This document shows positions 1-64,000 of a stretch of 64,000 nucleotides of DNA, piece after piece (the stretch's first letter is position 1; each line of letters starts with the position of its first letter). Below the pieces are notes generated by a model that was given only the letters and a program-made list of their open reading frames with translations, was not told the origin of the DNA and searched no databases. This DNA comes from Ectocarpus siliculosus (taxonomy: Eukaryota > Sar > Phaeophyceae > Ectocarpales > Ectocarpaceae): assembly GCA_000310025.1 (NCBI GenBank), contig FN649726.1, positions 407,527 to 471,526 of the forward strand. The letters run 5' to 3'. A program made the translations under genes and the position numbers.

Positions 1-2440
1 GGGGGGGGTACAATACAGATGGTCCTTGCGACTTGTTTCGGCCTCGCGTCGCCTCGCGTCTTTTTCTTGTGGGGCCGGGAACGCTTTATTTTGTCGGGTT
101 TGGGGTTTGTTTTGTCGTGTGGCTCGACTTGACCACCCCGCGAAGAAGCTGCTGTTGTTGGGGTTCTTGTTTATTTTATTTTTATTTTCGTTGGTATTGT
201 TTTTCGATTACTTTGGGAATAAGCAAAAGGAGAAAGCCAAGGGTCTGTCTGATGTAGAGAGGCAAAAGGTCTGCGTGTGTCTGCAGCATGTAGATCGCCT
301 CCTCGGCGATAAAACAAGTTCGTTTGGGCGTCCGGTTGGTTAGCTTGCTATTTGTTGTGATATACCGTTTGATAATCCGGCCCCGCCATCTGTGTGCATT
401 GGTTGCTATTTGTTTGTGCCTCTGTGTCCACATCTCACGTGTGCGTTTTTTGCGCTTGGGTGTCTTCGTTCCGTGCCGCCGTTTTGTGCTTTCTTTTTTT
501 TCGTCTCGCTTCTGCAGTCAACTCTTATTTTGGGCAACCCTGGCCTCTTCTTACTTTGGATCAGTGAGGCAACGAACCAACAAGGATATTTAGGTGTGGT
601 TGGGTTCTTCAATTTGATATTTTTCGTGCAAATTGCACCCTCAAATTTCTTAAACAAGCAATGGTTTCTTGAGTGGTGGCGCGATCTGTAGTCAGTCACG
701 TAATGTTTTTGCACTTTTTTTTTTTTGCAAACCGTAGCCGTACTGTCAGCTGGGAAGTGGATCTGGACTCTCGTTCAAGTTGGAAGGTAGTTGCTTCGTA
801 TGCCACAAAGAAAGGCAGTGAAATTTTGGTCTGTCAAGACGGCTTGGACAGAAAAGTCAGATTTCTTGTTTGCGTTGGATGGAAGCAGCGGCGATTTTGG
901 TGTCAACACGCAGCTTGTACGTTAAAGGCGAGAGCGCCCCCCATTCTCTCCGAATTGCATGGGTTGTAATCTTGTATGGCTTCTGGTTCAGACTGGGCTG
1001 TGTGGATGTTGGTCTCAACCATGCGGGGTTGCACCCGCAATTTAGAGCACTGACCTGTATTCTCCGTTGTACTTTTTTGTTTTTGTAGACTGACTGGTGG
1101 TTTCTTCCGTGGCATTTCCGCAAAGAGTCAATGACAAACAATTTCACACTGACGGGAGTACACTCTTTCTTGTTGAGTCGAGGGGCGAAAAAAAACGAGA
1201 ATGGCGTTTTTGCCGAAACCTCTTCCTTCATCGATAAACGACGGGTGCAGGTTGTTGCTGCTTTCCTTGTTCTCGCCTTGATAATGCTCCTATCTTCTTG
1301 CTCTTCTCCCATCGCCTTGCATGTACACCACACAGCCGGGACCCACACAAACCAGACCCAAAGGATACCATTCTGAACAGGAAGGCACTTGAATCGGAAC
1401 AACACGTGAATCTTGCTACGGCGTCAAAACACAACTTCTGCTACATCGCGCCAGATAAACATGGTAACGCACCACACCATAACATGGCTACCTCCAAATG
1501 CCATAAAGAACACGGGTCCGCAGCCGAGAACTTATTTCGTTGGGGAAGAGAGGCTCAAATATTGTCGAATTTTTCACGAAAATTTAGAAAAATAGGTTCA
1601 AGGTACTAGCTCAGCAGGCGGTGGATCCTACACTACACTCTAAACAACAACATGCTCGACAGCAGTGGCGACGAAATACAATGTAACAACCTGAGCCTCG
1701 ACGCGATGTTTCGTATCTACGGGCCTGTTCTGTAACACGAGTCACAGCTGCCTCGACGGCCACGGACGCAATAGGGCCAATCGAGAAGTGGTCCAAATTG
1801 CAGCCAAAAGATGGACACAGGGTGAGGGCGAGAAGAAACACGAAACCCCGAGCTCTCCGGGAAAAACGCAACACTGACCCGGAATACCAATACCCGAAGA
1901 CATACGAACAAACAAGAACGTCCACATTCAACATGGACATATAGTAGTGTGGTCCACAGCACCTAGACAAAAAGATGGATATTTAGACAGATCCAACACA
2001 AAATAAATGTGGTCATCCACCAAACAAGCGAGACGGCGATGCATCTTCAGATAAACACATGTAACCGACTCAACCAAACGTATATACAGAGCGAAACTTA
2101 TCCGTGCTGCAGCCACCCTGCGCTCATCCATTGGGACCTAGAGCAAGGCAAAACCGAAAATTACAGCAGTATCGACAAGATTATTGTTCGTCTCACCCCC
2201 CGAAACTATTATCGCGTTCAATCTGGACAGGCACCATGACAAAGGTTTGGACACCTCTGGCAAAGAACCAACCAAAATCTGCCTCCCCAGTCTTTTTTTT
2301 TTTTTTTGTCTTCACTTCAAATAAGCGCTCACAGCACTAGTGCCGTTTACTCCAACCCGTGGTCACACAGAAGAGCCCCTCTCGACCCTCCCCTCCTGCG
2401 GTACTTTGCCTTCGATTTTTAATGCGAGAAGAGTTCAGGA
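1..2440. other. 5' flank without a recognisable gene
   Basis: I read both strands and found no exon with splice borders and family-like protein content. Open frames here are short and carry no recognisable motif. The tract is AT-richer than the exons further on, with poly-T runs near 710-725 and 2293-2310. It may hold intron or UTR sequence of a gene lying left of the window. Confidence 0.4.
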
Positions 2441-2610
2441 CTCTCTTCCCTCTGTGTACACACGAACTAGCGCTATCCACTAGACCAGGAGCGCAAGCGA
2501 GAGAAAAACTCACTTTGCAAGAAAAGCTCGCTTACGCCGGGATTCGAACCCCTGACCTGACCTCTAGAAGGTTTCGCGGATACCAACTAGACCACCGAGG
2601 CGAGTCTTGG
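2440..2610 (-). repeat. tRNA-like (SINE-type) element
   Basis: Read on the minus strand, the segment has an A-box-like motif TGGTCTAGTTGG (2582-2594) and a B-box-like motif GGTTCGAATCCC (about 2540-2552), spaced as in a tRNA gene. A second A-box-like motif TGGTCTAGTGGAT follows downstream (2475-2489). The T-stem has mismatched pairs and the acceptor stem does not close. I therefore read it as a degenerate tRNA-derived SINE or tRNA relic rather than a working tRNA gene. Confidence 0.5.
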
Positions 2611-3009
2611 GGGAAGTCGAAAAGGAAAAGGAGAGAACATACATACATTAATTACTCATTCGTCCGTTCCTTCTTGAGAACAGAAACAACAACCTCTATC
2701 TTTCCACCGAATTGTTTCCAAACGTTGCCAGTACCGAGTGAAAGACATACATGTACCGAAGTGCAATCACAAACAACAACGGTCGACACACATACATATC
2801 ATGTGTCGCGAAGCTCAATGTAAAGACTACAGCTGAGGCCACCTGGAATTGCCTCGACGCGAAAGAATCCTGCTGCGTGCAACTCCCAGTGGGGCGTACT
2901 ACGAGAAGAAGCGCTTATAACAACAACATAGATAGGGGAGGATTATACACTGAGAAAAATGATGCGCACGCCAAACGTAATTTTGTGGCACCACCAACCG
3001 CTTGTATTA
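2611..3009. other. 3' flank of the F-box/LRR gene
   Basis: This lies just downstream of the minus-strand stop codon at 3010-3012. I see no reading frame of interest. It probably holds the 3' UTR of the neighbouring gene. Confidence 0.4.
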
Positions 3010-3848
3010 TTATTTCAGTCGCGTCTTGATCTGTAACTCGAGCTCCACGGGAGGGCTCCTCGAGGCCGCGGCCCGCTTCAGCGCCAACAGCTCCACGTCG
3101 CTGTCGCGGTAGTACGGCGCCGTCGCCCTTACGAGCAGCCTCTCCAGGCGTGGCACGTGCCCCCCCACCAGGGCGCCCACCAGGACCCTCAGCTGGTGGT
3201 GAGGCGTGCGGCTGCAGTCCATGCGCAGCTCCCGCAAGCGAGGGCAGACCCACAACGCCTCCTCCAGGTATCCGATGCTATGCTCCGGGCAGAAACGGTT
3301 TCCCGTGAAGCTGAGGCGTTCCACGAGGGGGCACTTCCCCCAGGACAGCGCGCCGAGGATGACGTCATCGACCGAGGCGTCCCTGACGCTTGACTGGTCG
3401 TCCCACCCCAGCACGCGCAGCCTCGGGGCCAGCCCAGAGCGGAGCCCGCGCGCCAGGTCGCGGAAGTGGCCCGCGTTCGCCCGGCAGTGAGAGAAGGTGA
3501 GCACTTCTAGGGCCGGCCACAGACCGGCCGCCACCGCCCTACCGGCCTTTGCGACGCCCGTGGCGCCGTCGACCAGGTGCACCCGGGAGAGCCGTGGGGC
3601 CACGCGGTGGCGCTTTGCGGAGAGGGGCACGAGCTCCCCGAGGATGGCGCCTACCCTGGAACGAACGCACACAACATGTAGGAGCACACGTAGTATGTGC
3701 GAAGGCACGAGCATACGCGAACAGAGAATGAGGTGATGGACGGAGCAGGGTGAACGAAAGAGAGAGAAAACGTGAATTTGAGCGACAACTTTTGGGTGCA
3801 ACATATGAATGCGCCACCAACAAACGCGAAAAGAGAAATAGAGGGGTG

Positions 3849-3938
<90 letters not shown>

Positions 3939-5191
3939 AATCTGAGCGACACTTTTTTTGCTTGGTTGTGTGCGCCTTGGGCGTACCTGGCGCGTCCGTT
4001 CCATGTAGGGCACCCGCGGATGGTAATCTCGCGCAGGGTAGGAATTGAATGCCGCACAACCCTCCCGACGGCCTGTTCCAGAGCTTTGTACCGGGCCTGC
4101 AAAGAAAAAGTGGCGTGTTTGTGGGGAGTTTGTGGAGAGTGAGGGTTTGGGTCCTCTAAGTGGGGGTGTGGTAAGTTTGAGACATCGCCGCCGCTGGGTT
4201 TGGTTGGGAGCGTTGTGGTTGCTATGTACCACTGCATGTAGCCAAAGCGGCTGCTTAATAAAACTACCAACGACGTGTAAAGAGCGCTGTCAGTGCCTCT
4301 TCTTGTGCAACACAAGAGGTGGATGGATGTCGATGTGACAACGTCCAATAAAAAGTCATCACCAACGACTTGTACACCTAAGCGGGAGACAATGCATACA
4401 ACAAGTATGTCTCAAAAGTGGCTTTTACTATGCATACGTGGACACTTCGCGGGCTTGAAGTCAGGCTGTTTCATGGGACCAACAGAGTCCCCGCCCAGCC
4501 GCCAGCGGAGTAATGCTACTGGCTCCGCGACCTACAAACCTTTCTCGAATAGTAAGTAAGCTGCGAAGCACATTGTAAAATTGTAAATTGTGCCTACCAC
4601 ACAGATTCCGCTGCCCTCGATACTTCGAAGGGAAGGTGGCTTTGTTTACTGATGTTCAAGACATGGTATATGCCCCACGAGCCAATTTCACAGGAGGAAC
4701 GCAGCACAATGACATACATGGTGGCGGCTTTCGTTGGCCGATTCGAACACGGTAGTGATCGTGATTCGGACGATAGCCCTGCCAGTTGCCAAAGCTCCAG
4801 AAGCCTCAAGTCCCATGTGGTTTGCTAGGTCCGCTCCCGCAGGGTCTGCGCCGGGGCTACGAAAAGCAGAATTGGCCATATCGACTTTGTAGTGAAGCTC
4901 GCGGATGGCTACCAGAGCTGTCCTACAGACGCCGCTGAGGGAGCTATCGGTTGTGAAGGAGACAATCTTCCTGAGGACAACGCCCGGCAGTACGCCAAGG
5001 TGGCGTCCTTCTGCTGCAGCGGCGGGTGAAGATGATGATGGTGATCGGGGTGCCTCGGCGACGGTTTGCGTACAGCAGTGCCTGCTGCCGTAGGTGGTGG
5101 TGGTACCACCGCTGAGGCGAATCTTTTTGTCGGCGGGGAGCGAAGAAAGAACGTCGAGAGCGCGTGTGTCTGGCAACGAGGCGGAGTCCAT
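3010..5191 (-). CDS. F-box-like / leucine-rich-repeat protein
   Basis: Three exons on the minus strand: 5191-4718, 4096-3987 and 3655-3010, all with GT-AG borders and matching phases (0, then 2), giving 409 aa. Residues about 65-105 (LPGVVLRKIVSF followed by a cysteine/arginine-rich helix) look like an F-box. The rest has spaced LRR-type strands such as LREITIRGC, LSRVHLVDG, LEVLTFSHC, LRVLGWDD, VERLSFTGN and LRELRMDC, as in RNI-like substrate receptors. The likely role is substrate recognition in an SCF-type ubiquitin ligase; this is inference from layout. The ATG at 5191 is the first in frame after an upstream TGA; an additional 5' exon cannot be excluded. The second intron carries an 84-bp GA/CT repeat. 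The gene is divergent from the NDUFAF8-like gene, 940 bp away. Confidence 0.65.
3852..3935. repeat. (GA)n microsatellite, about 42 units
   Basis: An uninterrupted GA/CT dinucleotide tract lies inside intron 2 of the F-box/LRR gene. On the transcribed strand it is a long CU tract, about 50 bases after the donor and 200 bases before the acceptor. Translation across it produces a false long frame of repeating Leu-Ser. Confidence 0.95.
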
Positions 5192-6131
5192 GTTGTTTCC
5201 TGGTACCGGCCGGCAAATTCGAAGCAAGCAGGAGCGGCAGGCAAAAAAGACGCATCATGTGTGAGACTGCGCCGCTTCTGTCTCCCACCGATGATGAGGT
5301 TCTCTAAAGTCTTGCTGCGGAGGATCAATATTCCGTCCTAGCCGACCCGGGTCCTGAAACGAAATATCACTTGCCAACCAATATCGCTGCTCCAGGATTC
5401 GTAGCGGACATAGCGAACAGGACTCTCAACATCGGAAACTACTGTACCGCCGTAGGCTCAGGGACCAACAGGTGAATTAGCCCTACTTGTACGCCAAGCG
5501 AAAATTCGATAATTCAAACATGTGGCAACCAACCCAATCGCTGTCGATGTGCTGACCTTGATGTATGGCTTTCCCTGCGGTAGGTTGGGCTTTAGCTGGT
5601 ACTAATCCCCTGTAGCGGACGCGGAGGAGATGAGTTGTGTGCAGGGGAGTGAGTGCGTGCATGTAAGACAGAGGTGAAGGAAGCATTGTGGCACTCTCGC
5701 GAACTTGCGCGAATTCGCTGCAAATCTCGCCGCATTTTTCGGTTCCTCCTGACATGTGGTTCGAATTTCGAACTCCCGGACATGGCACATGAAGGCACAC
5801 GTGGTGTGGCGCACGCCTTCGGCGTGGCGTTGCGGCTACCACAGGTTGCCGCACATTGGCCCTGCGACCTATCTGGAACGCTGGAGTGGCGACCGGGGTA
5901 TCGGTTGTGGGGCCAGCCGGGGGTTTGAGGGCCTTTTCGGCAGGACCGTAAGTTTCGCCGCACTTTTCGGTTCTCTACCCTTGCCCGTCGTTCCCTCTGC
6001 TCGTTGCCCCTCGCCAGCACCCACACGAACACGACACGCAGCACGACCATCTCTACAACACCAGTAACCGCACATATTTTCGAAGTCTACACTACTAAGA
6101 GCTCGGCTTAGGCAGCATCGACGGGAACCAC
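5192..6131. promoter_or_regulatory. divergent intergenic region (putative bidirectional promoter)
   Basis: The region separates the start codons of the F-box/LRR gene (-) and the NDUFAF8-like gene (+). It contains a repeated 19-mer, TCGCCGCATTTTTCGGTTC at 5727-5745 and the same with one change at 5955-5973. These are candidate transcription-factor sites because of position and repetition. No TATA box is evident at a convincing distance from either start. The promoter function is inferred from gene orientation only. Confidence 0.4.
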
Positions 6132-8409
6132 ATGTCTTCTCAAAACCGCTCCAAAATGGGCAAGGCCTTCGCCAAGATGACCACGGCTTGTCCTCAGCAG
6201 GTCTGTTCTTCAGTGCGCGTTGCGTTTGGACGAAGCGTGGATGCCAAAACTCTCAGTTTTCTCTCGAGAAGAGAAATAGAAAGGAATGGTAGATGAGCGG
6301 CGTAGTCCTCCGTGTCGCTTCAATGTACATAGGAGCGATCCTGTTGTTCCTTGCTTTGCCGCAGAGACCCCGTCTTGAGTAGACCCGTGTCTCTGGCGCT
6401 CCCTTCAGTGGAAATAAACAGCCGTAGGCGGGTAGCCCGTGACGGCGACATGAATGTTCTACCCGCGGGCGTGATAACCCGTCCCTACTTTGTGTTGGAG
6501 CGCCATAGCTCGAGGGGGTGTGATAACCCTGGTGGCGTGACAGCCCGATGGCGTGATAGCCCGGTGGCGTGGAAGCCGGGTGGTGGTGCGGATTCCGGGT
6601 AAAATAGGTATACAGCAGTAGAAACGGACGTGGACATCCTACTAATGGCATGGAAGCCGGGTGGCATGATAACCAAGTATGTTATGGGCGTGGTAGCCCT
6701 GGCCGTGATAGCCGGGAAAAAGGAATATGACTTTCCCAAGTACACGTGGCCATAGCGTTGCAGACACACATACCCAGAATACTACATTATGTGGCAAACA
6801 TGGTACCACCATTCCCAATTCATCACAACTGCAGAACCCCCCAAATGGCGCGCTCCATCTGCTCGGAACGTTCCTTGATTGCAATAATCTGTCAATGCTG
6901 TGAGTATATCCGACAACCCGGTCGCTGGTTTCGTGTCACGATGCGTAGTCTATTAGTAGCCGAGCTGGCGACAACTGGGTTGGAACTGTATCCTCTGTGT
7001 TCCTTTTTCTGTTTCGAACCCCTCCGTTGAGCGACCCGTTCGCAGCGAGGTGCTCAAGGTTGTTTGCTCTCTCTCGTCGCCGTGTAGCCCACATCATATG
7101 CATGAATGCCTACTACTGTACGTGCACCTCGATACACACAGACACCCGAAGAGAAAGGTCCACCATAGACTAGACTAGAGTACTGCTGTAGTCAGGGATA
7201 GGCGGCGGGATAACGCACACGCACCATGGCTCTCTGAATGAATGTACAATTTCCATCTCTTTGTGCGTGGAAAATTATCTCTCTCTCTCACTCCACTACA
7301 GCCTCGCATTTTGTGTATACTGGATTCCACAACGTGCCTCACAGCTTGTGGCATATAAGGCTGACTACAGTGTCTTCCTCTTGCTGTTGTTCCGCGTGGG
7401 TCTTCACGTGAACCAGATTGCTGGTTACGGGACTTGTTTACAAGCCGCGTCTACGGCGGGCATGCTAGAGCGAGGGGTCTGCGACGAACAGTTCAAAGCG
7501 CTCAAGCGGTGTTTCCAGCAGGCGGTGAGTCATGCAGTCGAGAGCTCTCAAGACGCAACCTTCGTGCATCACTGTCAGATCTTTGAAACAACGAATGTTC
7601 GATCACAGATATGAGTGCGGGATAAATTGGCAATAAGTTCATTATGTTGCATGACCTGCGTTTCTACGATTGGCCGAGCAACCTATCGCGATACCTCCCC
7701 TGTGGGGAACAGACTCAACAAGACGGTGTGGCGGTCATCTGGTGTATCTGACCATTGCTTGTGTGCTAGGAAGGTGTAGAAGGGTGTAGATGTTGACGGT
7801 TGCTGTCAGTTGGCCCCGCGTGGTCATTCCGAGCGCTGACACCATTAGTTCATGCTCTCACTGCTGTCGTGTCGGAAGTTTGCTGCGGACGCCCCACTTT
7901 GAGTAGACGGCGGGCTTTACCATTGTTCTCCTTGCGGCAGCAGCATCAAACGTGCTAAAGAATTGAGCGGGACCACCGGCCGCAGCAGGAGGCCTCATAT
8001 CAGCACTGAAAACAAGAAACACTTGGCACGCTTTTCAGTGCCCTCAACTGATACAAGACCCTTCGCAGTCGCGTGACCGAGAAGAAGAGCTATTGGGGGT
8101 TGGGTGCCTCCCTTGGGAAGCACAGATTTCCTGTCGAAGACCGTGGGGGACTTATCGTTACCTTTTGTTGTCGGCATGGCGCAGAGGCACTCGACCATCA
8201 ACATCCAATGACATGATCTATCAATGTTGCCACGCAGACACGCAAACCACGCGCGAACGATGCTCGACGCCAACTGCAACGAACAAGCGCACTGACGCCA
8301 CGTTCCGCACCCCCGCCGCGCCGCCGCTGCTGCTACAACACCATGTCCCAACCCCATGATTGTTTTCCCGAATTTCGTGCAGGCAAAGGGCTTAAAGGCC
8401 ACCCGATGA
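6132..8409 (+). CDS. NDUFAF8: twin-CX9C protein, NDUFAF8-like complex I assembly factor
   Basis: Three small exons, all phase 0: 6132-6200, 7417-7524 and 8383-8409 (stop TGA), encoding 67 aa. Exon 1 begins MSSQNRSKMGKAFAKM. The cysteines form two CX9C motifs, C20/C30 and C45/C55. The second motif sits in VCDEQFKALKRCF and the first is followed by CLQAAS, matching the pattern of NDUFAF8 (human C17orf89), which is 74 aa. That family acts in the mitochondrial intermembrane space and matrix interface, helping assembly of respiratory complex I with NDUFAF5; the import route is presumably Mia40-type oxidative folding. No classical presequence is visible, as usual for the family. Every border is GT-AG. 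Other small twin-CX9C families are the main alternative, but spacing, length and flanking residues fit NDUFAF8 best. Confidence 0.85.
6467..6716. repeat. degenerate 14-16 bp repeat cluster in intron
   Basis: Variants of GGYGTGATAGCCCG occur at least nine times, in two clusters (6467-6597 and 6645-6716), inside intron 1 of the NDUFAF8-like gene. Examples are GGGCGTGATAACCC, ATGGCGTGATAGCCCG and GGCCGTGATAGCCGGG. The units share orientation and differ by a few bases, so this looks like a decayed minisatellite. Confidence 0.7.
7626..7800 (+). repeat. dispersed repeat, copy 1
   Basis: This segment shares an ordered series of blocks with 26545-26735: a TTCAT..GTCTACGATT-type block, CTCCCCTGYGGG, ACAGRCTCAACAA, and GGAAGGTGTRG. 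It lies in intron 2 of the NDUFAF8-like gene, same orientation as the other copy. It is probably an old non-autonomous transposable element; no terminal repeats are visible. Confidence 0.55.
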
Positions 8410-9957
8410 GAACAGAAGCCTGGGTGGGATTTTGACGTATGTGTCGCTGCTGTTGCTCCTTTGCGGTGAAGTAGCAGAAGAATAGCGGTCCGCCAATATT
8501 GAGCCGGGACGCTCGATGTTTCCCCCAGCCATCAAGAGGCAACAGCAGTAGCAACATCTGTTTTCGGTTGCACAGGTGCGGGTAACACGCTCGACTGGGA
8601 CCTGAGGAAGTGCCTACAAGAAGGGAATCATGTTGGATTTCCCGTACGTAGTGCTCTTCGTTTCTTTCTTACCTACTGGTATAGGGTTTTCCTACACGGG
8701 CCACAAGCGCAGGTCCGTTGGATTTGTGTGCCGTGATTGCTTCTGTGGGGATTTTGTTTTTTGTTGCGGCAAGTCGGGCTGTGATGCGCACACACGACAT
8801 GACGTCTACGTTTAGTGCTGTTGACTGAGTTCATCGCAGAGGGCAACTGCGGGAGGAGGCACATGAGAGTAGAGAAAAAGCTGGTATATTCGACCGCACT
8901 GTATCAAACCTGGTTGGTATCTGGTGCTCGAAACGCTTCGGTGCCGCGCACGCTGTTCCGTATGTATCTTAGGCGTGTACCTTGTGCTCACCCCATGTAC
9001 CTTGCTTGGTGGAGTACGGCTTGTTTGGAAGCGCACCAGGAAATACCCCGATATTCACCCCGAGGCCAGTTCGACAGACCTTCGTTTTTGTGTTTGGGAT
9101 TTTTGCTGGCAAGTCGGCTTGACCAATGCAAAACTCGAGCAGTGCTCTGTTTCTGGTCACACACGTCGTCGGAGGACAGGGGGGTGGCGAAAACAAACTG
9201 CAGCAGCATTGATTGCAGCGCTGCCAGTGTCCCGCGGTGCGTTGTGCTGTCATCATCGGCGCCGCCATCGCAGCCCGGTCTCGACCACTTCGCCACGCCC
9301 TTCCCTCGACGGCGGTGTGCTTATTATTAGTAGTAGTTATTAGGACCGACCGCGCTGGCTAACCGACTGGCCAATGAAAAGAAGTCAGTCTCAGAGCGAC
9401 TGCGGATATGTTCGAGAACGTGTCTACCAAAACAGTACCACTCGGTCTACGAAAATCACTCGGCCGAATGAAAAAGTCGCCATTCACCAACACACTAACC
9501 GCAAGCTTTCAGCAGAGAAGGGAAAAAGTTTCCTCTGTCGTGCGGCTGTACTACCTCACATCATTCACAGGAGTAAGCGGCGATCTCTACAGCACATTTC
9601 GTGCATCAGGATACAGTAACGTGGACACACAGGGTCCATACAGTATGTGGACACGTATACCCCCCCCCTGAAAGAAGGTGCATCCGAGTCCCCCCATCCC
9701 CTCATAACAAGCAACGCGTCGAGGGTCCACAAACATCTTTCCAATACGATGACACAACGTACTACTGTAAATGCACATGCTTACAGACACAGTAGACTCG
9801 ACCACAGAACCGTGATGAGCCCACGTGTTTGTTAAATTACTACCTCTCTACGGCTACAACAACATCATCCAAAGTTACACACATTATTGTTGTAGATGCA
9901 CGTGGCTCTCCGTCCTGCAAAAACGAAACTCCTCTTCCTCTGCAACTGGAGGACTGG

Positions 9958-9993
<36 letters not shown>

Positions 9994-10872
9994 TGTCCCT
10001 CTCTAGGGATTTAGGGAGTGTTTACAACAGCAACACTCCTCCACCGCATGATCACGCGCGCGCGGGGGTATTCCAGACCCTAAAACAACTCTCAAAATAG
10101 CAGCATCAGTAATGACACGCGTCTCTTCAGTTTTCATACCAAGCAAACGTGGTACGCGCCAATATATCCAAAGAGCGCGCTTACACCTTGGAAAGAGAAA
10201 AAGACAAGCATATCTCACGGTCTTACATTCTAAGCGCGTACCCAGACAATCGAGGCTACTCGCATCGCAACCGAAACAACATGCCCCCCTCGACACCAAC
10301 ATCGACAAACTATCACGACTCTACCAAGTATTAAATCTCTACCAAGCAAACAATAACGAGCAAATGGCATGCACATCAATGATCAAGCGCCCGCGTCTCT
10401 CGCCGTCGTGCCGTCATACCACGCAACAAACACCACTACTGTGCAAGCGTAACACGGTACGTACGTAAACCACACCGCAACAAACTCGGCGGGAATGCCC
10501 TGGACATAAGAGATGGACACCGGGCGTGAAAAAGCAATGACCAACAACCGGCTAGGAGGCGCACTTCCCAAAATAGAAACAGTTATATCCGTTTTGTTCC
10601 AGCGCCGGTGGATCGGTTGAAAAACGCCCCCATTCTATCTAAAATACCCCCCGTTTCTTGTGTTGACAACCGTAACCGATATTAGACGCCTACTGGGTTT
10701 CCAAATGACCCGGGTACAACCGTTTTGCTCCCGGAAGGGCATGGACACCCACGCCACCTACAGCCAGCACGGCTGTAAAACTCCCTTTTCACAACAGACA
10801 CACAGACACACACAACACCGTTCGGCATTCAACACTATTAGTAATAAATACGAGCAGATTGATCACTCCTCT
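8410..10872. other. convergent intergenic region without a recognisable gene
   Basis: The region lies between two convergent 3' ends. The longest open frame (8815-9330, plus) has no motif, splice context or family resemblance, so I did not call it. A (CT)n tract is at 9961-9990. The rest shows no repeat structure I can name. Confidence 0.4.
9961..9990. repeat. (CT)15 microsatellite
   Basis: An uninterrupted CT dinucleotide tract lies in the gene-free region between the NDUFAF8-like and ankyrin genes. Confidence 0.95.
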
Positions 10873-13800
10873 TCATCTCCTCGCGATCATCGAGTACAAG
10901 CTTCCCAGCCGCTCGTGGTCTTCCACCACCACGGCAGGCGGCAAAGGGAGGGGCTGGTTCTTCACCACCCCCGGGTTTCCATCTCCCCAGTCACCGCGAC
11001 TCCACCACCCCAGAGCCTCGGCACGTCCCGACGGTGCTCCGCCCCCGGCGTACCCCACGGCTAGACCTTTGAGGGCGTACCCGAAGCTGTCGTCGCGCGA
11101 TAACACCGCCCCCGGCCCCATCGTACTTCGGCGGTTGCGCGGCGAAGCGGCCATACCCGTTCCCGCCGCTGCCACGGTACCGGGCGTGGGGGAAAGAGAG
11201 GCGGACGAGCGCGTGCCGAAGCCGACCCTTGGGCTCGAGACACCATCATCGCTTCCCTCTGGAGGGGGCGCCGCGAGATCATCATCCCCCGGGGGGGTCC
11301 GACCGGAGGCGTGCGTTGCTGCCGCTGATTCTTGTGCGGGCGGTTCGCCGGGAGTCTTGTCGAGAATGAGGCGTTCTTCCACACGCCCCCGAAGGTCGGC
11401 CACCTTGACGAAACGTTACACGTTGCGCCGCGGTTGTTCGGGACACAGCAAGGTCACCGACGAGGTAGATATGATTAGAACAAAGTTGTGACCGACATAC
11501 GGGATGCCTCCTGAACCTAGAAAAGCGAATATTGCCGGCAGTCCAGTCGCCTTTCCCAACGTCTGGAACATCTGTGCGTCTATCTGCACTAATAGCGTCA
11601 CTGGCAACCTCAACTGTGAACCTAAGCCTCCCCCGATTTGCATTATGTAAAAATGCACTTTTCATGGCTTGCGCTTCCAGCTGCCGAAGCAAAGCAATCA
11701 ATGTCCATTCCTACAAATGAGGGGGTGGTTCGCAACAGCCCGTTTGCATCAAATCTTTTGCAAGCAACCATCGCCGGTGGTACGTCCATACGCTCTCTGG
11801 CCCAAATCGCACCTCTTGTTCCCGTTGCCGCAGGCGGGAGTCTCGGTCCTTGACCTGCGCCGTGAGCCTTTGCACCTGCTCGTCTCTTTCTCGCAGGCGT
11901 TGCTCGAGTGCCTGTTATTGTTTTAATGGTTGTGGTTATTGTTGTTGTTGTTGTTGTTGTCATCATCATCGTCCTTCAACAAGCAGGAGCAGTGGAGAAG
12001 ACACAAGACCCGGTCCCCGTCATAGCTGAATCTACGTCAAACGATTTCAGGAACGGCTTGTCTGCCAATCAGGAGAACCATGCTTCACATGGTACAAGAA
12101 CGTCCGAGTCGAAAAAAAACAGCACCGGCTGCCTACGAATAGTAGCGCCCCCTGCGCCCCGCATGGGCTTTGAACACCGTGCGTGCTCGAAGGTTACCGC
12201 CGGACCGAAAAACGCCACCGGTTTCCAGAGGCTGGTATTCAGGCCGAACAAAAAAAAAAACGCACCTGGACCAGGGCGCCTAAGCTCTCCGACTTTGCGC
12301 GCTCCGCCACCACGGCATCTCGCGCTCGCGCATCCGCTTCCTCCAGCGCTCGCCTTAGCGCCGCCCTCCCCTCGACATCACCGGTCTCTGCCGTCGCCGC
12401 CGAGAGGGTCAGGTCTTTCACGCGCCTCCGAAGGTCGTCGAGCTCCGACGGCAACGGTTTTTCCGGACTCACGACAAACGCGGCAGGTGATGACGGCGAC
12501 ACTCGCGGGCCGTCATTTCCACCCTCCACCGCTGGGGTTGCCGCCGCCGCCGCCGCCACCGTTTCTAGGACGGTGTTGCTACCGTCGCGATTCTTGCCCT
12601 TCGCGGGGTGCGCGCGCGACCGCGAGTCGCCGCCGCCGCTACGGTCGACGGCAGCGGCGAGGAAGCCCACGACCCCGCCCCAACCACCGCCGTTCGACGA
12701 CCTCCACCCCGTGCCGCCGCCCGCCGCGGCGGTGCCGGTATCGGTCGATCTCGGCCTCTTCGTCGGAGTCCGCAACGCCGCCGCGTCCACGACCACCGCC
12801 CCCTCCTCCTCCTCCTCGGTGGACGGCTTTGCCGGGGAATCGCGCCGGGGCGGTGGTGTCCGACTATTCTCTTGGTGATGCCTGTGGCCGTTCTCCCCTT
12901 TGTGCGGCGGAGTGCCGTTCGCCCGGGCGGTGGCAGCGCCACCGCTGGCGTTGTCCGTAGCAACGGCGCGAGGCTTGCTGCGGGCGAGGGAAGCAGACAG
13001 GGACGGCTGGCCTCCTCGAGCCTTGTCCGCGTGGCGCCTGGACCTCGATGACGACGCCCTGCCAGACCGACTCGAACTCCCGTGCGTGACCCTTGCCAGT
13101 GCCTTCTTGATCGCCCGCCTGTTGCTGTCCGTGACCTGTCGAGGGCGAGAGCGGGAAATAAGAGGGCGTACTGTTCTTCGCAAGCGTTGCTCTGGCGTCT
13201 GCTACCGCCCCTCCCGACAGAACCGACAGATAAGACTTTCCTTGAGCGAAAAAATTATCAAAACGCGTGCGCGTGTTCGTGCTTTTTGTAAACCGGCATT
13301 GGCCGCGCTGGCAGGATGCGTGTGGGTGTTCTCGTGCCACCTAACCTGGGCGCCGGGTAACAAAGCCTCTCGGTCACGTTTGACGCACCAACCGGGGTCA
13401 CAAAAAGGAGGAAGGTAAACACAGGAGCTTTCTTTCTGTCTCTACCGATGAAACACCGCCACCATGATCACCACCACCAACAGCGACTACAGCTGCAGCA
13501 GCCGCAGCCGCAGCAGCAGCAGCAACAACCATGACCACCACCGCCACCACCACCACCACCAAAATCAATATCAACAAAACAACAGCAGTAGCAACAACAA
13601 CAATAACAACAACGACAGAAACAAAAACACCGCACCTCAGGATCAAACTTATCGCCAGGCCTATCCCCCCGGTTGTCCTCCGCCTTCGGGTTTGCGCCAT
13701 TCTGCAGCAGGAGGGCCACGACTTCCGGATGGCCCGAGTGCGTGGCGTGGTGAAGAGCCGTCCCTTTGCCCTGTGTTTTGTGTTGTGTGTTGTGAGTTGT

Positions 13801-14156
13801 GTATGGTGTGGGCCGGAACCGAAGAAGCGGCAAGGCCACAAGCGACTACCGTGCTAAAGCCGACTGCAGCTGCATTTCGTGCCAGCCTGCAGTTGGCGAA
13901 CGAACTCCATTCGACCGGTGAGTGCGAGTCATCGGCACACACTGGAAATAAATAGTTCGTGTCCTGAAGAACCCTCCCCCCCCGACCCCGAGCTCCTTCA
14001 TCTGAAAGACGTGCCAAATACGTGGGTGAGGCCCTCAAAGAAGCATGGGGCCATAGAGCCAAAGCAATGCCACATCTTGGTATAAGACGATGGCACAAAT
14101 ACAGCAAAGCTCCGCCGCATGTCAGCGCCATCGAAACTGTGGGTACCACCAACGAC

Positions 14157-14200
<44 letters not shown>

Positions 14201-15635
14201 CGGCAGCGGCAGCAACAGAAGGAATCTTAATCTTCCCGTGCACGCTGCTTACCCTAGTTTTCGCGGAAATATTCGCCCCGCGCTCCAGCAGAAGCCGAAC
14301 GACCGGCGCGTTGCCCCCCATGCACCCCCACACAAGGGGGGTACCGTCGGTACTGGTTCGAGATTCCACGTCACCCCCGCGCTCTAGCAGGAGCGACAGG
14401 GCGTCGGACCTTCCTCGCTGAAACGGCAACACCGCAGGCGACCGCGCGGGGGGTGGAGTGAGAAACTACAGGAGGTCTGCGGTACTTCGTTGGACCACGG
14501 CTTATGCATCGCTTTGGACATTGGAGCGTTGATCCCATTTCCCCGACGAGGAGATGCGGCCGACATTCACGCGCTCTTCGCGTGACTCCGTGTCACGTGG
14601 TTTAGGGGAAACAGCTCGCGAAGCTTCCTTCAGACAAGCTCTCGCCCTCTGTGTATCATTGTCTCGCAATAAAGGTACACGAACAGTATTGTATTGTAAA
14701 AGGAGGGCGTTCATGTAATATGAAGTAAAAAGAGGGCGCATGTGTATTTTTTTTGTGTTATTGTTTTTTGAGTTTTTCTTTTTACGAGAGGACAAATCCG
14801 ACGGTTACAAATCGGGATAACAGAAGACGACACAAACAAGAGGCGATCCGGTTCGTGGTGAGTGGATTTGGGGTACTGCTGTACCCTTGGAACGCCAACG
14901 CCCCATGTTAAAACACCATCTCGAAACCCACCCCTTTATCTTCCGTCACTTGAGCCCAACAAGGTCGGCGGAAAAAAAAGCACACAGCAGATGCCGGGAA
15001 CACAAATCACCACGCACCCCGATAAACAGCGTCACCGACGACCAAACCTGGTACATACAGTCGTAGGCCCTCTATAAGGTGGGTATGCGCCAGACCGATT
15101 CACCTGCCCTATGCAGGGCATCAGCACTATTCAATGCATCAACCGTTAAACCGTCTTGAATATCCTATCCGTGCCAGCCATTTTCACCCACCCGAAAGCG
15201 GGCACCCGCCTTATATAACCCGCCTTCCCGCCTTATAGAGAGCCTACGACTGTACCATGATATATACGACGGGGCCGAGAAGGAAAATAATATTTCAAAT
15301 GTACCCCCTTGGCAAAAACCCCCTCGATTCCGCGTCACCCCGCGCGGAGGGGTGACCAAAAACACCCGCACACCCCGCAAAACACGAATTTCTGCTCCCC
15401 AGCCTCCCACCTTCAACTTTCCCTCGAAAACAAAACAAAAACTTTCCCACCAAACCCCAACCCCACAACGCAACAAACGACCACAAGTTCTCACCAGGGC
15501 GGCCCAATGCACGGGCGCGGCGCCGTACTCCTCATCCTTCTGCTCGGGGTCCCCCCCGGCATCCAAGTAGCGCTTCACCACGGCCAAGTCTCCCCGCTCC
15601 ACCGCCCGGTGGACGTCTATCCTCCTCCACGCCAT
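10873..15635 (-). CDS. ankyrin-repeat / coiled-coil protein
   Basis: Six minus-strand exons, all phase 0 with GT-AG borders: 15635-15495, 14417-14253, 13770-13636, 13135-12266, 11911-11813 and 11403-10873, giving 646 aa. Residues 1-147 form four ankyrin repeats. Recognisable cores are APVHWAAL, DALSLLLERGGDV, TPLVWGCMGGNAPVVRLLLE and TALHHATHSGHPEVVALLLQ, and repeats cross exon borders cleanly. Residues 148-375 are a Ser/Arg/Gly-rich linker with an acidic EEEEE run. A coiled coil follows (LDDLRRRVKDL, then LEQRLRERDEQVQRL, then LRGRVEERL). The tail, about residues 490-646, is Pro/Gly/Ser-rich with a basic end. I do not recognise an orthologue; a scaffold or adaptor role is inferred. The introns hold several triplet repeats. 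The neighbouring DRG2 gene is divergent, 2.5 kb away. Confidence 0.83.
11936..11971. repeat. (TTG)n/(TCA)n triplet repeat
   Basis: A short GTT tract runs into a TCA tract inside intron 4 of the ankyrin gene, immediately upstream (in transcript sense) of the exon-5 acceptor at 11911. Confidence 0.85.
13464..13620. repeat. compound CAC/CAG/CAA triplet tract
   Basis: About 150 bp of imperfect CCA, CAG and CAA triplets lie inside intron 3 of the ankyrin gene. All forward translations give poly-His, poly-Asn or poly-Thr runs that are artefacts. Confidence 0.85.
14163..14198. repeat. (AGC)12 triplet repeat
   Basis: A nearly perfect AGC/CTG tract lies in intron 2 of the ankyrin gene, about 55 bases past the exon-2 donor in transcript sense. 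Confidence 0.9.
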
Positions 15636-18103
15636 CCTCCGGTGGTCGGTGGTGGCACGCGTGTGGTATGTATGATACCAGGTTTGTGAAGAGGTGCAAG
15701 TTTGTTGGTCACGTCGCTGTCCTCTTCTCCCGGGGGCACCGGGTTAGACCCCCCCCCCCCTCCCACGACCCGCGCCCCCAAAATATGGATGGAGCCACGC
15801 ACGGCCTGTCTAGCGCCACGGATCACGGAGCCCCTGCTGCGGTGGCCGGCCCCCTGTACGGTTTGCGGGCAATGCGGGGATCTCAATCAGTCAAGACGGA
15901 ACAGCAGTACCAGCAGTAGTATGCGTAGCAGTGTTGACGGAGTTTGGGAAGTATTGGGTAGAGGAGTGAATCGATAGGGGGAAAGGACGTATGTCAGCAC
16001 ATCAGCACGCCCAGTACCTAACTTGGCCTGATGCTGGGGTTTGGGAAGTATCGGGCAGGGGCGGGCCGGGAGGGAGATGGGACGTATGACAGCATGGTCA
16101 TAACCTAACGTGGCCTGATGCAGGGTTGGGGCATTTGGATGGAGTTTGGGTGTGTGGGAAGCTAAATAACGCGTACCCTCGGCAACATCGCACACCACTG
16201 CTGCCCGCCGCCCAACTCCCCCCGGACAAACTTGGACGCTAAATTTCTTCACATACCGCACAAGAGAACAACCTTGCCTCGCGGGCAACACCTGGATTCA
16301 TCTCATCAAGGCTAGAAAGCTTAGGCTGGACTCGCTTGTCAAGAAAAATGGCAACCAAAGGGCGCTGACCAAGGCAGCACTGGATCTTGTCTAGAGACAA
16401 TTTCCAAGGCAAAAAGACGAGCGAATACGTTGGGCTGTCTTCGTACATACATTAGCGGTTGTTGTATCACAATTCCAAGGTAAGATCTAGGATGCGCTAT
16501 CTTTTGAAGCGGTTATGTCATGGATGGAAGGAAAACCCTCGTTTCCGAGAAGCCGTGGGAGGATTCTTTGCGTTCCCAGCACGACCATTGGCGTAAATAC
16601 ACTGACGGTTTTCGCCCGTGTTGTCTCAAAGTAGGGGGCGGGCGGCAACATCCATCTGCACACCCGGGAAAAGATGATGCACTACGTCACGTTCGGCAAA
16701 CGAGACAGGCGCCGCAGCCTTACAACGCTACACAATATTTTGCTGGGCTGTGTAACGGAAAAAAAACATGCATGCGCCGGTTGGCTACAGCACTGCTGTA
16801 CGTAAACCTCCCTTTCTCTGCTGTATTGAACGGAGTAGACACGAGTTCGTCCTATCGCCATGCTATGCCGACGAAACCGGCACCAATCAAAACAGCGACA
16901 CCATCTCCCTCGAGGACGACGCAAGTACCCATCGACACGCAGCAGCGTTTTTAGTTGCGCAAGGAAGTCGGCGTCACCGGGAGGAAGCCCTTGTTGCAGG
17001 ACCCTACACATTACGTAGACTCACGCACATGGCTCTTTTCGAATTCGGACAGTTCTTGGGTGAAAAGTCTACATTCACCTTTCGTTTCAACACGTCCGAT
17101 CTAGTCGTAACTTTACCTCCTGTGAGTGTGTGTACTTTGCCCGTATCGCTGGTTCAAGTGGGTGTACGTTGGGGAAGCAAAGTTGTTCAGGAGGTTGCTG
17201 TACGATGACAGGCGGACAAACTCTTGTTCAACTGCTGCGTTGTGCCGCGCAGAGATTGGCCACAAGCGAGATGCTTCACGGCGCAAAAGGGGGGGGGCTT
17301 GCCACACAACACGTCGCACACACACCCTGCCGGGTAAAATAGGATGTGGGCCATGAACAGGGTGTCAACTGACTGCCCGAAGGTGTTATGGTGCGCTAGC
17401 AGCGAGATACCCAGACCCCGGCAATAGGTAGCGGTTCGGACCTCTGGCTACCGCCAGCAGGAGCTATTGTGCGCTTGATACACAACAGCACGAAAATCTG
17501 GCAACCGCGCAGCAGTAGTGCAGGGATCCCACCGACGATGGGATTCTCACGGGGCAATGAACAGTAGAGCGTTGGAGGCAACGCGACAACGTGAACCCCA
17601 CCAACGTAAAGCGTAAAGTGTCATGTCCTCCTCGCAGCATATCCGAAAATTAAAATTCAAACCTTAGAGTCTTCACTGCTGATTGCTTCGTAAGACAACC
17701 GCACTCTCTCGAGCGCACCACCCGAGCCCCCTGTGCTCACCTCCCAGTCGTCCCGACGACGGTGATAAGCCTCTGTGCAACAACAAGACAATAGGCCCCC
17801 TCTCTTCCAGGTTTCCGCTGGCTGTATGCTGTGGTGTGTGTGGATGTTGAACGGCTGGAAGACGGGGCACCATCTTTTTTTTTTTTCAAGGACAGATGCA
17901 TACCACCCCCCTCCTCCGCTGCTCTTGGCCCCCCCCGTGTGGTGTTGTGTTGGGCAAAGTCAGCTGCCGCAGGCACTGCTGCTGCAGCTGCAGAAGCACG
18001 ACAGCACACAGCACAGACACAGCGGTGTCAACGGGCTCACCTCCCGCGAGGGTCACTGCAGGGCGAGCAAAAACAGGCGAATCGCCAAAGTTCGGCGGCC
18101 AAG
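15636..18103. other. divergent intergenic region between ankyrin gene and DRG2
   Basis: The 2.5 kb between two divergent start codons shows no spliceable gene I can support. It holds a tandem duplication at 15942-16125 and a minus-strand frame of 69 codons (16448-16239) without recognisable family. Promoters of both flanking genes presumably lie here. The stretch just before 18104 is GC-rich and pyrimidine-rich, suiting the DRG2 5' UTR. Confidence 0.4.
15942..16125. repeat. imperfect tandem duplication, about 90-97 bp unit
   Basis: Unit 1 (15942-16038) and unit 2 (16039-16125) both begin GTTTGGGAAGTAT and both end GGCCTGATGCWGGG, with the shared block GACGTATG in the middle. A truncated third start (GTTTGGG) is near 16145. 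Confidence 0.75.
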
Positions 18104-21100
18104 ATGGGTATCCTAGAGCGGATCAAGGAGATTGAGCAGGAGATGGACAAGACCCAGAGGAACAAGGCGACCGAGGGGCACCTGGGAATGCTAAAGGCCC
18201 GTCTCGCCAAGCTCCGGTCGGAGCTTCTCACACCCTCTTCCGGCGGGGGCGGCGGCCAGGTGACTTCCCTGAGTGTCTTTGCATGTTGCCAAGTGCGCTG
18301 GTACTGCTGTGTGTGCCCACTAGAAGAACATGTACATTCAGTAGTGCGGCAGTCCGCCACGCGCAGGCAGTGTTCTGGGCGGCACGTGCGAAACAAAGCA
18401 AGCAATCACCTGCCGCATTTTATATGTACATGTGTCCGCACGCTGCTCACCGTTGTCCGAGGAATGACACCGTCCGTCATGGCCACATAACACCACTGAG
18501 AGCGGACAGCAACAGCAGCTTTTGACTGCCGGCAGCTGTACTTGTACATAGGAGGAGGAGGTAGAATACTGCCGTAGAACTGCTGCAGAACACGGGGCGG
18601 ACATGCACGGTCACGAATCGCATTCAGCACCCACGGCCACATGAGCTGAATGCTCGGGCGACTTACTCGTTCGGCAGCTCGACATCCAATACCCATGCCA
18701 CAACACCAAATGCATTTCGGTGACCCCCTGTCACCAATCTCTCGAACCACCGCTGCCGTTGCCGCTGGGAAACATGCCACCCAAGGGTTTCGATGTGGCG
18801 AGAAGCGGGGACGGACGCGTCGCGATGATCGGGTTCCCCAGCGTCGGAAAGTCGTCGCTCCTGAGCGAGCTGACGGAGACAGAATCTGTGGCGGCGGGGT
18901 ACGAGTTCACAACGCTTACATGCATCCCCGGAAACGTGAGCTCACGGTTGACAAAAAAACGTACAAGTAAAATATCACGAACAGGTTGCGTTTTGGTAGA
19001 CGAAGTGGAGGCCACAGCTGTATTCGAGCGTGTGAACGAAGATCGTGGGTCACGCGTCTTGTAGAGCCTGGTACTGAGGCCGTTCTTCCGAGGGGTGAAG
19101 GCCGGCTTGGTGGGACAAGGCTACTTGGCTTTGACCGACCCGTACACATGTCTTCTTCGACGCACTTTGGCTGCCGACCTTGCACAACGTCGTCGAGACC
19201 GTTTGCCTTACGCCGGCCAAACGGGGCCGTTGCAGCGTGTTTCTGGCAGGAGGCATAACAGAGAGAAGGAAGGCTTGGGTTTCAGTCACGCCCGCCTGCA
19301 TACGAAGGGGCCCGTGGCAGCGTTTTGCTGGCAGGATGCAACAGAGAGAAAGCGTAGGTGTCAGCCTAGAAGACCCCGAGCTGTGGTGTGCATCGTATCC
19401 CATCGTTGACTGTGCACTTGAATGCTTGGGAACGTTTCCGGCTGCAAAGGCTGACACGCTTGCGTCGCAAGTTGTCTCTCGCCCACCCCCCAGTCGAAGC
19501 GATTGCTTTCACAAGCCTTTCGCAACACTCCCCCTGGCGCTTCGCACGCGGTACTACTAGCGAGCGCTTAATCTGCGGTGAGAAATCGACGTTCGCCGGC
19601 CGGGATTTGCACAGCAGCAAGGGGAGAGAGAGCCCGCGGACGACAACACTCGACCCCTGACGGTATACACCCTTGCTCCCTCACCGCTGTGCCCCCACCT
19701 GTTGACAGGTCTATTACAACGACACACGGATCCAGCTGCTGGATTTGCCGGGTATCATCGAGGGCGCCGCTTACGGGAAGGGCAGGGGTCGAGAGGTGAG
19801 GTGAATGTTCGACTGCGCAACATCGGCATCCTCCGGGTTTTTACGTGTTGAAGGGGAGGTGCTCTTGACTCTTTTGTTTTCGTCCCGTCTATTCCGGGCG
19901 CCAGTTTTTACGCCTTCGGTGTGTGTTTAAAGCCGCACCAGCCGGGGTTGCGCAGGAGGGATTCTCCATTTTACGTCCTGCGGTGCTCGCCTTCAAATTT
20001 GAATTCTCGAGGTTGTTTTTTGATTGTCGGTTTCTGGAGCATGCACCCTTGTGGATGCGAGCGCTTTTTGCGTGAGGGACCTGTGCATGTGTGCAGTGGC
20101 CGTGGGCATCAGGCAACAACTGCGACAGGGGCTGAGCCGGGTCTCTGTTCTGAGTTTTGTTTCGGCCGTTGGTGCGTGTACGATCTGTTTTCGTCAACTT
20201 TTTCGTCACGGCTGATGTGTGGTGCGCTACTATTTAGCAGCGCGTGGCAACAGACGCCACCGTCCTCCCGAAGCTGTCGACGCGCTCAAGTCACGCAGCA
20301 CCCAGCCGGCTGCATCTCTCGCGATTAAGTGACGATCTCGATTATGTTTCTCTTTCTGCTCTCTACGTTGGCACTGGTGGCAAATATTTCCCGCTCTTTG
20401 TAGACATGCTCTAGATAGATAACCCCGTCGGGTGAGTATGCCACGTTCGCCATGGCCCCGAACCTGCCTTTCGAAGGTTTCCATGACTTGTGGCTAGACG
20501 TAATGATCGGGAAACACTGCCCACGAAGCGAATGCGACAACAACGACAGCACAAACAACAGCCAGAAGAAATCGCCGACGACAACGACACCACCAACGAC
20601 AACAACAGCGGCAAAGACATCGACAATGACAATGACAACCACAACAACAACAACAACAGCAGCAACCAACGACAACAGCAACGACGACGCTAAACACCAC
20701 AGGTTATCGCAGTTGCAAGGTCCTCGGACTTGATCTTGATGGTGCTGGACGGTGCGAAGGAGGGCGTCAACCAGCACCGGCAGATCTTAGAGAGGGAGCT
20801 GGAGACGGTGGGTCTGCGGCTCAACAAGACCCCGCCGAACGTGTACTACAGGTAAAGGCACCGCGAGCACCTTCGCGTTCACCTCTGATCCAGTAGCATT
20901 GGCGAGGGATGCTAACCTTGGTTGCGGTAGGGGCTACAGAGTTGGGGGATAGGGTTAGAGTGACGAACCAAAGTTCGTTTTGGTAGGGACTGCGGGGTTG
21001 GGTTGGGGTCAGTAGCCTTCGCAGCGTTGTTCGATTGTGTTAACATGTTGGATAAAGCATGCAACCGGGGAAGTTGGGTTGGGTAGGGTTAGGGGGGGAG

Positions 21101-24100
21101 CCTGCGTACCCTCTCCCAGTTCTATTTTCTCATTAACTTATTCATCTCGCAAAGGCGGCCCGTTTCGGGCTAGGGATACGAATATATATCGCTTACTATC
21201 GTTGGCGAAGGCTGTCCCCCTGATCCATATTACCGCCGCAGCTCTCGTCAACACGTGCGGAGGCGACGGGTGGGGTTGGACCGCCTGTAGGGGAAGTGAT
21301 CCAGTATTGCTTTTGGCGCCCGCAGGCGGGTAATTTTGTCCTACGAGGCTGTCGTTGCTCGTGCCTACATTACCTCACCCTGTCGTGTCGTGTGAATCCT
21401 GCGTGTTTTACCTCTCGTGATGCGTACTGCTGCCCGTTTTGATCATCGCGTTGCGGCTCAGGCTTAAGAAGGACGGGGGTGTGAAGTTCAACAGCACGAT
21501 CGCGTTGACAAAGCTTGGAGATGACCCGGGAGCCACGGTGCGTTTTCTTTCCAATCTCAACCACCACCTCTCTGCAACCTTGCGCTGCTACCGACCCCCC
21601 CCCCCCCCCCCCCCCCAAACTACAGCAGCCAGGTCGTTTTTGAAGCGTCACAACGGTGTTATTGCAATTCGTACAGAGGGAAGACAAATCAGGTGTTGGT
21701 GCAGGCGGTGCAGCTGCCAGTGAAGGCTATATACAGGGCAACCGCCCTAATATAGTCTTCAGAATGCCTCGACAGCAGTATTTCATCGTTTTCGGTGTCC
21801 GGAACGCCACAGCTTTCTAGAAAGCGGTTTGCTCGTGTACGAAGCCCGATTTTTTATGTCGCACTTGCATCTCTGAGGCGGTGAGTGTTTTTTTTTCCCA
21901 GGTTGTGTCTGCCTGGAAAAACGCCGCACGCATCGTTTTACCCGCGATACACAGCTCGTCGGCAGTCCTACATACCGCCTCTCTTACATTCGCGGTGTTG
22001 GCTTCTGCCGCTTGTGTGCTTCATGCGGCGTTGCTAAACTCGTGTTCAGGTTAAGCGAGTGCTGTCGGAGTACAAGATACACAACTGCGAGGTCCTGGTG
22101 AGGGAGGACGTGACCGTGGACGACATCGTTGACGTTGTGCAGGGGAATCGAAAGTGAGTTGAGGGCACAACAACCGTAGAAAATCGGATTTAACATATGT
22201 GTTAATTCAAGTGCACGAGTGTCTGGAAAGGATATGTAGGTGGAAAGAAAAGTACGCCATGTGTGAAGGTTACATGATTTTGGGCTGCGGCTGCATGTGT
22301 GCTGACCGTTGTCGTCGTCGTTGCTGGTGCTGAAGTTACCGTTTTGGCGAATGGCGGAGTGCTGCTAGGGAACCACAGAATGGATTGTTGTATCTGGACA
22401 ACTAAATTCATGAATCTGGTACTTTTGGAAGACAACCATGTGCGTGGAAGTTGTCCCATAAAGTTTAAAGCAATTTTTTGGTTTCCATGTCTTGGAACAT
22501 TGCGCGGCCTGTTGTGCCCCGAGCTACATGCGTTTAATCCTGACCCATGCACGTTATTTTGTCTCTCTCGTTCCCTTTTGGGTTGCGTCTGTGCAGGTAC
22601 GTCAAGTGCTTGTACGTGTACAACAAGGTGGACATGATCTCGATCGAGGACATGGACAAGCTGGCGCGAGAGCCGAACTCGATCGTCGTGTCGGTGCACA
22701 TGAAGCTTAACCTCGAGGCGTTGTTGGTGAGAAAAGGGGACCGGGGATAAGACACATGCAGCAGCGAAACGTCTTGAATCTATTGTAGTGCTGCTACATA
22801 TATCGTTATTACAACACTATCTCCTGAGACTGGTTCGAAACACCTGACCTTGCGACCTACCCATGGGTGGCGTCCGACGCTCTTACCTCTTTACTTCTTT
22901 GTTCACTGTGTCACGGAAAGGGGAGGCTTGTAACCCCGCGCCAACAGAATGTTACGGCGGGGAGTGCGGTTTTGCGTCATTTGTTGTGGATCTGTTTTGT
23001 TGTTGTGCGGTACGCCACAGGCCCGTCGCTTGAGGCAGACCGGCACCAAACGTGCGGTAGGCCAGTACTGCGACGGGATCGAAGGCAGCCTTTGCATCTT
23101 TCACGGCGATGGAAACAGGGTGCAACAGTCGAGAGGTTCTGGCACCGGGATGAAGTATCACTAGAGGTTTACAGAACAACGATTCAGCCATGTTGTCTCC
23201 CTTCTGCATTTGACGGCAGTGGTTGGCGGGTCACGGGTTTCCGTATGGTTACTGTATATAACCTCGTGGTCGCAGGCTGGCACTTAGTTCTTGCACCTGT
23301 AGAGGACCAACCACCCTACATGTCCTACCTGAACACCGTTTTGTGTATTGAAATACCCTCCCCACCCTGGTTTTGAACCGCGAAAATAGGCCAAAATGTG
23401 GGTCTACATGGGGCTGATCCGAATCTTCACCAAGCGAAAGGGGCACCCTCCTGATTTCACGGATCCCGTGATTCTCAGCTCTGAAAGGAGCGGGACGAAC
23501 GTGAAAGCGGCGGCACAACACATCTCGAGGGAGATGATCGACGTTTTCAACTACGCGCTGGTGAGAGAGTGGAGGATGGGTCTTCTCCTGCCTTGGCAGC
23601 TTAACCGTGGTCGACGCAAGATATCACGCCCCCTGGAGCAATTGTCAAAGCTCGTTTTTTCCACGGCAGAAAGAGTGGTGGCATCGAGAACAGCGGCGTT
23701 GGAACCGCCTCGTGGAGAGCTTTCCGAAAACGTATTGTTTGACTTATTTATCCTCCATGCCGCCGAGCTTGAATGTCGGTCCAGGGTGTGTGATATCTTA
23801 CATCATGTCACCTACGGTATCTACCATGGTCCAGCACCCTGCCAGGCGTGCGGTGCACGCCAGCAGCCCTGGCTGTGGCGCCGAAACACATTGAATAGCG
23901 AAACGGGCAAGCTTGAAGCAGGGTTGTCATCCATGTACCATTGGAGAGAACGGCTTCGTATTGCCACTTCTCAAGCGGTTTTGCTCAACGAAGGGTATGG
24001 CGTTAAGCCTAGTGCACCATCCGTTGCCTCCATAACGGGTATGGAACGTGTCCCGAAACATGCTCATGCAGACAGTCAGCAGTGGCGATCTCGTACATGC

Positions 24101-25102
24101 TCTTGACAGGTGCCGAGGCGTGTACCTTGTAGCCAACCCCTTTTATTATCGTGTACGTTTGCTTGCTTGCACCGGAGGACAATGCTCAACTGTCGAGTTA
24201 TACACGTATTGTCGCCTTCTACGGCATCGTGTGTGTCCTACTGGTGGTCTTGATCCATACCATTTTCGGGATCAGATCTCCGGAGATGACAGCAACAACA
24301 CCTTGTGTGTATATTTATTTACTTACTTGTGCCCGGTCTTGCCCCGAGCAGGTGTGGGGACGCAGCACGAAGCACGACCCCATGAGGTGCGGCCTGGCGC
24401 ACCAGCTTCAGGACGAAGATGTGCTTCAGATCGTGCCCAAGACTATCACCCAGCAGGTTCGTGGCCGAGGGAAAGCTTGCTTGGCTGGGCGACCGTTTGT
24501 GCCTATCAGCATGCTGTTTAGGCCACGCACCCACACACGAGATGTGGCACCACATGCTTGGGAGATTTCCGTTGTCTTTTTAATTAAAATCGAAATTCTG
24601 GAGCATGAGCTAGGACCACCTTTTGTTGGCATTGTTTGGGCGATATTTCGAGGACCAGATGGGTCGGCCAGCCGTCCTTAAGAGCACTGCTCAACACCAT
24701 TGGCAATGGGAAAAGAGGTGGGCGATTAGTAGAGAACACGCAGCTCGCCCATTAGACCACCACAAACCGCTGTCCTGCTGTTCGATGCTTCACCTGCACA
24801 GTTTATCGCAGGAAACGAGGAGCCCGACAGCACAGCAGCCCATGTAGGGTCTTGCTTAGCAATTTTCGCAAAATCGCTCGAGCGCAGAGGATCGAAGTGT
24901 TGCCTCGCCCTCATTGTATTGCCTCACAACCAACATACACCTTTTTTCTATTTTGCTTGTTCGCCGCACGTGTCCCCCCCCCGTCTACACGACTTTACTT
25001 GTTTTTCGTCGTCAGAAACGGTCCAAGGGATACGTCAAGATAGCGCAGAACGCGAAAGACGCGCTGGCCACCAGGCGAAAGAAGAAACCGCTCAAGACGT
25101 GA
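18104..25102 (+). CDS. DRG2: DRG2-type developmentally regulated GTP-binding protein
   Basis: Ten exons: 18104-18259, 18786-18935, 19709-19795, 20703-20851, 21462-21537, 22050-22153, 22597-22726, 23390-23560, 24352-24456 and 25016-25102. All are GT-AG with consistent phases, giving 404 aa. The start [11 protein letters not shown] is the DRG2 signature, unlike DRG1. G motifs are GFPSVGKS (68-75), DLPG (114-117), NKVD (250-253) and SVHMKLN. The Obg/DRG helix-turn-helix insert and the C-terminal TGS domain (about 285-371, with RIFTKRKG and DEDVLQIV) are complete. DRG2 is a conserved cytosolic translational GTPase that binds its partner DFRP2/RWDD1 and associates with ribosomes. Human DRG2 has 364 residues; this one carries a basic tail of about 33 residues (RRKKKP) in its own last exon. 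The gene is convergent with the C10-like gene, 290 bp away. Confidence 0.97.
19224..19365. repeat. imperfect tandem duplication in DRG2 intron 2
   Basis: Two copies about 82 bp apart (starting near 19224 and 19306) share GGGGCC, GCAGCGT, CTGGCAGGA and AACAGAGAGAA in the same order, followed by a GTTTCAG/GTGTCAG block. Confidence 0.65.
20535..20689. repeat. CAA/CGA triplet-rich tract in DRG2 intron 3
   Basis: About 150 bp of interrupted ACA/ACG triplets end 13 bases before the exon-4 acceptor at 20703. The minus-strand translation gives a spurious poly-valine protein. Confidence 0.85.
21595..21616. repeat. C22 homopolymer in DRG2 intron 5
   Basis: Twenty-two consecutive cytosines lie 57 bases downstream of the exon-5 donor. 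Length in the assembly may be unreliable. Confidence 0.9.
22825..22890 (-). repeat. tRNA-like fragment in DRG2 intron 7
   Basis: Read on the minus strand, GGTAAGAGCGTCGG (22887-22874) resembles a tRNA D-arm/A-box region. GGTGTTTCGAACC (22844-22832) resembles a T-arm with the TTCGAA loop, about 30 bases downstream. Stems do not pair well. It is probably a SINE or tRNA relic, possibly related in origin to the element near 2.5 kb. Confidence 0.35.
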
Positions 25103-25392
25103 TTCATTTCATTCATTCATTTATTCGTGCCGATCGAAACGACCGGCATGAATTTCGTTCCTGTGGACTTCGAATCATCTACCCACGACAAAACCACTCG
25201 GTCCACTGAAGACAATGTGTACAATGCAAAGTCAATCAATCGATTAACCTTTTGGTCGAGATTGGGCGAACTGCTGTTTCTTTGATATTTTTTTTCTGGA
25301 TACGACGTGGGTGCGTTTAACCAGTTGCCCCGAAATGGCCTCAATTTCGCGGAGCCTCAGTGCGCGTCGCCTACAAATAGGGCATTGTTGTT

Positions 25393-27322
25393 TTATGGAG
25401 GAGAAAGCAGAGACCGTAGCGCGGCCATGTCCTTCTTCATGCTTCCCGACGAATCAGCTCCGACCAGAAACTGGGCCTCCCGCAAGAATGCAAGTAGCAG
25501 CGGCGCCCGTGCGGTGGCCACGCCCGATGCAGGCGGCGACCTGTGTCCTTTGTGGGGGGCGTGGCCGTTCACTAGCTTGTGCTTGTTCTTGGAGCGTCTC
25601 GCGAGCGCTTCGTCGGCGACCTCGACCACCATCGGAACGACGGTCAGCATCGCGGCCCGAGGATCGCCCTGACGTTGGGGATGATTGTTTTGTTGTCGCG
25701 AGAGAGGTACCGTAGGAATGATTACACCAGCGTGTGGGAAGAAAGAGAGTAAGCGTCGGGATGAGGTGGGCGATGATTCCTGGCTGTCGAAGAAACTAGG
25801 ATAAGTTGGCTCGTCGACAGCCGCGAGATTTTCATGTGTTTGTTTGCATGGCGTAGACGTTTTCAGTCGTGGACATCGAGTGATGTCGGACCTTTTGGTG
25901 TCGAGTATTGAAGGACTCTCACGTGGCTGGTTTTTCTCTTTCTTTTCGACGAGGTCAAACCGCGCACGCCACGGTGTCATTTTGTGGAAAGGAACGGGTC
26001 GGGGCTGTAGCGTTGGGGCTCGGCTCTCGAGCATCGATAGACAACATAGACTTGACGTGTTAGCGGGGCCGTGTACGACGAATGAATGCGTCCCTTTTCC
26101 GTTTGAGATTCGCGTGTATCTCCCGCATCAATCAATGCCCTGAGCCTTGGTTATACATTCCACACTTTCAAGACGGACGTTGTGTCGTTGGACAAGATCC
26201 CACGAGTCAGTTTGACGGACTTCAGCTTTAGCTTTTGTTGAGATTCACGAGGAACCACTCTACTACCAGTCAGCACCAACCTGTGCCTTTGCCCGAACCT
26301 CTGCCAGCTTCTTCCTGAGGGGCTGACGCTCGCACATCGTCATGATGTCGCGCAGCATGCCTTTCGCCTCCGAAACAGTCAACACCTGGAATAATGGATG
26401 TCGAGTATTAGGCAAAGTCGACGCCACGAAGAACGCTTCCAATCGAATTGACGGTCCTCACAAAATCGATGTTACTTTATTTTATTTTATTTTCCTTAGT
26501 ATGACACAACGAATCCATCTCTATCATAGAAAAGAGTCAGAGACAGATTAGCAATGAATTCATAGCGTCAGAGAAAGCTACCTGTATATGTCTACGATTT
26601 CCCAGACAGAATATAGGGACATCTCCCCTGCGGGTAACAGGCTCAACAAAACAGTTTGGTAGCTGTCTTGTGTGTCTCATATACGTTATGTTGGGAAGGT
26701 GTGGCAGAAAGGTGTTGGGTACTGTTGGGTAGTCGGGCGTTTTGTGTGTGGCACCCTGTTTATTCGATTATTCCGTTGATTTCTTCCTTTTTCCGACGAC
26801 GTGGTAACCATGTACCACAAGAGTTGAACGGGCGTGCAGCAACGCCATTTTTCGTGTGTCTTTGTGGCGTGTTGTTTTCCCGCTCATGTAAGACTACTAA
26901 CCCATTCCCGTCCTCTCGGGAAACCAAAGGCGGAATCCCCAGCACCGGTTCAACATGCGAACATCTCTTGCGACAAGTAAGATCTTGAGAGTACGTGAGA
27001 GCATGAGGAGCATATATGTGCCGTCCTTGCCTCTCCGTCGGAGTCGCTCGCGTCTGAGTACGAGCTATCCAGAGAGGATCGTCGGTTCTCGCCCATCCCT
27101 CACTTTGCTAGCTGTTCCCGATACGTGGACAATGTTATGTTCCAGCTTCGTACTGCTGCTGCTGTACCTGTGGAAACATGTCTCATCGCAAGGCCGGAGT
27201 TTTTTGACACCCCCCCCGAAAGATTCATCATCGTCTGTAGACCCCCCACATCGGTCCAAGTTTACCTGCAACTCATGGCAACGTCTTGCGGCCAGCTCGT
27301 GCACACGGCGTCGTGAGCCCAT
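25393..27322 (-). CDS. C12orf57: protein C10 (C12orf57) family protein
   Basis: Three minus-strand exons, all phase 0: 27322-27266, 26385-26281 and 25668-25393 (stop TAA), giving 145 aa. The core LTVSEAKGMLRDIM...LTVVPMVVEVADEAL...LLAFLREAQFLVG...MAALRSLLSPP follows, block for block, the C10 family pattern LSAEQAKVVLAEVI...FVLPVATQIQQEVI...LKFARLVKSYE...LSGKLKALFLPP. Human C10 has 126 residues. The family is small and helical; human mutations cause Temtamy syndrome, but the molecular role is poorly defined. A lineage-specific Lys/His/Pro-rich insertion of about 30 residues follows VADEAL. The start codon is only 28 bp from that of the divergent LRR/coiled-coil gene. Family assignment rests on remembered pattern, not a search. 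Confidence 0.82.
26545..26735 (+). repeat. dispersed repeat, copy 2
   Basis: Shares the ordered blocks TCTACGATT, ATCTCCCCTGCGGG, ACAGGCTCAACAA and GGAAGGTGTGG with 7626-7800, same orientation. It lies in intron 1 of the C10-like gene (antisense to it). Confidence 0.55.
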
Positions 27323-27350
27323 ATTCCGCTCCAAGGGTTGCCATTGAACG
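27323..27350. promoter_or_regulatory. 28-bp gap between divergent start codons
   Basis: The ATG of the C10-like gene (27322, minus) and that of the LRR/coiled-coil gene (27351, plus) are separated by 28 bases only. The two 5' UTRs must therefore overlap, or one of the transcripts starts inside the other gene. An in-frame TGA precedes ATG 27351, which supports that start unless an upstream exon exists. Confidence 0.55.
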
Positions 27351-30300
27351 ATGCCGATTCGCGAGCTGAGTGCGGAGCTCGTTAGCGAAATCGTTGAGAG
27401 CTATGGACAAATCACCAAGCTCAACCTGGCTACAAACGGTGAGCTGAGCAAGACCGCACCCAACGGCTGCATTTCTCTTCGACACGTTTGCAGGTTGCTG
27501 TAGCGCGAGGGTCGCAGGTGTGTTGATGTCGGCTACCTCACTACTCTGCGTCCAGTACTGTTGGGTATATGTTGCGGTTTTCACTATTTCCCATGTATCT
27601 GGTACAGCAGTACAATAGGTACATCATAGGCGGCGTAATTTGATTTTTTGAAATCACGCACGGTGTGTCACTCCCATCTGCGCTGCTGGCTCTTTTCTCA
27701 AGGGGACTGCGGCAGTACTTGGTTCGTAAAAGAGGTAGAACTACTGTTCATGCAGCATATTTAGGATATTTACAAGAGATCGCGGATTCCGTGCGGGTCT
27801 GCTGCTCTGCTTCATGTTGCAGTGTTTCCATTCGAAACCGTTGAAATGTGTTCGCATGCTCGCCCTGACGTCCCATTGCGCAAACTGCATGTATCTTTAC
27901 CGTGTCGGAGGCCGGAGGCTGGGGGTTTCAAGATTCAGACTTCATCCTTGGGTGGTTATGTACTGAATTCAGCCAACACCCACAACGCCGATACCCTGTT
28001 TCCGTTGCACCTGCGCATGGCACTCGTGCACAGGAAATTCCAGGAAAATACTAAGTACCCTAGCCCCCCCCCCCTCTCTTAGTCGGTCCCTGGCTGCTGA
28101 TCCGAATAATGAATAATGTCCTGGATCAACGAGCGATGGAGATTCAGTGTTCCCATTTGAAGCGTTGAAATATGTTCGCGTGTGTATAACATGTAACGTG
28201 AGAAAGTTCGAGGAGATTTTCAGACGTGTCCGTGAGTTGGGGTATTACACCAAAACCAACATTAGCCGGTCCTAATTTTGTTGACACCCCATTTTGGGCG
28301 TGTGCCACCACAAACGTTGTGCGGCTGTTGAGTTGGACCCGCCTGCTGCCTCAAGACTATGTACCATGGTGCAACTCAGGATGTGTTTTACCCCGTCCCT
28401 TCTCACGCTGCCAGATATATCCCGCGTCGAGAACCTGGAGAGACTGACTCGTCTTTCAAACCTCGACCTCTTCTGCAACCGACTGGGGTCCGTCCCGGGT
28501 AGCCTCGACGGCCTGGCGCTTCTGACGCGCCTCAAAGACCTCGACATCTCCGAAAATTCAATGTAAGACACTTCTCCGAAGGAAGGCAAACGGCCATCCC
28601 CAAGTGTTTTTTTTTTAGCATCGCCCAACGCATGACCTTTGGCGCCCGCTGCCTTTGGAGGAGAGCTCGGCTTCTTTGCATATGACCCGCATGTTTGTCC
28701 AATGCACCGAATGCGACCCCGTTCCAGTTCTCCCTTGCCTAGCCCCTTCTTAACCTTGCGTGTGCCATGGGCGTCTCTCCTGAACTGCAAATAAGCGAGG
28801 AGGGGGCGTCAAGTTCCTTTTTTTTTTTATGCGCGTTGGCGATGTGGCGCCTTCTTTCACCACGTACTTGATGTCAAGAGTGTAGATTCCTCACTGAGGT
28901 TCGAGCGCGCTTGCTGTAGGCACGCGTACGCTTGAAGGTTAGGTGGACTTCCTTCTGAACCATCGAAGAGATGTGGGAATTACCTTTGTCTGGCGTTCCC
29001 GCGCACGTCGCCTACGCTACTCCAAGCAATCGCTCGTGCATACCACGCGGCAAAGCGCACACGCCGTGCGTTGAGGTCGCCGTCGTCCTCCTTGTTGAAT
29101 CGTCTCCTTGCTGTCGTCTCCCCCTCTCCGTCCGTTCCCCCCTCGACACATCCTTGATACCGCCCTCTCTGACCCTATTCCCGACTCACCCTCTCTCTCT
29201 CTTCGCTTCTTGCCCCCCCCCCCTCTTGGGGGCGTGTTTTTGTGTTCTAGCACGAGCTTACAGCCGCTTTTGTCGGCGCCGGCATCGCTGCTACGGCTCA
29301 ACGTCGCCAACAACTCCATCGCAGGAGTCGATCAGGTGCGGTCTGTCCGAATATCTCCGTCGAAATCACGTTGGCATGTGTTGTAACCCCTCTTTTTTTT
29401 TGTCTTTTTTCGTTGCGCGTCACTCGTTTTGATATTCGTTAGGACTGTGTAAATCACAAGAGTTTCAAACTGCGTACCTGGACACGAATGAATGCAGTTT
29501 TTTGGCTCGTGTGTGCCTATTTTTTTCGTCATGACGCACGCTGCCTTGGAGCAGAACACCGCGTAGCTAGATACAGATGGCAAGAGGCAGTCACCCGCGC
29601 TTGGCAGCAACATCTCGCGGACGTGGGGGAAAATTTGGCATGGGCAGGACCCCCCCCCCCAAAGACAACGGGTATATTCACGGCAGACATTTCTGCTCGT
29701 CCACGTCGACACTTTTGTTCTCGTTCAAGGCGCACACGACAAACAAGGCCTTGGCTTCAACAACCGGACGCTCTTGTTGTGGCTTGACGGAACTCTTGCA
29801 TTCTCCAGGCTACGTGTGGGAGGACGGATTTGCAGCGCAACTGTTTTCGTTGCTTACCCATTATTTTCTTCTTGTCTGATGCTTTTTGCCGACATTTGCT
29901 ATTTAGGTCTCCTATCTGGCCCCTCTCTCTGCCCTCACGGAGCTTGTTCTCGCCGGGAACCCGTTGGCAGCGGAAGACGGCTACCGCGGCCGGATCTTGC
30001 GCGCGCTGCCCTCCTTGACAGCGTTGGACAACGCGTGAGTTGCCGCCCGCCCGATCTTGTCGGTATCGTGTACGCGTGCCCATCGTCGTGACTTGCAGGA
30101 TAAAAAATCGCTTGAGGTGGGATTTTGGATGCGTGCCGGAGGCTGGTAACAAAAGCAGCACGGATGTTGGCGCTCTTGTTCAGACCTCTATTGCAATTAG
30201 AGGACGAAGAGCAAAGGAATGTTCTGTCCCTGGCATGGTGCAGGTTCTATGAGGGAGCTCGACACGTTGTTGTTGCCAAGCGTAGTCCTCGGGTAGTCCT

Positions 30301-33300
30301 CTGACGGCTTGAACCGGGAGTTTCTCTCCTCGAACGGACACGATATTTAGCGGCCAAGTTCACCAGGATCAGCTCGGATTCGCGATGCACAGTTTTGGAA
30401 ACGTATCCACATGTGCGCAGCTCGTTGTTCCAGACGCAGTTTTTCGAGCAAGTACCTCAAGGCGAACCCCTAGCGGCAAACAATTTTGCCAACCCTTTAG
30501 AGTTCGAGGCATTTTCTACCTTCCATACGATTTTTCTTCTCGTGTCGCCGCCCACGGACTCCTTGCCGCCCTACCTCGTCCGTGACATGTCGTGGTCGCC
30601 GCCGTGGCAGCCCAAGAGACCAGCACCGCTACGACCAACACGAGGGTGCCGGTAAGGCTGACGGCTCGCCCACCCCGCCCGTTCCCACCTCCGCCCCCGC
30701 CGATACCACTGTCCGGAGTACGAGCGTCGGCTCGCATCCCACCGTTCCAATGGGACACCCACCACCATCAAAGTTCTCACACCCTCCTAGCCCCGCGGCG
30801 GATTCTGCTGCGCCCCCCGCACCCCTTTCCGATGCGAGCGACCACGACGTGGCCGGAGCGGTTATGTCGTCTCTGGCCGCCGAGAAGCGAGGGCCGGAGG
30901 ACGTGTCTGGGAAGAGCCCGTCCGCGGAACCGGACTCGGCGTTGCCGGTACCGGGCTCTAGCGGTTCGATGCCGGCGGGGGCGGCCGGGATGGCCGAGAC
31001 GGAGAGGGAGTCTCGGCAGGTGGAAGAACAGCGCGGCAGGGGAAGTACGGCAGAGACAGGTGATCCCGGTGAAATTGCTGCGGGTGCAGTGAGCGCTGGA
31101 AGAGCTGGGACGGGATGGGTGGTACCCCTCCCGTCTTCCCAGCTGGCAGGCGAAGGGCGAGGGCTGCTATTGCAGGCGGATGCTCGAGCGGTTACTCGGG
31201 CGGGGATGCCCGTGGGAGCAACATCTGCGACCTTGGCATTACGCCAGAGCGGTATAGGGAACTGGGAAGCAATCGGCGGTGTTTGTTCTGACATAGGAGC
31301 GGACAGTCGAAGCGGGTATGAAACGGTGGCGGCAGCACCGAGCGAGGAGCCGGTTGCCCCACCCGACGCTGTGCACGACGGTGGCGGCTTGCCGGAGTCT
31401 CGTCTAGCAGTTGAAACGGCACGAGCGGCCGTCGGAGTGCTGGGGAGGAGGCAGCACGAGACGGCGGTGCCCGACAGGGGCACTGATCACCTTTCGGAAG
31501 TCGAGGCCGTCGCGAGTGACGGCCCGCACGCCCGGTCGGATATGCTGCCGGGCGTGCCCACCTCCGTTGATCCACCGATGGGGACTCATCTCCCGATAGC
31601 TGAAAGCGAGGCACGGGGGGTTCCTCCTCCCGTCCTTTCCGGTGACAACCGCGTCAGCGTCGATGAAGGAAGCGGATGGGCGGCGAACGGGGCTCCTCCG
31701 CCACACCGACGCTTGTCGGGAGTAGGGAGCAGCTGGGAAAGCTCCTTGGAGGGCGAACACTTGCTTGGGTTCGGGTACGACTATCTCGGGTCTGCGGCGG
31801 GCGCGGGGGGTACAGGGAACGCGCGCACCACAGGGGGCGACCGCTCGGAAACCGTGAGATATGGCGCGGCCCTCTCTGGTGATCGCCGTCAGGTGCTGTT
31901 GGCGCCGGAAGCGGCCGCTTTCACGGCGCTGGGAGGGAGAGGGGACTTCGAGGGCGGCCACGCCGCCCATCCTGCCGACAGCGGTAGTGGCGTTGTCGAC
32001 TGCCGCGTAGTATCCTTCGGGAAGGAGACCGGGCACGATGGACAGAACCGTTTCGATCGACACCCGTCCGCTCAACTCCCGGGCGCAGGCTATTCAGCCA
32101 GGCGTGGTGGGCCTGTTGTCGGTCTTGTTGGGGGACCAAAGCAACACCGTACGGGATTGGTCGAATACTCTCTTGGGTTGGGGCGGGAGGGGGAGGGGGT
32201 ACTCAAGCCGCTGCCCCGTTCAGCGGTGCCCCTGAAGACCGGGACTTGGGGGGAGGTTCCGCCGGAAGTTCAGCCTCGGCGGCAAGCAGGGGGACACGCC
32301 GGAGGGAAGGCGGCTGTTGGAGGCGAGCGGGAGGTGGCGATGGTCGACAGTGGCGAGTGGGAGGCGCTGAGGCGTGAAAATGAGGACCTGCGGCGGCAGG
32401 TTGCGCTGTCGGAGAAGAGGTGAACGTTTGCGTGTCAAGCCCGAAGAACAGATGTGACTCTGGGTACATAAATCTCACAGCGGACATGGCCTTTTGTGTT
32501 GTCGATTGTCCGGCTGTGAGATTTGTTTTCACCAATTTTTTTTTTGTTGTTGCGTTTTTCGCTGTGGCGGTCTCTACTGCACCGTTTGCGATTGACTAAT
32601 CATCCCATTCTAGTATCATCCCCGCGTCAGTATGCCTCATTTCGAAACTGAGCACTTGACGAAGTTCTTCAGCACACGACAGCCGTAAGCATGTTGCCGA
32701 CTTACGAAGCTCTTCAATTACACGACAGCCGCAAGCATCGTGCAAGGCGGCAACACAACACATGACGCGTGGATTTAAGCCACATGTCCAACTCTCGCTT
32801 TCCTCCATCTTCACGTCCCCAAAAGACTCGACCCAGCCCCCAGCGTGCGCAACCAACCCCTGTCCAAACGGCTCGCGGCTTCCCCCAAGGTGCGGCGCCC
32901 TCTCGGAGATGCAACGCCTTGCGGACGACGCCCTCGCCGCCACGCACCCGCTCCCGTTCTGCTCACCGCCCGCGGGCACAACGGCACCAGAACGCCCGCC
33001 ACCGCCGCGCCAGGAAGCGACCGACGGTGCACTTTCCCCGGCGTCTTCCGCAGAGGAAGGAGAGGAACGGCGCCGAGAACGGTGCGCAACGGGCGAGGGT
33101 GGCGACGAGGACGGGGAGGCCGCGTCCGGCGGGGGCGGCGGCTGGGGCGGAGGGCAGGCGGCGGTGGCCAGGCTGCTGGCGGCCTGGAGGGCCGAGGTCC
33201 TAAAGCTGCTGCTGCAGAGGGGCGTGGATGCGGAGGTTGCCGCGGAGGAGTCTCGCGAGGCCCGGCGGGAGGTGGTGGAGGCGAGAGAGGCGCGGGCTCG

Positions 33301-36300
33301 CGCGGAGACGGAGGCCAAGGTATTGGCTGCTTCGTCCTGGGAAGGGTGATGTGCTTGGGGGGTGGATGCGGTCTCGGCTCCTCTGATGTGTCGGAGACAC
33401 GGCTTTTTTTCCTGGCGTGTAATGTTGGTTGTGGGAAGGAATGGTGTTAGCCACGTGCTTCGCAGATCATGCTGCTGTACGGGTTTCTATTTCACCCGGC
33501 GTCGTCTGCCTGCCGTAGTTGACTTCCGGGTGATAGATGCGTACAGGGCCAGCGGTTGAATGCACGTCTGTCCCCGTTGCTTGTGCCACACGGAACTGTC
33601 GGATGCGTCTTGGAATCTCTTTCCGGGGGTGGTTCGATGCTATCCGCTTTTGGGACAGGCGCTGTGAGTTTTCTCAGTCGCACGATGATTTGCGATGGTG
33701 TCACACCGCGGTATTTGCCGAAGCCTGTACCCTTTTCTGGCTTGCATGCGGTCAGGCTCACTCGCTTGGTGTTCTGCTGCTACTGCAACACGTCGCCGCG
33801 ACTACTCCTCTTCTCGCAGAGCTTGACCCAGCGTGCTCTTGCGGCGGAGGCTGAGGCCGAGCTTTCCGGCATTAAGCTGACGCGGGCCTTCGAGGAGCTA
33901 AGGGAAGAGCGGACAGGGTGCGTGCCATACACCTACGTTTGTGTTACCCTTGAGGTTGTGTGCTCGCCATCTGTATCACGCGCTTGGGTGAAACAGCCGC
34001 ACTCCATACGATGTGTGTTGTACGGTGATGGCTGTTTCGCGGGACGGTTAGGCTTGACGGTATGCCATGAGCCGCCTTGCCGGGACGCACGGTCAAACTG
34101 GTATCCCCCTTATCCCCCTATCTTGTTCGCTGCATGCCGTGCGCTTTGTCGACGCCACGCGCAGGCGATGCGCAGGCGAGGCGTCGAGCGCGGGGTACTC
34201 CGTGGCTGTTCGCGACCTGCACGAATGGGTACAAGGCTTCCTTGGCCGAGCCAGCGAAGGGGTGTTCGAGAGAGAGGCCCTGCTCGCTAGGTGGGGTGCA
34301 TTACGAGCGGGGTTCTACTGTAGTTCGCACCTGGGGGATACAGCGGCTGCAGTTTTTCCGTGTCAGCGGAAGAGTCGGGCAAGGGTCGGGGCCAGGGAAG
34401 CTCGGCAGCGAAAAGCGGGGGGCCTTGAAAGTGTGGGTGCATCGTCGTGTTCCCTCTCATCAGGATTCTACCTTAACTTACGCCTCGTGATCCTAGAAAA
34501 TCCTTCACTGTCTTTTGATTGATTTGGAACGAAAGGTTTCCTTCGGTTTGCGCTGTTTTCAGCAACATGCCTCGCTCTGGCCGTGCCGTCCGACACACGC
34601 ACACTCGAATGCAGAGGAGTTGCAAAGCTAGAGGCTTTCTCAGAACGGCTGAGCCAGGCTCATGGAAGAGTACAGGTTCTCGAGACCCTCTTGCGACACA
34701 AGGAGGTGAGCTCCTTTTCGGTGAAGTTCGCGCTCTCCAATTCTGGTTATTTTCTTCCACCTATCCACAAACCGTAGGGTGCATGCATGTTCTCCTGTCC
34801 GCGAGCTTCCAAACAGAACGCGGCACTGCCACGTGTTTTTGTTTGTCTGTCGTACCACGTTCGGGGCCGGCATCGCGCCCCGGCCGTCCCTGTTGTGTGT
34901 TCGCGTCTCTGTCACACCTGTTGGGTCCCTAAACCTCTCTCTGCCGTAAGTTTTCACATCGTGTGTGCGGTCGTACGGTATAGGCGTGCGTGTTGTGTGA
35001 CAAGTGAAGACACAAGTAGCACCCCCGAAACCACATACCCCCAAGAAGCAAGAAGAGGAGCAGATCGAAACGACAAGAAGAATCTCGCCGCTTTTACTGA
35101 AACGTTTCGTGGTTCGCGGCGGCGACGGCGGTTGATTGGTCGCGACCGTTTCTTGTGGATTTCGTCCTTTTCATCCTTCCCTTCCCTCCTTGCCTCCCTC
35201 CGTGCCTCACTCCCAGATCCGGCTACGGAACAGCCGCGCCGCCCTGGCTGCGGACCGAAGGGTGTGGCTGCTGGAGCGCCGAGACCGAGAGCTCGCCGCT
35301 CTCTCAGAAGAGGCCGCCCGCCGCCCGCCGCCCTCCGCGGCCTCCCCCGCGTCGCGGCGGAAACCCCACCGACCCGTCGGCGGCGGCGGCGGCGCCGGGG
35401 ATTCATCATCATCATCATCATCATCATCGCGCCGCACGGATGCTGCGGGAGGCGAGTCGTCGGGGGGCGCCGATGGCGGCGGCGGAGCGTGGGGTGGGGG
35501 AAGGGGCAGTGCGGCGGTGGCGGCGACGCAGCCCCCGCTCCTGGAGGGTCTAAGGCCGGAGTGTGAGGCCGTCATGCGTGCGCTTTTTTGCAGGGTGGAC
35601 AGGTGCGTCGGTGCCCCCGGTCGGTGGGCGCGCCAGCGCCCAACGTTTTGGCTCGCATCTGTCGATACGTCCCGCATAAGTAGATCCTGTACGCGTGTTG
35701 TTGTTCACCTGTCCTTCGTGCCAAGACCTGCTTCCCACGAAAAATCTTGCCCAACGTGTTGAAACTGTCTGTCGACGTACATGCCAATCCTCTCTGTACC
35801 CCGTGTATTTGCCTCGTCGAATATGCCGGGTATGTTCGTGGGTTGCGTTCCACATCTATCCCAGGCTCGGGACGGGCGCCGTACGGGCACGCCGCCTCCT
35901 GGACGTGCTCCGGTCGGACTGCGGCGTGTCCGAGGTGATGGAAGCCGCGGTGGGCAAGTCTCGCTGGAGAGCCGCCCTCGACTCGATGGAGGCGACGCTT
36001 TGCCACCCCGTCGCCGACTCTTGCACCACGAACGGCGACGGCGGGTCGGCCGCTCAGCGTGCTACTACCACCGCCGGTGGTGGTAGTAGCACTCGTTGCT
36101 CATCAGAGCGCGACGTCACGTGGGGTGAGTTTCTCCTCTTCTTCCTGCCGCCCGCCGGGAATGCGGACGATGCTTACAACGCCGGCCTGATCTCCCGCTT
36201 CCCCGGCGGTAGCGGCTGCCGGGGCGGGTTTCCAGACGAACACGCCTCCGTCCGTGATGCCGGTGGTGGCGGCGGCGGCGGCGGACGGCCACCCTTCGGG

Positions 36301-38658
36301 GCAGTCTCGGAAGACGCCGCCGCCATGTTGCAGATGGTCGTGCCCACTCATTGGACCGCCGGCGGGGGGCAGGGGGGGGCGGGGCTCGCGGCGCTCAGCG
36401 TGGGCCAGCTGCGGCGGGAGGTGCTGCGGCTTGCCAAAGAACGTGCGTTTCTGTTGGCGCTGGTGAGAGAGGACGGTCGGCTTGGGAAGCGGCGGGCGGA
36501 GGCCGTCCACGACCAGTACCGCCACGAGATGCGGGCCTTGCGCTCGAAGAAAGGGTGAGTGCCGCTAGAGATGAAGCTTGTGCCTGCTAGGTAGGCTAAG
36601 GAGACGAGGATGGCAATGGTGGTGCCTCGTACTGAGGCATGAGATTGGTGGAGCGGCCGCTGCTGGTTGTGCTGGTGCCTCGTTGATTGGTTGGGTAGGT
36701 AGGAGACGAGGGTACCAGGGTACGGGGCGATTTGATTGGTGGAGAGCGGCCGCCGCCGATTGGCCCGCCAAAAACGACCGGGTGCTTGTTTTCCACACAC
36801 GCGACAGGGAGTTGGAGCGTTTGGTGCAGGAAGAGGCAAGTCGCACGGAAGAAGAGCAGGACAGAGGACGGGTAGTCGAACAAGAGGTGTGCAGCTTGCG
36901 GGAGGAGCTCAAGAAAGCGGAACAGGAATGGAAAGAGTGAGTCTGCCGAGCTGTCGCTCGTCTTTTGCAAGGTTCGAAAGGATGGCTCCGTGTGTGTGTG
37001 CTCATGGTTCACGTACCTCCCCCCCCCTCTCCCCACAAATGGCTGGAGCCAGCTCGGCGCGAAACGAGGAACTATCATCTGTCTCGAAAAGGACGAGTTG
37101 CGTACGGTCCAAAAGGCTTAGGCAACTTTATCTAGCTGAGCCGAGTCCTTTGCTCGTCATGGTTGTAGCTAAATTCCCAAATACTGCTGTGCTTCATAGA
37201 TCGGGTGTTTCCTGGCACTACGCTACCTCAATGTAACCCCCCCCCCCGCCGCCTTTGCTGCTTGTTTACCCCCTCACATATACTCGGAAGGCGCGTGGAT
37301 GCAGCGGTGCAGGAGAAAGAGTCGGCGCTGTCGGAGTCTTCGCGCGAAGCGTCTCAGTCGGCGACCAAGGCGCGGGAGCGTATCTCTAGGCTGGAAGCGG
37401 AGCACTCCCTGGCCCTCAGAGAGAACGGAAAGTCCTCGGTGCGGCAGAGGGCTCTCGAACGCGAGCTAGCTCGAATCAAGAGCAGGTACTGACACGTATG
37501 GCCGTGTTTGTCTTAGAGGCTGTTGATAGCAGCAACCCGAGGTTGGAAAAACGCTGGGTGACGGGGTTGTTAAACAAGAATCGATCGTGGCAGTATACTG
37601 TTCAACACCTGCGTACGGGAGGGTCGTATCGTCGCCGGCCTTGTTGTCTTGCGGCTGTTGGCAGCAGCAATCCGTGGCGGGGAGAAAACGCTTGTTGACT
37701 GGTTGTTCAACAAGCATAGCAGCTATCCGAGGGTAGAACACGCTTGGTGACGGGTTGTTAACAAAGTGGCGAAGGTTCAACACCTGTGTACCGGTGGATC
37801 GTACAGTATCGTGTTTGTCTTGCGGCTATTGATAGCAGCAACCCGAGGATAGAAATCTTTGGGCGACGGGTGATTAAACAAGAATCGATGGTGAAGATGA
37901 CCGAACAGAAGCAACTTCATTCGAGGTACATGTTCATTCTTTGCTGCTCGGGCCCTCGTCCGTTCAGTCGCACGTGGTGCTGAACCCCGGCCAGGCTAAC
38001 CTCTCGCCCTCTTCTTTATTGTGGCTCTTTTTTCAGCATGCAGGCCGAAGCCACGCTTGAGAAGGAGGCCCTCGAGGAGCGGGTGCGCACGGGGGAGTTA
38101 AAGCTCGCCACCGCTAGGCGAGAGCGAAACGCACTGTTAGCCGCCCTGCGAGACCTTCAGGGGCGGAGACGGTCCGGATCTGATCGTCCCCTGTCCCCCA
38201 TCGCGCCGTCGGACTTGGAAACCCAGCATGGAGGGGGGGGCATGGCGATACAGGAGCTCGACGATGCTGCGGACTTTGGCAGTGCCGTTACTGGTGGCAG
38301 GAGCGTTGGTCGTCGTGGTGGTAGGGCTGTTGGGGGGGAGGCGGAGGTTCGCGGACAATCGCAGGCAGCAGCACAGGTTGTTACCGCTCTGGGCAGCAGA
38401 GTCGAGGTCACCCGACAACAGGCTCGGCCTCCTGAGTTTGTAGAATCGAGGGCATCGGGAGGGTTTAAAGAAGGGGATGGTGCGATAGACTCGGGAGAAC
38501 GGGGGATGGGGGGGTCGAAGGGTATGGGTAGTCCAGGAGCGCCCGCGGGTGAAGGTGGTGGGAGAGCAGCATCATTGTCGGCGCGATTGGAGGCGCTTGC
38601 GCTTCAGACACAGCAGCTGTTGGAGGATGGTACCGATAGTAGTGATGACTCCGGGTGA
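27351..38658 (+). CDS. leucine-rich-repeat / long coiled-coil protein (LRRCC1-like layout)
   Basis: Fourteen phase-consistent exons: 27351-27438, 28415-28562, 29251-29335, 29907-30034, 30611-32419, 32890-33319, 33820-33917, 34165-34290, 34615-34705, 35217-35602, 35865-36554, 36808-36936, 37291-37485 and 38037-38658, giving 1,674 aa. Residues 20-150 are SDS22-type LRRs (ITKLNLATND, LSNLDLFCNRL, LKDLDISENSI, LLRLNVANNSI, LTELVLAGNPL) closed by a cap with YRGRILRALPSLTALDN. Residues 151-735 are Gly/Ser/Pro-rich and disordered. From LRRENEDLRRQV onward the protein is a broken coiled coil spread over exons 6-14, with a poly-Ser stretch in exon 10. LRR head plus long coiled coil recalls centriolar LRRCC1, but I see this as shared architecture, not proven orthology. 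The starts of exons 5, 8 and 9 are less certain because alternative AG sites exist. Confidence 0.8.
35403..35428 (+). repeat. coding (TCA)n tract encoding poly-serine
   Basis: A TCA triplet run in exon 10 of the LRR/coiled-coil gene adds nine consecutive serines. It stays in frame, so length changes of whole triplets would be tolerated. Confidence 0.85.
36061..36090. repeat. perfect inverted repeat (12-bp arms) inside coding exon 11
   Basis: GCTACTACCACC and its exact reverse complement GGTGGTAGTAGC flank six bases (GCCGGT), within exon 11 of the LRR/coiled-coil gene. The RNA could form a strong hairpin. It encodes an Ala-Thr-Thr-Thr-Ala-Gly-Gly-Gly-Ser-Ser-type stretch. Confidence 0.9.
37510..37880. 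repeat. decayed tandem repeat in intron 13
   Basis: Copies begin at 37510, 37646 and 37817, each opening GTCTT then GGCTRTTGRYAGCAGCAA. Inner blocks GGTGACGGGTTGTT, AACAAGAATCGAT and TTCAACACCTG recur in order. A partial copy sits inside the second unit near 37726. Period is about 136 bp, then 171 bp. Confidence 0.75.
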
Positions 38659-40146
38659 ACTGGGAGGTAATCGTCCCATTCTTGCCGGGTGTGGGCCTCC
38701 AAAGTGTAACTGGCCGGCTCCCGTAATTCGGCTTTGCAGTTTGATGGGTTGTTTGCGCAGACCTCTGCGATAGGCTCAAATGAAACCCTTCTGTGGGTAT
38801 CTATCTCGTGACGGACAGGTCGTGATTTTCTTGCTCAAGATTGTATATCAAGTGCCGTCAGAGATTGTTTTGTACGCATGTCGTGGCGCCGGAAAGTGAG
38901 GGCGTGCTTGTTGTTGGTGTTCCATTCGTTGAGTGTTGTAGGGGGTGTTGTAGAATTTCTTGGATTGATCGCGTGGCGCAAGTATAACTCCAACCGTGGC
39001 ATTGTGGAGAGGTTAACGTAGGCAGTACAGGGCATGTGTCGCATGTTCGTTTGTGCGCAGTGCGCGCAAATGCTGTATAAATGTGTACAATGCGTTTTAC
39101 GAAGTCATTGCCCAGCTTTACATTTTTTTTTTGTTCCAGTTTTTGAAACCCTACTGCAATGTTTTGTAGACTATGATATCCGTTCTTTGCTTTTGGTTGG
39201 AAAACAGGCCGGAAAACATTCACATCTCCTAAAAGGAAAATACTAGCCGGTAGAGTAAGATATCTCGTTCCCGAACACGTACTCGAAAAACGTATCGGAC
39301 GTAGCAAGCCCCCGACACCAATATCAACCTCGTTGCGAATTGGGCTTGAGTATAGCCGAGGCCACCACTTTCAGCCTCACAAAGAAATAATTTTCCTGTT
39401 GTATTTTGCTCTTGGCCTAGGATCATTTACTGTAAGTATTGGATTTTTGGGATGAGGCCTCCAGCTCCGGCCCGTGGTCCCACACATACTTTCCTAGCCA
39501 TGTGTTGTCCTTGACCACTGGCCTGGAGCCTGGTTGATTCACCCAAACTTTCGTGTATTCCGGTACGTGGATAATTACGACGGCTTTTACGGCGTGGTCT
39601 CCGTCAGGTAAGCAGTAAGCACCTCTCTACAAATACTAGAAACCTCCATATCGGACGTTGGGTTACCCCGAAGAGAGGAACTGTTGTGTTTGAATATGCC
39701 TCAGAAGAAAAGGGCGAGCTACAATACGGTGGAGCGGATTTATGTGAAGCCATCATGAACAACCACAGAGAAATCGTCGAAGCGGTGTGCAGATCTCCTC
39801 TGCCGCACGCCTTCGGGTTTCTACAGAGGCCAGGAAGCATGTCACCGCTCGGATTTTTTTTTTGCGAGGCAGAGCATGTTGCTGTGGGGGGCTCACCGCA
39901 CAACAATCCTGCATGAAGACATGCCTACTGAAGGTAGGGAAATGCATGCCCGGTAACAGCTGAAGTTGTGCTGACAACGACATGCATCAATGCTGGGAGA
40001 CCGCTCTCTCTCTGTCTCTTGCCTCTCTGTCTCTGGCGCGCTCTATCGCTGTTGCTGATTTCAAGATTTTCTTGCCACAAAGGATACCCGTCCCGCAATC
40101 TTTTACATCGACCCCCGTACGCTCACCTGATGCCTTCCCCGCCCAG
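38659..40146. other. intergenic region and probable 5' end of the NPHP4-like gene
   Basis: I find no complete gene here. The first confident NPHP4-like exon (40147) enters in phase 1, so an upstream coding start with one spare base is required. Two candidates fit a short first exon: ATG at 39921 read to a donor G|GTAGGG, or ATG at 39946 read to G|GTAACA. Neither can be chosen from sequence alone. A pyrimidine-rich CTCTCTGTCTC tract at 40006-40045 precedes the exon. Confidence 0.35.
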
Positions 40147-43100
40147 AAACAAGCATCGATCGTGAGGGTGACAGTCCCAAGGCGGATCGGGAGGGTGGAC
40201 GTCGATCGAAGAATGACACCTCCGTGCCATTCGATCCCACGAAAGACTCCCTAGTGGTAGACGAAGATACAGGAAGCGGCGCAATATCCACGCGTTCTAG
40301 GCGCCACAGCAGTAGCGGCCGTCGACGTAGCAGTGGTGGTGGCAGCAGTGCAGGAGATGACACTCCCCGAAAGAAGAGCTCTGACGCCGCTGCTGACCGT
40401 CCCAGCTTAGAAGGTATCTTCAATGATAGCGAAGATGGCTCGAGTAGCGACATTTTCGATGTTGGCGCCGGGACAGCCTCCCCGTCGCCGCGGCGGGATA
40501 GTGGCGGTGGCCGGCGGCGCTCGTCAAATTCGGCCGATGTGCTGAACGCCCGACGGCCGTCGTCCGGGCCACAGAGCGGCGAGCGGTCACCCAGGCGAAA
40601 ATCCGCTGCTGGGGAACGGCGTCGATCGAGCAGCAAGCGGCCGCGAAGGGATCCATCGCCGCGGCGTGGGCGGCGGGCGGGGGGCGCATCCGGGCCTGCT
40701 TCCCTCAGTCAGACGCAGCACGCGGCGAGATCGCTCTCTGCAATGGGCCTGAGCGGATCCGGATCTACAAAACCCAGGACGAGAGCGGAGGTCAAAGAGC
40801 AGGGAAGGGTGCGAGAGTGGGCGAGTTTTTGCAGGCGCAAGACGTATCTTTCTCTGGAGGATCTTTCTCTGGAGGAGCGGCCACGGGTTGCAAGGAAGGG
40901 CGCTGTCACGCCGTTTTCTCTCCAACTTATGAGGGTGAACTTCTAAAGCAGTGGTATCATGTACACATAAAAACCAAAGTAAATAAGCAAACTTTCCCGT
41001 GGCTATGCCTAATAGGGGTTGCAGCTTGCGCGTTTTTCAGCAGTGCAGTCCAGTGTCGTCGAAGAACAAAGTGCCGAGTTGAGCTGCACGTGCAGTTAAG
41101 CAGGATGGCACCTCCCGACAAAGGCTTGGAACAACACTGCTTATGGTCCACTATACTCAGATATGCCTGTGGATAGAACGCTCTAACCGTTGAGGAAAAA
41201 GCACCAGCTGCAAACAGTGTGTCTCTCACACGTGTGGCGCTCGTTTCTAAGCCAAGCATCCCGCATGTACATAACATATCGTGGTCGTAATTTTTTGCGG
41301 CTGCCGCACACCGAACTGCAGGTGGAGGGCTGGCGAGTGCCTTCAGTCTTGGTCGACCGTGCTAGCGCCGCCGGCCATGGACTGCGGTTCTCTGTGAGCG
41401 TGAGCTTCTACCATGCTGGATCGAAACGGTTCTACGGGGACACGTTCATGGGAGAGCTCTTGGATGAGGAGGACGAAGAGCGCGTGGAAGTGGTGTCGGA
41501 AAGACGCCAAAGCACTTTTTCTTCGGGGATGAAAGGGAGATCTCGCAAGGTGAAGGATGCCACATAACCCGGTTAGGTAGCTCCACTGTTTTACTCTTGT
41601 GTGGAAACAGCTTATCAGCTGTAGACCAGCAGAACGTCACTGTACCTCGCATACAAGGGAGCTTTCTTCCAACAGCGGTGGGTTTAAAGTACCGTCTTGC
41701 TGCTCTCGAGTTTTCGACAGCGTTGACATGGAGGGCCTCTGCTCACCGCTGCTTTCTCCACCTCTGTCTCCGCATGCTGAAACTTCCAACGGTCAGCAAC
41801 GGGGCCGCTCGAAACCGAAAAACAACCGGAGCAAGAACAACAGCAGCAGTCGACGTCAGGGACGGGGCGGGGATACAAACGATGACGATTCGGACGACCG
41901 CGACGACGACGACGAGGATCAGGAGATGGAGGTTGCCACGAGGCACGAAGAGCTGCTGTACTGGTACACCGGCTTCGAAGACCCCAACTGCATTGCTGTC
42001 GTCGAGCTGGTGGCCACGGTTATGGACACGGAGAACGGTGTACAGGTTCGTCCGTTGATTAATGATATGCGTTCACTTGCATGGCATTCACGGCAGCTGA
42101 GCTATGGGGTAATGATGAACGCCCATTGCAGATTCAGTGCCTGTGAAGGACATGGAAACCTGAAGGGGTCAAGTAGTGGCTCAGTAGGTCTTGGCCAATC
42201 GCCAAAAGTTGGTGATTCTATCACGGCGCCAAGGATGCGGAGATATTGCGTTGCACGCAGCCTCTTTCACACACCGGGCTGTACCGCTTAGCAGCGCAAC
42301 TCACGATCTTTGTACATCCTCATCTACCGTGCGACCTGTGCGTGCTTTGCCGGATTGTCCAGGAGGGGCAGTACGGGTGCGGTTGGACGTTTATCCAGTT
42401 CTTTGGACCGAACGAGCCGGAGGCGGTACAGCATAGAGATGTCTACCACGGGTCCCCGCGAAACCTGCTGTTTTTCGAGCAGGTGTGCATCTCCTTCGCA
42501 AATATCGTCACATGTTTCTGGACCAAAAAGAAAATGTACGCGTCCAACATGACTTACACATGAACACCGCCTTGCTGTTTCTGCCAACGTGGCATGATTC
42601 AAAGGACTACACAACGCAGCAGCAGTCACTCCACGTTCTTTATTCCGCAAGGAGCACAGCCAACCTTCCTGTACCACGATGAATGAATGACAGGGCGACT
42701 GGGGAAGCGTTGGGGAGACCGTTATCCCCGGATGTTCCCTCTGGTTCACCCTGTCGGTGTGGGAAGGTCTGCTGAAGGCGAGACACCTGTTTCGCCCTGA
42801 CGAGATCGTGTCAGCGGTCGATGTCCTCCCAGGCACCCAGGCACGTGATATTTCAACTGTGATGCATAGCGAATTTCCGTTTCCTCAGAATACCGGCGAA
42901 AAACATGCGTACCATTGTTGTGCGTGCACACGATGGCGGGAAGATAGGCCGAGTCGACGCACCCTCACCACTTTCGACATATCTGATCACCAGTCGAGTC
43001 ACGTTCGCCTTACGTACGGATTATTCACTACACACAATCAGTGACGGTGTCGTACAATTCATCATGAACGTGCCTCACAAACTCCTTTCTTACACCGCAA

Positions 43101-46100
43101 CCATAAAGCAATTCGTAAATCCCAAGTCGCTACTGCAACTAGCTCAAAGGCCTCCTTTCCCTTCTTACCAGCAACGCTTTCATGATATCACCGTTCTATC
43201 TTCCTGTGCCTCCCCAGACTAAACAAATCACCGTGCCGGGCAAGCCCGCCAAGTTCGGCCCTTTCTTGGGCCTCAAGATCGACGAAGTTTCAAAGGCCCC
43301 GTCACGACGACGCCGAGGAGGTGCGGGCGCTTCTAGAGAGGGGATGGCCTGGAACATGTCTCCGGTCCGGCCTCGCCTCGCTGCATCCTTCGAGTTCCGC
43401 CTCTCGGCGCTACAGGTCATCATTCCAGGGCGGCAGGGCTACGAGCGAGACTTGCTCAAGCACCTTGGAGAAGACGTCCCAGACCAGGTGTGTGCGTGGC
43501 ACAACAACACCGTAGGCATTTGTGCAATTTTGGTTAACTCTTTTTACATCTGTCGCAACCTGGCAGATGAAGAAGCCACGGTAACACATCCAGGTTCCTT
43601 GTGGTCTGTCGGCTTTCTCTTGGCTGTGTCGCTTGTCCATGAGATGCCCCCATGGGCGAGCGACGTCTGAGACCCACTTTCTCAAAATGATCAACACCAA
43701 CACCAACACCACCACCACCACCACCACCAACACCACCAACAACAACAGCAAACATAATTTCAGCAGCGGGAGTAGATGCGTGGACCCTCCCAGTCCGACA
43801 GAAACACGCCCGGGCTTGAACCCCCCATCCCACCCCCCCATTGGGGGGCACTTGGACATAATTCAGTGCGTTATTGAAGCAAATGGCGCAACGGATTCGA
43901 TTCTGGAGGTTATATATGAGTTTACTTTCTTAACTTGGGGCTCCTAAACATCCAACGAGGCCGACAACTTTGTTCCTCAATAATGCCGGTGGTCTGTTCC
44001 TCGTGAAAAGTAGGAATTGGACGAGAGCGTCTTGGGATAGGAATCAAGCGTGGGTGTTGGGGGCGGGATTCAAGCCTTTCGATAGTGAGTGCAACCGTCA
44101 CGGACGACATGAAGCTATTCACCAGCTAAGTTGTTGTTTTCCACGATGTGGTGAATAGGTGATGATGATGGTTCCATGTCTACCGAGTCCGACGGCAAGA
44201 GGTTAGAAGAGGAGGGGGTTCCGAGAAGGCGAATCTCTTTTTCAACCAAAATGTGCATCGCGGTAGGGTATTGTACGGGAAGATACGCCCGGATAGGCCG
44301 AACGCGCGTTACACACCGGACGACAAATGACATTCAGAAGCCAAAACGATTGAGGGTTGAAAAATGCCTTTTGGGAGAGCCAACAACTTGAATACTTTAA
44401 ATGCCGACCCTTTGCGTGCCCGAGCGCCTCTCTGACACCTAACCTCATTAACCAACACGAAACGAGAAAACACAAATATTACCGCGCCCACGTCGTTGCC
44501 CGCGTTCGCAGGAAATTGTGAAGACCACGACGCACCAGCACACCCTGGGATTCTCCACCACACAGCGAGAAGTTGTGACGCCTTCGTCAGGAGGAGGGGG
44601 GAGCGGGAGGGGCGAAGGGAGGGGCGGGGGTGGCGGGAATAGGGCCAAGATAGTGGATAGGCGGGCGAAAATCGGGTTCCACAACGGGCACACCCTGGTT
44701 CTGCCGCATGAGGTCAGTTTAGCTTCTTGTTACTTGGTTCCTAAACGGGACATGGAGTGATGGAGGTGAAACCCCACTGGAAAGCAAACGAGATGTTTCT
44801 CCGTCGTTTTTCAAAGGGTCCACGGTGTGCTTTAGGAACAAGAGTACGACAGTTTCCCTCGTCTCTTGGCTCCTGCCGACATCATCCCTTTTCGAACAAA
44901 GCTGATGACGGTTGAAGTATTCGGGCGAGAGGTGTCATCACGCCGGCGCAAGGAGGGGCCATCTGGTTGGCGTCATGGGCCCGGCAACCCAACATGCCCG
45001 GTTTCGCGCCACTATACTGACGCCATGCCTGAGTGTAGCCAGACGTCTGAATAGTACGCGTGGACTAGACATGGGACTCTCGCTACCTCTACCTCCTTTC
45101 GCTACCTGTTGTCGCAGTATTCACAAGAACGCATCGCGGGAGAATCACTCCCAACCTATTCAATTTGTATTAACCGGATACAGTCGTTGTGTGCTGTGTC
45201 CGAACAGTGGGTGGAGAGTCACCTGGAGGAGACGAACGAGACTGACGTGCTCATGCTACCGGAGGAGGTGTCCTCTCTAAGCGTCGATGGCTATGTGCCC
45301 CACCCGCTCTTCGCGCTCGTCGTCCTCATCGAGTACACCATCAGGTACAAGAAGACTTACCCTAGACCGTGGCATTTCCTACACACGAACTCTTCCCTTA
45401 CATCGCACACCGTGCGTGTTTTCTTGCCCCTAAAAGAGCTGACGGAAAATGCTCTTTGCCGTTTTCGCTGTCATTGAGGATACACCCCGTTACACAAGTA
45501 CAACACCCAACCGCCCCGAAACGCACTAGTTTGATCGAAACATTGGTTTTGTCGACGATCCATGGGTGGATGGATACCGGCGGCTTCTATCGACCTTGTC
45601 CGTGGGCGTGTTTGACGGCCATCCGAACAGGGTATTTCAGCACCTCAACTCAGCATTGTCGCCTTGAGCTACTACGCATTCGTGCACTTTCCCCAACAAC
45701 ATCGGAGAATGTCGAGGGTTGCAGGCTAGACTCGTTTTGCAGCGTGCATCTTGTCGATTAGCTCCTGTGCGGTCCGTGGGCTACCTATCCCACGAGGTGC
45801 GAACGCTAGTGCCATCTACAGTGATACCTGATTCTCGCCGCCGTCCCGACCGCGGCGCAATTTGTTTTGCCTGTGCCCTCCAACCCCCCCTTCAACGCAG
45901 GACGAGGCCCAAGGCCGCGGGTGGCGGGCGAGGCGGAGGGGGTGGGGGTAGGGCCAGGAAGGGGGACCCCCTGGCGCAGGCACAGGCAGAGCTCAGTCAT
46001 GCCGCCTTGCCCGTGGTCGTGGGAATGCAGGTGCAGAGAGGCTGCGCTGCTTTGGCCCGACGTCTCTTGTGGGTATACTCGGCTTCAACTGTCTGCATCT

Positions 46101-49100
46101 AACAACAAGTGGTCACTCTGTGAGGTGCTTATTGTTGTAAGGAAGCATATGCGTGGTCGATTCACTCCTTCTCAAGCGTATCTTCCTTTGCCTGCTTTCA
46201 TCCTACAAGGTCTTCCTCCCGCACGATGGCAAGAGGCTTCGGCTCCGGAACACCCCTCGTGGCGAAGAGAATATGGACATCAGTCTGAGGCTCGCTGCCG
46301 ACAAGAAAGTCCGCCTAGTCACCACGGAGCTGGTGAGCTCATGTTGAGCCATGCGGGGCATCTTGGAAGAACGAAGCACGAGCTAGCCGCTACCGAAAAA
46401 TCAAGCAGGGGTGTGCCTACGACCAGACCGAATATACCAAGCCCATCGAAAACATGATTGCCATTAAAATGACATGGGACCTGGAACGAGATTCTCGCGT
46501 TATTCTCCATCTACCAGTACAGGCTGCAGCAAGGAAAGAATGCCGCGGTAACGCCCGCCCCTTCAATAGGGGCTGATGGCGATTATCAAATCGGGCAATG
46601 TGTCAAACGACCCACTGTGCTTTCTCTTCTGCTGCAGGTTTACACCAACAAGAACCACCTCCTGGATGAGGCGCACGGCGGCGCCAGCGACGGCGAGGAC
46701 GGGCGAGGTCCGAAGATGGTCTATTTCGACCTCAAGGTAGGACGTGGAACAGACCGTCCAAGTGATCGCCACCTTGTTGTTGCGGACATACATGGGTCGT
46801 CTTCACTGTTTGATCACTGACCGGTCGAATCGCATTTTCTTGCCTCAACTTGACCTTGAAAATCACAGGCACGCACAGCAGGGGGGAGGCGGGACAATAG
46901 CACAAAAAAATAGAGTTCCTGTGTTACCTTCCACCCGTGTGTGACCCATCTGATACGTCAACATACTGCCACGACGTGTATTCTGGCGCTAGAACAGATG
47001 GGAAGGAATCAAACAAACAATCATCAACAGGTTTCCCAGCCAAGCTGTTCCCTCGGTGCCCATGGTTCCGTCGTCACCGCAGTCCTCTCTCTGAACTACA
47101 CAATACAAGCACATGGCGTACGCGAAGAGAAAAAAAATTCGAGATCCTCTAGACTATTGGTTTCGTCGCCTCGCCGCACGTGCGGCCTTGGTAGGGGAAA
47201 TTTCGGCATTGCTTCGTGGCACAGCTGGCTACTTTGATATTAGTCCGGCTCTTTCCGAACAAGCAATGAGCATTTTATGAAAAACTGCTCCTCTCGAGTG
47301 AATCATGGAAAGTCCAAACAGCCCCGACAAGCGGTACTTGCTGTACTTGGCCGGTTGGGACCCGAAACATTACGACTCGATTCAGATTCGCAGTAGTTGA
47401 TCTCGCCCAGACCAACAGTCGCCTGGCATTTCCGATCGTGCACCTGGCTTTTGACCGGACGTAGGCGTTTGACTCCCATGGGAAGAGACTACAAGACGAA
47501 ACGCCCGCCAGCGCTGATGAAAGCCCGCTCGAAGCTGACTGGGGACCACCGAAGCAAGAAGCGGTAGAGAGCAGGTAAGCGTGTGTGCGGGCGTTCAAAG
47601 GCCATCGATATGATGCCGACGAAACTCCATCGTCTCTCTCGGTTTGTTTTCTTCGTGGAGGAACTTGATAAATGATGCATCCCCCGTTGCGGATCGCCCG
47701 GGCGGGTGCCACGGTGATGTTATAGCAACCGTCGCGTCCAAAATCGTTTGACTCCTGCCACCCGACAACCTCTTCACATGATTCTTCACTGGCCACAGTT
47801 GTAGGACGAGAAATGGAAAAATGCCCAACACTGACCGGGTCAAACGAGTACACTTGGGGGATTATGTGTGGCGTCCTAAAGAAGAAAGAACCACTGGCGG
47901 TGGTGCCCCGTACATACAGTATATTTAAGCAAAGAACACTTGGAATGACGTTGGATGTAGCTCGGTCAGTCTTTTAGTTGTCACTCCTTTCTGATAAATC
48001 GTCGCGCAGACTGACATCTAAGGCTTGACAATTGGTGTGGAGTTAGCCCCCCCCCCCTGCACCGATTTTCAAAGGCGACTTATATACCTGCAGCGAAGGG
48101 GGTTTCAATGCCAAACGTTACGTGTGAGGAGATTTCTCGAGGAGATGGTCCCAACACCACCCTTATCGGCGCGAACACGTACCTTTCCTGCCGACATTCT
48201 ATGTAGTATCTCTATCGGATGGCTTGAGCGGTTGTTGAAGCATAGCAAAGGCTTATCAGTAGCAAAAACACAGGGTCCTTCCAACTTCTGCGGACAGGAG
48301 CATCTACTTACTTCACGGACACACGTACTCAAACCCCACCGCCCGTTTTGCTCTCCCTTCAATGAATCCTGTATCCATGCTTTTCGATGTGGTGTACGGC
48401 CATTCAACCCCTTCTGATGACCACTTTTAATGGGGAATTCCCAATACGATAAACGTCCACGTTTCCAGCAACGGGACTGCTTCGTCGAGCGTAGAAAGCA
48501 CCAGCAGCAGCTCTGAATCGTCCACGGAAAGCTCTTCCTCTTCCTCTTCCTCTTCCTCGAGTCAGAGCGAAACCCCGGCGCCAAAGACGCGGAAACCGAC
48601 ACCTCCTACAAGACGGAAGAAGCCGGCTAAGGTATGGCATGGTAGGGATGGAATACAATGCCTCGAGTCTTATCCAACCGCAGGCCGTCGCGTGTTTTGC
48701 CACAAAATCTTTAAGCTTGCGATGATCTCCAAGGGAATTCCACGACAAGGTGACAGCCCGCTCACACGAATCAAGTCCTCTTACATCCTCACAAACAGAA
48801 AATGTCACATATGGATCCATTGTTCGAATTTTAAAGTCGCCGTGTCCGTACTCTACGGTTGTTCTTGGCTTGCCGCTGAAGTGGAAGAGTTCCTTCACGC
48901 CCGATTACTCCAGGGCGGATCGCCGAAACTTCGTTCTTTCTCTAGCCGGGGTCAATCGTTTCGGCGCCATCATCCCATTTCCTCAGTTGCAAGGGCCTAC
49001 CCCGTCGTTGGAACACCGGTTGCGGAAATGCGATCGATTGACTCCTGTGCAAACCATCCCATCGATATGCTGAACGAGCGAAATTCACGGCGCTCATCTC

Positions 49101-52100
49101 ACTCTCGCTCTTGCCGAACAAGTCATTCCCGCTTGAAACGCTTCGAAACTCTGACGTAACAACAACCATAATGCAACACTACAGGTCAAGCGCAAGCGGC
49201 CCCCTCAGCAAGATTCCAGCAGCGACGACTCCGACAGCGTAACCTCTTCCCTCGTGAAAGGAGACAGTGACTCTAGCTTTCTGCGACGGCGCCCCAAGAA
49301 GAGGAACGCGCACGTTCAGGCCACGGATAAGGGCTGGGACGCCTGGAGAAACAGCATCAAGGTACAGTTTTCGTTGTTGTTGATGATGATGCCGGTTACT
49401 TGTAAATGGTCGGCAAGAAGTTCAACACGACCATCGTCTTTAGAGGAGAGGCATCCCAATGCTTTCTTTTCAGAATAGACGTGTACGGCCAGTGACGATT
49501 ATCCCTGGACGTTGCCGGCCTTGGCTACCACACTGTTGCGCCGGCGATGTATGCTGACCGTACGCCTCTTTTCTATGACGAATTGCGTTCTCCACTTGCC
49601 CGCACACCCAAACTTCCTCGTTCGTTCACGAGCAGGTGCCCCGACGCAGCGAGTCATTGATGGGTCAAACGCTGCAGGCGCCACTACACGTCGAAGCATC
49701 CGCTCAGACGGCCGTGATACCGGACCACGAGCCCGGATTGGGTTTCAGCGGACCGCCGGCAGTGACGGTGGGGGGGTTCGCGCCGCTCCCGCAAGGGCTT
49801 TCGAGAGCAAGTCGAACCAGGTTCGCAATAGTCTTTTCGCTAGCGAGGAACGGTTTTTTTACAAGCCTGTGTCGTGGTTGGGTTCCAAGCCTCCACGTTG
49901 ATCGTTCGTCTCTTCACACACAATGGATGGGTTGGCGGCAAACCTACTTTGCGAGTCTGGCGTCGTAAATTCTTCTGTACCTTTTTTCGACCGGCATACT
50001 TTTTCTCCGTGCCTTTGGCAGGTTGAGTCGGCACGGCTTCACCGATGTCATGAAGGACACGGTAGACTCCTTTGCGCAAACGTCGGGCTTCGACCCCCTT
50101 CGCCGCCAGAATATTCCGATCGACCTCGACCTAGAAGTCACCGACCCCCTGGCCAAGCACGAGGTCACTCTTCAGTTCGCCGCTTTCAGAGGACTTTCAA
50201 GCGGAGGCAGCGGCGGTGACCGCACCGACAACAGCAGCCACCGAAGTGTCGGGGGTGGCGCGGATGTCTGGCACGAGGGAGGCGGGGATATGGTGTCGTC
50301 AATGCCGACGTCGCTATACTTCACGTATCAGTTCTACACGTGCCTTCCGACGAGGACGGAGCGGATGTTGCTAAGGCCGGATGGGCCCAAGGATAGACTA
50401 TACCAGGTACGAATATATATGTTATACAACAAGGGTTTGCTTCACTCGTTGCGGCCCAATTGTTGGTGTTGCTTGGGACAAAATCATCGACCTATTGATG
50501 CTTGATTGTTACGACACCCCTTTCATTCCATTGCCCACTGTTTTCACTCACTTCATATCATGACTACCGCTTCAAACTCAAGTGTGGTCTTCGTTGGGGG
50601 CTATTGTGCCCAAGAATAATGTAGAGCTTCTTCAGACGTTTATTCAATGTCACCGAATACGATGCTTAACCAAGTCGTGCGCGCGATTCATTCGCTGCGG
50701 TTTGTGCTCGGGGCACGCTTCAGGCGGAAGGCGGGGGGGTGTCTCGGCTGAGCATCCTGGTGAGGGACGGTCGCTACGGGAGGGACGAACCTTCTCTGGG
50801 GCTGCGGCACAGCATCGATACAACCATGATGCAGGTGGGACAATGATCAGTTGGGTCAGGTGACACCTATGGCGACGTAAACACCACTAACGTTCTGTCT
50901 CGCTTAGGCAGCCTACATCCACTCTGTGTGTCATGCCATGGCGGTAGCAGGAACCTTTGTACGGTGGGACGTCCCATATCTAGACGAGGATGAGATCAGG
51001 GCGTGGGTTGCATCGTTGGATTGACGTTTTCGGGGGCAAATGACACACTCTTGCGTGTGTCAACGGATTCGAGTTTTTCCGTGGAGGTCGTTATTTCCAT
51101 GGTTTTTTTAGATGCCCCACTTCCACAATTGAAATAGGCCTTGGAGTTTGCAAAAGCGTCTCTGCACACCCCGCGACGAGTGGACTATCCGCTAAGCCTC
51201 TGGCGAGTGCTGGGCACTGGGCAACTTCGTGCTCTACTGGTTAAGTACACAAGATCGACAAGACGTGTAGAATTCGTTTACTCATTGTCTTCCAAGGCTC
51301 AACCGATCTCCCTTCTCCAGGTAACCGTTGCCCACGCCATATTTCGGTACGTGTTTTTGTACGCTTTTCCGTGCGACGTGGCTGGCAGCCTTTTGAGGCC
51401 CACGCCTTCGCGACCTACATGGCCGGCAGCACCTTGTTCGTGGACGTTTGGGATGCGGACGCACTCATGCACATAGGGACTCTTGCGATGCCTCTCCGGG
51501 AACTCATGCGGCAGCAGAAAGGGGTAGTGAAGACGGCAATGGTGAGCAAAATAATCAGGGAACGTTTCAGCAATGAGCGTCGTGAATATTAGATCTGTTG
51601 CAACATCGATGATCGGCATGGAACATAGGGAGAGTTCGCTCTCACTAAAGTACATCCGATGTCCTTGGAGTCCTGTTTGTCAAGTTTCCTAGGACATTTT
51701 CACAAGGTTGAATGGTACTCGTCGGACTCCTTCACTAGTGTCGACATCAGAGTAGGCGCTTCACCCCTTCTCCTCGGAACTCCTCACTTGATAAGCACTA
51801 TTCAGGGTCAAAATGAAGCACAGTATTGTGTGAAATAGTATATTTGGGGGAGGGTATCGACGTCGGTTCATTTTTCTTCCCTCAATAGGGCTTCGTGTCT
51901 CCAGCATCATTAGTCTATGTTCTTGTTTGCCACCCCTTCTTATTGAGAGGCTTTGGTCCTCATCATCGAGTGAAATGAACAGATTGCATTCATCCGGTGT
52001 CGATCCGGCATGAGACGACATTATTGAGTGAAATTCCAGAGTCCACCGAATGAACAGAGTCCACCGATCAGAAGTTGATCTGCCACAGAACTATAGAATT

Positions 52101-54035
52101 CACTTTTGTCACATGATGTAGTGTCCACAACCAACCTCCGTTTTCACGACGTCTAACCGTACGCCTCACATGAGTAACAGCTGACTACCCATGTTCGAAT
52201 GCTTGGCTTCGTATTTCATACCAGATAGAGTGAATACTCACAAGTTTCTGGCAAGTGTTTACACGGTTCCATTCGAACACAGGAGTGAAATTACCATTTT
52301 GTTCTTGTTTCTTTTGTTTCATAAGGACGGATTGTGAATATTTCACTTACAGCTGAATCCACCCGGGATTTGTTCGGGACCTCTTATTCCGTTTTACTCC
52401 AACCACCACACACTATTTCAGGAGCCACAACCCAGCCCCAAACAAAGTGTGAGCAATCCAGATTTACCGAATGAATATTGGTACACACACCGTCCACCGT
52501 TCCTGTTGGTCTGTATATAATTCCCAGGAGTACGAGATAGTGGCTAGTACCGCCGCCGCGGACAATAGCGGGAGCGGGAGTGGCGTGGCTGTGAAGCACG
52601 GGGCTGTGGGGAAAGGTCCTGTTGTAGGGCTGATCCAGGTGAGTCAGTGTAGGCCGTCGACAGCTTATGGAACACATTCCTCGACGATTCCCTGAGAACG
52701 TGAGAGCCCTAAACTTGACTTGAAAGAACAAAAGAGTGAAAATCTGTTGATATTTCGCGTGGACGGATGTGTTGTATTGCACGCAGTAGAGTGAGACATA
52801 TTGCCTGAGAATTGCCTTTTCCCTGTTTGTTTGTCGATGGCAACGCATTGTGATTTGTGAGAGTCCCATACATCATTTTAGAAATCACGTGTAGTTGATC
52901 CTGTGCGGCACTCTTGATCGCTGGTTCGCCGAGCTATCTCTCATAGAGCTGCCATGCAGCTGCTTGAGCACCAATTTCATGCCTCCGTACATTCTCCAGT
53001 TTTCCTTTGGGCGCCACTTCATGCCGAGATTTATCCCAAATTAGTGGTGAAGGTACACCTCGTTCATGAGGGCGGAGTCTCAGGTGTCGTTAATGTTAAC
53101 ATGTTTCGTCATGGCTGTGAACTACAGTACAGCCTGCCTCACTCGAAACAGTCTCGGGAATCTGAGGTTTTTTCTTGTGAAACTGGCCGGGCGGAAGGCA
53201 CACAGGCACGAGCGTGTTCGTAACAACAGCCACAGGCTGCACACTGCACGGTCCAGTTTGGAGGTTCCTTCGAGACCTCTGACCTCTTGATCAAGAAATT
53301 GAAACACGGCTGTGCATGTCTGCCCTGGCGAAAATATCACTGCTGCTAGCAGATCCTCGCCAGCAACTATGGCGAGCCTGGCAAGGGGGGCGATCTCCCC
53401 GCTTCGGGCGCTGTTCCTGGGACCGTGCGCCCCATGCTCTCGGGCTCAAACATTAGCGGTGATTGGCGGATGGCATCGGCAACTGTGGGAGGCGCGCAAG
53501 GGTCGGGACATCGTGGAACACGGCCTCGGCATAAGGTCTTGTTTGACAACAAGTAGTCACGATATTCACAAATGTAATGTCGGTTTTCAAGGAACTCCTA
53601 CTTGTTGATCGCTCATAACTCGCTATATTCTGCATCATGTCGACACGCGTGTACATACTGTAGATAAATATCCAACATTGGGGTTGACGAGTCGACCGAA
53701 TCGATGTCTTCAGCTCAAAACTGATACAGAAAGCATTTACGATTACCAAGGTACAGCTTTGGCCCGATTCAAAACCGAGTAGACCGAACCTGTCTTAGGC
53801 AGACATTTCGCTATGTTTCAGATGTTACCTTAACGCGTGACGAATCTGGTGTCCTATCTGCTACCCTTGAATCATTGTCAAGGTACGAGCACGTCCCCTC
53901 GCGGACACGAATCCGGAGATTTTGAAGTACATGGAGGCTGTTTCTGGCCCTAGTTCCGGCGGCGGAATGGCCATTTCAAGCCTGGGGCGGAGAGGAAGGG
54001 GCGACCCTGACGCCGACAGCATGGGATATGATGAG
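40147..54035 (+). CDS. NPHP4: nephrocystin-4-like protein (N-terminal and middle part)
   Basis: Twenty-two phase-consistent exons: 40147-40934, 41322-41549, 41611-42045, 42363-42482, 42694-42858, 43218-43487, 44512-44712, 44836-44931, 45118-45344, 45901-46030, 46210-46332, 46638-46736, 47465-47574, 48469-48631, 49185-49361, 49636-49820, 50022-50406, 50724-50834, 51389-51541, 52528-52638, 53353-53535 and 53883-54035, about 1,537 aa. Family landmarks in order: IAVVELVATV, YHGSPRNLLF, HLFRPDEIVSAVDVLPG, RRAKIGFHNG, HPLFALVVLIEYT, VTLQFAAF, SLYFTYQFY, LFVDVWDADALMHIG and RPLADTNPEI. NPHP4 is a scaffold of the ciliary transition zone binding NPHP1 and RPGRIP1L. A Ser/Arg-rich extension of about 240 residues precedes the usual start. 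The true start exon is missing. No stop follows exon 22; the frame runs in phase into the EF-hand exons listed next. Less certain are the 42858 donor and 51389 acceptor. Confidence 0.84.
43692..43748. repeat. (AAC/ACC)n triplet tract in intron
   Basis: Imperfect CCA and CAA triplets lie in the NPHP4-like intron between exons ending at 43487 and starting at 44512. Confidence 0.85.
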
Positions 54036-54414
54036 GTGGGTGGGTTCTGTGTCATCCAGATTTCCGCCCTAAAGCAGCATTACCAGAAGAGGGAGTGTGG
54101 TTTTCTTCTGGGATCCCTGGGGGACAGACAACACGGAGGTTCATGGAGTACAGAAGCGTCGTACAGGCGCTGGAGTGAAACCAAACACAGCCAATAACCT
54201 GCTCTAAGTCGACGCAGGCAGCACAAGCCTCCCAGTTTTAAGGGCAGAGTGATGTTCATTTTACGATGGACATTGACGTAGCAGTTGAGTTGATTTGATA
54301 TCACGTGGAATACTGTGTACAAGAAGACGAACGCCCTTACAAAGCGTGCGCCCCGGTGGGTCGTATATTTTCCTGTTTGGTCGGACACTCTTGGGGAATC
54401 TCCACCCGCTAAAG

Positions 54415-57400
54415 CTAATGCTGTTGGTGAGGCGATTCCGAGGATCGGCGAAAGGCAGGGTTTGGTACTCAGGCCCACTGCTCAAACTCCTCGACGTGCC
54501 CGGGCGCAAGCAACTGGAGCAGCGGTTGGTGCGAGCTGTAGAACGTTCGGAAAGGTGAGCGCTAGAAGTGAACCTGGATCCTAGGTGTCGAGTCTGCAGT
54601 GCCTCTGGTTTGAATACCAACCCAAAACATGGTCTGGTGAACGTTGTATCAAGACTACTTTCCATGGAGCTCGGCCGCTTGGGAAAATGGTGACCCACGC
54701 ACCAAGTCAAAATGTCTTCTCGTCAGCAACGGCAAGAGAGCCCTCACGAATGCTCCTACATGTGGTGGTATGGACGCATACAACCTTACTTTGGAGTAGA
54801 ATACGTGGTAGCGGACTCGTTCAGTCGTACCACGTCGTCCTGGCCACATGGTAGTCATCGGGGCGCACACCATCACAGGAGTTGAGACGATGGTTGGTCG
54901 GTGACGCTCGGGTGAGGAAATGCGCTCGAGCTCTAGTCGGGTGCGCTAGGGCCGAGCACTGTAACGGATTCGAAGTTCAGGCATGTTTATTGATTGGTAT
55001 GATGGGCCAGGTATTCTTCTGGCCGGAACTTCTCTTTGCGTCGCTGTCGATGTATACGATGGGCAGAGATGAGTCTCCCGCGCTTGTGCCGGTTCGTTTG
55101 CATTGATCCATTAGGTCTGGTCTTGGCTTAGCGGAGGCTTTCCGAGAAATGGATCAGAACAGGACGGGCGAAATCAGGTACGGCAGAACGAGGATGATCG
55201 GTCGCTCGTTTGAGTTTTGACGAGATATTTCGATGAACGAGCGGCTGAGGTGATATTTTACCGCAGTCTCTCTACTGGTTACTTTTCAGTGCAGGATTGG
55301 CTTGTGCTGACCGTGTCACTTCCGTTGCGGGTTTATGTCGTGTCCACTGATGGCAACAACCCTAGTCCATGCATACGCGGAATCGGAACAAACACAGGTG
55401 TAACGGACAACCTCCCAATTGAAGTGGCGGCAAGGACACGGTATTCCAACAATGAACCCGTCCTGGCTGTTGCATCGCGTGCTCGATGAAAAGGGATCAA
55501 GGATGTTTAGGGTATCTTTCGTTAGTTTCCCATTCACGATCAAGATGTGAAACGAACACGGAGTGAGTGTCGCGGAACCGTGGACTGAATCGTACATCCG
55601 GCCCAATCGTTTGGCACCCCGAAAAACCTGCAGCACACACGAGCTGGAAGAAGTGTTCTGGGGGATGCTTTCGCCCGGAGAGATGGCGAGAGAGCACCTG
55701 AGAGCTTTGGTGAAGGGCATGGATCCGGGCGCAACGGGGAAGATTGGGCTTAGAGAATTGGTGACCTTCGTCAGCGCGAGGCAGGGCGGCGGTGGGGTAG
55801 GAAAAGCAGCGAAAGCCGCCGAGACGGGCCTGAAAAGGTGCGCTTGCAACGTTTTCAACGACAATCACGCCAAGGTTTGGGTCAGATGGAAAAGCTGTTG
55901 CTTTCTTAGGGCCGGATTTTTCATTTTCAAAGTCACAAAAAGATTTAACAGGCAACCAACTTTTACTCCATGACAATTGAGAGAGAATAATGGTGGTAGC
56001 ATACGACGCCCGATGACGACATTCGAGCATCGGAATTGCAAGCGCTCGGGGCAATCTTACCGTTTTTATGTTTCGACCAGTTCTCGTTCGGAGAACTGCA
56101 CAGCATTACCGGCGACCAGTCCTACTGTCTCAGGCCTAGGTCCCTTGCGAAAGGACCACCCCTTAAACAATTTTGGAATGCAGTTTTGAAAGAGAACAAG
56201 GGGGGCGCGTTGACCGTCTTTCCCCTTCTTCCTGCAAAAAATTCCGATTCCGTGTTGCGTCGTTGGCAGAGCTCTTGCTAGGGCGGAGCTCGGGGGCAGC
56301 TCGGTGGAGGAGGCATTTTCCCTTTTGGATAAGAAGGGGACGGATTCCGTCAGCCATGCCGACTTTTGGGAGGTGACTCGGGGTCTAGCAACGCAAACGG
56401 TTTAGTATATACGAAATACGATAGAGTACGGTAAGGGTTTGCTGGTCGTGCAGCCATAAAAATTATAGCCGAGTGCGCCAGCAGAGGTCGACAGCCGAAC
56501 CAGATTCCACGGCACTTTGATGCTTGCTGGCACGCCGCTCTACTGTGTTCCGCCGATAGATGTCAACCCTCGTAGGACCCTGGGTACGAGTAATTTCTAC
56601 GTTTGGTACCTTACTCGTGCAGTGAAACCGTGCCGGGCCTAGAATATCACCGGATCGTAAAACCCGTACAACACTCAACACTATCACATGTGAATCGGTC
56701 ACTGGCTCTTACTCCGACTCGACATAGGCCGTTCGCGACTTGGGAGGCGTGCCGGGGTTGGTGAAGTCGGACCTCGACCCCTTACTCCGGCGTCTTGACA
56801 CGGCCGGCGACGGAAGGGTGTCACTACCTGCTCTCATGCGATGGGCCGAGAGGAAGGTCTTGTCGTCCTCTGCTGTCGAAAACGCGGTAAGCACGTTCGA
56901 AAGCGTGCAAGGAAATACCAATAATATGTTTCTTTGCCCGAAGTCTCGAAGACCTGCGGTCATGAAAAGCAACTTGAAAATAGGTGATGGTCGGGGAAAG
57001 TAGCCCCGACATCTGACACGGAAGGATGGAAGAGGCAAGGTCGCTTAAGTGGCACGACTAAACTGTGCCTGAGGTAGTTATTGGGAATTCTGCTTGTGTC
57101 AAATGCCGAAGAAGACCCGCTAAGTCGCCCGAAACGCGCACGCGGAGCACATAGAACCATCGTGGAAGAAATCGATATCGATCGGGTTTTCATTCTGCCG
57201 GTCATTCCATCAAAAATTGAACTACTTCCCCACACGACATGTCGCAATCTTTGTTGACCGCGGGAACTACCGAAAGTCTGACGTTTGAGGCTAATGATGA
57301 GTGCTTGCCCTGGACATCGCAGGCCCGAAAGAAGATTTTCAAGGCAGAAGCAGTAGCGTTGAGAGACGGACAGAAAGGCGCGGTCCCGATTGAGGAGGCT

Positions 57401-60400
57401 TTCGCGGCAGCCGGAGACCTCTGCGACGCCATCAAGGTAAGCGGCGGCATGAGTAACAAAGAGGCAACAAGAAGAGTGAAACTGACTGACGAGCGTTGAT
57501 CGTTCCGAATCCCCTTCTTCTTGGCTTTTTGGAGACGAAAATAAAAATCAAACACAGCGTTCACTCTTGCTACGCGTTGCTTGAACCTTTTTTGCAGCAC
57601 TACCGACGTAAGTACGTGGTGGTTGAGCACTCTGCTGCCGAAGTACTGTACGCATCGATCTGCGGAAACGCCCAGATGTGTTGATACATGGGAGTATATT
57701 CTTGTTAGACCTTTTTCACCATGTCCCTCCGAATCACTTGGCTCAACTTCGAACCAGGTCCTACGGAACGTGCACCTCACGCCAAGAGAGACGGCGGCCT
57801 TGAGCAGGCGGTGCGAAAAAGCCGGGGGAAGAGGAATCGACGTTCCAGCAGCTCTACTGTTCTTTGGTCGCGACGTTCATTTGCAGTCCAAACCATTAGA
57901 GGACGTTATTGAGCCCAGCGGTAGCGTTGGGAGTCAGGAGAACAGGGAGAGCCAGGGGGAGACATTGCGAGAGAATCTCCAGCAAGCGGAAGACGAGGAG
58001 GAGAGGCTAGCCTCGGAGGTCGAGGTTCGTACGTACGGCAAACACGTAGAATATTTCCATGGTACGAGTCGTTCGTTAGAAACATCTGGCAGCAGATACA
58101 CAAGAGGAGAACGCTGGTATTTGGAGATGTCGTGAGGACTGAACGCGTGCCAAGAGTGAACTAACAACACGTGACGGCGTTGAGAGTACGATGAGTACGG
58201 GTACCTCCCCGTTCCGCAACAGGGACACCTTATTGCCGTGGCTGTACACAACGAAAACGTTCTAACGAAATTTTGGATCTTGTGAACGGGACGAAAAAGC
58301 GTGTTCGCCAGAGTAGCGGTCATAGAAAAAAGCGTCTCCGCTTGCGTGATGAAATGTGCAGCACCGGCAACATCAGCGTTGTGATCATTGCTTCATTTCC
58401 AAGAAGGCCACTTTGTACGTCAGTTTCGCGCGCTGTTGTACGTCAGTTTCGCGCGCTGATTCAGAAGAATCAGTGCGGAGTGAAGAGCACTGGTGAGAGT
58501 CTCCGGTTGATGGAAGCAGGCCTCACTGACCCCAAGTTGAACAGACTACGAAACGCCCGGCGGTAGGGCGTCGACTGCACTTTGTCGACGACCTTGGTGT
58601 GCTGAGTGATGCGCTGAATTGCAGCTTCATGATTGTGCCATGTAAAACACCTACTGGACCTCAACCTCCCTCGCATACCGCTCAAATCTCTTTATCAATT
58701 CCTAAATTGTGAACTGGTCCAGCGAACGCTGAAAAACATTGTGATGAAAGCGGAGAGCATGGGTACGTCACTCGCTGAAGTGTTCGGGGTTTTCGACAAA
58801 GATGGGTCAGGGTTCATCACCGCTGCCGAGCTGGAGGAAGGCCTTCGAGAACTACGGGTGTTCGATGCCGTTCCCAGGGATCAGGTGCATTGGTCTTTCA
58901 TCAAAGTATGGAACATGGGTATTTCAGCTGACAATAATCTTACCAAGCAGTTGGCAAAGACGTACCACAGCTGCATGGTCTTCTTCCAGGCGACACCACT
59001 ATTTAATATTGTACTAACAACGAACCCCACAATTCAAGAACGGTGTGCACGTTAGCGTTCGAGGCTTCCCCGGCCGCCTGCCATTTCCAGGACGAACGCC
59101 TGCTGTAGCGAAAAATATTTTTGGTCCCGAGGGGCATGCCTCCCGTTCACCGGTGGTGTAGCTGCTCGGCCAGTTGAATATCATTCTATTGGAATTTCTG
59201 CCGCTCGGTTCTACCGTTGCACTTCTCGGTGCACCACAGGGACACTCTTGCGAGCAGAGAGGAGTTGGTGCAAGGGTTCTCGCGTTCCCTGCAGTTCTTG
59301 TCGGTGCCCCGTTACAAGAGGAAGACGAATCACGAAACCCACAGCACGCCATTGGTTATCCCTCGTGACGAGTCGCACCTACTCTCGGTCGGCGGAACGC
59401 CCCCCCCGCCAAATGTATAGGTAATTTCCTTGGCCAGGAAGCTCAAAAGCTCTTCCTCCTTCTCCGGCCGAGACAATGGCGTTGACAGCGAACTGGTTGT
59501 TAGCGCGGAGGAGTTCGTGCGCTTTGTCGGCGGCGAGTACGAGGTAACCGAGGCCGCCCAAGGCCGACTTCGCAGAGTCCTGCAGCTCGCGGAGGAGAGG
59601 GAGGGGGTCACCCTGGAGGCTGCGTTCGGGGCCCTTGACAAGGTGTGGATTGTCTTTCGAACTTCAAGTGCTACGTCTCCGCCGATACCAACTCAGTAGA
59701 GTTGGCGCTCTTTCCGCGTTGCGTCTACCACTCACGTTTTCTCCAATATCTCAACCAACAACGCCTTTCAGCTTAGAGCAACCGGCGTGATAGGAAGCAA
59801 TCTCATTAACACCGGTTTTTTCAGGAAACTTCCCCAACGTCTAGAGTCAGGTTCTACTGAAAATCCTTGCGAACTACGAGAATTATTATTTCTGTTATGT
59901 AACACCAAGACGTTTTCACTTGCTGTCTGTCTACTGTAACTGTTGCAAGCCTGCATGCGAAAGTGTGGTACTTTCAAGCTCAGAAAGATGCAACCAAGCA
60001 TAACAAGGCACGCAGTTCGTCTGCTTACCATACCCCCCCACCCCCTCTTTTCCTCCTCGTCCATCTGGATGGAATACCTGGCGACCTCCTCAAATCAACG
60101 ACAGAACGGTACAGGAAGCATTTCCACAGCGGATCTAGAAGAAGGTCTTCGGCAGTTGAAGGTGTTCGACGGAATGTCCAAGGAACAGGCGTCCCTGGCA
60201 ACCAGGCGTTTCGACCAGAACGGGGACGGTGTCATTAGCCTCTCCGACTTCTTGGCCTTCGCCGGAAAGCCGTACTCTGCTAACGATCGGCCTCTGGAGG
60301 CCAAGCTTAGGAGAGTTCTGCTCAAGGCTGAATCGGTACGACGAGTCTTCGGTTCCAGGCAACGGTCTTGGTTGGCTGCATTGTTTGGCGAACGTGCCAA

Positions 60401-63400
60401 TACATGACGGAGCTCTTTTCGAGAAGCTTTTCTTGGGGTATGATTGTGATATCAACGGCGTTAGGCTATTGTTGCTTCAAGCGGCCATGCCGCTAGGTCG
60501 AACATTTCTCAACAGTAAACGCCACGGTAACCGCGCATTTTTCACAACGCTGGCTTCAACTGTGCGTGATGTTCGGTTTCGTGAAGATGGGCGTATCTAT
60601 GGAGGAGGCGTTCAAGCACTTCGACAAGGATGGCTGCGGCTCGATCACCGCACAGGGCTTCTCGACGGGTCTCCAGGAGATGGGCGTTTTCAAGGAATTT
60701 TCGAAGGAGGAGATTGTTGAGGTAAGACGCGAGCCTCTTGCTACTCCGTGGGACAGAGGTGCCTCGCCGCTAGCGCTGCCGGTACCCAACCGCCCCCTGT
60801 TCACTACCTCGGTGAAACACAACCACAGGTAGTTTCCAGCTTCGGCGGCGACGAGGACGGCGCCGTCAGTCTCCCAAAGTTCCTCCGATTCCTGGGAAAG
60901 GAGTACGGAAGAGGTGCCGATGGGAAGAGTGGAGGAGCATGGCCGGGAGCGGGGGGGGGGCGATCTTTGGCTGGGAGGCTACGATTGATCCTCAAGAAGG
61001 TTCGATAAAGAAGCGCCGCTTGTTTCCATTGCACTCTTGAACTGCTAGCCGGAGGATGTCGCGGTGGGAACTGCTGTCAGGAGCGAGTTCTGAATATAAT
61101 TAGGACAGGACCTTGGTGCACCAAGCCCAGGCGTCGGTACGACTTTTTTTTTGCGATCTGATGATGGAAACGGCCGCAATCCTAAACCTTCGAGGCCCCT
61201 CAATTCAGAAACTTCAAGCGGCTAGCGCCCATGCGCATTCGGAGCCCTTGTCCAAAGAACACATTATTACCCGTGGTACGAGCTGAGCAGCTGCGCTCCT
61301 GTTAGTGTTGCGAGCAGTTTCATGCACATCAGTATCCCTCCATTATTCATCGGGTGGCGTTGATTCTGGGTTTACCAAGCTTCGTGCTCAAGACATGACG
61401 TTGGAATGGACCCTCAACCTATCGCGATTACTGCCGAGCAAAGCGGTCGAACAGAACTTCGATGCTCCCAACCTGTACCTTCGGGTAGACCAGTTTCGTC
61501 TCAGAAACTCCGGTCGTTCGCCGTCCTCGTATTTCTACCACAGGCAGTCTACAGTAGCCCGTCTCATCCGTAGATCCATCTCTGACCCAGCGCATTCCCC
61601 TCTTTTCGGGAGAAGAGGCAGCTTGCTTTATGAAATCCCGAACGCCTTGGGTTAGAAAGTCTAGGTATGGACTCCACAGACCATTGTCCAGGAAGCATAG
61701 CACACAAGGCCACACAGATGGCAGCATGGCTGACTGAGGGTTGAACTACTGTGGTGAAAACCGGGACGCTTACCCTTTGTTTCTCGGCGGTTGTGGCTAC
61801 GCGACTTGTCTCAGGCTCACGAGCTCGGAACTCCTCTGTCGGCGTCTTTCGAAGGGTTTGGAGCGGACGGGAGCGGCCGCCTGTCCGTTCAGCAGCTTCA
61901 CGCGGCGCTGAAAGATATCGGACAGTTTCGTTGGACGACTGTGAGTTCTTTCAATCTTGCTGTCGTCGGAGTGTAGAAAGATGGAGATAGATAGATAGAT
62001 AGATGATAGAGAGAGAGAGTAGTGCCAAGTGGGAGGGCGGTTGTCAGCGATTCCAGTCTCATTCTCTACATATGATCCCTTTTCATGTAGGAGTCAAGAT
62101 TTGGGGATACTACGTCGATGGCGAGTAACTAATGGTAGCTGGAACCCCCAACACAAATATATTCCTTGATCAGCATTCAAGTTTGAGCCACAATTAGCAG
62201 ACGAGGACTCAAGTCGAACATGTACAGGGCGGGAAGGCCACAACACAGAGCCCCAAGGGTCGAAGCCTCGGCGTATGAAGACATCCAAATGAAAACCGCT
62301 TTGAACGTAGCCCCAAAGCTCGAGGGGACGGCAGTCCTACCGCAACCTCGCTTGTCGACGCTAGTCTTCAGATTGACCGGGGAGTTTGCTCATTCCTCTC
62401 CTCCCTTTCCGCTCTTTCTCGATTTGATAGCTGGGGGAGGTAAAAGGTTTCATTCGCCTATTGCAGGAAGACGAAGCCGAGGTCGACGCCGCTCGTCGTA
62501 CCTCCTCTTCTGACAGTGAAGTGTTTCTGACCCTGCCGGCTTTAGAAGCGTTTGTCGAGGGTGGCGACGCCTTCCTCGCCCGGAAAGAAAGAGCCGCGCT
62601 GGCCCGGCGACAATCTCAGGAGGTGTTGTTGGCTAAGGAACACGCCGGTGCCGAAGCTGCTGCCGCAAGCCCCACTCAAGCCAGGTCGGGCGCGGCAAGC
62701 GCTTCTCGTACCCGAGCCAACTCGTGGTTCGCAGGAGAAAATACGACTGCCGCCGACGCCGATGGGAGCAGCGGCGCCTACGGCAAGGGAGCCGAGAACG
62801 AGCGGGAGTTGCTGGAACGCTTGAGGGTGGTTCTTGCTAGAGCTGCGGGGAAGGCGAGTCGAGACGGCGAGGACAGTGACGGCTGCGGAGGTGCGAGCCT
62901 GGACGATGACGGGGTGCGGGGGCATCTTGATTCGTTCGACGTCGACGGCGACGGGGTTCTGCGGCCGGAGGAGCTCGTGGCCTCTCTTCGTAGCCTCGGC
63001 GCTAGAGGCGGAGAGTTTCATGGACGGAAGGGGGTCAACGCCATCCTGTCCCTATTCCGCGACGGAACTGAGAGGCCCGCTGCAGGCGCACAAATCGGGG
63101 CGAGTGTCGTGAAGATAGCTTGGTGGTTTGCGGAACAGACCAGTTCAAAGACAGCATCGGCAGGTGCTGCTGCGGAGCATAGCGGTGGTGAGTCCCCCTC
63201 CAATGTCCGGTCGGGCATGCTGAGGGGCGAGCCCGGCGGCGACCGTGTGAGGGCGGAGACAAGCCGAGTCGGGGCCGGAGAAGCGCTCCGACGAGCCGTG
63301 GGGATCGCAGAAGCGAAGGGAACGACAATGGAAAGAACGTTCGCTCGCCTGGACGATGACGGGGACGGTTTCATAACGCTAAGGCAGCTGCTTCGGGGAT

Positions 63401-63886
63401 TGGATCAGCTGGGCGTATTTAAGATGGTGACGCTTTTAGGATAGTGTTTTACTGGCAAAGACGTTTGGGGGGGGCACTTGCTATTTTCTGTTTGTATGAC
63501 AAAGACTGGTGATGCATGGTCACCATTCATAGGTGTCTAGCGATCCAAGTCGAGGCACTGCGTAATAGCAAACGTGCCACGTCCTGTGGGTCATCAGCCA
63601 CTGACCAACACGAAGAGACCAGCCAGAGTGCACTACCTCATAGCCTGCACGTGTCTGTATTTCCTCACCATGGCACACTCTGACCTGTACTGTCAAATTC
63701 TTCAGGCTTCTCGCGACGATGTTCTGGACGCGCTGGACGAACTAGATGCCGAGCGCCAGTCTAGTCCGCCTTCAAGTGGCCGGAAGGGAGGAGAATCGAA
63801 GCACGGCGGAGGGGACAGCGGCACTGGCGGGGTGGACTTGGTCGCATTTATCAGGCTCATGCGCCACCGGCCGCGTCAAGCCCTAG
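54415..63886 (+). CDS. multi-EF-hand region, probably the C-terminal part of the NPHP4-like protein (continues past window)
   Basis: Fifteen phase-consistent exons: 54415-54554, 55115-55177, 55634-55837, 56270-56372, 56728-56886, 57323-57436, 57758-58024, 58723-58884, 59421-59642, 60105-60335, 60587-60721, 60829-60999, 61815-61940, 62467-63426 and 63706-63886, at least 1,079 aa with no stop reached. Canonical calcium loops include DQNRTGEISTHE, DPGATGKIGLRE, DKDGSGFITAAE, DKNGTGSISTAD, DQNGDGVISLSD and DVDGDGVLRPEE; others have lost position 12 or 1 (DKDGCGSITAQG, DDDGDGFITLRQ, GADGSGRLSVQQ). A repeated module is visible: a helix like LRRVLLKAES-MG, an EF hand ending GL..LGVF, a short linker, then a second EF hand ending F..F.G. 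The first exon, phase 0, follows the NPHP4-like exon 22 and reads like a degenerate second EF hand, so one fused protein is favoured. A separate gene starting at ATG 54418 is the alternative. Confidence 0.85.
58413..58458. repeat. perfect 23-bp tandem duplication in intron
   Basis: Two adjacent identical 23-bp units (58413-58435 and 58436-58458), each containing GTACGTCAG and GCGCGC, lie in the intron before the EF-hand exon at 58723. Complete identity suggests a recent event. Confidence 0.95.
61985..62019. repeat. (GATA)n/(GA)n microsatellite
   Basis: A GATA tetranucleotide tract runs into GA dinucleotides, in the intron following the EF-hand exon ending at 61940. Confidence 0.9.
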
Positions 63887-64000
63887 GTTCGTTCAATGAG
63901 CGAAGAGATCAGTCCGGAACCCTGCTCTTGATTCTAGCTACCCTTAGAAGCATTCCCGCACTCGCGAAAGGAAATGAGACAGCAGACCCTCTCCTTGCGA

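Follow-up and report, generated by a model that had tools for sequence, protein, structure and literature searches.

The question raised by this locus of the brown alga Ectocarpus siliculosus is whether exons resembling nephrocystin-4 (NPHP4) and a long run of EF-hand exons lying directly behind them on the same strand belong to one gene or to two. The window, by which the whole stretch of DNA analysed is meant, comprises 64,000 nucleotides (G000:C1:407527-471526) of a draft genome of 189 Mb in 492 contigs, and the contig holding it is 3.7 Mb long. Positions beyond 64000 are numbered onwards from the window (position in the adjoining stretch L001 plus 64000), and the sequence covered extends 20 kb downstream. 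A self-trained gene model was used, the training set of which consisted partly of exons hand-picked from the same region. Because of this regional training, and because the model ran everything between 34028 and 77151 together into one gene of 67 merged exons, its joins alone prove nothing. The human NPHP4 query (1,426 aa, which we take to be the length of the human protein) was a sequence entered by hand and not a database record, and the identity of the exons as NPHP4 rests on this query.

Many exon ends were set by hand, guided by the repeat pattern and by human NPHP4. In the array these are 59421, 60105 and the removal of a 14-base exon; upstream of it, the exons 53353-53535 and 53883-54035; downstream, most of those that follow 66202, among them 68338-68608 and 68858-69001, the last two of which were not used as placed by the model's own paths. 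The part of the locus that precedes the array is made up as follows.

40147..41321, plus strand: probable N-terminal low-complexity part, gene model only (model exons 40147-40808 and 40860-40934)
41322..54035, plus strand: N-terminal half of NPHP4, 19 modelled exons, 1,024 aa (20 exons and 1,079 aa with 42694-42858)
42694..42858, plus strand: NPHP4 exon absent from the first model (tblastn, human residues 178-216 at 42718-42834, E 0.083)
53883..54035, plus strand: final NPHP4 exon, directly preceding the array, VRARPLADTNPEI...MGYDE

No homology was found for 40147..41321. The N-terminal half from 41322 onwards was matched by phmmer to the human query with 82.3 bits when 19 exons were used and with 100.3 bits (E 3.3e-28) when 42694-42858 was added; this exon has a good acceptor and a weak donor, so its end is uncertain. 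The similarity is patchy, being concentrated at human residues ~92-217 (domain E 8.9e-7) and 660-889 (1.6e-18), with an insignificant piece at 270-298. It extends to human residue 889, through the exon 53883-54035 with the motif RPLADTNPEI, and the half closes in phase 0 at the donor GAG/GTGGGT. The preliminary description had counted 22 exons from 40147 to 54035, all matching NPHP4 in order. Their number and the phase 0 end of the last one are reproduced by the gene model, while a match of all 22 was not borne out: similarity is detectable over the two human segments just named, and the exon at ~42694-42858 was missing from the first model. Searching the DNA with the human protein (tblastn) gave further matches in this half.

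Human 128-163 at 42378, plus strand: E 4.7
Human 270-312 at 44614, plus strand: E 0.083
Human 601-685 at 50023, plus strand: E 0.013
Human 710-794 at 51296-51577, plus strand: E 1.4e-8

The array begins at the next exon, which enters in phase 0 at 54415 in the gene model, as had been described.

54415..64815 (window part 54415..64000), plus strand: EF-hand array, 17 exons, 3,515 nt, ~1,171 aa

The chain of 15 EF-hand exons from 54415 to 63886 noted earlier stands, with all phases closing in the hand-corrected model, and it is continued by two more exons to 64815. It consists of about ten divergent units, each with a lead helix and an EF-hand pair (seven units were aligned). The Pfam comparison, proposed for the joined protein, was carried out on its parts. 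It gave EF-hand_7 with 1.4e-45 and EF-hand_6 with 5.4e-45 in the array as first modelled (1,151 aa); in the N-terminal half and in the C-terminal half considered below it gave no family, and the human NPHP4 query was also matchless, so that for these halves the test has no power. The calcium-loop pattern was found nine times in the refined array, two of the matches overlapping (eight if this pair is counted once), against a mean of 0.77 and a maximum of 5 in 500 shuffles. On the other side, just 8 of the ~19 loops expected fit it.

In a comparison with the PDB, 891 residues of this 1,151-aa version matched 208 sequences, and the best 60 of these were calmodulins or calmodulin fusions. A genome search with its residues 1-740 (cut-off 0.01) returned 14 places of the array itself and one calmodulin-like place (E 0.003). 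No match between the array and the human NPHP4 query was found by phmmer. AlphaFold models of two single array exons had mean pLDDT values of 45 and 50, too poor for use. Judging by the profiles and loops, the EF hands in the array are real, and the array presumably binds calcium. Like calmodulin and other EF-hand proteins, it has EF-hand pairs with canonical loops; it differs from them in that its roughly ten units each have a lead helix of their own and probably lie inside a scaffold protein.

The array is followed, outside the window, by nine further exons (64994-69001; L001:994-5001), which keep the strand and the reading frame. They encode 603 aa, comprising the NPHP4 linker and the C-terminal half, that run without internal stop to a final TGA, so that the gene extends 5 kb past the window.

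64994-65233, 65550-65639, 66080-66202, 66439-66769 and 67072-67136, plus strand: exons 1-5 of the C-terminal half
67410-67731, 67888-68114, 68338-68608 and 68858-69001, plus strand: exons 6-9 of the C-terminal half

This stretch was matched to the human NPHP4 query by phmmer with 198.9 bits (E 5.5e-58 at Z=100,000), whereas the best of 900 shuffled controls reached 2.8 bits. It aligns up to residue 1420 or 1421 of the 1426 in the human protein, the C-terminal domains of which we take to be Ig/MSP-like. A probable GC-AG intron lies near the end of the gene, at 68609 (L001:4609), with the donor GAG/GCAAGT. The tblastn matches to the human protein in this part were the following.

Human 958-981 at 65551, plus strand: E 4.7
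Human 990-1023 at 66087, plus strand: E 0.003
Human 1034-1080 at 66473, plus strand: E 0.24
Human 1129-1149 at 67084, plus strand: E 4.7
Human 1213-1283 at 67888, plus strand: E 1.7e-9
Human 1294-1380 at 68354, plus strand: E 4.1e-15
Human 1380-1421 at 68855, plus strand: E 0.064

Over the whole locus the tblastn matches are collinear, and nine further ones (E 0.71-8) are scattered over both strands. The preliminary description had implied that the array forms the C-terminus and replaces the Ig/MSP-like half. This is not supported, and a C-terminal array is rejected, the C-terminal half of NPHP4 (64994-69001) coming after the array with a stop of its own. No second copy of this half was found in the genome: a search with E up to 10 gave ten matches, namely its own nine places and a weak one (E 0.37). 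Relatives of its last 138 residues were absent from viral_contigs and genome_contigs, both of which are non-eukaryotic collections. No chain matching residues 643-1426 of the human NPHP4 query was found in the PDB, and the algal C-terminal half had two chance matches only in it (best E 0.38).

Thus, the array has one NPHP4 half on either side, both on the same strand and in their usual order, and the question of one gene or two depends on two introns.

54036..54414, plus strand: junction intron 1, 379 bp, with a weak acceptor (CTAAAG) and entry phase 0
64816-64993 (L001:816-993), plus strand: junction intron 2, 178 bp, the third shortest of the model introns

In the model there are 44 introns with a median of 367 bp (range 107-1038), and all phases close over the 45 exons that begin at 41322, with no internal stop, also after the addition of 42694-42858. 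The predicted product is 2,799 aa long from 41322 to the stop, or 55 aa longer with the added exon and with the N-terminal exons before 41322 uncounted, in agreement with the earlier estimate of at least 2,600 residues. The best donor, 54036, is in phase 0 and scores 5.3, the next one scoring 2.7 in phase 1; the best acceptors after the array, 64994 (4.7) and 65550 (5.6), are both in phase 2. With 3,515 nt the array equals 2 modulo 3, and therefore it supplies the frame shift that the phase-2 exons after it need. If 54035 is joined to 64994, 65550 or 66080 without the array, a stop is reached after 61, 2 and 23 residues, respectively.

These frame relations weigh against the view that NPHP4 is ordinary and that one of its introns harbours a separate same-strand gene, the EF array, since the best splice sites would put such an NPHP4 out of frame. 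The array would also fill 95% of that intron and leave just 379 + 178 bp for a promoter and a terminator, and same-strand nested genes are rare. On the other hand, the first array exon reads L-M, and the ATG at 54418 together with an in-frame TGA (64817-64819), which the donor of junction intron 2 overlaps and which could be the end of a separate EF gene, delimits a complete open reading frame. The last unit of the array, moreover, has no second EF hand in the hand-corrected model, which also speaks for a separate gene. The entry acceptor at 54415 scores 2.3, and out-of-phase acceptors at 54459 (4.3) and 54473 (3.0) are stronger; an alternative in-frame join is possible from donor 54040 to acceptor 54473, both in phase 1. 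The longest stretch of sequence shared by the two junction introns is 9 bases.

The path scores of the gene model depend on the costs charged for starts and stops. With these costs included, the fused gene scored 353.2, 288.8 and 240.2 under three intron costs, and NPHP4 without the array plus a separate EF gene 344.7, 280.4 and 234.3, the fused version leading by 8.5, 8.4 and 5.9 nats. Without them, the separate version came out ahead, with 361.2, 299.5 and 253.6 against 353.2, 288.8 and 240.2 for the fused one, a point in favour of the nested gene; the separate path then fragments the region into many small genes. As the order is reversed once start and stop costs are dropped, the path score is modest evidence for the fusion at best. 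Taking all this together, we consider a nested gene unlikely.

According to another explanation, which overlaps with that of a single gene, the locus is spliced alternatively into forms with and without the array, the array-free form arising by use of a weak donor or of an additional short exon. The model does offer such a weaker skip path, via donor 54095 or the small exon 54128-54174, and that donor scores -0.8 compared with 5.3 for 54036; alternative splicing of this kind appears quite improbable. Finally, the juxtaposition of NPHP4 and EF hands could be an artefact of assembly, the genome being a draft in 492 contigs. The stretch lies inside the 3.7 Mb contig, no N occurs between 54035 and 69001, and the phases close over both junctions, which makes an artefact extremely improbable. 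It may be concluded that the locus most likely contains a single gene, in agreement with the preliminary description: an NPHP4 that probably carries the EF-hand array inside its linker, with the C2-like N-terminal half before it and the Ig/MSP-like C-terminal half behind it.

Several observations concern the surroundings of this gene. Upstream on the same strand (34028-38658), there are coding-like exons with much coiled-coil and low-complexity sequence, and the last open frame of this stretch ends at 38655, with a stop next. A peptide within the modelled gene at 10513-22750 of the window resembles what we take to be a DRG-type GTPase. Downstream, the open exon 72793-72971 (L001, continued numbering) contains 'GIHEIFHLVLG', presumably a metallopeptidase zinc site, and a run of 4,083 N occupies 77976-82058 (L002, continued numbering). 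The EsV_1_7_cys family is very large in this genome, with at least 150 matches (150 scored of 880 candidates); a large family of this kind is a hallmark of brown algae.

The NPHP4 proteins of animals, Chlamydomonas and Paramecium are similar to that of the alga in the collinearity of their N- and C-terminal halves, and the difference lies in the EF hands, ~1,171 residues by which the algal linker is probably extended ahead of the Ig/MSP-like part. In the human query, about 20 residues separate the two motifs that flank the array in the alga. NPHP4 is described as the most prevalent NPHP protein, absent from Excavata (PMC4092220), as a component of the transition zone in Chlamydomonas (PMC6070942), and as located outside the doublets at the transition zone (PMC8535419); the word EF-hand is absent from the main text of PMC4092220. 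Among titles and abstract openings, a set containing few subscription papers, none was found that reports EF hands in an NPHP4, and in passages of two of the three papers that mention NPHP4, nephrocystin-4 and EF-hand together these terms were unrelated.

A partner of NPHP4 provides a parallel. RPGRIP1L is a nephrocystin-4 interactor, as named in the title of a reference of PMC8623546. As reported in PMC7093003, depletion of NPHP4, CEP290 or RPGRIP1L in Paramecium blocks deciliation by Ca2+/ethanol, apparently because calcium influx fails; RPGRIP1L of Paramecium carries additional EF hands at its C-terminus, and a version lacking them still rescues deciliation. It is likewise a transition-zone protein of the same module with extra EF hands, and it differs in being another subunit and in having them at the C-terminus and not internally, as algal NPHP4 probably does. 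The dispensability of its EF hands for deciliation, as reported there, argues against a necessary calcium-sensing role.

In Ectocarpus, RPGRIP1L was found by means of the Pfam family C2-C2_1 at C11:2858542-2859356, minus strand (3.9e-41 on joined exons). The minus strand of G000:C11:2841737-2870293 (L004-L006) carries RPGRIP1L and then EF-hand units, many of them degenerate. An EF-hand_7 match lies downstream of RPGRIP1L on the same strand (C11:2846560-2846706), and modelled exons between C11:2846831 and 2843884 match EF-hand with 5.1e-13. Of the four downstream pieces compared with Pfam, a single one passes the EF cut-offs; another has a weak match (EF-hand_6, E 0.017), and the remaining two show none. 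The number of EF-hand_7 matches expected within 12.8 kb downstream is ~0.0014 based on the 40 other matches and 0.007 based on all 206 candidates. In the model, one gene runs to 2851301 and the next begins at 2851290, with EF-like units on either side; it is possible that RPGRIP1L and the downstream units form one gene. RPGR1_C gave no match, and neither did its control. Within 100 kb of the CC2D2A and B9 exons, no EF-hand_7 match was found (150 of 206 candidates scored).

A profile of eight units of the NPHP4 array matched the RPGRIP1L region with 1.1e-9 at best, the best shuffle having E 2.4. Five of the ten match lines in this region begin at profile position 7 or earlier, in the lead helix, and two of these five have a domain E below 0.01. 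At other EF loci (20 of 41 EF-hand_7 hits), 19 matched the profile in 24 lines, none of which begins before position 17, although introns may hide the helix there. Since a calmodulin-like locus outscores RPGRIP1L on the profile (45.8 against 33.1 bits), a repeat unit common to the NPHP4 array and the RPGRIP1L region is only suggested.

One mRNA, as well as the location and function of the fused NPHP4, are what we infer for this locus, and a calcium-responsive transition-zone scaffold is, in our opinion, the best reading of a protein with a presumed function of this kind. The two NPHP4 halves would anchor it at the flagellar base, as NPHP4 is anchored elsewhere, and the array between them would bind calcium when calcium enters the flagellum. 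The calcium-bound array might alter the spacing or the partner binding of both halves, and the resulting change could tune the gate or help to prime flagellar shedding. That the EF hands are essential for shedding is disfavoured, because Paramecium RPGRIP1L without EF hands still rescues deciliation; as candidates for their role, regulation of gating, regulation of the beat and buffering of calcium at the base of the flagellum stand on an equal footing. A more far-reaching proposal, which we regard as tentative and rather doubtful, is that the whole NPHP4-RPGRIP1L module of brown algae acts as a calcium sensor, with related arrays, internal in NPHP4 and terminal in RPGRIP1L, coupling calcium entry to gating or shedding.

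An NPHP4 with a built-in EF-hand array would offer a concrete protein for testing how calcium acts on the transition-zone machinery for the shedding or gating of cilia. EF hands at NPHP4 and after RPGRIP1L suggest that the ciliary gate may sense calcium and that control of this module by calcium may be found repeatedly among protists.
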